Part shown: one piece after another, positions 1 to 45,876 of the stretch
How positions within the stretch are numbered: position 1 is the first letter of the stretch
Layout: the number at the start of each line of letters is the position of its first letter
Source: Paraglaciecola polaris LMG 21857
Lineage (GTDB): Bacteria > Pseudomonadota > Gammaproteobacteria > Enterobacterales > Alteromonadaceae
Direction: 5' to 3'
Assembly (NCBI RefSeq): GCF_000315055.1
Contig: NZ_BAER01000059.1
Location: 1-45,876, forward strand
DNA: 45,876 nucleotides
Position numbers and translations under genes: made by a program
Notes under the pieces: model-generated
Seen by the model: the letters and a program-made list of their open reading frames with translations, nothing else
The model's database searches: none
What the model was told of the DNA's origin: nothing

Positions 1-25
1 AGTAATTAGTTACCTAAGCTGTGCA

Positions 26-682
26 TTATTCGAATTGATAGTTGAGCAATTCGATATCGCGTTGATAATGCTGTGCAACAGTTTCTATAGAATCTTGGTT
101 ATAATAGCGACGATAATCTTTTTGACGGTCGTCTGCTTTACGTTTATGGGGAAGGGAAAAATGTTTCATCCCACAGTGCTGGCTAATAGCAGTAAAATCG
201 TCGGCTAAGGTTTCATAACGGCCAATGTAATCCACAATAATGTTGCCATCTAAATCGACTAGATGGTCGCTCTGTAATTTTGTCGCAATATCAAAATGGA
301 AAATATACGGCCTGCTCAGGGTAAACTTATATTTGATAAAGTCGTTGAAGTTATTGATCCCGTTGAGTAAATGTGGCTTTTCACGTTGAATATGATGGTA
401 TGAGGACACCTGTAAATCCCAGGGGTTACGTACAAAGGCAAACTTGTATAACTGACGAAAAAAGGCATCGGGTAGCATTTCTTTAGCGGCGATAACACCC
501 GAGTGACGTGGAAACTTCGTCCCAGTAATGTGTCCGCTCATATTACTTAGTTTGTGGCAGGGGAACATAAGATAATACATGGGATCGTGCCAGCGTAATT
601 TATTCAAAACCGAACGAATGCTTGTTCCACCTGTTTTGGCGATGTGTATGTATAAAAACTTATAACGGTGGTTTAGCAGCAT
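26..682 (-). CDS. Sulfotransferase family 2 domain protein
   Basis: A 218-residue protein likely to transfer a sulfuryl group from PAPS to a carbohydrate or other acceptor. Residues 10-22 hold HIAKTGGTSIRSV, which fits the 5'-phosphosulfate loop of family-2 sulfotransferases. FAFVRNPWDLQVSSYHH near residues 81-97 fits the 3'-phosphate-binding segment (RxPxxRxxSxY-like). The length is typical of compact bacterial members. There is no signal peptide, so it should act in the cytoplasm. Upstream of the ATG there is a weak AGGGCA ribosome site. The acceptor cannot be read from sequence. Such genes often sit in surface-polysaccharide clusters, but its left neighbour lies outside the window. Confidence 0.82.
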   Translation of the reverse strand: MLLNHRYKFLYIHIAKTGGTSIRSVLNKLRWHDPMYYLMFPCHKLSNMSGHITGTKFPRHSGVIAAKEMLPDAFFRQLYKFAFVRNPWDLQVSSYHHIQREKPHLLNGINNFNDFIKYKFTLSRPYIFHFDIATKLQSDHLVDLDGNIIVDYIGRYETLADDFTAISQHCGMKHFSLPHKRKADDRQKDYRRYYNQDSIETVAQHYQRDIELLNYQFE

Positions 683-925
683 TTATTGCCCTCAGGTAAA
701 AGCCATTCTGGCAAAAATACGCCAGTAGAAATATATCTAAAACGACAGTAGCAAACGAGCTGACTAAATCGAATAGCGCAAAGCAATAATGCTGAAGAAC
801 TCCACGTTTAGGTAAAGTTTTGTCAGTGCCTTTGTTTATTTCTGTCAAGCTGTCAGGAGAGGCTATAAAGCAATGCAGGCGTAAACGCATGGAGCAAGTA
901 AATACAGTTTTTTTGGGACAATATT

Positions 926-961
926 AAGGCTATCGCTAAATACTTAGTTGCTTATAGCCTT
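926..961 (-). terminator. Possible terminator of the SDR gene
   Basis: AAGGCTAT (926-933) pairs with ATAGCCTT (954-961), and the loop holds a second small stem (CTAA/TTAG). It sits just downstream of the minus-strand SDR stop codon. There is no clear U-tract, so it may be only a weak terminator or a 3'-end stabilising hairpin. Confidence 0.35.
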
Positions 962-978
962 TAAAGTGAAGGGTAAGC

Positions 979-1713
979 TTAGATTATGCCGCCATTCGCC
1001 CGCAGAACTTGACCGTTTATCCACGCGCCGTCTGGGCCAACTAAGAAGGCTACCGCACGAGCAATATCATCAGGCGTGGCTAATCGCTCTAGTGGACTCA
1101 TTTTCGCTAGGCGATCAATCATTTCTTGTGATTTTCCATTTAAAAACAAGTCTGTGGCTGTGGGGCCCGGTGCGACTGTATTCACGGTAATTTCTTTGCC
1201 GCGTAATTCTTTACTTAGAATAGCACTGAGAGTTTCAACAGCTGATTTTGTGGCCGCGTAAATACCATAGTTCTCTAATTTCAAGCCGACAACACTGGTG
1301 GAAATATTCACAATGCGCCCGCCATTTGGCATGCGGTTAGCCGCTTGTTTAAGCGTATTGAACGTACCTTTTAAGTTGACTGCGATTTGCTCATCAAAAT
1401 CAGCTTCTTCGCTCTGCGCCACAGGTGCATTGATCATTATGCCTGCGTTATTTATTAACACCTTGATTGGGCCTAATTCTTTTTCAACGATATCGAACAT
1501 ATCGATAACGTCGTCGGTATTAGCAACATTGCACTGAACGGCAAAGGCACGGCGATCAGCTTTCTGCAGTTCAGCTACCAGAGCCTGTGCTGGTTCGGCA
1601 TTTTTGGCGTAATTAATTGCCACAGAAAAACCATCGGCCGATAATCTGCGCGCTATTGCCGCACCTATCCCTTTTGACCCACCCGTGACTAACGCAACTT
1701 TTGACAAAGACAT
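979..1713 (-). CDS. SDR family NAD(P)-dependent oxidoreductase
   Basis: A classical short-chain dehydrogenase/reductase of 244 residues. The cofactor-binding motif TGGSKGIG spans residues 10-17, NNAG is at 88-91, catalytic Ser lies around 138 (NISTS), and the active-site YxxxK is Y152/K156 (YAATK). The C-terminal PGPTATDLF segment is also usual for the family. I start at the ATG at 1713 because AGGAG sits 6 bases upstream. A longer frame beginning at 1731 would place that ribosome site inside the coding region. The substrate is unknown; FabG-like 3-oxoacyl reductase or glucose-dehydrogenase-like activity are both possible. It is a single gene with its own intergenic flanks. Confidence 0.9.
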   Translation of the reverse strand: MSLSKVALVTGGSKGIGAAIARRLSADGFSVAINYAKNAEPAQALVAELQKADRRAFAVQCNVANTDDVIDMFDIVEKELGPIKVLINNAGIMINAPVAQSEEADFDEQIAVNLKGTFNTLKQAANRMPNGGRIVNISTSVVGLKLENYGIYAATKSAVETLSAILSKELRGKEITVNTVAPGPTATDLFLNGKSQEMIDRLAKMSPLERLATPDDIARAVAFLVGPDGAWINGQVLRANGGII

Positions 1714-2021
1714 AATTAACTCCTGACTCAATATAGGTAAACGACGTTAGCTTACAGGGTTCGGCTTTGAAGATAATCAATGGAAAATTAATCTTACACT
1801 TCCGCTTTTTAATTACGCTTATTGTGGCTGAAAAAGTTACACATATGCTTGAAATTGTTGGACGAGCAATAAGCCGTGATTTCCTCTATGTGGTGAGTTA
1901 GCCCTTATGAATATGCGGTTTGGCGAGTGGCCTTTTTATTGCACTGGTCAGTTTCTCTACCGCGTTTATTCTGCGCGCTAGTAATCCATCCTACTTTTCT
2001 CGATGCAATGAAGGACTAGTC

Positions 2022-4088
2022 ATGACTGAATCATTTAAATATACCGGAAATAAAGGCAAGGGTGGTGAACTACACCAACCTGCCTCGGATACTCACCCCA
2101 TTATGACCATTGCTCAAGGGTGCCCTGTGAGCGATGATCAAAATTCCTTAAAAGCAGGAGCCAGTGGCCCCACGTTAATGGAAGATCATGTACTTAGAGA
2201 GAAATTGTTCCATTTTGACCACGAACGAATTCCTGAGCGCGTAGTTCACGCTCGAGGTTATGGAGCACATGGTTATTTTGAGACATACGAAGCATTAAAT
2301 GAGTTAACGTGCGCCGATATTTTTCAGCGTAAGGGAGAGAAAACGCCAGTTTTTGCTCGCTTCTCCACTGTCGCGGGAAATAAAGGTTCACCGGATTTAG
2401 CGAGAGATGTGCGCGGTTTTGCGGTGAAGTTTTACACGCAAGAAGGCAACTGGGATTTAGTGGGTAACAACATTCCTGTGTTCTTTATTCAAGATGCTAT
2501 GAAGTTCCCGGATTTGGTTCATTCCGCCAAGGCCGAACCCGACCGTGGTTTCCCTCAAGCACAAACAGCTCATGACAATTTTTGGGATTTCATTAGTTTG
2601 ACACCAGAATCGATGCACATGGTTATGTGGGCTATGTCTGACCGAGCTATCCCACGTTCTTTGCGCTTTATGGAAGGCTTTGGCGTGCATACTTTTAAAT
2701 TCATTAGTGCTAAAGGGAACGAAAAATTTGTTAAATTTCATTGGAAGCCCAAAGGCGGAATGCAATCTGTCGTGTGGAACGAGGCAGTGAAATTAAACGG
2801 AGCCGATCCTGATTTTCACCGTCGGGACATGTGGCAGGCGATTGGAGAAGGGGACTATCCAGAATGGGAATTAGGTGTACAAGTCTTTGACCAAAAATTT
2901 GCAGATGATTTTGAGTTTGATGTTTTTGATGCGACCAAACTTATCCCTGAAGAACAGGTACCGGTAAAAATAGTTGGTCGAATGGTGTTGGATAGGGTTG
3001 TAGACAACTTTTTTGCTGAAACGGAACAAGTCGCTTTTTGCACGCAAAATATTGTACCTGGTTTGGACTTTACGCCTGATCCTCTGTTGCAGGGGCGGAA
3101 CTTTTCTTATCTAGATACGCAAATTAAGCGCCTCGGTGGGCCAAATTTCACCCATATCCCAGTTAATGCACCTAAATGCCCAATGCGTCATTTCCAACAA
3201 GACGGACATATGGCCATGCAAAACCCCAAAGGGCGGGTTAACTATGAGCCTAATTCATGGGAAGGAGGAGAGCACAATCCACGGGCATGCCCGGCTCACG
3301 GTTACCAGAGTTCATCTGAGCAAGTGAGCGGTGATAAATTGCGCTATCGTTCTGAAACCTTTGCGGACCATTACAGCCAAGCGCGCCAGTTCTATATTAG
3401 CCAAACAGATATAGAGCAAGGGCATATACAAAATGCGCTGGTATTTGAGTTATCAAAAGTTGAGCATTTGGCTATACGTGAGCGAATGGTTTCACATCTG
3501 TTAAACATTGATGAAACCCTAGCGAAAAAGGTTGCCGATGGTCTGGGCTTGGAGAATATGCCTCAGGCGGCAGAAGCAGCAATGAAGACTCGGGATGATC
3601 TGCCGGTGTCGGACGCATTGAGTATTTTGAAAAACGGTACCCATACCTTCAAAGGGCGCAAGTTGGGTATATTAGTCTCTGATGGCGTGGACGCCGCAAT
3701 CTTTAATAAGGTAACAGATGCATTGAAAGCGCTAGGCGCGAATCATGAGGTGATAGCGCCACAGGTTGGCGGTGTGACATGCAGTGAAGGTAAGCGTATC
3801 AGTGCCCAACAAGTAATTAACGGGGGGCCTTCGGTGTTATATGATGCAGTGCTCGTGCTTGTCACCGAGGAGGGAGCCAAATCATTGGCGAAAGTCCCTG
3901 AAGCGAAAGACTTTGTTACCGATGCCCATGCCCACATGAAGTTCATCGGCTATACGCCATCGGCTATGCCATTGTTCGAAGCGGCGGGGCTTGCTGATAA
4001 AGAGGACAAAGGCTGGATCGATCTAAATGACATTAGCGCCAAATCCTTTGTAAAAACACTGGGTGCGTTGCGTTATTGGCAACGCTAA
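2022..4088 (+). CDS. katE: Large-subunit catalase (HPII type)
   Basis: Monofunctional haem catalase of 688 residues, disproportionating hydrogen peroxide in the cytoplasm. The catalytic His is H76 in [11 protein letters not shown], the catalytic Asn lies in [10 protein letters not shown] (about 149), and the proximal haem-ligand Tyr is Y363 in RNFSYLDTQ. The core ends near residue 500. About 150 further residues from [16 protein letters not shown] onward form the flavodoxin/DJ-1-like C-terminal domain that marks the large clade-2 catalases. I start at 2022 because AAGGAC lies 5-10 bases upstream and [12 protein letters not shown] resembles catalase N-termini. The frame extends back to 1920, but that extension has no family resemblance. 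A hairpin terminator follows at 4121. No OxyR-type regulator gene is adjacent. Confidence 0.95.
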
Positions 4089-4120
4089 GCAGATAAAATA
4101 GCCCACGTATCTTTAGCGGT

Positions 4121-4153
4121 AATAAAGAGGCTGGAAACACCCGCCTCTTTATT
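4121..4153 (+). terminator. Terminator downstream of katE
   Basis: AATAAAGAGGC (4121-4131) and GCCTCTTTATT (4143-4153) form an 11-bp perfect stem with an 11-base loop. It is followed by TATCC rather than a pure T-run. Position and stem strength support a terminator. Confidence 0.65.
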
Positions 4154-4338
4154 TATCCACATACTCCTCATAGCCAGATTCAATTGATTGTTTCCATTGG
4201 CTAACAAATTTCTAATTATTGCTCAACGTCAAAGTAAGTAGCGAGTAACAGTTAACGTAGATTTTTCTGCTTCATTGCATTTACTTTATTGGTTAGAGAT
4301 TCACGTCAACTGCGAGAAGGAAATAACATTGCCTTTAC

Positions 4339-4352
4339 AATTGTTAACAATT
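4339..4352. promoter_or_regulatory. Palindrome upstream of the TRAP operon
   Basis: AATTGTTAACAATT is a perfect 14-bp palindrome about 40 bases before the start of the TRAP solute-binding protein gene. The same 12-mer AATTGTTAACAA recurs at 13922-13933, just before the PhoD-type phosphatase gene. It could be an operator, but no regulator is assigned and chance in AT-rich DNA is possible. Confidence 0.3.
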
Positions 4353-4391
4353 AACTAATAATAATTATCGTTTTTCTTGTCGGCCCAAATA

Positions 4392-5369
4392 ATGTTGTTG
4401 CGTTACGTGTTGTGTTTTTTGTTGTTACTGCCATCCGCTTTACACGCCAAACCCGAGAAGTTGTATTGGGGGCATGTTTATGAAACTAGCGAGCCTCTGC
4501 ACAAATGGGCGATGTGGGCCAGCGAGCAGATAAAGCAGCGCACCGACGGGCGTTATGACATTGATGTGTTTCCAGTGTCAATTTTGGGTAAAGAAGCGGC
4601 TTTAAATGAGAGCTTGCGCTTGGGCAGTGTGGATATTATCTACACGGGGACCAGTTTCATTGCCCAGCTTTATCCGCCTTTCGGCATTACAGATATGCCG
4701 TATATTTATGCTGGGTATGATCATTGGCTGAAGTTTAACAACAGCGAATTATTTGCAGAATTAGCGCAGGGGTATAGTGAAAAAACTCAGGGCAACCATA
4801 TCGTGGCGAACAACTATTATGGTGAGCGCCATGTGAGTGCTAACGTTCCCGTTTTAACCCTAACAGATATGAAAGGGCTGAAAATACGGGTGCCCAATGC
4901 GGCGATTTTCAAGTTGTTTCCTCAGGCGGTCAATGCCAACCCAACCCCTATCGCATTTTCAGAAGTGTACATGGCTCTGCAACAAGGGGTTGTGGATGCA
5001 CAAGAAAACCCTCTACCGACAATAAAAGCCAAGAAACTTTATGAGGTGCAAAAGCACATAAGCCTAACAGGGCACATGGTTGGCTCGAATGTCACTATTA
5101 TCAGCCAGCGTCGCTGGAAGATGCTAAGTCCAGACGACCGGTTCATTTTCGAAGAGGTACTACAAGAAGCGGCCCTTAATGTATCCCAAGAAACCCGTGC
5201 TCACGAGCAGGCATTAATCGCTTGGTTTGGGCCGCATGGCGTTAAGGTACACCATGTAGATAAAAGCCCGTTTCGCCAAGCGACACTGCAATTGCATAAA
5301 CCGTTTATTGCCACCATAGGTCAAGAAAACTACGACCGTCTCTTACAATTAAATCAAGCAGAAGAGTAA
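4392..5369 (+). CDS. dctP: TRAP transporter solute-binding protein (DctP family)
   Basis: Periplasmic substrate-binding subunit of a tripartite ATP-independent transporter, about 325 residues. A signal peptide (MLLRYVLCFLLLLPSALHA) is followed by the DctP fold. GLKIRVPNA carries the family arginine that usually salt-bridges the carboxylate of the ligand, and MALQQGVVDAQENPL is the highly conserved signature after it. The ATG at 4392 gives a clean signal peptide. A TTG five codons earlier (4377) is also in frame, and neither has a strong ribosome site. Three bases separate it from the small permease gene. The ligand is probably an organic acid, judging from the arginine, but cannot be specified. 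The symbol is family-level. Confidence 0.9.
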   Translation: MLLRYVLCFLLLLPSALHAKPEKLYWGHVYETSEPLHKWAMWASEQIKQRTDGRYDIDVFPVSILGKEAALNESLRLGSVDIIYTGTSFIAQLYPPFGITDMPYIYAGYDHWLKFNNSELFAELAQGYSEKTQGNHIVANNYYGERHVSANVPVLTLTDMKGLKIRVPNAAIFKLFPQAVNANPTPIAFSEVYMALQQGVVDAQENPLPTIKAKKLYEVQKHISLTGHMVGSNVTIISQRRWKMLSPDDRFIFEEVLQEAALNVSQETRAHEQALIAWFGPHGVKVHHVDKSPFRQATLQLHKPFIATIGQENYDRLLQLNQAEE

Positions 5370-5372
5370 ATT

Positions 5373-5897
5373 ATGTCCCTTTCCGATGCCACGCCTTGCG
5401 ATACTATGCTTAGCAAGCAGCCACTTAAAAGCGAAGATATCATAAGCTTGCTCATATTTTGGGGATTGGCGATGTTGTTGTTTGCACAATTTTTTAGCCG
5501 CTATGTATTAAGTGCTTCTTTAGGTTGGTCCGAAGAAATTGCTCGTTATTTGCTGATTTTGCTGGCGTTTTCAGGAGCAAGCATTGCCAGTCGTAACGAT
5601 GCCCATATCGGCGTTACCTTGTTACATCGTTATTTGCCCATTAAAACCTTGAGTATGACTAAGTTATTCATCGCCATGCTTAATCTAACTGTTGTGTTGC
5701 TGTTGACATTTTACGGGGTTCAAATTGCGCTTTCGTTACAAGTCTACACACTGGCTTCTTTATCCATTTCAATCAGTTGGGTATATGTTTTGATGTGTGT
5801 TTGTTTGTTGCTCATGGGGGCGCGAAGCTGGCTGGTGGTAGTAGCGAATTGGCGTTTAGTGTGCAATACATTCAAACCGGCAGTGGGTCAGTTATGA
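5373..5897 (+). CDS. dctQ: TRAP transporter small permease (DctQ family)
   Basis: A 174-residue inner-membrane protein with four predicted helices. The signature SLGWSEEIARYLLILLAFSGASIASR of DctQ proteins lies around residues 47-72 (key residues W, EE, R, Y). It bridges the binding protein and the large permease. It starts 3 bases after the dctP stop, and its TGA overlaps the ATG of the next gene (ATGA at 5894-5897), so translational coupling is likely. Confidence 0.9.
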   Translation: MSLSDATPCDTMLSKQPLKSEDIISLLIFWGLAMLLFAQFFSRYVLSASLGWSEEIARYLLILLAFSGASIASRNDAHIGVTLLHRYLPIKTLSMTKLFIAMLNLTVVLLLTFYGVQIALSLQVYTLASLSISISWVYVLMCVCLLLMGARSWLVVVANWRLVCNTFKPAVGQL

Positions 5898-7171
5898 TCG
5901 TGCTTGTCTTGTTTTTATCCCTAATATTGCTTATTGCGCTGGGCACACCGGTGGCATTTGCATTAATCCTTTCTTCCCTCTTGGCCATTGCGCTTGATGG
6001 CAACATGCCGAACCTAGTGGTGTTACACAGTATGGTCGGCGGTATGAATAGTTTTCCGTTGTTGTCCATTCCCTTCTTCGTGCTAGCAGGGGCGTTAATG
6101 AATTCTGCGGGGATTACTCAGCGCATTTTTGATTTTGCTAATGCTCTGGTGGGCTGGCTACGCGGTGGGTTAGGGCATGTAAATGTGGGGGCGTCGATAT
6201 TATTCGCTGGCATGTCTGGCGCGGCGGTGGCTGATGCGGGTGGGTTAGGCGCAATTGAAGTTAAAGCCATGCGTGACAAAGGCTACGATGCTGGCTTTGC
6301 GGTGGGGATAACCGCTGCGTCATCTACCATAGGACCGATCATTCCACCCAGTTTGCCGCTGATTATTTATGCTGTTATGTCGTCTGCGTCAATCGGTCAG
6401 TTATTCGCTGCAGGGATAATACCTGGCTTAATCATGGCACTTGCGTTGATGATAATGGTGGCTTGGTATGCTAAAAAACGCAATTATCCCAAAGATGCCG
6501 GTTTTTCTGTACTGCGTTGTACATCGACGCTTAGACGCGCATTTTTATCACTGATGACGCCTGTGTTGATCATTGGCGGCATATTGCTTGGTTTGTTTAC
6601 TGCCACTGAAGCGGCCATAGCAGCCAGCGCATACGCCCTATTTTTAGGGGCGCTGGTATACCGAACATTAACCATTAGAAAACTGCTTGCTCTGAGTATT
6701 GAAACCATAGAAACCACCAGTATTATCATGTTGATAATAGGCGGTGCAGCGATTTTTTCTTGGGTGTTAACCACCCAGCACATAACCGAAAGCTTCACCC
6801 AATGGATGCTGGGTTTTACAGACAGTAAAGTGGCTATTTTGTTACTGATAACCCTCATCCTATTCATCGTTGGCTGCTTCATGGAAACTATCGCCGCGAT
6901 TACTATTCTCACCCCAGTGTTATTACCCGTAGCGATTAGTCTAGGGGTTGATCCGGTACACTTTGGCGTAATGATGGTACTGAATTTAATGATAGGCTTG
7001 TTAACTCCACCGGTAGGCATGGTGTTATACGTTTTATCTCGGGTGACAAACGTGCCTTTTGAAAGCTGTGCCAAAGCCACGCTACCGTTTTTGATCCCAT
7101 TAGTCATAGTGCTGCTGTTAGTGACATTTATCCCACAATTGACCCTGTGGTTACCATCGGTGTTGTATTGA
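5894..7171 (+). CDS. dctM: TRAP transporter large permease (DctM family)
   Basis: A 425-residue, roughly 12-helix sodium-coupled permease that carries the solute across the inner membrane. Family hallmarks are FPLLSIPFFVLAGALMNSAGI near residue 45, GGLGHVNVGASILFAGMSGAAVADAGGLG, and the ASSTIGPIIPPSLPLIIY loop. The C-terminal half repeats the fold, ending with LMIGLLTPPVGMVLYV. The frame is open back to 5777, but the ATG at 5894 overlaps the dctQ stop codon and starts directly with the first membrane helix, so it is preferred. Together with the two genes before it, this makes a complete TRAP system. Confidence 0.92.
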   Translation: MIVLVLFLSLILLIALGTPVAFALILSSLLAIALDGNMPNLVVLHSMVGGMNSFPLLSIPFFVLAGALMNSAGITQRIFDFANALVGWLRGGLGHVNVGASILFAGMSGAAVADAGGLGAIEVKAMRDKGYDAGFAVGITAASSTIGPIIPPSLPLIIYAVMSSASIGQLFAAGIIPGLIMALALMIMVAWYAKKRNYPKDAGFSVLRCTSTLRRAFLSLMTPVLIIGGILLGLFTATEAAIAASAYALFLGALVYRTLTIRKLLALSIETIETTSIIMLIIGGAAIFSWVLTTQHITESFTQWMLGFTDSKVAILLLITLILFIVGCFMETIAAITILTPVLLPVAISLGVDPVHFGVMMVLNLMIGLLTPPVGMVLYVLSRVTNVPFESCAKATLPFLIPLVIVLLLVTFIPQLTLWLPSVLY

Positions 7172-7202
7172 AAACATATATTTGATTAACATTTTTTAAC
7201 CA

Positions 7203-7218
7203 GCGCTAGGCTTAGCGC
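7203..7218. repeat. Short inverted repeat after the TRAP operon
   Basis: GCGCTA (7203-7208), loop GGCT, TAGCGC (7213-7218), in the 150-base gap between dctM and the AraC-type gene. There is no T-run, so it is a poor terminator candidate. It could be an operator half-site pair. Confidence 0.3.
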
Positions 7219-7320
7219 ACTATGGGTAATGAAAGTGCAGTGTCGCGCGCAGCAATGGGCTTTCAAAAGCAAAGTTATCAACGCTATACTGGGTGTTAAC
7301 GTTAGCAACTTGCCTCGTAA

Positions 7321-8034
7321 ATGAAAAACAGCCTCAGTATTCGTGTTTACTCTAAGCAGCTTCAACGTCATACCCATAACAACCATCATCAATTGGTCTT
7401 GCCTATTCAGGGGTATATTGCCATCGAAATGGATCACTATATGGGCAAAGTGACGTTAGGGGAGTGTGTGGTGATCCCGACTGGCACCGAGCACGGTTTT
7501 AAGGCTGATGAAGCGGCGCGTTTTATCGTCGCGGATATGGATATGCTCCCCGCTCACTTATTGGATAATACATTAGCGGTATTTTCTATCTCGCCCCCTT
7601 TGTTAAGCTTTTTAATGTTCGTGGAAAAACAACTGGAGCATCAGGTTGACAGTGGGATCGAAAGCTCAGTGCTCGATGTATTTAGCATGCTGTTAGAACA
7701 GCAACAGCATGCTTTAGTACCGGATGAAAGAATGCGCAGCGTGCAACGATGGATAACCGATCATATTGGTGATGAACTCAGTGTTAATACATTGGCTGGC
7801 ATTGCCTGCTTAAGCCCAACTCAGTTTAAAAAGCGCTTTAAAATGAGTTTTGATACAACGCCTCATCTATACATTACCCAATTGCGCATGGAAAAATCAA
7901 AAGCCTTGCTCGCCCACACGGACCTGCCAGTTCAGTTGGTTGCCCAGAACGTCGGCTACAGTGACCTTTCTGCTTTCAGTCGACGTTTTTCCAGTTACTT
8001 TGGTTTGTCGCCAAGAGCTTTTTCTAAGGCCTAA
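7321..8034 (+). CDS. AraC family transcriptional regulator
   Basis: A 237-residue activator or repressor. The N-terminal 100 residues look like a cupin effector domain (QRHTHNNHHQLVLPIQG, GECVVIPTGTEHGF). Residues from about 138 to 237 carry two helix-turn-helix units: DELSVNTLAGIACLSPTQFKKRFK, then QLVAQNVGYSDLSAFSRRFSSYFGLSPRAF, the AraC signature. AraC regulators with this architecture commonly sit beside an EamA/RhaT-type transporter, as here. That transporter gene (8141) is broken, so the regulator may be an orphan. It could also act on the TRAP operon upstream. The ATG follows an in-frame TAA directly, with no strong ribosome site. Confidence 0.9.
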   Translation: MKNSLSIRVYSKQLQRHTHNNHHQLVLPIQGYIAIEMDHYMGKVTLGECVVIPTGTEHGFKADEAARFIVADMDMLPAHLLDNTLAVFSISPPLLSFLMFVEKQLEHQVDSGIESSVLDVFSMLLEQQQHALVPDERMRSVQRWITDHIGDELSVNTLAGIACLSPTQFKKRFKMSFDTTPHLYITQLRMEKSKALLAHTDLPVQLVAQNVGYSDLSAFSRRFSSYFGLSPRAFSKA

Positions 8035-8140
8035 AGAAACGTCCTTTTAAGCAACAAATGCGTCCGTTTAGCAAAGTACTCTGTGAGTAAGGTGCTTATC
8101 ATCTCATTAACAGCAATGGCTAAATACTAAGGAACGTTAC

Positions 8141-9043
8141 ATGGCTATTATTCGCAGTGCTAATACTGAGTATCAATTTGGGGTCGGGGCTATTTTGTTT
8201 TCGTCACTGTTGTGGGGGACAACCGGCACGGCTGCTACATTTGCCCCGAATGTTAGTCCTGCTGCTATGGGCGCTTTTGCGATGGGAGGAGGAGGTTTAA
8301 TTTTGGCTGTCTCTGCATATAGGCAGGTGCGGCATCATTATCTTAAGATTTTATTGTTAAAACGATTGTGGTTATTTAGTGCTCTGGCGTTAGCGATTTA
8401 TCCTTTGGCTTTTTATACTGCTATGGGACTCGCTGGTGTGGCTGTGGGTACAGTGGTGTCTATCGCGAGCGCGCCGTTTTTCGCCGCTGTGCTTGAGTGC
8501 CTTATTAGCAAAGAAGTCAATATTACTAAGCGGTGGTTTGTCAGTTTTGCTCTGGGGTTAGTTGGTATCGCATTATTGGCCTTTAGTGAATGATCAACTG
8601 GAGAGAATAATACCGATAAAATGATGGGGATCGCCTTAGGTTTACTTGCTGGACTGACTTACGCGATTTATGCCTGGGGGGCGAAAACAATGATAGATAA
8701 GGGAGTGCAGTCGCAAGCCGCTATGGGTAGCATATTTGGACTTGGGGCAATGGTACTTTTACCTTCTTTGCTGTTTTCCGGTGATAATTTATTTGCATCG
8801 TCCACTAATACAATCGTGGTTTTTTATATGGCGGTGATCCCTATGGCGTTGGGTTACTTCGCTTTTGGATATGGCCTGCGTCATATCAAGGCGAGTAGCG
8901 CCTCCCTTTTAACATTATTAGAGCCAGTGGTGGCGGCAATTTTAGCTGTTCTGGTCGTAGGTGAAGTTATCTCACCAGTGGGATGGTTTGGAATAACGTT
9001 AATTTTGCTGTGCCTATGGGGGCAAACATCGCTTAAGAGCTAA
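8141..9043 (+). pseudogene. EamA/DMT transporter interrupted by an in-frame TGA
   Basis: Ten-helix drug/metabolite transporter. The first EamA repeat (8141-8590, 150 codons) ends in ALLAFSE followed by TGA at 8591-8593. The same reading frame then continues through STGENNTDK into an ATG at 8621 and a second complete EamA repeat (140 residues, EPVVAAILAVLVVGEVISPVGW) to 9043. Joined, the product would be about 300 residues, the normal family length. AAGGAAC gives a good ribosome site for the first half. The second half has GGAGAG about 15 bases before its ATG, which is far. Most likely a recent nonsense mutation or a sequencing error. A split, co-assembling transporter is a less likely alternative, since each half is a whole repeat. 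Confidence 0.8.
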
Positions 9044-9119
9044 GTACCGGGGCGAATAGTGCTTACCGAGCGCGCAACATCTATTGGCTGCATGCTCATT
9101 GAGTCTATTTGGCTAGAAA

Positions 9120-9764
9120 TCATTCACTTGTATCCGATGTCTGAATGGGGGCATTACTGCTTAAATGGGTTTTCAAAAAAATATCCATTTCAGCAAACAC
9201 TCGATGACGATTGCGCTGGATCGACAGGTAATGGTCGCCATTTTTTAATTCAACATACTTTACATCCTTATTTAAGTTTTCGAGTTCATCGCACATCTCG
9301 CGACTTTGTCCTACTTCTACCACGCGATCGTCTTCTCCATGTAGTAATAGGAGCGGAATATTCAGTTTTTCTGCGTGGTAATAAGGAGAACGGGGTTCTA
9401 GGTCGTCCTCATCATCACCAATTTGTTATCTAACGAGTTTCTTATTCAAGAAGTGGCGGCTTTTATTGACTAACCGCTCTAAGTCCATCACACCAGCAAA
9501 ACTAATCGCACACTGGAATAAATCAGGGCTTTTAACGGTGGCCATGGCGGCGGCATAGCCACCGTAAACTGCGGCCACGATACATATTCTATTCGGGTCG
9601 GCAATATTCTTCTCTATCAGCCATTTGGTTGCAACGGTGATGTCGTCTTGCATTGTTAAGCGCCAGCCTTGCATCTGGCTATCGGCAAATTGCTTACCGT
9701 AGCCTGATGAGCCGCGAAAGTTGGGACGAAAGACAGCGTAACCACGGTGAGTGAAAAATGACGT
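9120..9764 (-). pseudogene. Remnant of S9 family prolyl oligopeptidase-type hydrolase
   Basis: Only the C-terminal catalytic part of an S9 (acylaminoacyl-peptidase-like) enzyme survives. Reading the minus strand from about 9758: FFTHRGYAVFRPNFRGSSGYG, then MQDDITVATKWL, then the nucleophile elbow. That elbow reads AAVYGGYAA, where intact enzymes have GxSYGGYAA, so the catalytic Ser is gone. A TAA at 9426-9428 interrupts the frame. The same frame resumes with YYHAEKLNIPLLLLHGEDDRVV (Asp region) and KNGDHYLS (catalytic His), ending at 9120. The N-terminal propeller is absent, and an in-frame TGA at 9765-9767 bounds it upstream. Loss of the serine, a nonsense codon and the 5' truncation together make a pseudogene certain in practice. 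Confidence 0.85.
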
Positions 9765-10057
9765 TCAATAATCAAAGTCGTCATATTCGCGAGCACCTTT
9801 TACCTTCGTTATGGAGAATGCCGTTTTTGAATTTATTATTCCATTAATTTCATTCACGGTGAAAAATAGCAGAAGATAATAAATATCTATAAAAATCATT
9901 TATTTAACTTGTCGGACTTCTTTACAGTGTTAACAGTGTGATTTTGTAACCGTATGAAAATAAAGGGTTTAATAGTTGGCTGACTTATTGCTTAATCGTC
10001 GCGCCTCTAAAGACTTAGATGCATTAAAAAGTTCTTAAAAATCAAATGGAAGTAGTA

Positions 10058-10786
10058 ATGAAATTGATATCTTTAAATAAAATATTCTTAATTTTCGGTT
10101 TTGCCTTATCCAGCGCCCAGGCTAGCGCTACATTAATCGGCGATGAGCCAACGCAAAACCTCAATGCAATCAGTTTTACCGAAAGTTACGCAAATGGCTT
10201 AGGGCGCTACACCGTCACTAACGAGTTACAAGGAAGTGAGCTATTAGGCTTCGGTGTCACCAACACTGACACGACGGCAGCGATTGAGACCGTGGAAACT
10301 TGGGATACATACATTGAAGAGAGCGGCGGGGGGCACGTCGATGATAATTATTTCTATTATAACTCCTATACCATCAATGCTGAAAACTGGTCTTCACAAG
10401 TGCTTTATTTTGAACAGAGCACCGTTGATAGCGGTAACGATGGTGGAGGTTACTACAGCCCACAAGAATATACCGCGCAAGATCTTTACGGCGATATCGA
10501 TAGCTTCTTTACAAACGGTGAAAACACCTTGAATTGGTACGCTAGTAATGACGGCGCGCTTTGGGGAGGCAACACTTGGGGTGGTTTCGTATTTCATGGC
10601 GACCAGCCGGCTTCTTCACTCTACGCGATACTGTCTGTCGATGACGGGGCATCAACCACCTTCGCCAATGGCATCACGCCGGCTAATGTAACCACCACAC
10701 CTGACGCAACAAATGTACCTGCACCAGGCACCTTAGCTTTGTTAGCACTAGGCATCTTTGGCGCAGTGCTTCGTCGACGCAAGTAA
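10058..10786 (+). CDS. PEP-CTERM sorting domain protein, first of a tandem pair
   Basis: A secreted protein of 242 residues. The N-terminal signal peptide ends near ALSSAQASA. The C-terminus carries VPAPG, then a hydrophobic helix (TLALLALGIFGAVL) and RRRK, the exosortase sorting tail (a PAP variant of PEP). The body is acidic and rich in Asn, Tyr and Gly, with AQDLYGDIDSFFTNGENTLNWY shared with the next gene. I start at 10058 because GGAAG sits 5 bases upstream. An ATG four codons earlier overlaps that site. The function of the body is not recognised. Exosortase-processed proteins usually end up in the extracellular matrix or envelope. Confidence 0.85.
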   Translation: MKLISLNKIFLIFGFALSSAQASATLIGDEPTQNLNAISFTESYANGLGRYTVTNELQGSELLGFGVTNTDTTAAIETVETWDTYIEESGGGHVDDNYFYYNSYTINAENWSSQVLYFEQSTVDSGNDGGGYYSPQEYTAQDLYGDIDSFFTNGENTLNWYASNDGALWGGNTWGGFVFHGDQPASSLYAILSVDDGASTTFANGITPANVTTTPDATNVPAPGTLALLALGIFGAVLRRRK

Positions 10787-10928
10787 CGGTCGTTATTAGG
10801 TAAATTATCTCGCATGTTATTTGCGAATAACCAAGCGATCCCATCTGTATGTTGTGGTTGCTTTTTAGGTAAACAATCAGGCTTTATTCATTTTAACTAA
10901 CAAAACGATAATTCAAATGGAAGCAGTA

Positions 10929-11702
10929 ATGAAATTGATCTCTTTTAAAAAAATATTTTCCGTACTATGTCTTACCGCTGCAAGTTTGCACGGCAATGCA
11001 GCGGTCATCCGTGATGTAGATAACCTAGGTGATATTTATTTTACCGAAAGTTTTGAGGCTAGCGCTGAACAAAGTAACAGTGAAGCGCTTCCAGATTTGC
11101 CCGATACAGGGGGAACTGGTGGTGAACTTGTTCTCTCTACAATAATTGGAGGAGGTGGTGGTGTCGATATTGATCCACGGTTAGCTGGAAAGGGCGTTGG
11201 AACATATACAGTTACCAACAACCTAGCGGACAGCGTATTGGTAGGATTTGGAGTGACAAATATAGACACCATCGCGTGGATTGACGATGAACTTGATACT
11301 TGGGTTGGAAATCAATACATCAGCTACTTTGCTTTGACCATTGATGCATCTAATTGGCAAACAGAAAACTTGTATGGCTTTGAAGATGAAGCCAATACTG
11401 CCCAAGATTTGTACGGTGATATTGATGACTTTTTTAAAGACGGTGAAAATACGTTGAATTGGTACAGCTACTACGATGGTGCACTGGCGTATGGTCAGAG
11501 TTGGAGCGGTTTCAAATTTTATGGCGATGGGCCCCGCTCATCATTATATGCAGTATTAGAAGTTAATAACTCTCCTAATGTATTCGTTAGCGATGTTACG
11601 CCTTTAAACGCTAATACCCCTGTTAACAACGTACCTGCGCCGGGCGCGTTAGCATTGTTAGCGCTAGGGATATTTGGCATGGTAATACGTCGCCGCAAAT
11701 AG
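10929..11702 (+). CDS. PEP-CTERM sorting domain protein, second of a tandem pair
   Basis: A 257-residue paralogue of the gene just upstream. It shares the signal peptide start MKLIS, the central blocks GTYTVTNNLADSVLVGFGVTN and DGENTLNWY, the GDGPRSSLYAVLEV block, and the tail VPAPGALALLALGIFGMVIRRRK. It differs by a Gly/Pro-rich insertion near residues 55-85 that is absent from the first copy. The same GGAAG(C/T)AGTAATG arrangement precedes both genes and decides the start at 10929. A strong terminator follows at 11762. The pair probably arose by local duplication. Its biochemical role is unknown. Confidence 0.85.
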   Translation: MKLISFKKIFSVLCLTAASLHGNAAVIRDVDNLGDIYFTESFEASAEQSNSEALPDLPDTGGTGGELVLSTIIGGGGGVDIDPRLAGKGVGTYTVTNNLADSVLVGFGVTNIDTIAWIDDELDTWVGNQYISYFALTIDASNWQTENLYGFEDEANTAQDLYGDIDDFFKDGENTLNWYSYYDGALAYGQSWSGFKFYGDGPRSSLYAVLEVNNSPNVFVSDVTPLNANTPVNNVPAPGALALLALGIFGMVIRRRK

Positions 11703-11761
11703 CGGTTAATTTCTCTTCTTCGCTAGCTAATTGTTACTCAATGAGCATAGCTAAAATGTAA

Positions 11762-11796
11762 AACAACCGCTTGGGGTGACTCAGCGGTTGTTTTTA
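11762..11796 (+). terminator. Rho-independent terminator after the PEP-CTERM pair
   Basis: AACAACCGCT (11762-11771) and AGCGGTTGTT (11783-11792) form a 10-bp perfect stem followed by TTTTTA. The opposite strand also has a run of A/T, so it may also serve topB, which converges from the right. Confidence 0.85.
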
Positions 11797-11807
11797 TTGA
11801 GGGGGAA

Positions 11808-13727
11808 TTACCCCGTTTTTTTATTTTTGCGCCATTTCTTCTTATAGGCAGGTTTGGTTGACGCAAGCCCAGCAAATAGACTGGTGTCGATTTGCTGGCT
11901 GCTGCTAATCATATTGCCAATGGACTGGGTTAGGGGCAGCATAAAGTCTTGATAGCGCATTTGGCGCTGGGCTATTTTGTCTAAATTTGACTCCCAAATA
12001 GCAGTCATGTCGGGTTGGGTTGCTTCGCTGGGCAGGGCATTTATCAGTGCTTTACCAGTGAGTGTGGCGTGTATTTCCTTGCCATTTTTCTGCATAAACT
12101 GACGCTTGAATAACAAATCAATAATGGAGGCCCTCGTCGCTTCGGTGCCTAAGCCATCAGTATCTTTGAGAATTTTTTTGATGTCGTTGTTTTGCACGTA
12201 ACGGGCGATACCTGTCATGGCCGCTAATAATGTGGCTTCAGTAAAGTGTTTGGGTGGGGTGGTTTGTTTTTCGATGAGCTGGGAATCGAGGCAATCTACT
12301 GCTTGACCTTTGCTTAACGCAGGTAGTGGATGTGTTGTTTTGTCGTCGGCTTGCTTGGTCAATGCTAACCAACCTAGTGCTACCGTGGCCTTTGTTTTCG
12401 CCACAAACTCACCACCGGCGATGATCACCACTAGAATCTGCTCTTGATATTTATGAGGCTCGTAAAATTGCATGATGTATTGGGTTGCGATGAGCTGATA
12501 AATTTTTGCTTCATCCGTGCTTAAGCTCGATAGCACTTTATTTCGACTGCTAGGGATAATGGCATGGTGAGCTTCGACCTTGCTGTCGTTCCATGCTTTG
12601 GATTTCAGTGTGTGCTTGGCGTTGTCTACCGCATTTTTGTGCTCAGGAGAGTTGGCTTTAATAGCGGCTAATACCGAAGGGACTTCTTTAAAATGCTCCG
12701 TCGGTAAATAGCGAGAATCTGAGCGAGGATAGGTAATTAGTTGATGTCGCTCATACAGGGATTGGCAAACGTCTAGTACCGCCTTTGGCGATAAGTTAAA
12801 GCGTTTTGATGCTTCAATTTGCAGCGCCGATAAGTTGTAGGGCAGTGGCGGCGGACTTTGCTTGTTTTTTTGCGTATTTGCTTGGACTATGCCGGATTGC
12901 CCACGGGTTTTGTTGACCACAGTTTCGGCTAACTTTTTGACAATGACCCGTCCTTCTTCATCCTGATAGGGCTCGCATGCTGCACTCGGTTGCCACTTGG
13001 CTTGAAACTGTTGGCGACCTTGTGGATGACCTGCCTGAGTAACGAGTGTGGCAAATACTTCGTAAAAGGGTTTTGATTGAAATTGCGCAAGTTCTGCATC
13101 ACGCCTGACGACCAATCCCAGCACCGGTGTTTGCACGCGACCGACCGATAACACCCCAGAATATCCGCCGCGTTGACCGAGTAAGGTGTAAGCTCGAGTC
13201 AAGTTTAATCCGTATAACCAGTCTGCGCGTGAGCGGGCTAAGGCAGAAATAGACAAGCCGGTGAATTCGCGATTTGAGCGAATATTGTTTAGGGATTTTT
13301 TGACTGCATTCACATTTAAATCGTTAATCAGTAACCGCCCTGCGTTAACGATAACCGAGCGCTTAACTTTGCAGTAGGTGATCACCTCGTCGACTAAAAG
13401 TTGTCCTTCGCGGTCGGGATCCCCCGCGTTAATTACCTGACTGGCCGTTTTCAATAAACGTTTGACCACAGTAAGCTGTTTGCTGGTGCCTTTTTTGGGT
13501 ACCAGTAACCAATTGTCAGGCACTATGGGTAAGTGCTGCAACGTCCACTTAGCATAAGCTGGGTCGTATTTATCCGGTTCAGCTTGCTCTAGTAAATGAC
13601 CAATACACCAGGTGACACAATCGCCGTTTTCTAGCTCTATATAGCCGTCACGTTTTTGTTGCCTCCCTGCAAACCCTTGGGCAATCGCGCGGCCCAAGCT
13701 AGGTTTTTCTGCGATGTATATAATCAT
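11808..13727 (-). CDS. topB: DNA topoisomerase III
   Basis: Type IA topoisomerase of 639 residues, which cuts one strand and passes another to decatenate replication and recombination intermediates. The Toprim domain starts at once with YIAEKPS (E7) and has the metal triad in AGDPDREG (D103, D105, E107). The active-site tyrosine is Y333 in LITYPRSDSRYLP. GYSGVLSVGRVQTP and LGTEATRASIIDLL are further TopB signatures. The C-terminus is short and lysine-rich (KKKWRKNKK), without the zinc fingers of TopA. Its length agrees with E. coli TopB. It is not flanked by conjugation genes, so this is a chromosomal copy and not an obvious ICE-borne one. Confidence 0.96.
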   Translation of the reverse strand: MIIYIAEKPSLGRAIAQGFAGRQQKRDGYIELENGDCVTWCIGHLLEQAEPDKYDPAYAKWTLQHLPIVPDNWLLVPKKGTSKQLTVVKRLLKTASQVINAGDPDREGQLLVDEVITYCKVKRSVIVNAGRLLINDLNVNAVKKSLNNIRSNREFTGLSISALARSRADWLYGLNLTRAYTLLGQRGGYSGVLSVGRVQTPVLGLVVRRDAELAQFQSKPFYEVFATLVTQAGHPQGRQQFQAKWQPSAACEPYQDEEGRVIVKKLAETVVNKTRGQSGIVQANTQKNKQSPPPLPYNLSALQIEASKRFNLSPKAVLDVCQSLYERHQLITYPRSDSRYLPTEHFKEVPSVLAAIKANSPEHKNAVDNAKHTLKSKAWNDSKVEAHHAIIPSSRNKVLSSLSTDEAKIYQLIATQYIMQFYEPHKYQEQILVVIIAGGEFVAKTKATVALGWLALTKQADDKTTHPLPALSKGQAVDCLDSQLIEKQTTPPKHFTEATLLAAMTGIARYVQNNDIKKILKDTDGLGTEATRASIIDLLFKRQFMQKNGKEIHATLTGKALINALPSEATQPDMTAIWESNLDKIAQRQMRYQDFMLPLTQSIGNMISSSQQIDTSLFAGLASTKPAYKKKWRKNKKTG

Positions 13728-13920
13728 AAATATAGACTGTATGAAAAAACAGTATTATAACAATAAAACGTCTTCGGGTGTAGTACATGTCGTATTTCAT
13801 GTTTAAGGACGTTATGAATATATTGGCTCTTGGTTTGCTCTTCATCTCTTGATTGGCAAGTGGGAAACCGTATTCATGAATGTCAAAAAAGAGTGTTTTT
13901 TTGTTTTCCATCTCGTATAC

Positions 13921-13943
13921 TAATTGTTAACAAGCAACAATTA
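13921..13943. promoter_or_regulatory. Inverted repeat before the PhoD-type phosphatase gene
   Basis: TAATTGTT (13921-13928), 7-base spacer, AACAATTA (13936-13943), ending 15 bases before the ATG at 13959. It contains the 12-mer AATTGTTAACAA, also found in front of the TRAP operon. It may be an operator, or a hairpin affecting initiation. Confidence 0.3.
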
Positions 13944-13958
13944 TCAAAATGGTGGTGT

Positions 13959-16376
13959 ATGAAAAGCAGCAAGACGAACAATAACAAAGCCCTAGGTATT
14001 TCAAGACGAGATGCGCTGAAATTTGTCGGCGCCGGTGTTGGGGTTGGTGTACTTGCTGCTAGTGCGGGCTGTGCCAGTTCGATGAGTACAACCCAATCCG
14101 ATTCACCTGTTAATATACCTGTCAAGTTGGCGACCAATACCCAAGACCCATGGCATAAAACCCATGACCGGGTGTGGCTAGGCGGTGAATTTTGGGCCAA
14201 TCCAATGGAAGACTGGCAGGTAAAAGAAGGTCATGCACATTGTATCAATCCTGGAGGCAACCGGAGTGTTCACTCGTTAACGCATCAACTTAAACATCCA
14301 CAGGCTGGATTTGCCACTAGCGTGCGGCTACAAAACTTACAGCCAAGTGCTAACGACGGTGGCGGTGGTATTCGTTTAGGGGCCAAAAGTGAGCTTAATG
14401 AGCACAAAAGCAATTGCTTCGCGCGTCAGGGGCTTGACATTGGGATCATCAAAAATACCTTAATACTCGGTGCCGAGCGTATGCCGTTAACACAGGATAT
14501 AGGACAGCAGGCCGTTGATTTAGTCATAACTGGCACACCACAAGTCGGCGCTATGTTACTTAATGTAAAAGTGCTCCTAGCAGATGATCAATCTATTTTA
14601 GGTGAGCAGAGCCTATTGGTGTCGGCTGAGGAAATTTTAGGCAATGTGGCATTGGTTAGTAACCTTGCCTTAGCGGCCACAGATTATCAAACCGACGCCC
14701 AAGCACACAATGGGAGTCGTTATCGCTTTAGTCGCTGGCAAATGAGTGGTGATGGCTTTGAATATTCACCAGAGCAACAGTTTGGTCCCATTTTGTGGAC
14801 CATGTATACCTTAAGTGACTCCCGTAGCGATCATGGTTTTGTGCTTAAGTTAAGTGCCTTACTTGGGCCCATGGGGCAAAGCGACAATCAAACGGTTGAG
14901 TTGCAAGTTAAGCGTAATAATAGTTGGCATTCGCTGGGAGAAAGTCATATTGACCCCCATGCATCCCTTGCTACTTTTAGCGTGCAAAACTGGGATGAAA
15001 CACAATCTGTTGAATTCAGAGTCATTTATCAGCAACTGCACACAGATGGCAGCCAAACTCCGGATAGTTACACAGGCACAATACAAGCGAATCCGGTTGG
15101 TCGACCGTTACGTATGGTGTCGTTAACGTGCCAAAACGACTACGCATTTCCCTATGCGCCGGTGGTTGAAAACGTAGTGAAGCTGGCACCTGATTTAGTG
15201 TTCTTCTCCGGTGACCAATTGTATGAACACCATGGTGGATTCGGCTACGTTCGTGCTCCCGCAGACCGAGCAACGTTGAATTACTTGCGCATGTATTATC
15301 AGTTTGGTTGGGCTTTTCGTGATGCTATGCGCCATCAACCTACCGTTTGTTTGCCGGATGACCATGATGTACTGCAAGGTAATTTATGGGGGGAGGGCGG
15401 TGCTCCTATGCAGCACATAGAACGTGACCCTTCTGCGAGTATTTTAGGTGGCTATATTCAGCCTGTACCCATGTTAAATGTTGTGCATAAGACCAATACA
15501 TCCCATCACCCTGATGGATTTGATACAACGCCGACCCCTAGCGGATTAAGTCGTTACTATGGGGATTTGATATACGGTGATATTGGTTTTGCTATCTTGG
15601 CTGATCGCCAGTGGAAAAGTGCTCCAGGGGGAATTGGTGTGGTGGTCGGCGAAACCGGGCAGGGAGAGGAGCCTACCTATGTAAATCCCGATTTTGATCC
15701 GCCAAATTTGGCATTGCTTGGTCAGCGCCAAGAAGCGTATTTAAAACAATGGGCACAGGATTGGCGTGGTCATCAACTCAAAGCCGTATTGAGTCAGACG
15801 GTATTTGCTGGTATTGCCACCCATCAGCCACGTCCCGATCGTTATCTCAAATATGATTTCGATAGCAGTGGCTGGCCTGCCACCGCCCGCAATAATGCGA
15901 TTGACATTATGCGTGAATCCACAGCCTTACATATATGCGGTGATACGCATTTAGGTACGCTTTCACAATATGGTGTGCATCAGCAGCGTGATAGTAATTG
16001 GGCGTTTTGTAGCCCTGCTATTGCTGCCGGTTGGCCGCGCTGGTGGAAGCCAGACAGCATTGCGCTAAAAGTGCAGAATCGACCCGCCCATGGCTTAGAT
16101 AATACAGGTGAATACCTGGATGCATTTGGTAATAAAATGTATGTTTATGCAGTTGCTAATCCCTTGGTAGGTAAGTCTGGGAATCGCTACGTGCAAGCCC
16201 ACGAAAAGGGCAGTGGATTTGGCATGATCAGCTTTGATACTCAAGCGCAGACATACACAATGGAAGCTTATAAATTTTTGATTGATGTAAACGACCACAA
16301 AACAACAAATCAGTTTGACGGTTGGCCAGTGACCATTCACAAAGACGAAAATCGAGGTATGAATCGTCTGAGTTAA
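13959..16376 (+). CDS. PhoD-like metallophosphatase, Tat-exported
   Basis: An 805-residue alkaline phosphatase/phosphodiesterase of the PhoD family. The N-terminus has a Tat signal (SRRDALKF) followed by a hydrophobic stretch ending SAGC, which may be a lipobox. Metal-site motifs are PDLVFFSGDQLYEHHG, TVCLPDDHDVLQGNLWG and LHICGDTHLGTLSQYG. A roughly 380-residue beta-rich N-terminal region precedes the catalytic core, making it longer than classical PhoD. The frame is open back to 13830, but the Tat signal fixes the start at 13959, with only a weak GGTGG ribosome site. It probably releases phosphate from phosphodiesters at the cell surface. No Pho box was identified with confidence. Confidence 0.9.
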   Translation: MKSSKTNNNKALGISRRDALKFVGAGVGVGVLAASAGCASSMSTTQSDSPVNIPVKLATNTQDPWHKTHDRVWLGGEFWANPMEDWQVKEGHAHCINPGGNRSVHSLTHQLKHPQAGFATSVRLQNLQPSANDGGGGIRLGAKSELNEHKSNCFARQGLDIGIIKNTLILGAERMPLTQDIGQQAVDLVITGTPQVGAMLLNVKVLLADDQSILGEQSLLVSAEEILGNVALVSNLALAATDYQTDAQAHNGSRYRFSRWQMSGDGFEYSPEQQFGPILWTMYTLSDSRSDHGFVLKLSALLGPMGQSDNQTVELQVKRNNSWHSLGESHIDPHASLATFSVQNWDETQSVEFRVIYQQLHTDGSQTPDSYTGTIQANPVGRPLRMVSLTCQNDYAFPYAPVVENVVKLAPDLVFFSGDQLYEHHGGFGYVRAPADRATLNYLRMYYQFGWAFRDAMRHQPTVCLPDDHDVLQGNLWGEGGAPMQHIERDPSASILGGYIQPVPMLNVVHKTNTSHHPDGFDTTPTPSGLSRYYGDLIYGDIGFAILADRQWKSAPGGIGVVVGETGQGEEPTYVNPDFDPPNLALLGQRQEAYLKQWAQDWRGHQLKAVLSQTVFAGIATHQPRPDRYLKYDFDSSGWPATARNNAIDIMRESTALHICGDTHLGTLSQYGVHQQRDSNWAFCSPAIAAGWPRWWKPDSIALKVQNRPAHGLDNTGEYLDAFGNKMYVYAVANPLVGKSGNRYVQAHEKGSGFGMISFDTQAQTYTMEAYKFLIDVNDHKTTNQFDGWPVTIHKDENRGMNRLS

Positions 16377-16385
16377 CTTTCTAAC

Positions 16386-16416
16386 GAGGTGGGTGTAAGC
16401 AATTTACGCCCATCTC
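16386..16416 (+). terminator. Terminator after the PhoD-type gene
   Basis: GAGGTGGGTGTAA (16386-16398) pairs over 13 positions (two G-U in RNA) with TTACGCCCATCTC (16404-16416), followed by TTGTTATTT. It lies 10 bases after the stop codon. Confidence 0.65.
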
Positions 16417-16677
16417 TTGTTATTTAATCTGCTTTATTGTTCACGTTTCCTTCTTTTATTAAATTAGTGGGTTAAAAAATACATTTTTTTAACCTTTTTA
16501 ATTTACAAAATATTAACTAATTTAATTCTCTATCGTGCGACCTTCCCTGCTTTAATCTTTTTATCTGTTTGAAAGGTATCGATTTTTAAACTTCTTCATA
16601 GAGAATGCATTTGTTTTCGATGAAGCATAAAGCAAGTCCAGTCACTGCAGTTGTCTGTTTTAGTCATTAACAAAGAG

Positions 16678-16726
16678 TTGACAAGTGGTATTCAGTTTTG
16701 GGAATATGCCCTCACTAAGGGCATAT
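16678..16726 (+). promoter_or_regulatory. Putative promoter with overlapping operator
   Basis: A consensus -35 box TTGACA (16678-16683) is followed about 18 bases later by GAATAT (16702-16707, a weak -10). An inverted repeat ATATGCCC-N7-GGGCATAT (16704-16726) covers the -10/start region. This geometry fits repressor control of the permease-dehydrogenase operon. Inference only. Confidence 0.4.
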
Positions 16727-16880
16727 GCTCATTTGTTCGTCAGGTACTAAAAAGTGTGTGGGATTGTTCGGTAGGATGTTGTTCGGACGCAGTAGACCTC
16801 ATTCTGTATAAATTAGTAGCGAGTTACACGGTAAATGAGTTTAGCGCGGGCATAAATCGACAGCAGGTTGAATAAACAAT

Positions 16881-18614
16881 ATGACGTCTCAAACGCAAAA
16901 CATCAGTATCGGGAATATCAGCGAAGAACAGCTACCTATTCCTAAGCACAAGTTAAAAGGGTGGACTCACTTTTTGGGTCTTTACGCTGGTGAACATGTT
17001 GCCGCTACGGAATTTGTATTTGGTGCAACTTTTGTTGCACTCGGCGCGACTATGACCGACATTTTGTTAGGTTTGTTGATTGGTAACATTTTAGCGGTAC
17101 TCAGCTGGACCTTTATTACCACCCCTATCGCCGTAGAAACCCGTTTAAGTCTTTATACTTACTTGCAAAAAATTGCCGGTGATTCAATGACTAAGCTCTA
17201 CAACTGGGCGAATGTTATTATCTTCACTGTGATCTCGGCCGCTATGATTACGGTGTCGGCAACCGCAGTGCGTTTCGCCTTTGATATTCCTGCTCAGCTT
17301 AATTGGTATCCTACCAATCCGTGGTTTGTGGCTATCGTGCTGGCCGTTGGGTTTATTGTGGTATTGGTTGCCATGTATGGCTTTACGGCTGTCTCTAACT
17401 TCTCGGGTATTTGTGCCCCTTGGTTATTGGTGATGTTTGTAAGTGGGCCGTTGATTTTAATGCCGGCCTTGGCGGATTCCGTGATTGGGCAAACGACATT
17501 AAGTGGCTGGGCGGACTTCATGCATATAGGCAGTATTTCCGTATGGACCGGCCTGGATTCCAGCGGTGAACCAGGCATAGGTTTACTCGAAGTGATTGGT
17601 TTCTCTTGGGCTGCGAACACCATTACCCACGTAGGCTTGATCGATATGGCGTTGTTACGTTATGCACGCAAGCGTTCATATGGCTTATGTACGTCAGCGG
17701 GCATGTTGTTTGGTCATTATATCGCATGGATTTCAGCGGGTATCATGGGGGCTGGTACTGCTGTCATCGTGCAAAAGTCCATTGTTGAGCTTGACCCAGG
17801 TGATGTGGCTTACCAAGCACTAGGTTTGTCTGGTCTGGTGATTGTTATTGTGGCGGGTTGGACAACCGCCAATGCCAACCTATACCGTGCGGGCCTAGCT
17901 GCCCAGGCTATTTTCAAAAATCATTCGCGCAACAAGACCACCTTTACTGTGGGCATAGTGACTGTGTGCATTGCCTGTTTCCCGTTTGTATTTACTAAGT
18001 TGCTTCCACTTTTGACCTACGCTGGTTTGTTGGTTGTACCTGTAGGTGCCATCGTCTTCGCTGAGCATTTTATCTTCCCTCGTATTGGTTTGACTCGCTA
18101 CTGGGTTGCGTATCGTCAGCTGACACATAGCCGTCCCGCAGTGGTTGCTTGGGGATTGGGGTTAGTCTTTGGCTTTGGCTTGAATGCGCTGGATATTTTG
18201 TCCTTCTATTATCTGTTTATACCTACTTGGTTTTTTACCATCATCATTTACACCTTTATGGCGAAACGTCACGGTGCGGCAGAAAAGTATCCCGAAGAAC
18301 AAGCCAAAATGGAAGAATTTAATCAACGCGTTGAACAGCATCAAGCGGCACAGGCTGAGCTTGAGCCAGAGGTTTTTAAAGACATCTCAATGCTGACAAA
18401 GTTATTACGTGTTATCTCGATCACAAGCTTATTGGTCACCTTTGCATTGGCTTGTAACACCATGTTTTTCAGTGCTGACATTCCTGATTATGAAGTGAAT
18501 AGAGATCTGTTCTTCACTGTCGCTTTTGTTTGCACATTAATCTATTTTTTCACCGCATATTGGGCAATGCAGCGCAAAAAAATGGCTGCTGGCCTTATTC
18601 TTCAGGACGCATAA
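16881..18614 (+). CDS. NCS1-type permease (cytosine/purine/allantoin family)
   Basis: A 577-residue inner-membrane symporter with about 12 helices. The N-terminal block WTHFLGLYAGEHVAATEFVFGATFVALGATMTDILLG and the central GWTTANANLYRAGLAAQ match CodB-like NCS1 proteins. It is longer than CodB (about 420) because of a charged cytoplasmic segment near residues 455-500 (KYPEEQAKMEEFNQRVEQ) and two extra C-terminal helices. Only one base separates its stop from the mannitol-type dehydrogenase start, so the two are co-translated. Its substrate is therefore more likely the polyol or uronate oxidised by the partner than a nucleobase. That is inference from context. Confidence 0.85.
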   Translation: MTSQTQNISIGNISEEQLPIPKHKLKGWTHFLGLYAGEHVAATEFVFGATFVALGATMTDILLGLLIGNILAVLSWTFITTPIAVETRLSLYTYLQKIAGDSMTKLYNWANVIIFTVISAAMITVSATAVRFAFDIPAQLNWYPTNPWFVAIVLAVGFIVVLVAMYGFTAVSNFSGICAPWLLVMFVSGPLILMPALADSVIGQTTLSGWADFMHIGSISVWTGLDSSGEPGIGLLEVIGFSWAANTITHVGLIDMALLRYARKRSYGLCTSAGMLFGHYIAWISAGIMGAGTAVIVQKSIVELDPGDVAYQALGLSGLVIVIVAGWTTANANLYRAGLAAQAIFKNHSRNKTTFTVGIVTVCIACFPFVFTKLLPLLTYAGLLVVPVGAIVFAEHFIFPRIGLTRYWVAYRQLTHSRPAVVAWGLGLVFGFGLNALDILSFYYLFIPTWFFTIIIYTFMAKRHGAAEKYPEEQAKMEEFNQRVEQHQAAQAELEPEVFKDISMLTKLLRVISITSLLVTFALACNTMFFSADIPDYEVNRDLFFTVAFVCTLIYFFTAYWAMQRKKMAAGLILQDA

Positions 18615-18615
18615 C

Positions 18616-20118
18616 ATGACTATTAACGATACTATTCTATTGAATCAAGCGAACTTGGCAGCATTGCCTGACAATGTAACGGTTCCAAATTATGATCGCA
18701 CGGCGTTAACGGCGGGCATTGTGCATATCGGTGTGGGGGGATTTCATCGCTCACACGAAGCATTTTATACCGACGAATATATGCAACAAAGTGGCGATTT
18801 AAGCTGGGGGATTTGTGGTGTGGGGTTGCGTGAAGGCGACCGAAAAATGCAGGGTATTCTTAAAGAACAAGATTATCTGTACACCTTGATTGTGAAACAT
18901 CCCAATGGACAAGTGGAAAATCGCGTGATTGGTTGCCTGACTGATTTCTTATTGAGCTGCGACGACCCTCAAAGCGTAATCGACAAGATGGCTGATGAGC
19001 AAACCAAAATTGTATCGTTAACTATCACAGAAGGTGGCTACAACTTTAATCCGATAACGGATGAATTTGATTTTGAACATCCAGATGTGATCCATGATTT
19101 AGCCAACCCTGATTCGCCGCGCTTGGTATTTGGTTATTTAACCGCTGCCCTTAAAAAACGTAAAGACGCAGGGCAAAAACCTTTTACCGTGCAGTCGTGT
19201 GACAATATTCAGCATAACGGCAATATGACCCGTAAAATGCTGCTGGCGTACGCAGGTCAAATTGATCGAGATTTAGCCCAGTGGATAGCCGCAGAAGTAC
19301 AATTTCCTAACGCTATGGTTGACCGTATTACACCGGCTACTACACCTGCGGATATGGCGTACTTAGCCGATGACATCGGCGTGCAGGATAATTGGCCTGT
19401 TGTTTGCGAACCTTTTCTTCAGTGGATCATTGAAGATAAGTTCAGTGACGTACGTCCGTTATGGGAGCAAGTCGGTGCGCAATTTGTGACGGATGTCACG
19501 CCTTACGAAAAAATGAAAATTCGATTGTTAAATGCCGGTCACTCAGTGTTAGGCATTTTGGGGTCGATTGATGTGCAAGATACCATTGATTCAGCAGTAC
19601 AAGAACCGCTGTTCGGACGTTATTTACGCCTATTTATGGATAGCGAAGTGACGCCTATTCTTGAGCCCGTCCCAGGTATCGAACTAGCTCAATACAAAGA
19701 CGTATTGTTTGAGCGTTTTGCTAATCCGAACATCAAAGACAGCTTGTCACGTATATGCTTAGAAAGTTCTTCAAAAGTATCGACTTTTTTACTCCCCACA
19801 TTACTTGAAAATTTAGCTAATGAAGGCAAAATTGAGTGTGCCACTTTAGTCATAGCGGCTTGGTGTTATTACAATGACAAACGTGTGAATTTAAACGGTC
19901 AGCCGTTAGATATTAATGACGTGATGGCTGAAGAGCTGCACAGCGCCGCTGAGCAAACTGCTCGTGAGCCGTTGGCGTTTTTGCAGCTTGAAAGTATATT
20001 TTCTGATGTGAAATCTCACCCACGTTTTGTAACAGAATATCAAAAGCAAATCGACATCTTGTATCGTAACGGCGATATAAAAAGCCAAATGCAAAAGATT
20101 GTTGATCAGGCTAGTTAG
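18616..20118 (+). CDS. Long-chain mannitol/fructuronate dehydrogenase family protein
   Basis: A 500-residue NAD(P)-dependent polyol dehydrogenase. The Rossmann N-terminus is IVHIGVGGFHRSHEAFYTDEYM, and the catalytic block KMKIRLLNAGHSVLGILG provides the conserved Lys, Asn and His near residues 296-310. The family includes mannitol 2-dehydrogenase (mannitol to fructose), fructuronate reductase (UxuB) and tagaturonate reductase. The length and the segment NWPVVCEPFLQWIIEDKF fit mannitol 2-dehydrogenase best. It lies 1 base after the NCS1 permease gene and probably oxidises the imported compound. No kinase or regulator gene accompanies it. Confidence 0.88.
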   Translation: MTINDTILLNQANLAALPDNVTVPNYDRTALTAGIVHIGVGGFHRSHEAFYTDEYMQQSGDLSWGICGVGLREGDRKMQGILKEQDYLYTLIVKHPNGQVENRVIGCLTDFLLSCDDPQSVIDKMADEQTKIVSLTITEGGYNFNPITDEFDFEHPDVIHDLANPDSPRLVFGYLTAALKKRKDAGQKPFTVQSCDNIQHNGNMTRKMLLAYAGQIDRDLAQWIAAEVQFPNAMVDRITPATTPADMAYLADDIGVQDNWPVVCEPFLQWIIEDKFSDVRPLWEQVGAQFVTDVTPYEKMKIRLLNAGHSVLGILGSIDVQDTIDSAVQEPLFGRYLRLFMDSEVTPILEPVPGIELAQYKDVLFERFANPNIKDSLSRICLESSSKVSTFLLPTLLENLANEGKIECATLVIAAWCYYNDKRVNLNGQPLDINDVMAEELHSAAEQTAREPLAFLQLESIFSDVKSHPRFVTEYQKQIDILYRNGDIKSQMQKIVDQAS

Positions 20119-20130
20119 CTCTAGTCTCTT

Positions 20131-20183
20131 AGCCTCTCGGACGGTTTATATCGCTTATACGTTCGGGGGCTAGGGGCTTTTTT
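20131..20183 (+). terminator. Possible terminator after the dehydrogenase gene
   Basis: AGCC-TCTCGGACG (from 20131) pairs imperfectly with CGTTCGGGGGCT (ending about 20172), followed by GGGGC and six T (20178-20183). The stem has bulges. Confidence 0.45.
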
Positions 20184-20336
20184 GACTTAAGCGCTATTCG
20201 CTTATTCCCACCTGTGTTGACACAGCCCACATCTAATTCATTTCAATACCTTGTATATTAATGCTTTCATCCATATCTCAACGCTAACTTAATATTGATG
20301 GCATGTTCATCAAGCTTACCCTAATAAAGAGATTAT

Positions 20337-20975
20337 ATGTCTGATTTACTACAAGATTTACAATGGCGTTATGCAACCAAAAAATTTGATCCAAGCAAAA
20401 CAGTTTCCCAAGAAAAAGTTGATTTCATATTAGAGGCCATTCGCCTTAGTGCTAGCTCTAGCGGTTTGCAGCCTTACGAAGTCTTAGTGGTAACCAATGA
20501 CGATATTCGTCAGAAAATAGTGCCTCATGCATGGGGACAAGAGCAGATCACTGACGCTTCACATCTTTTAGTGTTCGCTGCGTGGGATAACTACACGGCC
20601 GAGCGTATTAACATGATGTTTGATTTGGTCAATGAACAGCGCGGTTTTAAAAATCAGGGCTGGGAAGATTATCGCAACATGTTGTTAAACGCTTATCCTC
20701 AGCGTGATGCACAAACCAATTTTGAGCATGCGGCTCGTCAAGCATACATTGGGTTAGGTTCCGCTCTGATTGCTGCTGCTGATGCCAAAGTAGATAGCAC
20801 ACCGATGGAAGGTTTTACCCCAAGTGAAGTTGATGACATTCTTGGCCTGCGTGAAAAGGGTTTACGTTCGGTGGTGATGTTACCGCTGGGTTACCGTGCT
20901 GACGAAGGTGACTGGTTAGTTAACTTGAAAAAGGTGCGTCGTAGTGATGAAGATTTCATCACACAAGTAGCGTAA
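20337..20975 (+). CDS. NAD(P)H-dependent nitroreductase family oxidoreductase (NfsB-like)
   Basis: A 212-residue FMN enzyme. The N-terminus LQWRYATKKFDPSKTVS carries the RYATKKFD FMN phosphate-binding signature. LSASSSGLQPYEVLVV, the central ARQAYIGLGSALIAAA and the C-terminal VMLPLGYRADEGDW follow the NfsB/dihydropteridine-reductase pattern. It forms cytoplasmic dimers and reduces nitroaromatics or quinones by two-electron steps. The natural substrate is usually unknown. It is a lone gene with its own promoter region and a strong terminator at 20998. Confidence 0.9.
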   Translation: MSDLLQDLQWRYATKKFDPSKTVSQEKVDFILEAIRLSASSSGLQPYEVLVVTNDDIRQKIVPHAWGQEQITDASHLLVFAAWDNYTAERINMMFDLVNEQRGFKNQGWEDYRNMLLNAYPQRDAQTNFEHAARQAYIGLGSALIAAADAKVDSTPMEGFTPSEVDDILGLREKGLRSVVMLPLGYRADEGDWLVNLKKVRRSDEDFITQVA

Positions 20976-20997
20976 CTCACCCAACAGCTATACGAGA

Positions 20998-21038
20998 AAA
21001 CGCTGCCCGTGGAAATAATCTGCGGGCAGCGTTTTTTT
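20998..21038 (+). terminator. Strong bidirectional terminator
   Basis: AAACGCTGCCCG (20998-21009) and CGGGCAGCGTTT (21023-21034) form a 12-bp perfect stem with T7 after it and A-rich sequence before it. It serves the nitroreductase gene on the plus strand and the converging Hsp70 gene on the minus strand. Confidence 0.92.
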
Positions 21039-21051
21039 ATGCCCCCACGGG

Positions 21052-22479
21052 TTAGCGGGTGAAAATTCGCTGGGCATGAGTGGTTAAGCCTGAGGTAACA
21101 CTACCAAAGTGATCACCAATGACAATTTCAAGACCTGGAAATACTGAATTTATCCAATTTTGTACCACGGGTGACATAGCTGTACCGCCAGTCACGTACA
21201 ACACATCAGGTGTTGCACCCGCCTGCTGAATCGCTTCTTTCATCAAACGTTCAAACTTACTTAACTCGTCCGCTATGGCATCGCTTAGCTGCGCTCGGCT
21301 AATGGGAATGGTAAAATTTTTTTCTATGTAATCCAGTGATAAGCAAATGTCGTTTTGATCTGACAACAATATTTTTGCCAGCTCGGCACTACGGCTTACC
21401 CGTAATCCAAACTTACCATCACGCAGGGCTTTTAATCGATTAAGTTTAGGGTTTGGCGAAATACGACAATACTCGTCGATTTCTTTACCCGTTATGCGGC
21501 TATTAAACTCTTGCTGGGCCGCTACATCATTAACGGTAACCGCTTGTTTGAATAAATGATTGGGCACAGGTAAGCCGTTGTTAAGCACAGTATTTTTACC
21601 AAACTCGGGCATCAGCGCCATCAACGCGAGTTTGTTGTCTAAGTCGATACCGCCAATGCGCTTACCCGTGTGACTCAGAATACAATCTTGTCGGTCTATT
21701 AATTTGATGTAACTGGGTCCGACTTTAATCATCGAGCAGTCGGTAGTTCCCCCGCCTAAATCGAGAATAAGGACTAGCTTATCTTCTTTTAGCTGGCGTT
21801 CGTAATCGTAAGCAGCTGCCACAGGCTCCATCAAAAACTGAACATCTTTAAAGCCCACTTTGGCCGCAGCGCTATCAATAATAGCAAGGGCCTGCTTGTT
21901 GCCATCTTTGCCGAGCAAACCATGGAAATTAACCGGTCGGCCTATCATGATCTGGCTAAGCTCTTGCTGCTTAATGCATTCAGCTTCTTGTTTAATAAAC
22001 GCCAGCATTTTTTCCACTATGGTGGTAAAAACGGCTCTTTGTGTGGCATTAATATCAGCCCCTAAAAAAGATTTAGGTGATTTAATATAAAAGCCGCTTT
22101 CCGGATCGTTGACGTGAGTCAATGCGGCTTCCTCACCGAAAATCACATCGCCATTGGCGGCAAGTGCCTGAACTATACTTTGGGCGCGTTGACCTGAGTT
22201 GCTGTTTTCACGATGTGTTTTACGCAATTGCTTGCGAGCGATATTGACCAGTTGTTCACGACTTAGTGTGTCATGCGCTAACCGCTCATGCTTGAGCTGA
22301 TTAATTTGTCTATCAAGGTCGTCGGGGGATATTACCGCTGGTGCAGTCATCCCGTGTTCAATGAAAAGCGAAGAGGGCAGACGATTCTTGCCATCCTCTA
22401 GGGGGATCAATATAGGCTGTCCATTTTCCATTACGGCAATTGAGCAATTAGAGGTGCCAAAGTCTAGGCCTGCGAACAT
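21052..22479 (-). CDS. yegD: Hsp70 family protein, YegD type
   Basis: A 475-residue actin-like ATPase of the Hsp70 superfamily without a classical peptide-binding domain. Phosphate-1 loop is FAGLDFGTSNCSIAV at the N-terminus, phosphate-2 is LILDLGGGTTDCSMIKVG near 240, and the adenosine motif is VLYVTGGTAMSPVV near 430. The long insert between residues 60 and 110 and the overall length match E. coli YegD (about 450). The client and role are not known in detail. It is transcribed alone toward the shared terminator at 20998-21038. Confidence 0.92.
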   Translation of the reverse strand: MFAGLDFGTSNCSIAVMENGQPILIPLEDGKNRLPSSLFIEHGMTAPAVISPDDLDRQINQLKHERLAHDTLSREQLVNIARKQLRKTHRENSNSGQRAQSIVQALAANGDVIFGEEAALTHVNDPESGFYIKSPKSFLGADINATQRAVFTTIVEKMLAFIKQEAECIKQQELSQIMIGRPVNFHGLLGKDGNKQALAIIDSAAAKVGFKDVQFLMEPVAAAYDYERQLKEDKLVLILDLGGGTTDCSMIKVGPSYIKLIDRQDCILSHTGKRIGGIDLDNKLALMALMPEFGKNTVLNNGLPVPNHLFKQAVTVNDVAAQQEFNSRITGKEIDEYCRISPNPKLNRLKALRDGKFGLRVSRSAELAKILLSDQNDICLSLDYIEKNFTIPISRAQLSDAIADELSKFERLMKEAIQQAGATPDVLYVTGGTAMSPVVQNWINSVFPGLEIVIGDHFGSVTSGLTTHAQRIFTR

Positions 22480-22608
22480 TCAGGGGGATCCTTGCGGTAT
22501 TAAACGATTTGACTCATTTTAATATAAAGCGCCGCAATAAATTGTTATTTAAATGTTGTTAGTGCATTCGTAACGGTAAGCGCCAAGCCGTCTTAGATAA
22601 TAAACATC

Positions 22609-24702
22609 TTAAAATTCCCAGATAATACTAGCGACTAGGTTTCTTCCGACTTCATTTTGCCCTGAACCGTGAACCCGATAGTTTTTATTAAATAGGTTTT
22701 CAATAGCCCAGTTTAACGAAATTTGGTTTGAAAATTCGTAACCTCCTCTGATATGCAACAGCATAAAACTAGGTGTCCCATTGGGAGGAATACGTTGAAT
22801 ATCTGTTTTATCCCTTGCTGATAACTTATCAGCCTTTGCCATACCTTGAATTTGAGGCTCAATCCACCAATTGGCTCGTTGCGAAGCAAATTTAATCGAT
22901 AGTTGTCCTGATAACGGCATTAAACGGCTAATGTAATCCTCAGTTAAAACACTGCCTGCTTGGGGAATACTTTTCGTTTTTCCGTATTGGTAACTTAAGC
23001 CGAAATGACTGCTGATGTGTTGCGTTAATTCGTATGTATACGAGATATCACTACCATAAATATAACCATCGCCTTGATTGGATTTCGTTATGATAATTTC
23101 ACCATTGTCAGTAACCTCCCCATTGGGGAACAAAATAATCTGATTATCAATATTGGTATAATACACCGCAAGATCGATTGAGGCCTTTGTGTCACGTTTT
23201 CGATAGCCAAGCTCGTAACTTACAAAATTTTCAGAGTCAAGATTAACGGAAGGAATTTCGAACTCGTTGCTTCTGGCGGAATCAAGACGCGTTAAATCTG
23301 AAAGGTTTGGCGCGCGAAACCCTTCAGATAGACCAGCAAACAAAATACTTGAAGCACCTATTTTGTATTGAGCGCGAAAACTTCCAACTAAGTCGCTCCA
23401 TGATTTATCAATCGAAATTACCTGCTTTGTCAGTGGTTCTTCTACTTGTTTAGCACGTGTACTTATATGTGAATACCTGAGGCCGGCAATTAACTTAAGG
23501 TTATTTCTAGCTGACCAATGTAGCTCTGTGTAACCCGCAGTTGTGGTGTAGCTTGCATCGTCCGCTACAGGTCCTTGAATTATATTGCTTGAGGAAAAAC
23601 TGCTTATGCTGTCACGATAAACGTCTGTTCCAAATAGAATACCAAGGTCATTCACTGTGACGCCTGAATCTAATATCAGGCCTATGGTATTTACTGAAAA
23701 CCCCTGGTTATCAATACGATCGCCAGTTCGCACTCTGTGGCGTCTCTCATCTTGTTGCTGAAACGAAAGCACTGCATTGAAATGTGTGAGTAAAGAAAGC
23801 TCCTGCTTTTTGACGCGAAAGTACGTTAATTGGCGTTTTTGATCTAAATTCCGTGCCAATTCACTCCCTATTTCAGTTCCATTAAATGGGACTGAAAATA
23901 CCGTTTTATGTGTGCGTGGCACATCTTGTTGATGCGTTAAAAAATGCGCAAATGTGACGTTCCAACCCTCGTTGAATTGGTGGAGCCATTTTATGTCAAA
24001 GTTTGCTTCGTCGTAACCAGTGTTAGGTAGCACACTTTCACCTGATTCTATATCGCCAAAATCTTTACGGTTTGCCGATACGCGGATAGCTGAGTCTAGG
24101 GTGATGCTTTTTTCAAAAGCTAAGCCTTGGATATTTAGATTGGACGCATTAGCTCCTTGTACGAACATGGTAAATTTAGGGTCATCTTCGTCTACATTTG
24201 GCTGTTTAGTGATTGCGTTTACCGTCCCGCCAATGCCATCAGAACCGAATAGCACGGACGAGGGACCCATTACTATTTCCATACGCTGCACCGATAACGG
24301 ATCAACGGTATTCCAGTATTGATTGGGGCCTGAGCGGAACACGGCATTGTTGAGCTTTATACCATCTACCAAAAACAAGTTATGGAACCCAGTGAAGCCG
24401 CGTAAAAAGGGTGAGCCTTGGCCGTGGGATGTTTTTTGAGACATTGCGCCGGGCACATCACGAAATATATCTGTGGTGGTGCGATAATTTTTGGCTGTGA
24501 TCTCGTCATTGTCTACGGTATAAACTGAGTACGGTATTTCTAGCATAGACTGGCTAATTTTTCGGGAGGTGATAGTGATACTTTCCATTGCCGTTGACAG
24601 CGAAGTATCTTGGGCAAAAGCATAATTCAATAGCACAAAAGCAGTTAGCAGATAGGCAGTTTGAACAACGTACCTTTTCTTTAAGGATTGGACTGAACTC
24701 AT
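22609..24702 (-). CDS. TonB-dependent outer-membrane receptor
   Basis: A 697-residue receptor. A signal peptide ends near LNYAFA, a TonB-box-like stretch MESITITSRK follows, then the plug (residues about 50-170, PFLRGFTGFHNLFLVDGIKLNNAVFR and QRMEIVMGPSSVLFGSDGIGGTVN). After the plug comes a 22-strand-type barrel ending in the outer-membrane signature LVASIIWEF with terminal Phe. FAGLSEGFRAPNLSDLTRLD is typical of haem/vitamin/siderophore-class receptors. The ribosome site is AGGAAG. It is the last gene of the cohesin/dockerin run and lies 69 bases after the cohesin-like gene, with a hairpin in that gap. The ligand is unknown; the neighbours suggest a polymer or a protein-bound nutrient. Confidence 0.92.
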   Translation of the reverse strand: MSSVQSLKKRYVVQTAYLLTAFVLLNYAFAQDTSLSTAMESITITSRKISQSMLEIPYSVYTVDNDEITAKNYRTTTDIFRDVPGAMSQKTSHGQGSPFLRGFTGFHNLFLVDGIKLNNAVFRSGPNQYWNTVDPLSVQRMEIVMGPSSVLFGSDGIGGTVNAITKQPNVDEDDPKFTMFVQGANASNLNIQGLAFEKSITLDSAIRVSANRKDFGDIESGESVLPNTGYDEANFDIKWLHQFNEGWNVTFAHFLTHQQDVPRTHKTVFSVPFNGTEIGSELARNLDQKRQLTYFRVKKQELSLLTHFNAVLSFQQQDERRHRVRTGDRIDNQGFSVNTIGLILDSGVTVNDLGILFGTDVYRDSISSFSSSNIIQGPVADDASYTTTAGYTELHWSARNNLKLIAGLRYSHISTRAKQVEEPLTKQVISIDKSWSDLVGSFRAQYKIGASSILFAGLSEGFRAPNLSDLTRLDSARSNEFEIPSVNLDSENFVSYELGYRKRDTKASIDLAVYYTNIDNQIILFPNGEVTDNGEIIITKSNQGDGYIYGSDISYTYELTQHISSHFGLSYQYGKTKSIPQAGSVLTEDYISRLMPLSGQLSIKFASQRANWWIEPQIQGMAKADKLSARDKTDIQRIPPNGTPSFMLLHIRGGYEFSNQISLNWAIENLFNKNYRVHGSGQNEVGRNLVASIIWEF

Positions 24703-24736
24703 AACGTAATACTTCCTGTATAACGGAATGTGAAAA

Positions 24737-24760
24737 GACAGTGCATGCTAATGCACTGTC
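24737..24760 (-). terminator. Hairpin between the cohesin-like and receptor genes
   Basis: GACAGTGCAT (24737-24746), loop GCTA, ATGCACTGTC (24751-24760). On the minus strand a TTTT run follows. It sits 11 bases after the cohesin-like stop codon and could be a partial terminator or an mRNA-processing/stabilising element that lowers receptor expression relative to the secreted proteins. Confidence 0.6.
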
Positions 24761-24771
24761 ATATAGAAGTA

Positions 24772-25386
24772 TTAGTTAATATGGTATCTACGTTTAATTG
24801 CTATCATCAAACCGAGAATCAGTAATCCAAATGTAGCGGGTGTTGATGCACTCACTGCAGGATTTCGTAGTACGCCATCACCAATACTATCGATGAGTAA
24901 AGCATTGCCAAAGGCGTCCCCGAGAGCATAAACCGTCTCGACACTAACAGTCGTTGTTTCTCCTTCTTCTAATTGATCAACATCAAAATTAAATGTGGCA
25001 AGACTAAAAGCACTTCCTTGTAATACATCCAATTCATCGACTTCGAGTAAGCTTAGAATACTTATTCCAATCAAACCTGGGACAAACTCACCAAAACTAT
25101 CGTCAATGGCTTCAGTTGCTAAATCTCCTAGCATGTCAGTTAACGAATAACTCGTCAGACTCAATCTAGAATCATCGAAGAAAATATCTAAATCGAACGT
25201 ACCTAAGGAGTCAGCACTGCCTGCCATTAGCCCGGAAATCATTAAGTCCATGCTCACGGAATCTCCAGTAGTGGTAACCTGTGAGCTGGGCGCGAAACTA
25301 AGCATTACGTTAGCGTTTGCGTTATTGATACTTAATGCAGCAAATACTAATGTCACACTAAGCAATAAATTTTTCATAGATTTCAT
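24772..25386 (-). CDS. Cohesin-like domain protein with PEP-CTERM-type tail
   Basis: A 204-residue exported protein. The signal peptide ends near NNANA. Residues about 27-165 look like a cohesin fold: a start VMLSFAPSSQVTTTGDSVSMDLMISGL, then GTFDLDIFFDDSRLSLTSYSL, the alternating hydrophobic pattern and conserved FD.DD turn of type I cohesins, and later FSLATFNFDV. The tail STPATFGLLILGLMIAIKRRYHIN is a variant exosortase sorting signal: short motif, helix, then basic cluster, with three extra residues. It starts 24 bases after the dockerin protein gene, with AAGGA as its ribosome site. Probably the membrane/surface anchor that binds the dockerin of its neighbour. That pairing is inference. 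Confidence 0.75.
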   Translation of the reverse strand: MKSMKNLLLSVTLVFAALSINNANANVMLSFAPSSQVTTTGDSVSMDLMISGLMAGSADSLGTFDLDIFFDDSRLSLTSYSLTDMLGDLATEAIDDSFGEFVPGLIGISILSLLEVDELDVLQGSAFSLATFNFDVDQLEEGETTTVSVETVYALGDAFGNALLIDSIGDGVLRNPAVSASTPATFGLLILGLMIAIKRRYHIN

Positions 25387-25410
25387 TTTATTTCCTTAAG
25401 TAGTTTAGTG

Positions 25411-27204
25411 TTATGAGGAAGCTGCACATCGTGAATTGGTACATTCTAAAACACACTTACGCGCATCTAATTTGTTTATCACCCCATTACGGTCAATATC
25501 GAGTGGTTCATTGGGACCCGCAGGTGTATTTCTATGCGGACGGAATAGGTTAATATCCAGAATGTTCACTTCATTGTTATTGTCCAAATCACAAGAAAGT
25601 GCGTCCTCTAGTGTATTTAGCACTAAGTCACTTAGAATAGGCGACTCGTTCTGGTCATTAGGTCTTAGAACGGTGCGCACATCGATAAACCGACCGCTTA
25701 TCGCTAAGTTATTGGTACCATTTGTTACGGGAGTGAAAGGTAGCAAGGCTAACTCAGGACTTGTGTTGGCTGCTCTAACTGAGACCGTAATACTTGCACC
25801 TGTGGGAACTTGTCCTTCAGGTTCGGTATTCCATGAAACCTTATCCCAGATGGTGTCAGGTGCACCTCCGTCCCCAATTACAGTCCAAATGCCTGTAGGA
25901 TCAGTCACGGTGCGCGCTGCAATTCCAGTCGCATCACTATAGGTATAGGGGTTGCGTCCAACGGGTTTAAGTAATAAAACATTTCCGGTGTCCTTGTCGA
26001 ATTTTGTCACATTATGGCTACTAAGATTGACCGCCCAAACATTGTTTTTACTGTCAGGAATAACGCCGATTGAACTGCTACCAGGGTTGCTCGTTAACCA
26101 TAGCCGATTACCAGCGGCATCGACGCGAGTGACATTGGATGTGCCTCCTACAATAAAACCTTCTCCATCTACTGATAAACCGAAGTTAGAATTCGATAAC
26201 GGAGCAAGTGTAAAGGTGCCTGTGGTCGGGTCATTATCATCCGGCATTTTAGGATCGTATTCGCGGAAATCACGACCAGAATTACCCAGATAAACCTTGC
26301 CATTACCGATAGCAATACCATAGCTGCTGCCGGAAAAGGTTAAAGTATCCAACCAAGTATTATTATTAGTGTCGAGGATCCCTAATCGACTGCTCAAGCT
26401 TGCACTCCATAGAATGCCGTCACCATCAACAAGGCAACCATAAGGCGTTAAGCTACCGGTTGTTGCAATTGGGCCAGATAAAACTGAGCCATCAACTGAA
26501 CTTATTTTGTAATATTCTCGTCGATTAAATAAGCCGACCCAAATATTTCCGTCAGTCCCGATGCAAAGGGAACGCCCTAAACCATTATTTTCACCTACAG
26601 GGACTATCCAAGCAATTCGTTCGTCAGCTATTTCATTGGTTTGTAAAATACCATCAGAATTCAGATCAACAGGTGGGATGAATTCAGTAGGTGACGTCCT
26701 ATCGATCGAACAGTCTCCATTGGTATCTACACTTGTGTCGATGACACCGTTTCCGTTTCGGTCAATCCCCCCTTCAGAGAGAATTTTCATTATACTGGCG
26801 GGTTTACCATCAAAGTGTCTATTTGCCACAAAAACGTTACCCTCAACGTCGACCGCTGTGCGTGATGGGGCGGGGCCTGAATAAGCGCCATGGAACGTAC
26901 TCTCGAACCAAGTTGAGTACCTGGCGTCCTCACAGTCATTGTCTGTATCAATTTTAGATACCGAATCTTCCCCTGCGTTGGCAACCCATAAAATAGGGAA
27001 CGTTTCCCCTATGGCACTTAGCTGTAGCTGATTACTGTTAGGTGATGTGTAGTTAACGCTATTGAGAACCCCTAAATCAAAATCGGCGTCATTAGTATAA
27101 GCAATGGTTGTAGCGAGTGACTCTGCAGATATACCTAAGGTAAATACAAGGGTCGAAAAAACCGTACAACCACAAGTGGTTTTAGACAATACATTAATTT
27201 TCAT
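25411..27204 (-). CDS. Secreted beta-propeller (NHL/Vgb-like) protein with C-terminal dockerin
   Basis: A 597-residue exported protein. After the signal peptide, residues about 40-430 contain repeated W-V-A-N, G-N-V-F-V and G-N-I-W-V blades such as ILWVANAGEDSVSKID and CIGTDGNIWVGLFN, typical of NHL or streptogramin-lyase-like propellers. Acidic Ca-binding-type loops (DRNGNGVID, DLNSDGILQTNEI) interrupt the blades. The last 60 residues form a dockerin: CDLDNNNEVNILDI and DIDRNGVINKLDA are two D-x-D-x-N F-hand loops, followed by a Cys pair before the end. The start at 27204 has AAGGAT upstream. The frame runs back to 27255 without a signal. It lies 10 bases after the preceding small gene. No catalytic site is evident, so binding or scaffolding is more likely than lysis. 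Confidence 0.82.
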   Translation of the reverse strand: MKINVLSKTTCGCTVFSTLVFTLGISAESLATTIAYTNDADFDLGVLNSVNYTSPNSNQLQLSAIGETFPILWVANAGEDSVSKIDTDNDCEDARYSTWFESTFHGAYSGPAPSRTAVDVEGNVFVANRHFDGKPASIMKILSEGGIDRNGNGVIDTSVDTNGDCSIDRTSPTEFIPPVDLNSDGILQTNEIADERIAWIVPVGENNGLGRSLCIGTDGNIWVGLFNRREYYKISSVDGSVLSGPIATTGSLTPYGCLVDGDGILWSASLSSRLGILDTNNNTWLDTLTFSGSSYGIAIGNGKVYLGNSGRDFREYDPKMPDDNDPTTGTFTLAPLSNSNFGLSVDGEGFIVGGTSNVTRVDAAGNRLWLTSNPGSSSIGVIPDSKNNVWAVNLSSHNVTKFDKDTGNVLLLKPVGRNPYTYSDATGIAARTVTDPTGIWTVIGDGGAPDTIWDKVSWNTEPEGQVPTGASITVSVRAANTSPELALLPFTPVTNGTNNLAISGRFIDVRTVLRPNDQNESPILSDLVLNTLEDALSCDLDNNNEVNILDINLFRPHRNTPAGPNEPLDIDRNGVINKLDARKCVLECTNSRCAASS

Positions 27205-27214
27205 CGTTGTATCC

Positions 27215-27562
27215 TTAATCGTTTTCCATAACGAGACTGGTACTGCTTGCCTCAAGATTGTTCATTGATGCAACCACGGTCAATTCTCCCGTGACTTCAA
27301 TTGCTGTGGTGTAATAGAAGGTTCCATCACTGCTACTAACGACATTCGCTTGAAAAACAATTTCTCCCTCTTTGTTTAAGGCTTTAATTAGAATGGGGGA
27401 GCTATTAGGTGCACCTCCACCATTAATCTCAATATCGTTGCCAACAGTCATGACGGAAGGGGTTGATACCCAAGAAGTCGCGTAGGCAGTATTCGATAAG
27501 AGCACTGTAAGACACATTAATAGCGGTTTTGGGGTCCATAGGTGGGATTTGACGCTTTTCAT
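27215..27562 (-). CDS. Small secreted protein, Ig-like fold possible
   Basis: A 115-residue protein. The signal peptide (LLMCLTVLLSNTAYA) leaves a mature part of about 85 residues rich in Ser, Asn, Val and Ile in alternating strands (VGNDIEINGGGAPNSSPILIKAL, EVTGELTVVASM). This resembles a single bacterial Ig-like or carboxypeptidase-regulatory beta-sandwich. There is a good ribosome site (AAGAGG). It is spaced 10 bases before the dockerin protein gene, so the two are very likely co-translated. No catalytic residues are seen. It may be an accessory module or a chaperone of the assembly. Confidence 0.7.
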   Translation of the reverse strand: MKSVKSHLWTPKPLLMCLTVLLSNTAYATSWVSTPSVMTVGNDIEINGGGAPNSSPILIKALNKEGEIVFQANVVSSSDGTFYYTTAIEVTGELTVVASMNNLEASSTSLVMEND

Positions 27563-27723
27563 AAATTACCTCTTCAGATTCGAAAATCCTTCTGTACTAC
27601 TGAAGGTAGGAAATTGATGAAAAGCATATAATGGGCCACAAAAGTTTTTACGTTTGTTTACAAGTGGTTAAATGTCACCCGATTTTGCGTGTTTGTCCTA
27701 TTGTAAAAAACTTCGGCAGTTAA

Positions 27724-28743
27724 CTATCTGTCATTGGTAAGAAAAAAGGGCATTATCTGGAATTTTCCTTCAACTGGATATAATTGACTTTCTATATTTG
27801 AGCTTAAACTTAACTGGTATAATCCAAATTGATTATTTCGGTATGCGCTATAGAGCAGAGCTGTGCTCGTTGGATCCCAAACTGGATCCCTCACTTCAAT
27901 CCCTGATTCAGTCAATGCTATTGGCTTAGGTGCTCGTAAATCACTGACGAACAATTGCAATCTAGTCCCGTCGACTCTATTGCTCAGCCAGGCTATTTTA
28001 TTTCCATCGGGTGAATATTTAGGTGATGTGTCAATAGTGGGCAATTCCGTCCACAGGCGTTGCGCCTTATCAGATAGATTTATCTCCCATAAATCGAACT
28101 GCTTTTGGTGTTTGACTGACACCATCATATTGTTGTTATTTGGGGCCCAATCGTATTCGGCAACAACGTACTTACCTTTATCAAAATAAGTTTGCTTTTG
28201 CTTTTTTGCTAAATCGAATATATGTAGAACGGAAGTGCGTCCAACTTGCTCGCTGAATGCTAGGTGAGAGTCGGCTTGATTTATTTTCAGGTCAAGGATG
28301 GTATTCGGGCTCGTATAAATAGGGACTAAATTAGTGGACTTAATACTGGTTATAAAAATCGTATGTTGTGTGTTTGAATTAACTGAATAAGCTATTTCAT
28401 CTTTGTCTGAAAAGCATGCTAAGGAGCTCGGAAATCCAACTTCAGGTTCGATTTTTTTTATTTTATTACCCTGTTTATCTAGCACTTGGATAAATTTACT
28501 TGTTTGGCTCCTTGTTATAACGGCAAGCCAATTCCCCTCTGGGCCACTACATGGTTCCATATCATCAAAAACATTATGCGTAATCTGAGTGCGTTTTTTG
28601 TGGTTGTTAGTTGTAATGTAAAGCTCAATATCACCATCTTCATTGGATAAATATCCAATTTCAGCCGCGATAATTTTTTGCGTGAAGATACAAATAATGC
28701 TGAAAAATGCAATGCTCGAAATTGTTTTAAAGTAGTGCGACAT
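27724..28743 (-). CDS. TolB-like beta-propeller periplasmic protein
   Basis: A 339-residue exported protein. After the signal peptide (ending KIIAAEIGYLS) it shows TolB/DPP-IV-type WD40-like repeats: DIELYITTNNHKKRTQITHNVFDDMEPCSGPEGNWLAVIT, FDLWEINLSDKAQRLWTELPTIDTSPKYSPDGNKIAWLS (key motif SPDG), RLQLFVSDL and VRDPVWDPTSTALLYSA. Each blade ends in a structure of the kind D-P-x-W-S-P-D-G. I start at 28743, where AAGGAAAA provides the ribosome site. The open frame extends to 28875 without supporting features. It heads the run toward the cohesin/dockerin genes, with a 161-base gap before the next gene. No peptidase domain follows, so a binding role is likely. Confidence 0.8.
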   Translation of the reverse strand: MSHYFKTISSIAFFSIICIFTQKIIAAEIGYLSNEDGDIELYITTNNHKKRTQITHNVFDDMEPCSGPEGNWLAVITRSQTSKFIQVLDKQGNKIKKIEPEVGFPSSLACFSDKDEIAYSVNSNTQHTIFITSIKSTNLVPIYTSPNTILDLKINQADSHLAFSEQVGRTSVLHIFDLAKKQKQTYFDKGKYVVAEYDWAPNNNNMMVSVKHQKQFDLWEINLSDKAQRLWTELPTIDTSPKYSPDGNKIAWLSNRVDGTRLQLFVSDLRAPKPIALTESGIEVRDPVWDPTSTALLYSAYRNNQFGLYQLSLSSNIESQLYPVEGKFQIMPFFLTNDR

Positions 28744-28941
28744 GATATTTTCCTTATTAAATTTATTTCCTTGGATCGAATTAAATATAGTAAGCACTAA
28801 TATTTTGTCTAACAGTGCTGCCTTATCGGATCGTTCAAATGTAATGGCTGTGTAGCTGATATGTCGTATTTTCACTCAACTATCTGATCTGAATCCGCCT
28901 TTTCAACTTATATCTAATCAATAAAGCGTCGGCTGAATTGA

Positions 28942-29901
28942 TTGCAAATAAGGATATTGATTGATATCAATATCCTAAACCACGAATTTAAGAGAAGAGT
29001 AATTATATGGATAGTTAAAAAAATAGTGTTGGTGGGCGGTATTGTTTTGCTTGTTGGTTATATTGGCGGTTCGATTATGGCGTCGCATAAAGCCGAAGAA
29101 GCATTAGAAGCCATGGTGAAAGAGAGCCGTTCCTTTGGCGTAGACGTGACATACGATGACGTGTCCGCTTCGCCTTTTGGTAGCGCGACAATAGATGAAC
29201 TGGTGATTGATGCTGGTTTTGGTAAAGTGCTAATTGATGAGTTGGTTATCGAAGAGTTTGCAGAAAAAGAGGGTGTGTTAAGTAATATTGCCTTATCTGC
29301 TGACGACATCAGCGCCAGTGGGTTTTTGATAAACGATAATCCGAAAGATCTGTACGAAGCATTTATTTATTTGCTGCAACAAAAAGACAATGATATCGAT
29401 TTGAAATTAGCACTGGAAGTGGATGTTGAGGACGACAAGGCCGAATTAGAAGAGTTTAGTATCGAAGGTGATAACATTGGTGAGTTGAATGTATCTATGG
29501 AGATGAGCGGTCTTAAAAAACTCCAAGGCTTGGGCAGTCACAACGCGCTGTTAATGGGCACTGTCATGCTGCAAGAGCTTGTAATACACGACGCCTCTGT
29601 TTATTTACAAGATGATGGCCTGCTAGGCACACTGTTAGACAGTGAAGCAATGCAAAAAGGCGTGTCTGCTGATTCGTTACGTGATAAAGCCATTGAACGA
29701 GGCAAAAAGGCAAAAGCGCGCATGAGTAGTAAAATAGAGCAGCAGCTTGCCGATGCCGGAATAGCCTTGCTTGAAGGTGATGCCATTACTCTCACGTTGG
29801 ATAATGATACACCCGTTAGTGTTGGCCAGTTATTTCTTGGTGGTGAGCAGGGTATGCAGCAGGAAATGCAAAAAATTAAGTTTGATTTAGATATCGACTA
29901 A
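28942..29901 (+). CDS. Membrane-anchored protein of unknown function
   Basis: I do not recognise this family. One N-terminal helix (KKIVLVGGIVLLVGYIGGS) is followed by a mainly beta, acidic region with repeated V-x-I-D-E-L-V-I patterns (ATIDELVIDAG, VLIDELVIEEF, AELEEFSIEGD) and a basic helical segment near 240-265 (RDKAIERGKKAKARM). This recalls AsmA- or DUF945-like periplasmic proteins, at low confidence. The start is unresolved. The frame is open to a TTG at 28942, but this contains an inverted repeat at 28952-28975. The AAGAGAAGAG site (28990-28999) is followed in frame only by ATT/ATA, with GTG first at 29026. The coding region itself, from about 29026, is convincing. It is divergent from the TolB-like gene. 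Confidence 0.7.
   Translation: MQIRILIDINILNHEFKRRVIIWIVKKIVLVGGIVLLVGYIGGSIMASHKAEEALEAMVKESRSFGVDVTYDDVSASPFGSATIDELVIDAGFGKVLIDELVIEEFAEKEGVLSNIALSADDISASGFLINDNPKDLYEAFIYLLQQKDNDIDLKLALEVDVEDDKAELEEFSIEGDNIGELNVSMEMSGLKKLQGLGSHNALLMGTVMLQELVIHDASVYLQDDGLLGTLLDSEAMQKGVSADSLRDKAIERGKKAKARMSSKIEQQLADAGIALLEGDAITLTLDNDTPVSVGQLFLGGEQGMQQEMQKIKFDLDID
28952..28975. promoter_or_regulatory. Perfect 10-bp inverted repeat in a divergent promoter region
   Basis: GGATATTGAT (28952-28961), spacer TGAT, ATCAATATCC (28966-28975). It lies between the minus-strand TolB-like gene (start 28743) and the plus-strand gene, so it could be an operator serving either or both. Confidence 0.5.
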
Positions 29902-29996
29902 CCTAGGCGTTTTAGGTATGAAGTCGCTTTATCTTGTGGATTTAATCGGCGCTACGAATAGAAAATTTCATTGAATAAAAAGTCCTGATAACGATA

Positions 29997-30026
29997 AAAC
30001 ATGCTCACCTAATGGTGAGCATGTTT
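29997..30026 (-). terminator. Terminator overlapping the stop codon of the His-rich gene
   Basis: AAACATGCTCACC (29997-30009) and GGTGAGCATGTTT (30014-30026) form a 13-bp perfect stem with loop TAAT, and T runs on both strands. The minus-strand stop codon (30009-30011) falls at the loop, so the last codons (KHAHH) are part of the stem. Confidence 0.88.
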
Positions 30027-30557
30027 GTTTTCAATTGGCTGGGAAGTAAAATTATGCAGCACTATCTGTTTTTTTGATAAATCAAGAAAAACGGAGCCCA
30101 CAATATTGTGATCCCCTGACATCCAGTTCTCATGTTGATGACTGTTAAGCGATACCGCCACCTGATTGACGCCTGCTTCCAGCCAACTTTGTGGAATATG
30201 TACATCTTTACCATATAACCTTTGTCGCTTTATACCATTCACAAACACATGAGCATGCCCTTGCAATATACCGCCGACCTTATTATCAGGAGTATTCACT
30301 GCTAAGTTTGGGGCGTTCAGCAGGTAATTGTCGATCTCTACGTGAATGTTCACGCCATCGAGTGGGTCTCGATAAGCGCTTAACTCAATTTTAGGTATCG
30401 GTGTACCTTCACCAATATCTAATGCTTTATGTTCATGAATTTCAGTAGATGCCATCACTGTAACATTCACTACTTGGATCACGCCTAAGATAAGTGATAC
30501 CAACAACACGCGAGCCAAAAAACTCGTTTTTGACGTGACGTGGTTACTTTTATTCAT
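30009..30557 (-). CDS. Secreted His-rich protein, partner of the YHYH lipoprotein
   Basis: A 182-residue exported protein; a signal helix spans about residues 14-35. The mature part is histidine-rich (EIHEHKALD, GHAHVFVNGIKRQRLYGKDVHIP, SLNSHQHENWMSGDHN and a KHAHH end). This suggests metal binding, possibly copper, but that is inference. The core pattern, including GVNQVAVSLNSHQHENW, is seen in small proteins often annotated as hypothetical and located beside YHYH-domain proteins. It begins 1 base after the stop of the YHYH gene and has a GGAG ribosome site, so the two are co-translated. Its end is built into its own terminator. Confidence 0.75.
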   Translation of the reverse strand: MNKSNHVTSKTSFLARVLLVSLILGVIQVVNVTVMASTEIHEHKALDIGEGTPIPKIELSAYRDPLDGVNIHVEIDNYLLNAPNLAVNTPDNKVGGILQGHAHVFVNGIKRQRLYGKDVHIPQSWLEAGVNQVAVSLNSHQHENWMSGDHNIVGSVFLDLSKKQIVLHNFTSQPIENKHAHH

Positions 30558-30558
30558 A

Positions 30559-32130
30559 TTAACCCGCTCCTGGAGGTGGTCCCATTACCGAACCGGTACT
30601 GCAAGATGCGACTGCGTTATCTTGCAACTGCCCAGCAAAGCGGCTGCCTATTATATAAGGGAACGCAGGCGCATAAGAGCCGTCTACCTCAGTGATCGTA
30701 ATATGGTAATGATACCCTCGAGTGCTATCTGTATGGCCATTGAATTGATCTAAGTATGCGCCGCCTTGAGCCGTTAACTCGCTAGCCCAATAGTAATCTT
30801 CGTAGTAATAGCCATTTTCTGCTGTCAGTTCATTCTTGGATAGAGTTTCAACGACATCGTCGAAGTCTGGCCCTTGTGTGGCGCTTTCGGTACCCAAAGA
30901 GGCGTCATAGGGATCAACCAAGGTACAACTGCGTGCATCGTCTGAGCAGCCCGTTTCAGAAGTCGACGTGTAATCACGCACAGCCCATGCACTGACGGCG
31001 AGCACACCGTTATCTTGCCATGGACCGTAAATTGGATAACCGTCGGCCGCGTAGCCGTAGATAGGTGAATGCTGGTCGCCTGTGTCACCGACCAAGTCTG
31101 CTAAGCAGCTAGTATAAAAATGGTGGTGATAATCGCCATTAGCTGAGTGACCGCCACAAATGTCAACGTCGTATTGCTCTGCAACTGGCGCCAGGTTTTG
31201 CCATGAGCCATCCGTGTTATAGCTCATTCCGTCTCCCCAGTTATACACAGAGGAGCCATTGACAAATAAACCAACTTTACCCAGCCCGTTATCGCATTCT
31301 TCTGTGGTTACCTCTGGTGTTTTAGGAAAATAAACCTCTCGTTCATCTTCTGTTGGGCAAGCTGGACCAGGTGGCCAGTAGCCGTAGCCTGCATTGGAAT
31401 CGCAATTATCCCCAGTGCTCACGTAACCAACATCTTCACCGAACTCAACAATATCTCCTACGGAAGCTGTTGTTTCACCTGTGACTAAATCTGAGCTGGC
31501 TTTCGGGCGATTATTAATGCTGTCAATGATGTCTTGGGTCATGGTGACATCGTACTTTGGGATCCCTTGGCTTGTGACGACGGTATAATCAACATTATCA
31601 ATGGTTTCCTCAGTAACGGATTGCACGTTCACCAACACGCCAACCCCGCTTGAAGAATCTAGAATACGGGTAGACACTTCATCGGTGGTGTTGATGATCC
31701 ATACGCTATCTGGTGTCGCATCATCGCTGTCAACGGCTATAGTAACTGATACCGTATCGGTTACCGCATCATTGGTGCCATCATCTACTGAGATTTGAAA
31801 TTGCAGCGTTTCTGCTGTTGTCACCGTAGGGGTAGTAAAAGTCGTGCTAGCTGTTGTGTTATCACTTAGTGTTACATCGGTACCAGACAATTGAGCCCAG
31901 CTAATGACGTAGCTTGTATCGTCATCGGTAATGGTGGCAGTTAATGTAACGGTGTCGCCACTTGCAGCGATTTGAGCATTACCCGCTTCAACGACAGGAG
32001 CTGCATTTTGCGTTTCCTCCGTCGCGGCATCATCGTTGCTTGATGAATCAGAACCACAACCGGCCACTAAAGCACAAAACAGGAGTGTACTTGACCATTT
32101 CATTAAACGACAGTGAGCGCTTTTTGTCAT
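30559..32130 (-). CDS. YHYH domain lipoprotein with PKD/REJ-like domain
   Basis: A 523-residue lipoprotein; the lipobox LVAGC places the lipidated Cys at 25, followed by a Ser/Asp/Ala linker. Residues about 45-135 form one PKD/REJ-like beta-sandwich (VTLTATITDDDTSYVISWAQLSGTDVTLSD). The C-terminal 300 residues contain the YHYH domain: DICGGHSANGDYHHHFYTSC, PIYGYAADGYPIYGPW and GYHYHIT, with many conserved Cys and His. YHYH proteins are widespread in marine bacteria and have no settled function. Metal binding or a surface enzyme role is plausible. It is the first gene of a two-gene operon with the His-rich protein. Confidence 0.87.
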   Translation of the reverse strand: MTKSAHCRLMKWSSTLLFCALVAGCGSDSSSNDDAATEETQNAAPVVEAGNAQIAASGDTVTLTATITDDDTSYVISWAQLSGTDVTLSDNTTASTTFTTPTVTTAETLQFQISVDDGTNDAVTDTVSVTIAVDSDDATPDSVWIINTTDEVSTRILDSSSGVGVLVNVQSVTEETIDNVDYTVVTSQGIPKYDVTMTQDIIDSINNRPKASSDLVTGETTASVGDIVEFGEDVGYVSTGDNCDSNAGYGYWPPGPACPTEDEREVYFPKTPEVTTEECDNGLGKVGLFVNGSSVYNWGDGMSYNTDGSWQNLAPVAEQYDVDICGGHSANGDYHHHFYTSCLADLVGDTGDQHSPIYGYAADGYPIYGPWQDNGVLAVSAWAVRDYTSTSETGCSDDARSCTLVDPYDASLGTESATQGPDFDDVVETLSKNELTAENGYYYEDYYWASELTAQGGAYLDQFNGHTDSTRGYHYHITITEVDGSYAPAFPYIIGSRFAGQLQDNAVASCSTGSVMGPPPGAG

Positions 32131-32354
32131 TGAAGAACCTATATTAGCATTTTAATTAGAAAGTGATTCTAACCATCAATTGTGGAATAAGTGTGCAGAT
32201 CTTGCGTATTTTTCAAGGAATTAAAGGGGGGAGTAAATGCGCAAACTCCATTCTGTTCTAGGTATTATTGAGTGACTTATTCGGCAGAGAACAGAATTCG
32301 TCCCTGCTTTCTAGCTTATGGTTGTGCATTGCAACTTAGTGCCTTTATCAGATG

Positions 32355-33854
32355 CTATTCAGCTAAGTCGTAGTGAGTTTTATATAAGCCTGTGTTGTTG
32401 AACATTCTTTCTGGTGGTAGATCATTTGCGACGATAATCGTCTTGCCCTCAGCCTTATTCTTAGTCAAGGTAAACGCATCATATAGAGTCCCATCACCCA
32501 TGAAAGCCTGGTAGCTAAGCTGCTGGTTACTTTTTTTGACGATTTGATAAGTGGGTGTGTTTTCACCTATGCGCTCGAGTGTGACGCCATAATCACGATA
32601 TTCGTCCCAGCGAGTTGGTTTTACGGGGTAAGTTTTAGGCCCTGCAACCGTTGTCACAAATACGCTCTTAACCTGCTTAAGTGATGTGCTACTGGCGGCG
32701 ATAGCAAGGTCTTTTTCAGTGCCTATGCTGCCGCGGGAATAAGCATGATCATGCCCCTGTAAAACCAAGTCAACATTGTGTTTTAACATGATGGGTAAAA
32801 ACGCGGCGCGAACGTCGGGTTCATCTTGGCCCGCTGTGCCCAGCGGCATACCACATGAAGAGAATATTGGGTGATGCAAGGTTACAATACGCCATTTCGC
32901 AGAGCTGTTTTGTAATTTTCGGTCAAGCCACGTTGCCTGAGCCTGTAGCAAGGCTATATTTCCTTGGGCTTCTGAGTCCAGTACAAATACATCTAGATCT
33001 GGGTAGTGGGTTACGTAAGCAGTTTCTTGTAATGCTTTAGGTAAACTGGGGGATAATGGCAGGGTAAATTGGTCTTGCCATAATGTTGAAAGGGCCCAGT
33101 TTTTTTGCTTATTTTCTTGCATCTGCCAATCATATTCATGATTACCCGCAACCAACACCGCGGGCAGGGAACGATGGATAAATTGCCCTGCATTGAGCCA
33201 GTTTGACCACTGTTGATCGCTTGCCCCTTCGTTGACTAAGTCACCAGCGTAAACAGCAAATTTAGCTTTAGGCGCATGTTGCCAAGCATGACGTAGCATC
33301 AAAGGCCAATGTGAATAAATGCCATTTTGGGCATCTCCGAAGTATAAAAACTCGAAGTCCTGCTCCGTGTTAGTTGGGGCGGTTTTTATCTGTTGCCAAG
33401 GTGACCACTTCCCAGATGCGCCTTCGACTCGGTAGTTGTAGTTAGTATCGGCTTGCAGATTATAAAAAGTAAGTGAGTGATAACTCACGATAGGTAGTCC
33501 TGTATTAGAAGGATAGGAGAATTGACCTTGGCTATTGATACCTTTATCTGGCGACGTACGGTAGGTTTTTGCTGAGAATTCTTTGGCGTTCACATCGTAG
33601 CGTGCATTAGGGCTCGCTTTAACAATTTGGCCGTGCGTATTTTTCACGGTTTTGTCAGTACGCCATGTCACTGAGAAGCTAGACGCAGGAGTGGGAGTGG
33701 GCGTAACAATAATGCGATCTGGCCAAGAAGATGCGCGAATATGCGGGGTGATCGCCTTCACAGGGCTTTGTGCGGCGCGAACGACTTTTGTTATGAACAA
33801 TGTCGGGATGAGTAAAAAAGTACTGGCTATTAAGGTGATAAGAAAATTTTTCAT
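32355..33854 (-). CDS. Purple acid phosphatase-like metallophosphoesterase
   Basis: A 499-residue exported phosphatase. The signal peptide ends near VVRAA. Residues about 40-160 form the fibronectin-like purple acid phosphatase N-terminal domain (SSFSVTWRTDKTVKN, TNYNYRVEGASGKWS). The calcineurin-type core holds D174 (YFGDAQNG), D205 (YAGDLVNEG), N238/H239 (AGNHEY), H327/H328 (LHHP) and H368/H370 (GHDHAYSRG), a complete dimetal site. It probably hydrolyses phosphomonoesters outside the cytoplasm. It lies downstream of the STN-type receptor on the same strand, but a terminator at 33888-33916 separates them. Confidence 0.9.
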   Translation of the reverse strand: MKNFLITLIASTFLLIPTLFITKVVRAAQSPVKAITPHIRASSWPDRIIVTPTPTPASSFSVTWRTDKTVKNTHGQIVKASPNARYDVNAKEFSAKTYRTSPDKGINSQGQFSYPSNTGLPIVSYHSLTFYNLQADTNYNYRVEGASGKWSPWQQIKTAPTNTEQDFEFLYFGDAQNGIYSHWPLMLRHAWQHAPKAKFAVYAGDLVNEGASDQQWSNWLNAGQFIHRSLPAVLVAGNHEYDWQMQENKQKNWALSTLWQDQFTLPLSPSLPKALQETAYVTHYPDLDVFVLDSEAQGNIALLQAQATWLDRKLQNSSAKWRIVTLHHPIFSSCGMPLGTAGQDEPDVRAAFLPIMLKHNVDLVLQGHDHAYSRGSIGTEKDLAIAASSTSLKQVKSVFVTTVAGPKTYPVKPTRWDEYRDYGVTLERIGENTPTYQIVKKSNQQLSYQAFMGDGTLYDAFTLTKNKAEGKTIIVANDLPPERMFNNTGLYKTHYDLAE

Positions 33855-33887
33855 AAGAGAGGCCTATGGCTAAACTAACAAAATGTT

Positions 33888-33916
33888 AAAACGTCACCGC
33901 TGAGCAGTGACGTTTT
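33888..33916 (-). terminator. Terminator after the STN-type TonB receptor gene
   Basis: AAAACGTCAC (33888-33897) and GTGACGTTTT (33907-33916) form a 10-bp stem with 9-base loop and T/A flanks on both strands. It ends the receptor transcript before the phosphatase gene. Confidence 0.85.
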
Positions 33917-33965
33917 GATTATAAAAATCAGGCGTAAATACACCACACCTGATTTGCTCATCTTC

Positions 33966-36455
33966 TTAAAATGCGTAGCTAACGCCACCACCGTAAGTTG
34001 CTGGTGCACCCACTAAACGAGCACCGCCATTTAACTCCAAAAAGTACACCTCATCAGTGATATTACGACCATAGGCATATATATTTAAACCGCTTGCAAA
34101 CGTCACGTCGACGCGAACACCCAACAAACCATATGAGGGGGCGGTATTGCCATCGCCCGCGTTCAAGCGATTAGACTCTTCACCATGGTAGCTATAGTTG
34201 ATGCGAGCATTTAGCTGGGTGTTATTTGCCAGTGAAATTTGATAGTTCAGAGCAGCAGTTTGACTCCATTCTGGTGAGCCGGGTAATGGGTCACCAATCG
34301 TACTGATGACATCATTTACTCGGTTTGAACTGAATTCGGTGATCTCAGTATCCAAATAGGTACCCGCTGTATTGAAAGTTACTTTATGCTCGTTCGCTTC
34401 AAACAAAGTAACTGCAATTGAGGCTTCAGCACCGCGGACTGTGGCTTCACCAACGTTAGTCCTGCCATTGGTATCGTTCGATAGGCGCGCTGTGGCCTGT
34501 AATTCTTCAAAGTCATAAGAGAACACATCAAAGGTAATGTTGATAATGTCTGTTACATAGCGAGCGCCGGCTTCATAGGCAAGTACTTCTTCCGACTCGA
34601 AGGGTTGGGTTTCTTCTTCAGAGAATATCGATGTACCATCGAAACCGCCGCCACGATAGGCTGTGCTCACAGAGGCGAAAACGTTGAGATTGTCACTAAT
34701 GAAATACTGAATAGCCAATTTGCCAGATACGTTGCTGTCATCAAACTCACGATCCCATGAGAAGTTGGCGTCTGTTTTAAAGGTTTCTTCAAATACGGAT
34801 AATCCCCATGGATCGGCATCAATATTTTCACCGCGGAATTTCGCATTGTCTTTGGTGTAGCGCAGGCCACCGCTTATCACTAAGTCGTTAGACACATTCC
34901 AATCTATATTAGCAAACGTAGCGAAACTATTACGTCGTTGATTATAGGGTGAACTGTACTGAGACAATACTGCATAGCTTGTCCAGTTACTGGTGAAATC
35001 CACTGAGTCATTGATAAAAAATGCGCCTGCTATCCAGTCAAATTCACCGCCGGTTGCGTCACTCAAGCGAATTTCTAACGATGTTTGGTCAAGCTCATCG
35101 TCAAAGTTGTATTGGTAGCGAGGAAATGATGTGCCGTCTCCGTTACCGCTGACATTGCGCTCACTATTTTGTAATGCGAACAGTACATCAAGGTTTAAGC
35201 CTGATTGTAATTGGCGGTTAAAGTCCCCTGAAAATCCGCTCACATCGATTTCATGTGAGTAGTATTCGCTGGTGTAAAAATCGTAAGGGTCGTTACCTTC
35301 ACCTGCGTTGAGCGAGGGGTTGTCGTCTTCAAAAGCAATACGGTCATACTGACGGGTATCGCCTCGATCTTGACTCGTAAAATAATGCAATGTCAGTGAG
35401 GTTACATCATCGAAGTCATAAACGGCAGTGCCACGAAAGGCGAATAAGTCCGCGTCACCAAAGCCGTCTCGCTCGCCTGGGTCAGCAACTGGTGGTACAA
35501 CACCTTCTGTACCTTCAGGGACGAACCCTGCGAAATTGCCTGCGCCTTTACCATCCATAAAGCCGCCGCCCTGTTCCATTAATACGGCTACGCGTACTCC
35601 TAAGTTTTCTGAAACTTTGCCGCCAACCGCTGCTGTGCCTGAAACAAAGTCGTATGAGCCGTATTCGATATCTGCATAGCCGTTTAACTCATCACCTGGG
35701 GCACGTGTGATGGCATTAATTGCCCCAGCTGTGGTGTTGCGCCCGTAAAGGGTGCCTTGTGGACCTTTGAGTACTTCAATACGCTCTAAATCAAAAAGAG
35801 GCATGCTTAAATAAGCGTTAGATGTTTGGTAAATGCCATCAATATGTAGCGCAACAGAAGGGTTGCCGTTTGGCTTGTAATCATCCGCCCCGCCTATACC
35901 GCGAATAGTAATAAAGCTATTTTCAGGTCCGCCAAATGCCGAGTTAATTGAAATACCGGAAAGACTATCAATTAAGTCTGTGAAATCTGTCACGCCTTGG
36001 GCTTTCAACTCATCCCCGCCTAATACTGAGATTGCTACTGGAGCGTCTTGTAAGCTGCTATCGCGTTTTAGTGCTGTGACCACAACTTCGTCCATTGGCG
36101 CTTGATAAGTCGTGGCGCCTTTACCTTGAACCTGTTTTTTCTTGGCGGCTTTTTTAATCACAATAGCACCGCTTGGCTCCTGATGAGCCTGTAAACCGCT
36201 GCCTTGCAATAATTGTTTTACTGCATTAATGACCGACAAGTTACCTGCTGTGGCCTTGGCTTGCTTGTTACTAACTAAGCGACTGGGGGCAATAATAACG
36301 CTCCCCGTTTGCTCTGAAAGTTGATTCAAAGCCTGTCCGAGAGGTTGAACAGCAATATTCACCTCATTTTGTTTGGCCAATACTTGGTGAGACGCTAAAG
36401 CAGCGAGTGCGGTGCCAAATAAAGCAAATTTAATCGAGCGGCTAAGGATTTTCAT
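33966..36455 (-). CDS. TonB-dependent receptor with N-terminal STN signalling domain
   Basis: An 829-residue receptor of the FecA-like signalling class. The signal peptide ends ASHQVLA. Residues about 30-95 are the STN (secretin/TonB short N-terminal) domain: NIAVQPLGQALNQLSEQTGSVIIAPSRLVSN. It is followed by a Lys-rich linker, the TonB-box-like DEVVVTALKRD, the plug (NSFITIRGIGGADDYKPNGNPSVALHIDG, GPQGTLYGRNTTAGAINAI) and a barrel ending in GGGVSYAF. I start at 36455 with GGAAG as ribosome site. The frame extends to 36503 without support. It lies downstream of the FecR and sigma genes on the same strand, so it is probably both their target and the ligand sensor. The ligand is unknown. Confidence 0.93.
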   Translation of the reverse strand: MKILSRSIKFALFGTALAALASHQVLAKQNEVNIAVQPLGQALNQLSEQTGSVIIAPSRLVSNKQAKATAGNLSVINAVKQLLQGSGLQAHQEPSGAIVIKKAAKKKQVQGKGATTYQAPMDEVVVTALKRDSSLQDAPVAISVLGGDELKAQGVTDFTDLIDSLSGISINSAFGGPENSFITIRGIGGADDYKPNGNPSVALHIDGIYQTSNAYLSMPLFDLERIEVLKGPQGTLYGRNTTAGAINAITRAPGDELNGYADIEYGSYDFVSGTAAVGGKVSENLGVRVAVLMEQGGGFMDGKGAGNFAGFVPEGTEGVVPPVADPGERDGFGDADLFAFRGTAVYDFDDVTSLTLHYFTSQDRGDTRQYDRIAFEDDNPSLNAGEGNDPYDFYTSEYYSHEIDVSGFSGDFNRQLQSGLNLDVLFALQNSERNVSGNGDGTSFPRYQYNFDDELDQTSLEIRLSDATGGEFDWIAGAFFINDSVDFTSNWTSYAVLSQYSSPYNQRRNSFATFANIDWNVSNDLVISGGLRYTKDNAKFRGENIDADPWGLSVFEETFKTDANFSWDREFDDSNVSGKLAIQYFISDNLNVFASVSTAYRGGGFDGTSIFSEEETQPFESEEVLAYEAGARYVTDIINITFDVFSYDFEELQATARLSNDTNGRTNVGEATVRGAEASIAVTLFEANEHKVTFNTAGTYLDTEITEFSSNRVNDVISTIGDPLPGSPEWSQTAALNYQISLANNTQLNARINYSYHGEESNRLNAGDGNTAPSYGLLGVRVDVTFASGLNIYAYGRNITDEVYFLELNGGARLVGAPATYGGGVSYAF

Positions 36456-36596
36456 GATGTATCTTCCAATTAATTTATGAGGGTTCGTTACAAGAGTCAT
36501 CACGACGATTTATTTTTCAACTTAAGTGCTTGTTTCATAAAAACTTCACACAATGGGTGGTTATTTATCCATTTTTTAATCGCTAGGGCTAAAGTG

Positions 36597-36620
36597 GGCC
36601 AGCAAGGTTTATTGCTGGCC
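36597..36620 (-). terminator. Hairpin after the FecR-type gene
   Basis: GGCCAGCAA (36597-36605), loop GGTTTA, TTGCTGGCC (36612-36620), 9 bases after the FecR stop codon on the minus strand. The stem is strong, but there is little U-tract after it, so it may be an attenuator between the regulatory genes and the receptor gene. Confidence 0.55.
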
Positions 36621-36629
36621 GTAAATGCG

Positions 36630-37697
36630 TTATTCCTTGGTTAAAATACTGCGAGTATCTTCATGAGTGAGCCTTATGGAATAGGCTGATGCGAGCGCTG
36701 CTAACATGGGTTCGATTTGTGCAAAAGTAAGTGATGCGGTGATAGGCAATTCTTTGATACTTTCATCCAATATAACAACGGGTTTTTTCACGTAGCGATT
36801 GATATCCATAATCACATTTTTAAGTGCCACGTTATCGTAAATCAACCGTTCATTGAGCCAAGCGAATTCCGTTTCTGGATTGAACTGAGTGATTGGTGAG
36901 ATAAAACCACCATTAATATCAGCTCGTAATTGTTCGTTCGGCCTTAGCTGTAAAATGTGTTCACTTTGGTCTTCTTGCTCAGGTAAATCTGCAACGTCAA
37001 CTAAGCCCCTTTTCACTGATACTTTTAAACTATTATTTAGACTACGCTTGACTTCAAAAGCCGTGCCACGCACACGCACTTCTGTGTGCTGAGCTGTCAC
37101 AGTGAATACACGACTTGGGTCGTGAGTCACATCAAAGTAAGCACTGCCTTTACGTAAGTTGACGCGTCTCTCGTTTCGGTTGATAACCACAAGAATGCTT
37201 GAGTTCCCTGCAAGGGTTACGTCGGTCCCGTCGTTTAAAGTTATATGGCGATTTTCCCCGATTGAAGAGGTAAATGCAGTCGGTGGTTGAGTGATTTCAA
37301 GGCTATTGGTGGTTGTGAAAACACCGTTGACGACCAATAACGCAATGCTTGCGGCCATCGCTGCAAGCATGGAAGCCGACGTTATTAATCTGCTTTTTGA
37401 TCTTGTAAAAGTTGAAGGCTCGGAATTTTGTGAGGCATGTTGTTCTATCCATCGTACAGCTGAATCCGTCATACCTAGAGTTTGCCATACCTTTTGGCTT
37501 TGGCTAAAGGCATGTCTGTTTTCCTCATTGTGATTCAGCCATGTAATAAATTCATCGCGTTTTGTTGCGCAGGTATGCCCTGAATACAAATAGGTTAACC
37601 ATTCTCTGGCCTCAATTTGTTGAATGCTGGAGGCTGATTTGTTACTTTCAAGTGTGGTTGAGGGGCTATCTGTAGCGTCTTTTTCTTGAATATTCAT
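36630..37697 (-). CDS. FecR-type anti-sigma/sigma-regulator
   Basis: A 355-residue inner-membrane sigma regulator. Residues about 28-75 are the cytoplasmic DUF4880-like domain (EAREWLTYLYSGHTCATKRDEFITWL). One transmembrane helix is at about 104-126 (TSASMLAAMAASIALLVVNGVF). Residues 145-235 form the FecR domain (HITLNDGTDVTLAGNSSILVV, RGTAFEVKRSLNNSLKVSVKRGLVDV), and the C-terminus is a short STN-like/DUF4974 unit (VALKNVIMDINRYVKKPVVI). It keeps the ECF sigma factor in check and relays the receptor signal. Its ATG overlaps the sigma stop codon (ATGA at 37694-37697). Confidence 0.93.
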   Translation of the reverse strand: MNIQEKDATDSPSTTLESNKSASSIQQIEAREWLTYLYSGHTCATKRDEFITWLNHNEENRHAFSQSQKVWQTLGMTDSAVRWIEQHASQNSEPSTFTRSKSRLITSASMLAAMAASIALLVVNGVFTTTNSLEITQPPTAFTSSIGENRHITLNDGTDVTLAGNSSILVVINRNERRVNLRKGSAYFDVTHDPSRVFTVTAQHTEVRVRGTAFEVKRSLNNSLKVSVKRGLVDVADLPEQEDQSEHILQLRPNEQLRADINGGFISPITQFNPETEFAWLNERLIYDNVALKNVIMDINRYVKKPVVILDESIKELPITASLTFAQIEPMLAALASAYSIRLTHEDTRSILTKE

Positions 37698-38368
37698 TGT
37701 TTGTGCTCCCTGGCGATTTTATTCGAGGGAATGTTATTGGGCTGCTCGCTATTGCGGATGTGATGTTCCTGCTCATCAAAGGATTCCAAGACCGCCATTG
37801 CCCCATTTAGCTGCCGGCAAATGTCAGCGACACTCCAGCCTGTATCAGCGGAAATTTGGGAGTATGTTTGGCCCTTGATACGGGCGCGCATTAGAATTTC
37901 ACGTTGTTTTTCGCTAAGCTGTTCAGTGCCTTTTTGAATAGCGGCTATGCGCTGTTTACCCTGTAAAATAGTTTCCGGGCATATTTCATTAAATTGGCCC
38001 TCAGTTAGCTGAATTTGCTCGGCGATGAACTCACGAGCTTTGCATAATCTACCAATCGATTTGAGGGTGATATTGATGGCGATTTTGATGATGTACGCTT
38101 TAGGGTCTTCTATCTTGTCCAGGTTTGGCATTTGAGCGAATCGGCTAAAAGCTTCTTGGACCACATCTTCTGGCTCCGGTGGACCAGAGCCATAACAATT
38201 GCGCAATATTCGACAAACGTCTCGCCAATGTGCACGAAACAGGCTATCGATGGCGCTTTGCTCATTTATTTTACGTGAATTAAATGTCGACGGCGATAAC
38301 GCAGAGGACTGTGGCTTTAAATAAGAATTGAGGAAAAAAAGTGGGGCTTTTTGTAAAGCTTTACTCAT
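37694..38368 (-). CDS. ECF sigma factor, FecI-like
   Basis: A 224-residue sigma-70 family factor. Region 2 spans about residues 40-105 (SLFRAHWRDVCRILRNCYG, EPEDVVQEAFSRFAQ, DPKAYIIKIAINI). Region 4 spans about 150-195 (LSEKQREILMRARIKGQTYSQISADTGWSVADICRQL). The first 35 residues and the last 25 are extensions not found in compact FecI proteins. It is the first gene of a sigma/anti-sigma pair whose probable target is the STN receptor at 33966. There is no strong ribosome site before the ATG, but no better in-frame start is visible. Confidence 0.9.
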   Translation of the reverse strand: MSKALQKAPLFFLNSYLKPQSSALSPSTFNSRKINEQSAIDSLFRAHWRDVCRILRNCYGSGPPEPEDVVQEAFSRFAQMPNLDKIEDPKAYIIKIAINITLKSIGRLCKAREFIAEQIQLTEGQFNEICPETILQGKQRIAAIQKGTEQLSEKQREILMRARIKGQTYSQISADTGWSVADICRQLNGAMAVLESFDEQEHHIRNSEQPNNIPSNKIAREHKQ

Positions 38369-38530
38369 TACTTAGGCTCTATCACACTAACACGCGGGGA
38401 TATTAGCGACTAAATAAAACAAGAAAATGACAGTTTGGCGCTTTTAGGTAATCTTCATTAAAACGTCATATTTTGTTTTCAGAGCGATAAATGACCTCTA
38501 ACCTATTTAAATAATAAAAAGTTGTCACAA

Positions 38531-38554
38531 AAAAAGCCGGCGAACCGGCTTTTT
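38531..38554 (-). terminator. CGAA-loop terminator of the first PEP-CTERM paralogue
   Basis: AAAAAGCCGG (38531-38540), loop CGAA, CCGGCTTTTT (38545-38554), with a further A run upstream that becomes a U-tract on the minus strand. Confidence 0.92.
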
Positions 38555-38582
38555 CAAGTACTCATGATGTGCTGGAAAACGT

Positions 38583-39422
38583 TTATTTTCTGAAGCGTTT
38601 GCCCACCCCTAACCCCAATAAACCTAATCCTAAAATGGCAAGACTAGTTGGTTCTGGTACGTCGCGTTTGTCTAAACCAACCACTATGTTGTCGAACTCT
38701 CCCGCTATGCCCGAAGATACCACTCGCAAACGGTTAAAAGCTTCACTGGCATTAAAGGCTATATTCACATAAACATTTGATGAATCTGCCGCTTGATTAC
38801 CTGATGTACCATTCAATTGACTCAATAACTCAGCGCCGGTAATACTATTTACCAGCACATCATTAGCGTAAAACTCAAATGAGTTGTACGTGTCCACTGA
38901 ACCCCAGTAAAAACCGAGATAGTTAACGCTCGATCCCGCTAACGAGGGTATTGTTGAGCCTATGTTAGCCAAAAAATTGGTGTAATCAATGTCCACATAG
39001 CTATCGGTACCCACAGTTGAAGGCGTGGTATAGGCATAACATGTACTGTCACCAGCGGGAGCTGCCGCGATGTTTTTCGATGAGCCTTTACGAACATTCA
39101 ACACTGATGGGTCGCTTGTGGTGATGTCCAGCGGTGAGTTAATGGCACAACCATTTGATAAGCCTGCAACGTTATAGCTTTCGTCCTGAGTTAAGGGTAA
39201 GCCGCCGATAGCGGTCGCCTTATCGAAGGTTTCAACGAAAAAGCCGTCGTTAAGAGAGTTAATGGTGTTATTCGCATTGACGTTAAGGCTAGTTTTACCT
39301 GAACCGTCAGTGGCTGCTTGGCCGCCAAATGTTATGGTCGCGGCGATTGCTGACTGACCCATCGCTAACGTTAACATTGAAAGTGTGAATAAGTATTTTG
39401 TGTTTCCGAGTAAGGTTTTCAT
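38583..39422 (-). CDS. PEP-CTERM sorting domain protein (Cys-containing paralogue A)
   Basis: A 279-residue exported protein. The signal peptide ends near GQSAIAA. The mature protein begins TITFGGQAATDGSGKTSLNVN and includes GFFVETFDKATA, NGCAINSPL and STCYAYTTP (two conserved Cys that could form a disulfide). Then come VDIDYTNFLANIGS, NYLGFYWGSVDTYNSFEFY (a lectin-like or DUF642-like beta-sandwich feel, not certain) and GIAGEFDNIVVGL. It ends with a canonical sorting tail VPEPTSLAILGLGLLGLGVGKRFRK. GGAG precedes the ATG at 39422. About two thirds of positions match the paralogue at 39928 by eye. Confidence 0.87.
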   Translation of the reverse strand: MKTLLGNTKYLFTLSMLTLAMGQSAIAATITFGGQAATDGSGKTSLNVNANNTINSLNDGFFVETFDKATAIGGLPLTQDESYNVAGLSNGCAINSPLDITTSDPSVLNVRKGSSKNIAAAPAGDSTCYAYTTPSTVGTDSYVDIDYTNFLANIGSTIPSLAGSSVNYLGFYWGSVDTYNSFEFYANDVLVNSITGAELLSQLNGTSGNQAADSSNVYVNIAFNASEAFNRLRVVSSGIAGEFDNIVVGLDKRDVPEPTSLAILGLGLLGLGVGKRFRK

Positions 39423-39442
39423 TTTGTAACTCCGTTAAGCTG

Positions 39443-39460
39443 CTACATCTACATCTACAT
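39443..39460 (-). repeat. Triple CTACAT hexamer repeat in the 5' leader of paralogue A
   Basis: Three perfect tandem copies at 39443-39448, 39449-39454 and 39455-39460. On the coding (minus) strand this reads ATGTAG three times, i.e. a start codon directly followed by a stop codon, about 20-40 bases upstream of the real ATG. Confidence 0.8.
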
Positions 39461-39887
39461 ATACTGCTACCATTTATATTTGCATAAGTTGTGCCAATAT
39501 AAATAATGTCTATATATCATGATATTAGTTTAGAGTAGGTAAAATAACGCACCGAATGCGTAAAAATAGATGACGTTTTCGCACAAAAAATACCCACGCA
39601 GTGTAAAAAATTCCGAATAACGAAACGCCGCCTTACATAGCGTAATTTTGAGGTATTCAAATCTTGTGGTGCCTAATAAGATTAGTTGGCTGACAGTAGG
39701 GGATATTCACGGCCATTTATGCAGTGTATTGGTACATTTGAACGCGCCAATTGAATCAGCTTGATTGTTTTTAGACATTAATGAATGGATGTCTTAATAG
39801 TAAAGGCTTTGGTGGGGTAATTAATAAATACATGCTAAATGACCGTGCCGTTTCATTTGCCATTTACGCTTGAAAAATAAGCAAAAA

Positions 39888-39909
39888 AAAAGTCGGCGAA
39901 CCGACTTTT
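39888..39909 (-). terminator. CGAA-loop terminator of the second PEP-CTERM paralogue
   Basis: AAAAGTCGG (39888-39896), loop CGAA, CCGACTTTT (39901-39909), preceded by further A residues that form a U-tract on the minus strand. It is nearly the same as the terminator of paralogue A. Confidence 0.92.
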
Positions 39910-39927
39910 ATTTCAAAAATAAACGAT

Positions 39928-40767
39928 TTATTTTTGCAATTTTTTACGTAATGCTAAGCCCATTAATCCCAAACCTAAGAATGCTAAACCAGTTGGTGCT
40001 GGCACATCACGCTTTGTTAATCCAACAACAATGTTATCGAACTCACCCGCTATACCAGAAGAAACCACGCGCAGTCGATTGAATGCTTCATCAATTGTGA
40101 AATCAATATTCACATAAACATTTGATTTGTCGGATTCTTTATCACCTTCAACACCGCCAAGTAAGTTTAATATTTCTTCACCAGCAATGCTTTTTACTAA
40201 CGTATTATCTGAGTAAAACTCGAATGTGTTGTATGTATCAATTGAACCCCAATAGAAACCTAAATAGTCGATACTTGAACCGGCTAAAGACGCTTCGATA
40301 CTTCCTATGTTGGTTAAGAAGTCAGTGTAATCAATATCTACAAAACTTGGTGTGTCTACAGTGTCTGGAGTTGTGTACGCGTAACAAGTGTCATTACCGG
40401 CAGGTGCCGCTGCAACATTTCTCTCCGAACCGGAACGAACATTTAACACGTTGGTTGCACTAGGCTGAACGAGTAAAGGTGAGTTTATAGCACAACCAGT
40501 GGATTTGTCTGTTACATTGTAACTTGTGTCATTTGCAGAAGGTAAACCTGGGATGGCAGTAGCCACATCGAAGGTTTCAACAAAAAAACCATCGCTGATA
40601 GTATTAATTGTATTATTTGAGTTTACGTTAACACTTGTTTTACCTGAATCATCAGTGGCTGCTTGGCCGCCAAAAGTTATAGTCGCTGCACTAATCTGTT
40701 GTGATGCGGTCAATGCTACTAAAGCAGCGGCGGATAAAAACTTAGCTTTTTTAAATAAACGTGTCAT
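39928..40767 (-). CDS. PEP-CTERM sorting domain protein (Cys-containing paralogue B)
   Basis: A 279-residue protein of exactly the same length as paralogue A, with the same order of blocks: TITFGGQAATDDSGKTSVNVN, GFFVETFDVATA, TGCAINSPL, TCYAYTTP, YLGFYWGSIDTYNTFEFY, GIAGEFDNIVVGLTKRDV. The sorting tail is VPAPTGLAFLGLGLMGLALRKKLQK, so Glu of PEP is replaced by Ala. The signal peptide ends near SQQISAA. It has a strong AAAGGAG ribosome site, better than that of paralogue A. It has its own leader and terminator, so the two are separate transcripts. Function unknown; probably exosortase-processed matrix or surface protein. Confidence 0.87.
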   Translation of the reverse strand: MTRLFKKAKFLSAAALVALTASQQISAATITFGGQAATDDSGKTSVNVNSNNTINTISDGFFVETFDVATAIPGLPSANDTSYNVTDKSTGCAINSPLLVQPSATNVLNVRSGSERNVAAAPAGNDTCYAYTTPDTVDTPSFVDIDYTDFLTNIGSIEASLAGSSIDYLGFYWGSIDTYNTFEFYSDNTLVKSIAGEEILNLLGGVEGDKESDKSNVYVNIDFTIDEAFNRLRVVSSGIAGEFDNIVVGLTKRDVPAPTGLAFLGLGLMGLALRKKLQK

Positions 40768-41044
40768 AGGTTACTCCTTTACGACGACCTAACTGCAAAC
40801 TTGTTATTGTAATTATTGATAAAGCACTAATTAAGCCAACTTTGATTAATTCTTTAATTTCAGTGCCTTACCTTTAAAGTTGATTGGCATCGGAACAGTA
40901 GTGTAAAAAAAGTGGACGTTATTTAAACGCATTGTTTCAATGCGCAGACGCTTTATAAGGTTGCTTATTATAGCTGTGGTTAAGTTTTAATCAATGTTGT
41001 TTTTTTCTTTGGTATATAAACGGTTGTAATTATCAGTTTTATGC

Positions 41045-41443
41045 TTATTGTTCAAACGCAAATGGCAGTATATCGTTCATGGTAAGCGTTTTAATTTCAC
41101 CTTCGCTGGTAGCCATATGTACTAAGGTGTCTTTACTGGCGAACTCGAAAATACGTTGTCGACAACCACCGCAGGGGGAACAAAAATGTTCATTTGGACT
41201 GGCAATGAGGATTTCCCGTACTTGCCGTGCCCCGCCAGCTACCATAGCAGCAAGCGCGTTACCTTCGGCGCATTGACCAAGTGGAAAAGACACATTCTCT
41301 ACGTTACAGCCCGTGTATGTGTTTCCGTCTTCCGCGACTAATGCCGACCCGACCCTGTAATCAGAATAAGGAGCATGAGCTTTGGCTTGAACATCCAAAG
41401 CGGCGTTGAATAATATTTGTAAATCAGTTTGTTGCTTGTTCAA
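41045..41443 (-). CDS. cdd: Cytidine deaminase
   Basis: A 132-residue homotetrameric-type cytidine deaminase, converting cytidine and deoxycytidine to uridine forms in pyrimidine salvage. The N-terminal substrate site is HAPYSDYRVGSALV, GCNVEN follows, zinc ligand and catalytic Glu are C58/E60 in GQCAEGNAL, and the other zinc ligands are C91 and C94 in SPCGGCRQ. The length matches the short (Bacillus/human-type) class rather than the 294-residue E. coli enzyme. It is a single gene. Confidence 0.95.
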   Translation of the reverse strand: MNKQQTDLQILFNAALDVQAKAHAPYSDYRVGSALVAEDGNTYTGCNVENVSFPLGQCAEGNALAAMVAGGARQVREILIASPNEHFCSPCGGCRQRIFEFASKDTLVHMATSEGEIKTLTMNDILPFAFEQ

Positions 41444-41643
41444 AATGGTTTCACTTGTTTTTGTGCTAGCCAGTTAGTGTGCATTATTTTTACAACTTGA
41501 TACAGTAGATTGCAATTTTCGACCCGTGGTTGTCTTTACATTTATCGCTAAATACGCCACTCTGCTTTTTTATTTACTATCAATTTTCTGGCTGATTTTG
41601 CTTTTTATCGCCATCAATTTTAGGTCAAGCGTCGCACATTCTT

Positions 41644-42540
41644 ATGCAAAATAAATTTTTCTCACTGATATTGTTAGGATTCTTGCTAGGCGGATGTGCC
41701 AGTGATAATCAATTACAGGGTAGTCAGGCGCAAATGAGTAACTTATTACTCGCGGAACCTGCACCTATGAGTGTACGTTCGCAAATGGCTATTGCGCGCT
41801 ACAGCCAAATTTTAGCTAAAGCCCCATTAGAAGAACATGAGCGTGCGGAGCTACTTCATCAGCGTGGCATGTTGTATGACAGCGTGGGCTTGGCAGGGTT
41901 GGCTCAGTACGACTTTGATCACGCCATACGTTTAAAGCCCGACATGGCGGAAGCCTATAATTCATTAGGTGTGCATTACACACAGCAGATGAATTTTATT
42001 CAAGCTTATGAAGCGTTCGATGCCACGTTGGACATTAATCCTGAATACGAGTTTGCATTTCTGAATCGCGGTATTGCACTTTATTATGGCGGTCGTCCTG
42101 ATTTAGCCGTCAATGATTTCGGTGAGTTCTATCGTAAAGATCAATCAGACCCTTATCGAGCACTTTGGTCATTTATTGCTCACAGTGAGCTTGACCAAAC
42201 TGAAGCGTTAATGACGTTAAGCAAGAATCGAGAGAGTCTAGATAACGACAATTGGGCGACCCATTTGGTTGACCTTTATTTAGGCCGAATTGACGAGCAG
42301 GCATTATTAAATGGCCTTATTCAAGGTGTAACTAGCCAGCAAGAGCTCACTGACCGTCTATGTGAAGCCTATTTTTACCTTGGTAAATATAATTCGGCTC
42401 AAGGCAATCGTGGAGTTGCTTCGAACTATTTTAAGTTAGCACTTAGCACAAATGTCTTTGAGTATGTTGAGCATCGATACGCTCGTTTAGAACTAGATAT
42501 GTTAAGAGATCAAGCTGTCGCTGAAAGTGAAGCTCCTTAA
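41644..42540 (+). CDS. nlpI: Lipoprotein NlpI (TPR)
   Basis: A 298-residue outer-membrane lipoprotein. Lipobox LLGGC places the lipidated Cys at 18. Tetratricopeptide repeats cover most of the rest (AELLHQRGMLYDSVGLAGLAQYDFDHAIRLKPDMAEAYNSLG, then QAYEAFDATLDINPEYEFAFLNRG). Length and order agree with E. coli NlpI (294). In E. coli NlpI is an adaptor for the Prc protease and a scaffold for peptidoglycan enzymes. The next gene, 27 bases downstream, encodes a putative zinc peptidase. Confidence 0.93.
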   Translation: MQNKFFSLILLGFLLGGCASDNQLQGSQAQMSNLLLAEPAPMSVRSQMAIARYSQILAKAPLEEHERAELLHQRGMLYDSVGLAGLAQYDFDHAIRLKPDMAEAYNSLGVHYTQQMNFIQAYEAFDATLDINPEYEFAFLNRGIALYYGGRPDLAVNDFGEFYRKDQSDPYRALWSFIAHSELDQTEALMTLSKNRESLDNDNWATHLVDLYLGRIDEQALLNGLIQGVTSQQELTDRLCEAYFYLGKYNSAQGNRGVASNYFKLALSTNVFEYVEHRYARLELDMLRDQAVAESEAP

Positions 42541-42567
42541 GGCGGCAGTGCTTTTGAGCCGCGCAAG

Positions 42568-43932
42568 GTGCTAAAAAGCAGCCTTGGATTATTATGTACT
42601 TTAGCTTGGCTGTTTACAGGGCACAGCGATGTTATTCAGTATTTACCCTTCTTACACAATCAGGCTAATAGCAACCAGCAACCTCTACACTACCTGTACC
42701 GTGCTTATCGGGCCGGAGATGAGCAAGCTCTTGAGCAATTAAGTCAAAGGGCCATAGCGCTCAATGATGGCTATTGGCTGCATTTCGCCAAATTAGCAGG
42801 CTCTGCCCAAGCAAAGCGTTACTTTTCGTACCTGCAGGTTGGAAATGAAGGAAATAAAGCTGCTATAAAAGCGCTGAATTATTCCGCCAAGCGCGGTGAG
42901 CTAGATGCCCAAGTTGCGTTGTACCATCACTGGATCACTCAAAACCAATTAGAAAAGGCGCAGCACTGGTTATCGCGTGCCGCTAAACGTGATGCAAGTA
43001 GTGCACTCATGTATGCCAAATGGTTGTCACTCAAGGGACAAGAGTCACAAGCCTTAGAGTCACTTCAAATCGCTCAACAGCTGGGCAGCGCAGAAGCATT
43101 GAAGTTACTCAATATGCGTGCCGGGTCTGCTCCCAAAAAATACAGTGAATTAACGCTGGCTTCATCAAAAGCGGTCGTGGAAAATTGTGCCCAGCGGCTA
43201 CAGTTTGTTGCCAGCAGCTTGCATTCAGTTATGCAAGGACAAGCGTTCATCGATAATTTTGCCAACGATGAGCGCTTAAAAACCTTACCTATCTGTATCA
43301 ACCGTCCTTTATGGCTTGCTCCTGATTCATTAACGTGTTCAGGTAATTGGCAAGGAGCTGGCCGGTTAGGCTGTAATATGACCCGAATGAGCCAGTCACT
43401 TTTTGGGCAACGCTTCACCCATGTAGTGGTATTGGCGCAAGCAGGAAAGGCAAATGTACACAATGGGGTGATGTTTTTAGACAGTCAGGACGATTACAAC
43501 GTATTTGTACATGAGCTTGCACATTTCGCAGGTTTTATAGACGAATATCCATTGTCCGAAGGGCTGGCTAGCGTGATATGTGAGCTTAACGATGCCCCGA
43601 ACTTGCGAGTGAGTCGCCAAGGACATCAGCCTGACATGCTAGGTTGGCAAGGCTTAACGAAAGGTCAGCGTATTGCAGTCAGTGAATCACGCACCTGTGA
43701 TAATCACCAAGCTCAGGCTTATAAGCCCAGCACCAAAATGACCTTTATGGAGTTTTACGATGTGCCTTATATTCCCCCCATTTACCTACGGGCCTGGGCT
43801 GAACGACTCGCAAATAAGCCATTATTAACGCCTGCTTACATTAATTTTTATCAGGGTTATGATGCTAAAGGGGACACTGAGCAAGGTACGTATTGGCGAA
43901 CCCGCTACCAGCACTACCTACAAGCGGATTAA
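42568..43932 (+). CDS. Sel1-like repeat protein with a C-terminal HExxH zinc peptidase domain
   Basis: A 454-residue protein from a GTG start, the only in-frame start after an upstream TAA. An N-terminal hydrophobic segment may be a signal anchor (SLGLLCTLAWLFTG). Residues about 40-185 are Sel1/TPR-like helical repeats (AIKALNYSAKRGELDAQVALYHHWI, KAQHWLSRAAKRDASSALMYAKWL). The C-terminal half contains VHELAHFAGFIDEYPLSEG. H315, E316 and H319 form the zinc site, and D325 of the HExxHxxGxxD pattern could be the third ligand, somewhat like M64 or aspzincin-type enzymes. There are also paired Cys (around 207, 243, 257, 269). It follows nlpI by 27 bases without a ribosome site, which suggests coupling. 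Substrate unknown. Confidence 0.8.
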   Translation: MLKSSLGLLCTLAWLFTGHSDVIQYLPFLHNQANSNQQPLHYLYRAYRAGDEQALEQLSQRAIALNDGYWLHFAKLAGSAQAKRYFSYLQVGNEGNKAAIKALNYSAKRGELDAQVALYHHWITQNQLEKAQHWLSRAAKRDASSALMYAKWLSLKGQESQALESLQIAQQLGSAEALKLLNMRAGSAPKKYSELTLASSKAVVENCAQRLQFVASSLHSVMQGQAFIDNFANDERLKTLPICINRPLWLAPDSLTCSGNWQGAGRLGCNMTRMSQSLFGQRFTHVVVLAQAGKANVHNGVMFLDSQDDYNVFVHELAHFAGFIDEYPLSEGLASVICELNDAPNLRVSRQGHQPDMLGWQGLTKGQRIAVSESRTCDNHQAQAYKPSTKMTFMEFYDVPYIPPIYLRAWAERLANKPLLTPAYINFYQGYDAKGDTEQGTYWRTRYQHYLQAD

Positions 43933-44031
43933 GTAAAGCCAATTGGATCTAACGGGAAGTGTGATTTTTGTTCATACAGGCGGTATACTACTCGGACGAT
44001 TTATGATGTTTGTGGTAACCAACATAGCACT

Positions 44032-45090
44032 ATGAGCCAAGCACTTTCTATTGGTACGGTAGATTATCCGTTTCCAGCAAAACCAGCTCGATTAACTTCT
44101 GCTCAGCAACAAGATTACATCGACAAAATTAAACAGCTACTCATCGAGAAGAATGCCACGCTCGTTGCGCATTACTATACCGATCCTGAAATTCAGGCAT
44201 TGGCTGAGGCAACCGGTGGTTGTATTTCTGACTCCCTTGAAATGGCACGTTATGGCAGAGACTGTGACGCACAAACGCTTGTAGTGGCAGGAGTGCGTTT
44301 TATGGGAGAGACTGCAAAAATACTCAGCCCAGATAAAACTGTCATCATGCCAACCCTCGAGGCAACCTGTTCATTGGATATAGGGTGTCCTGAGGCTGAG
44401 TTTTCAGCATTCTGTGATGCGCATCCAGATCACACCGTTGTGGTTTACGCGAATACGTCTGCGGCAGTAAAAGCTCGGGCTGATTGGGTTGTAACGTCCA
44501 GCATCGCCCTTGAAATTGTTGAGCATTTAGACTCCCAAGGTAAAAAAATCATTTGGGCACCGGATCGTCACTTAGGTGCTTATATAGCCAAAGAAACTGG
44601 CGCAGACATGTTGATGTGGCAGGGGGAGTGTATCGTGCATGATGAGTTTTCTGCCAAAGCCCTGCGCGATATGAAACACCTTTACCCTGACGCTGCGGTA
44701 CTCGTGCATCCAGAGTCACCTGCTAGCGTGGTGGAGTTAGCCGATGCAGTTGGCTCAACGACCCAGTTAATAAATGCAGCAAAAACCATGTCTAATAGCC
44801 ATTTTATTGTTGCAACTGACCGTGGTATTTTTTATAAAATGCAGCACGCAGCCCCAGATAAAATTTTGCTTGAAGCACCAACGGCAGGTAATGGTGCAAC
44901 ATGTAAAAGCTGCGCCCATTGCCCGTGGATGGCTATGAATGGCTTACAGGCTATTTACGAAGCATTGACGGAAAAAAGCGGTCACGAGATCTTTGTTAGC
45001 GATGAACTACGTAAAAAAGCCCTGATACCACTAGACAGAATGCTCGATTTTTCCGCTGAGCTTAAAATGAAGGTAACAGGTAACGCCTAG
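44032..45090 (+). CDS. nadA: Quinolinate synthase A
   Basis: A 352-residue 4Fe-4S enzyme that condenses iminoaspartate with dihydroxyacetone phosphate to quinolinate in NAD synthesis. The cluster ligands are C113 ([11 protein letters not shown]), C200 (GECIVHDEF) and C297 ([10 protein letters not shown]), the same positions as in E. coli Nad[19 protein letters not shown] and [17 protein letters not shown] are substrate-binding segments. It is a single gene here, since nadB and nadC are not adjacent. A hairpin terminator follows. Confidence 0.97.
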
Positions 45091-45121
45091 TTAAGCATTT
45101 GAAGGGATTATTAATCATGTG

Positions 45122-45145
45122 AAAGCCAGCTACTGCTGGCTTTTT
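45122..45145 (+). terminator. Terminator after nadA
   Basis: AAAGCCAGC (45122-45130), loop TACT, GCTGGCTTT (45135-45143), followed by TT. It lies 32 bases after the nadA stop. Confidence 0.88.
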
Positions 45146-45207
45146 CATTTTTCGGCCACATTAACAGTGTAGAGTTTTGTTTTAATTCCACTATTTAGGA
45201 GTGTTTC

Positions 45208-45798
45208 ATGCCAGATTTAAGCCGTTACAAAGGGATCGTTTTCGATATGGACGGAACGCTAATTGACTCAATGGGCTCACACGCTATTGCATGGCAACAA
45301 ACTTGTGAGCATTTTGGTTATCCTTTTGATGGTCAATATATTCATGACCTTGGGGGAGTACCGACACGGCAAATAGCCAAGTTACTTAATGAAAAACATG
45401 ACCTCCATCACGATGTAGACGACGTCGCCGAAGTCAAGCGTCAAGCTTGGTTAGCCCTCGATGACAATCTCAGTGTTATTGACGACACATTTCAAGTGAT
45501 GCAGCGCTACGAAGGCGTGTTACAAATGGGCATAGGGACAGGTTCAGAGCGAGACAATGCTATTCGTATGCTTACAGAAACGGGTTTACTCGACCGAGTC
45601 GAAACCGTGGTGACCGCATCAGATGTCACTAACGGTAAACCACACGGTGAAACGTTTTTAACCGTCGCGAAAAATATGGGCCTCAGAGCAGATGAATGTG
45701 TGGTGTTTGAAGATACAGAAATAGGCCGACAAGCTGCCGCAAATGCAGGCATGGATTGCATCATGGTCATAAACGGCAAGATTGAGCTACCTGCCTGA
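45208..45798 (+). CDS. yqaB: HAD family phosphatase, YqaB-like (fructose-1-phosphate phosphatase type)
   Basis: A 196-residue haloacid dehalogenase phosphatase of the beta-phosphoglucomutase subgroup. Motif I is VFDMDGTLIDS with nucleophile D13 and acid/base D15. Motif II is around MGIGTGSERDNA. Motif III/IV is TNGKPHGETFLTVAKNMG and CVVFEDTEIGRQAAANAGM. The cap domain (HAIAWQQTCEHFGYPFDGQYIHDLGGVPTRQIAKLL) matches E. coli YqaB, which dephosphorylates fructose-1-phosphate and related sugars, and the length is near that of YqaB (188). Ribosome site AGGAG. Confidence 0.87.
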   Translation: MPDLSRYKGIVFDMDGTLIDSMGSHAIAWQQTCEHFGYPFDGQYIHDLGGVPTRQIAKLLNEKHDLHHDVDDVAEVKRQAWLALDDNLSVIDDTFQVMQRYEGVLQMGIGTGSERDNAIRMLTETGLLDRVETVVTASDVTNGKPHGETFLTVAKNMGLRADECVVFEDTEIGRQAAANAGMDCIMVINGKIELPA

Positions 45799-45876
45799 TT
45801 AGCCTAAAAAGGTGTCAATTTAAGTGAAAACACAATAATTGTTTAATAAATAGTCGTCTTAATCGCTAATTAACCT

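Follow-up and report, generated by a model that had tools for sequence, protein, structure and literature searches.

The cohesin and dockerin genes described here form a recurring two-gene cassette and not a one-off within a TonB-receptor run, and the DNA encoding the two domains may be mobile as a single contiguous cassette. We consider it probable that this is a dedicated docking cassette separating export from placement, in which a secreted, dockerin-bearing passenger is held by an exosortase-sorted cohesin. One such pair lies in the window, i.e. the whole stretch of 45,876 nucleotides from Paraglaciecola polaris LMG 21857 that was analysed. All locus genes are on the minus strand, and the ORF check showed them open at the coordinates given below. 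The gene of the cohesin-domain protein (204 aa, 24772..25386) is 24 nt from that of a secreted beta-propeller protein with a C-terminal dockerin (597 aa, 25411..27204). They are accompanied by a TonB-dependent receptor (697 aa, 22609..24702; PF00593, 6.6e-34, and PF07715, 4.5e-22, above the Pfam cut-off), for which the heme/hemoglobin subfamily is nearest (TIGR01785, 193.5 bits, below its cut-off of 316.85), and by a TolB-like propeller protein with a signal-peptide-like start (27724..28743; PF07676 (PD40), 31.7 bits, above the cut-off; partial TIGR02800 match, below the cut-off). The initial annotation had placed a receptor and a TolB-like propeller on this strand, and both assignments hold. 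It had also called the small secreted protein at 27215..27562 Ig-like; this protein has no match in the family-profile searches, and a counterpart was seen in 1 of the 12 orthologous loci. The 597-aa protein gives no match to a Pfam propeller family, and the PDB matches of its family profile (A5) are propeller proteins (1l0q, 1.3e-7; 1rwi, 9.7e-6).

The dockerin proposed earlier for the end of the propeller protein is borne out. PF00404 scores 22.8 bits at 25462-25590, 23.6 bits with the frame neighbours and 23.7 bits against the isolated 70-aa dockerin domain, compared with a cut-off of 22.9; against the whole protein it scores 18.4 bits, below the cut-off. Of 36 aligned dockerin relatives, 33 match PF00404 at E<=0.1. 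The domain spans aa 538-597 (25414..25593), with cysteines C538, C584, C588 and C593, and contains two repeats that, by their sequence in alignment A2, would be calcium loops: segment 1 at aa 539-550 (25555..25590, DLDNNNEVNILD) and segment 2 at aa 569-580 (25465..25500, DIDRNGVINKLD). D12, D23, D42 and D53 are invariant in the 36 rows of A2. A C-x4-C motif closes these dockerins, and a second cysteine pair is often present; the outer two cysteines co-occur (52/1/0/99 among the 152 dockerins with residues at both columns). When the dockerin profile was compared with the PDB, the best matches included dockerin chains of cellulosomal enzymes (2y3n_B, 1.5e-7; 4fl4, 2ccl and 1ohz), and calmodulins made up most of the 60 matches listed among the 280 sequences at E<=1.

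The cohesin side is predicted at the level of the family profile. The window protein alone gives no Pfam family at E<=1, and a PF00963 search of the whole genome gives no match, so the single-sequence PF00963 test fails. On the other hand, the 34-member cohesin profile (A1) has scaffoldin chains as its top PDB matches (1g1k, 4.3e-6; 2vn5, 6.7e-6; 3l8q, 7.2e-6). We take 1g1k and 2vn5 to be cohesins, and the matches also include 6kg8 and 6kgc, which state cohesin in their names. In addition, 18 of the 34 profile members match PF00963 at E<=1, which is not the curated cut-off, the best at 3.2e-5. The earlier reading of 24772-25386 as cohesin-like is thus upheld by the family profile and not by PF00963, and the gene is predicted to encode one cohesin domain. 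The domain proper would lie at roughly aa 27-167 (24886..25308; profile positions, not exact residues, with 27-167 aligned to 1g1k residues 4-139), behind a signal peptide judged by eye at about aa 1-26. The AlphaFold model of this protein, made from single-sequence input, is poor (mean pLDDT 37). All 135 cohesin proteins found contain a single cohesin domain.

The C-terminus of the window cohesin, ..STPATFGLLILGLMIAIKRRYHIN, carries a candidate sorting tail (24775..24849) with the proline motif TPAT, followed by a hydrophobic stretch and a basic end. Relatives show PEP, PAP or similar at the motif, and the window tail is without a literal PEP. None of the PEP-CTERM-type models scores above its own cut-off on this tail, and the PFE_CTERM match is weak (E 0.039, below the cut-off). 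Among the 34 relatives, however, 22 match PEP-CTERM PF07589 and 23 match TIGR02595 (both E<=1), and the tail is, as far as its residues and relatives tell, of the PEP-CTERM type. Our own tail rule (C-terminal motif, hydrophobic stretch and basic end), which the window cohesin passes, picks out 127 of 135 cohesin proteins, compared with 48 of 546 control ORFs and 2 of 165 dockerin proteins; the exosortase-type tail of the initial annotation is retained. The source genome itself has an exosortase (PF09721 at G000:C136, E 2.9e-68). In the 295-genome survey of the family, an EpsH exosortase (E<=1e-3) is found in 121 of the 123 cohesin-positive genomes and goes undetected in 2 cohesin genomes and 6 dockerin genomes.

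The two genes are conserved together, as the initial annotation had expected. With the tail trimmed off the cohesin profile, a cohesin gene lies within 400 nt of 126 of the 165 dockerin proteins collected from the fetched loci plus the window, on the same strand in all 126. For one of these (L240), which bears both a cohesin and a dockerin, the partner scored was the protein itself. Of the other 39, 5 have the cohesin at 412-424 nt, 3 at 606-842 nt (in one case on the other strand) and 2 at a greater distance on the other strand; for 29, the fetched stretch contains none. Genome G177, with four tandem BNR_4-class dockerin genes and no cohesin in the fetched stretch, speaks against a strict pair rule. 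Among loci picked by dockerin match alone (L134-L234), 76 of 109 dockerins are paired, and among those picked from matches of either kind in the class-wide search (L235-L246), 7 of 10. The 43 of 46 in L065-L109 and the window are not a fair sample, because these loci were drawn from window-protein matches and supplied rows of A1 and A2. Prior to any family profile, 30 of 39 single-sequence cohesin matches had a single-sequence dockerin match within 6 kb, and among the 150 matches listed per profile, at least 101 dockerins have a cohesin within 6 kb, at least 100 of them on the same strand. At E<=1e-8, cohesin occurs in 123, dockerin in 132 and both in 116 of the 295 genomes; profile A1 includes the tail and matches 197 genomes at E<=1e-3, and the stricter cut-off was set afterwards to shed tail-only matches. 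Sixteen of the 132 dockerin genomes have no cohesin at this cut-off, among them G030, despite an orthologue of the window propeller. These pairing and genome counts are raw, with relatives counted alike. A reading of these modules as strays, such as the initial annotation mentioned for other bacteria, is rejected, as the pairing is far above chance and recurs systematically in over a hundred loci.

Gene order mostly follows the position of the dockerin, of which each of the 165 dockerin proteins has one. It is N-terminal in 9 of these passengers and C-terminal otherwise. Where a cohesin gene is adjacent, it is upstream of all 8 proteins with an N-terminal dockerin and downstream of 105 of the remaining 118, the 13 misfits including all 7 of the M4 class. 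The subtypes are matched as well. On a tree of 123 paired cohesins, which has few columns and many unresolved forks, the cysteine form of the partner changes 6 times, compared with 37.6 in shuffles (0/500 as low). Across loci with different passengers, cohesin similarity correlates with dockerin similarity (rho 0.276, 0/300 permutations as high). The correlation is clear within the 2-cysteine form and weak for different passengers within the 4-cysteine form (rho 0.145, 2/300 permutations as high; marginal). Matched trees alone do not prove contact, because neighbouring genes are inherited together.

The passengers fall into 34 clusters, 18 of them single proteins, with domains read on the cluster representatives and not on all 165 proteins. 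The ExeM/NucH nuclease is the largest class (62 of 165), followed by several protease classes; further enzyme classes occur elsewhere in the family, with a few polysaccharide enzymes among the cluster representatives, and passengers without a recognised enzyme domain are paired too. In the source genome, an ExeM/NucH nuclease and an S8 protease also bear the dockerin, so the earlier statement that no hydrolase is present holds for the window locus and not for the genome. The idea of a tail exchange on ExeM was borne out only partly: among 30 ExeM/NucH loci examined, from the 54 above-cut-off matches listed for 61 genomes, 19 have the dockerin; by eye, one of the others (L270) has a GlyGly-type tail, and ten show no recognised anchor.

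The initial annotation read the locus as a TonB-receptor-specific capture device, with the cohesin protein as a membrane-held anchor, the dockerin propeller as the soluble arm and the receptor as the importer, an account that appears rather unlikely to us. In its favour, a TonB receptor (41-57% identity) is near the propeller in 9 of the 12 orthologous loci outside the window, or in 10 of 13 with the window included, a TolB-like gene (18-30% identity) is present in 10 of the 12, and close-receptor linkage is confined to the propeller class. However, receptor and propeller are on opposite strands in 8 of the 9, so a single "run" is not the conserved feature, and none of the 152 dockerin proteins of other classes has a close receptor within 3 kb, which rules out the receptor as part of the core; three of the five IgGFc-class proteins do have a distant TonB-receptor-like gene. 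The nuclease and protease passengers likewise rule out a hydrolase-free capture device as a general description. The membrane-held anchor is itself doubtful, since exosortases are reported to send proteins to the cell exterior in conjunction with extracellular polymers (PMC12188702). Capture at the window locus can be accommodated as a special case of the docking-cassette explanation. A genome_contigs scan with the propeller found one locus, in an Armatimonadetes MAG, with no dockerin or cohesin match at E<=10, and one viral_contigs scan found no relative.

Two further accounts bear on what the cohesin does for its neighbour. It could be a chaperone, inhibitor or secretion partner, which may retain the passenger in the periplasm before its export. 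Tight same-strand adjacency and a single-domain partner would fit this equally, but it gives no role to the exosortase-type tail or to the exosortase found with nearly every cohesin; in 7 loci, two different dockerin genes are found within 450 nt of a single cohesin gene, and passengers without a recognised enzyme domain are also paired, which together make this account improbable. Alternatively, there may be no binding pair at all, with the EF-hand-type domain adding only calcium-dependent stability and the cohesin-like fold being a generic surface domain inherited alongside. The many calmodulins among the PDB matches and a cohesin similarity seen at profile level only are in line with this, whereas the cellulosomal dockerin chains and scaffoldins among the best matches, the adjacency across many passenger classes, the co-occurrence and the matched subtypes argue against it, and we give it very little credence.

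In the docking cassette, the product of the short gene would be exported by Sec and combine one cohesin domain with an exosortase sorting tail. This tail would be processed by the exosortase, with the cohesin coming to rest on the outer surface or within the exopolysaccharide. The product of the neighbouring gene would be a secreted passenger with one dockerin, which one or two probable disulfides would make rigid. This dockerin would bind its own cohesin outside the cell, presumably with calcium, and the passenger would thereby be kept near the cell instead of diffusing off. In the window, the conservation of the TonB receptor and TolB-like propeller near the propeller gene suggests that the propeller, once docked, probably holds or displays a ligand for import by the receptor. 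If true, the cassette would let the bacteria anchor nucleases, proteases and nutrient-capturing propellers interchangeably in the matrix; it could account for the retention of tail-less exoenzymes close to cells, and it would be a source of small natural docking pairs for use in surface display.

The cohesin/dockerin pair stands apart from known systems in several respects. S8 proteases (subtilisins) with dockerin repeats were reported in 2008 in Halobacterium and one more listed protein; unlike here, a cohesin partner and a sorting tail are not named in the available part of that report (PMC2605481). The function of cohesin and dockerin outside cellulosomes has been described as not known (PMC5244752), and the gene pair, sorting enzyme and named passengers would give it a concrete, testable form. 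GlyGly-CTERM/rhombosortase acts on S8 proteases, extracellular nuclease and VWA proteins (PMC3237569), and Shewanella ExeM has a GlyGly-CTERM tail (PMC6085458); these families overlap with the dockerin passengers, but there the tail is on the passenger, whereas here the passenger has the dockerin and a separate cohesin protein has the tail. As in exosortase/PEP-CTERM systems, the cohesin proteins have a PEP-CTERM-type tail and co-occur with an EpsH-type exosortase; unlike in those systems, the PEP-CTERM protein is proposed here as a receptor for other secreted proteins, a role for which our literature search found no precedent and which exosortase substrates would possibly gain. Whether this is a split sorting system, in which the exosortase-sorted cohesin is an address acting in trans for secreted proteins unrelated to each other and replaces the C-terminal sorting tail of each passenger, we hold to be an evenly balanced question; such a system would be common in the bacterial family and thin across the class. 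Noncellulosomal cohesin/dockerin modules, the subject of Peer et al. 2009 to judge by its title, are the same modules outside cellulosomes; what may set the present case apart is its dedicated pair of genes, together with the link to exosortase and the list of passengers. The clostridial type I cellulosome has the same two domain families by profile, with the dockerin on the enzyme and the cohesin on another protein. Here, by contrast, each cohesin protein has one cohesin and each passenger one dockerin, so no multi-enzyme scaffold is seen, and a scaffoldin with several cohesins is absent among the 135 cohesin proteins; the initial annotation was right that this is not a cellulosome, and capture fails as the general description. 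Dockerin-bearing plant-cell-wall hydrolases are missing from the window locus, nucleases and proteases dominate the cluster representatives, with the nuclease as the largest class, and the dockerin ends in C-x4-C, often with a second cysteine pair. In general, a cellulosome-type connector appears to be reused, in about four of ten sampled relatives, as a general means of keeping secreted proteins on the cell surface or within the slime.

The window carries a run of five minus-strand genes. In transcription order, their products are a TolB-like propeller (27724-28743), a small secreted protein (27215-27562), a propeller protein of 597 aa (25411-27204), a putative cohesin-family protein of 204 aa (24772-25386) and, last, a TonB-dependent receptor (22609-24702). 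By eye, all five products begin with a signal-peptide-like segment, and the intergenic gaps are 10 nt between the small-protein and propeller genes and 24 nt between the propeller and 204-aa genes. For the neighbouring genes at 30009-36503, inspection by eye suggests a protein of YHYH type, one like a metallophosphatase and another TonB receptor, this one extended at its N-terminus.

The dockerin that the initial annotation placed on the propeller protein is confirmed. PF00404 matches at 25462-25590 with 22.8 bits, or 23.6 bits including the frame neighbours, against a cut-off of 22.9; the score is 18.4 in the whole 597-aa protein and 23.7 for the separate domain. PF00404 is matched by 33 of 36 aligned relatives (E<=0.1), and the loop aspartates D12, D23, D42 and D53 do not vary across the 36 alignment rows. 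When the resulting dockerin profile was compared with the PDB, the top match was the cellulosomal enzyme chain 2y3n_B (1.5e-7), followed by 4fl4, 2ccl and 1ohz, all chains that we take to be dockerins; calmodulins are the majority among the best 60 of 280 matches (E<=1).

The cohesin is visible at the family level. The 204-aa protein searched alone against Pfam gave zero family matches, as did PF00963 searched over the whole P. polaris genome; however, the profile of 34 relatives placed scaffoldin chains first in the PDB (1g1k, 4.3e-6; 2vn5, 6.7e-6; 3l8q, 7.2e-6), and PF00963 recognises 18 of the 34 at E<=1, with 3.2e-5 as the lowest value. Because the AlphaFold model from a single cohesin sequence reached a pLDDT of 37, too low to show the fold, the assignment rests on these profiles, which show the 204-aa protein to be a probable member of the cohesin family.

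Searching 158 fetched loci plus the window with the dockerin profile and a tail-trimmed cohesin profile (E<=1e-3) yielded 165 dockerin proteins and 135 cohesin proteins, with a single dockerin per passenger (the secreted protein bearing it) and a single cohesin per cohesin protein. Among the 34 cohesin relatives, 22 match PEP-CTERM of Pfam and 23 match TIGR02595 (E<=1). A simple tail rule of our own (a proline motif, a hydrophobic 16-mer and at least two basic residues) was passed by 127/135 cohesin proteins versus 2/165 dockerin proteins, the tally among other ORFs of 150-260 aa from these loci being 48/546; therefore, the sorting signal is almost exclusively on the cohesin partner. The P. 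polaris genome has a single match to the EpsH exosortase family. The original observation is confirmed, and its interpretation is borne out in part.

The cohesin and dockerin genes form a two-gene cassette. A cohesin gene lies within 400 nt of 126 of the 165 dockerin proteins, on the same strand in 126/126 and downstream in 105; one of the 126, L240, is matched to itself because both domains are on one protein. The proportion is 43/46 in the loci from which the profiles were built, 76/109 in loci picked solely by a dockerin match and 7/10 in loci from a class-wide search. When 295 family genomes were searched with single sequences, independently for each partner, 30 of 39 cohesin matches outside P. 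polaris had a dockerin match within 6 kb. Among 150 dockerin profile matches listed, 101 had a listed cohesin match (150 likewise) within 6 kb, on the same strand in 100/101, and 87 had one within 500 nt; with a few cohesin genes in a genome of 4-5 Mb, chance would by our own arithmetic bring well under 1 of 150 that close. Seven loci have one cohesin gene with two dockerin genes at most 450 nt away. The dockerin is on the N-terminal side in 9/165 passengers (L091, L094, L142, L144, L146, L147, L149, L150 and L236), and where a cohesin gene is adjacent to these, it is upstream (8/8). The L240 locus (2769-5232, genome G370) encodes a protein of 354 aa that combines cohesin-like and dockerin domains and has a hydrophobic stretch in its interior; it looks like a scaffoldin-type adaptor, and a further cohesin ORF overlaps its end.

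The two partners also appear to be matched in subtype. The dockerins occur in two cysteine forms: C-x4-C close to the dockerin end is present in 156/156 sequences with residues at both columns (of 165), and a second pair of cysteines, one opening repeat 1 and the other closing repeat 2, is complete in 52, represented by one cysteine in 1 and missing in 99 (n=152), as would be expected if a disulfide stapled the dockerin ends together. When the cysteine form of the partner dockerin was mapped on a FastTree tree for the 123 paired cohesins, it required 6 changes versus 37.6 when shuffled (0/500 as low), on few columns, with many forks unresolved and near-copies favouring clustering. Similarity among cohesins correlates with that among dockerins, at rho 0.38 when all pairs are taken and at rho 0.276 when the loci compared carry different passengers (0/300 permutations as high in either case); the latter comparison also shows it within the 2-cysteine (rho 0.30; 0/300) and 4-cysteine (rho 0.145; 2/300) forms. 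Since linkage and relatedness add to this correlation, the matched subtypes support cohesin-dockerin contact but do not prove it.

At E<=1e-8, cohesin is found in 123 of the 295 family genomes, dockerin in 132 and both in 116, leaving 16 dockerin genomes without cohesin and 7 the reverse; at E<=1e-3, the numbers are 197 and 146. Exosortase (E<=1e-3) is found in 208, including 121/123 cohesin genomes, and is absent from 2 cohesin and 6 dockerin genomes of the 1e-8 sets. Fisher tests, which ignore kinship, gave p = 1.7e-54 for cohesin/dockerin and 1.4e-22 for cohesin/exosortase. Across 229 genomes sampled from the whole class, P. polaris and one other of its family among them, dockerin occurs in 16 (E<=1e-3) and cohesin in 13 (E<=1e-8). 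Outside the family, the two genes are within 140 nt in G339, G358, G490 and G332, and 794 nt separate them in G375, with weaker cases in G370, G395 and G506.

Clustering by non-dockerin sequence divides the 165 dockerin proteins into 34 groups, of which 18 hold one protein each, some of these being fragments; class was read from cluster representatives, some of which gave no match in the domain search. The ExeM/NucH nuclease type is the largest (62 proteins), followed by the PKD/pre-peptidase type (16), the window-type propeller (13), BNR_4 proteins (12), M4-like metalloproteases (7), S8 proteases (6), IgGFc-binding-domain and porphyranase-like proteins (5 each), M43 peptidases (4) and M9 peptidases (two clusters of 2); a metallophosphatase, a glucuronyl-esterase-like and a GH42-like protein are single cases. 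P. polaris itself has a member of the PKD/pre-peptidase cluster, 1157 aa long and with a 4-cysteine dockerin, encoded beside a cohesin gene (contig C98, L107 5805-9986) and, in a row, an ExeM/NucH-dockerin, a cohesin with sorting tail and an S8-dockerin (C105 17000-33000, L108 1772-10880). Dockerin is present on 19 of 30 ExeM/NucH loci fetched in the family. In one genome (G015, contig C223; L220 and L270), roughly 3 kb lie between two nuclease genes of the ExeM type, one with a dockerin and the other, by eye, with a GlyGly-CTERM-like end. In G177 (L165 961-14163), four BNR_4-type dockerin genes stand in tandem with no cohesin gene within the fetched stretch; a cohesin encoded at a distance might serve all four, in the manner of a small polysaccharide-degrading complex.

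The initial annotation read the five-gene run as a capture device, with a membrane-held cohesin anchor, a dockerin propeller arm and a TonB receptor importing the captured ligand. Among propeller orthologues in the rest of the family (12 loci), the neighbourhood is conserved to the extent that the cohesin gene is kept in 11, a TolB-like gene in 10 (18-30%), the small protein in 1 and the TonB receptor in 9 (41-57% identity), on the opposite strand in 8 of these 9. A close receptor (at least 35% identity over at least 550 aa, within 3 kb) accompanies 10/13 propeller-dockerins versus 0/152 other dockerin proteins; a distant receptor-like gene is near 3/5 of the IgGFc class. A capture role is plausible at the propeller locus, where a docking pair of general use would serve a special purpose. 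The receptor at 22609-24702 is closest to the heme/hemoglobin subfamily (193.5 bits, below the cut-off of 316.85), and in the PDB it best matches PhuR and a colicin I receptor; naming heme or a metal chelate as the ligand is a guess. One orthologous locus (L066, genome G030) has the receptor and TolB-like gene, and no cohesin gene was found there or genome-wide at E<=1e-8. A distant propeller relative (28% identity; L034 7917-10322, an Armatimonadetes MAG) has no dockerin or cohesin match in the fetched stretch.

Our search of a limited literature collection returned no account of cohesin-dockerin pairing with an exosortase/PEP-CTERM tail and nothing on PEP-CTERM with cohesin plus dockerin or dockerin alone; cohesin or dockerin with exosortase appeared in PMC5244752 alone, on methanotrophic archaea, whose available text states that their function outside the cellulosome is not known. 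Exosortases, according to the accessible part of PMC12188702, traffic proteins to the exterior and are implicated in stabilising surface extracellular polymers. Dockerin-bearing subtilisins have been published since 2008 (PMC2605481, in the portion available). The system resembles GlyGly-CTERM sorting in the kinds of proteins carried, S8 proteases, an extracellular nuclease and a VWA protein being listed in the available part of PMC3237569. It has the look of cohesin-dockerin docking, but we judge it not to be a cellulosome: its passengers are of other kinds, and a scaffold with several cohesins was not encountered. The cassette would represent a variation on known cohesin-dockerin docking, in which the two partners are predicted to bind.
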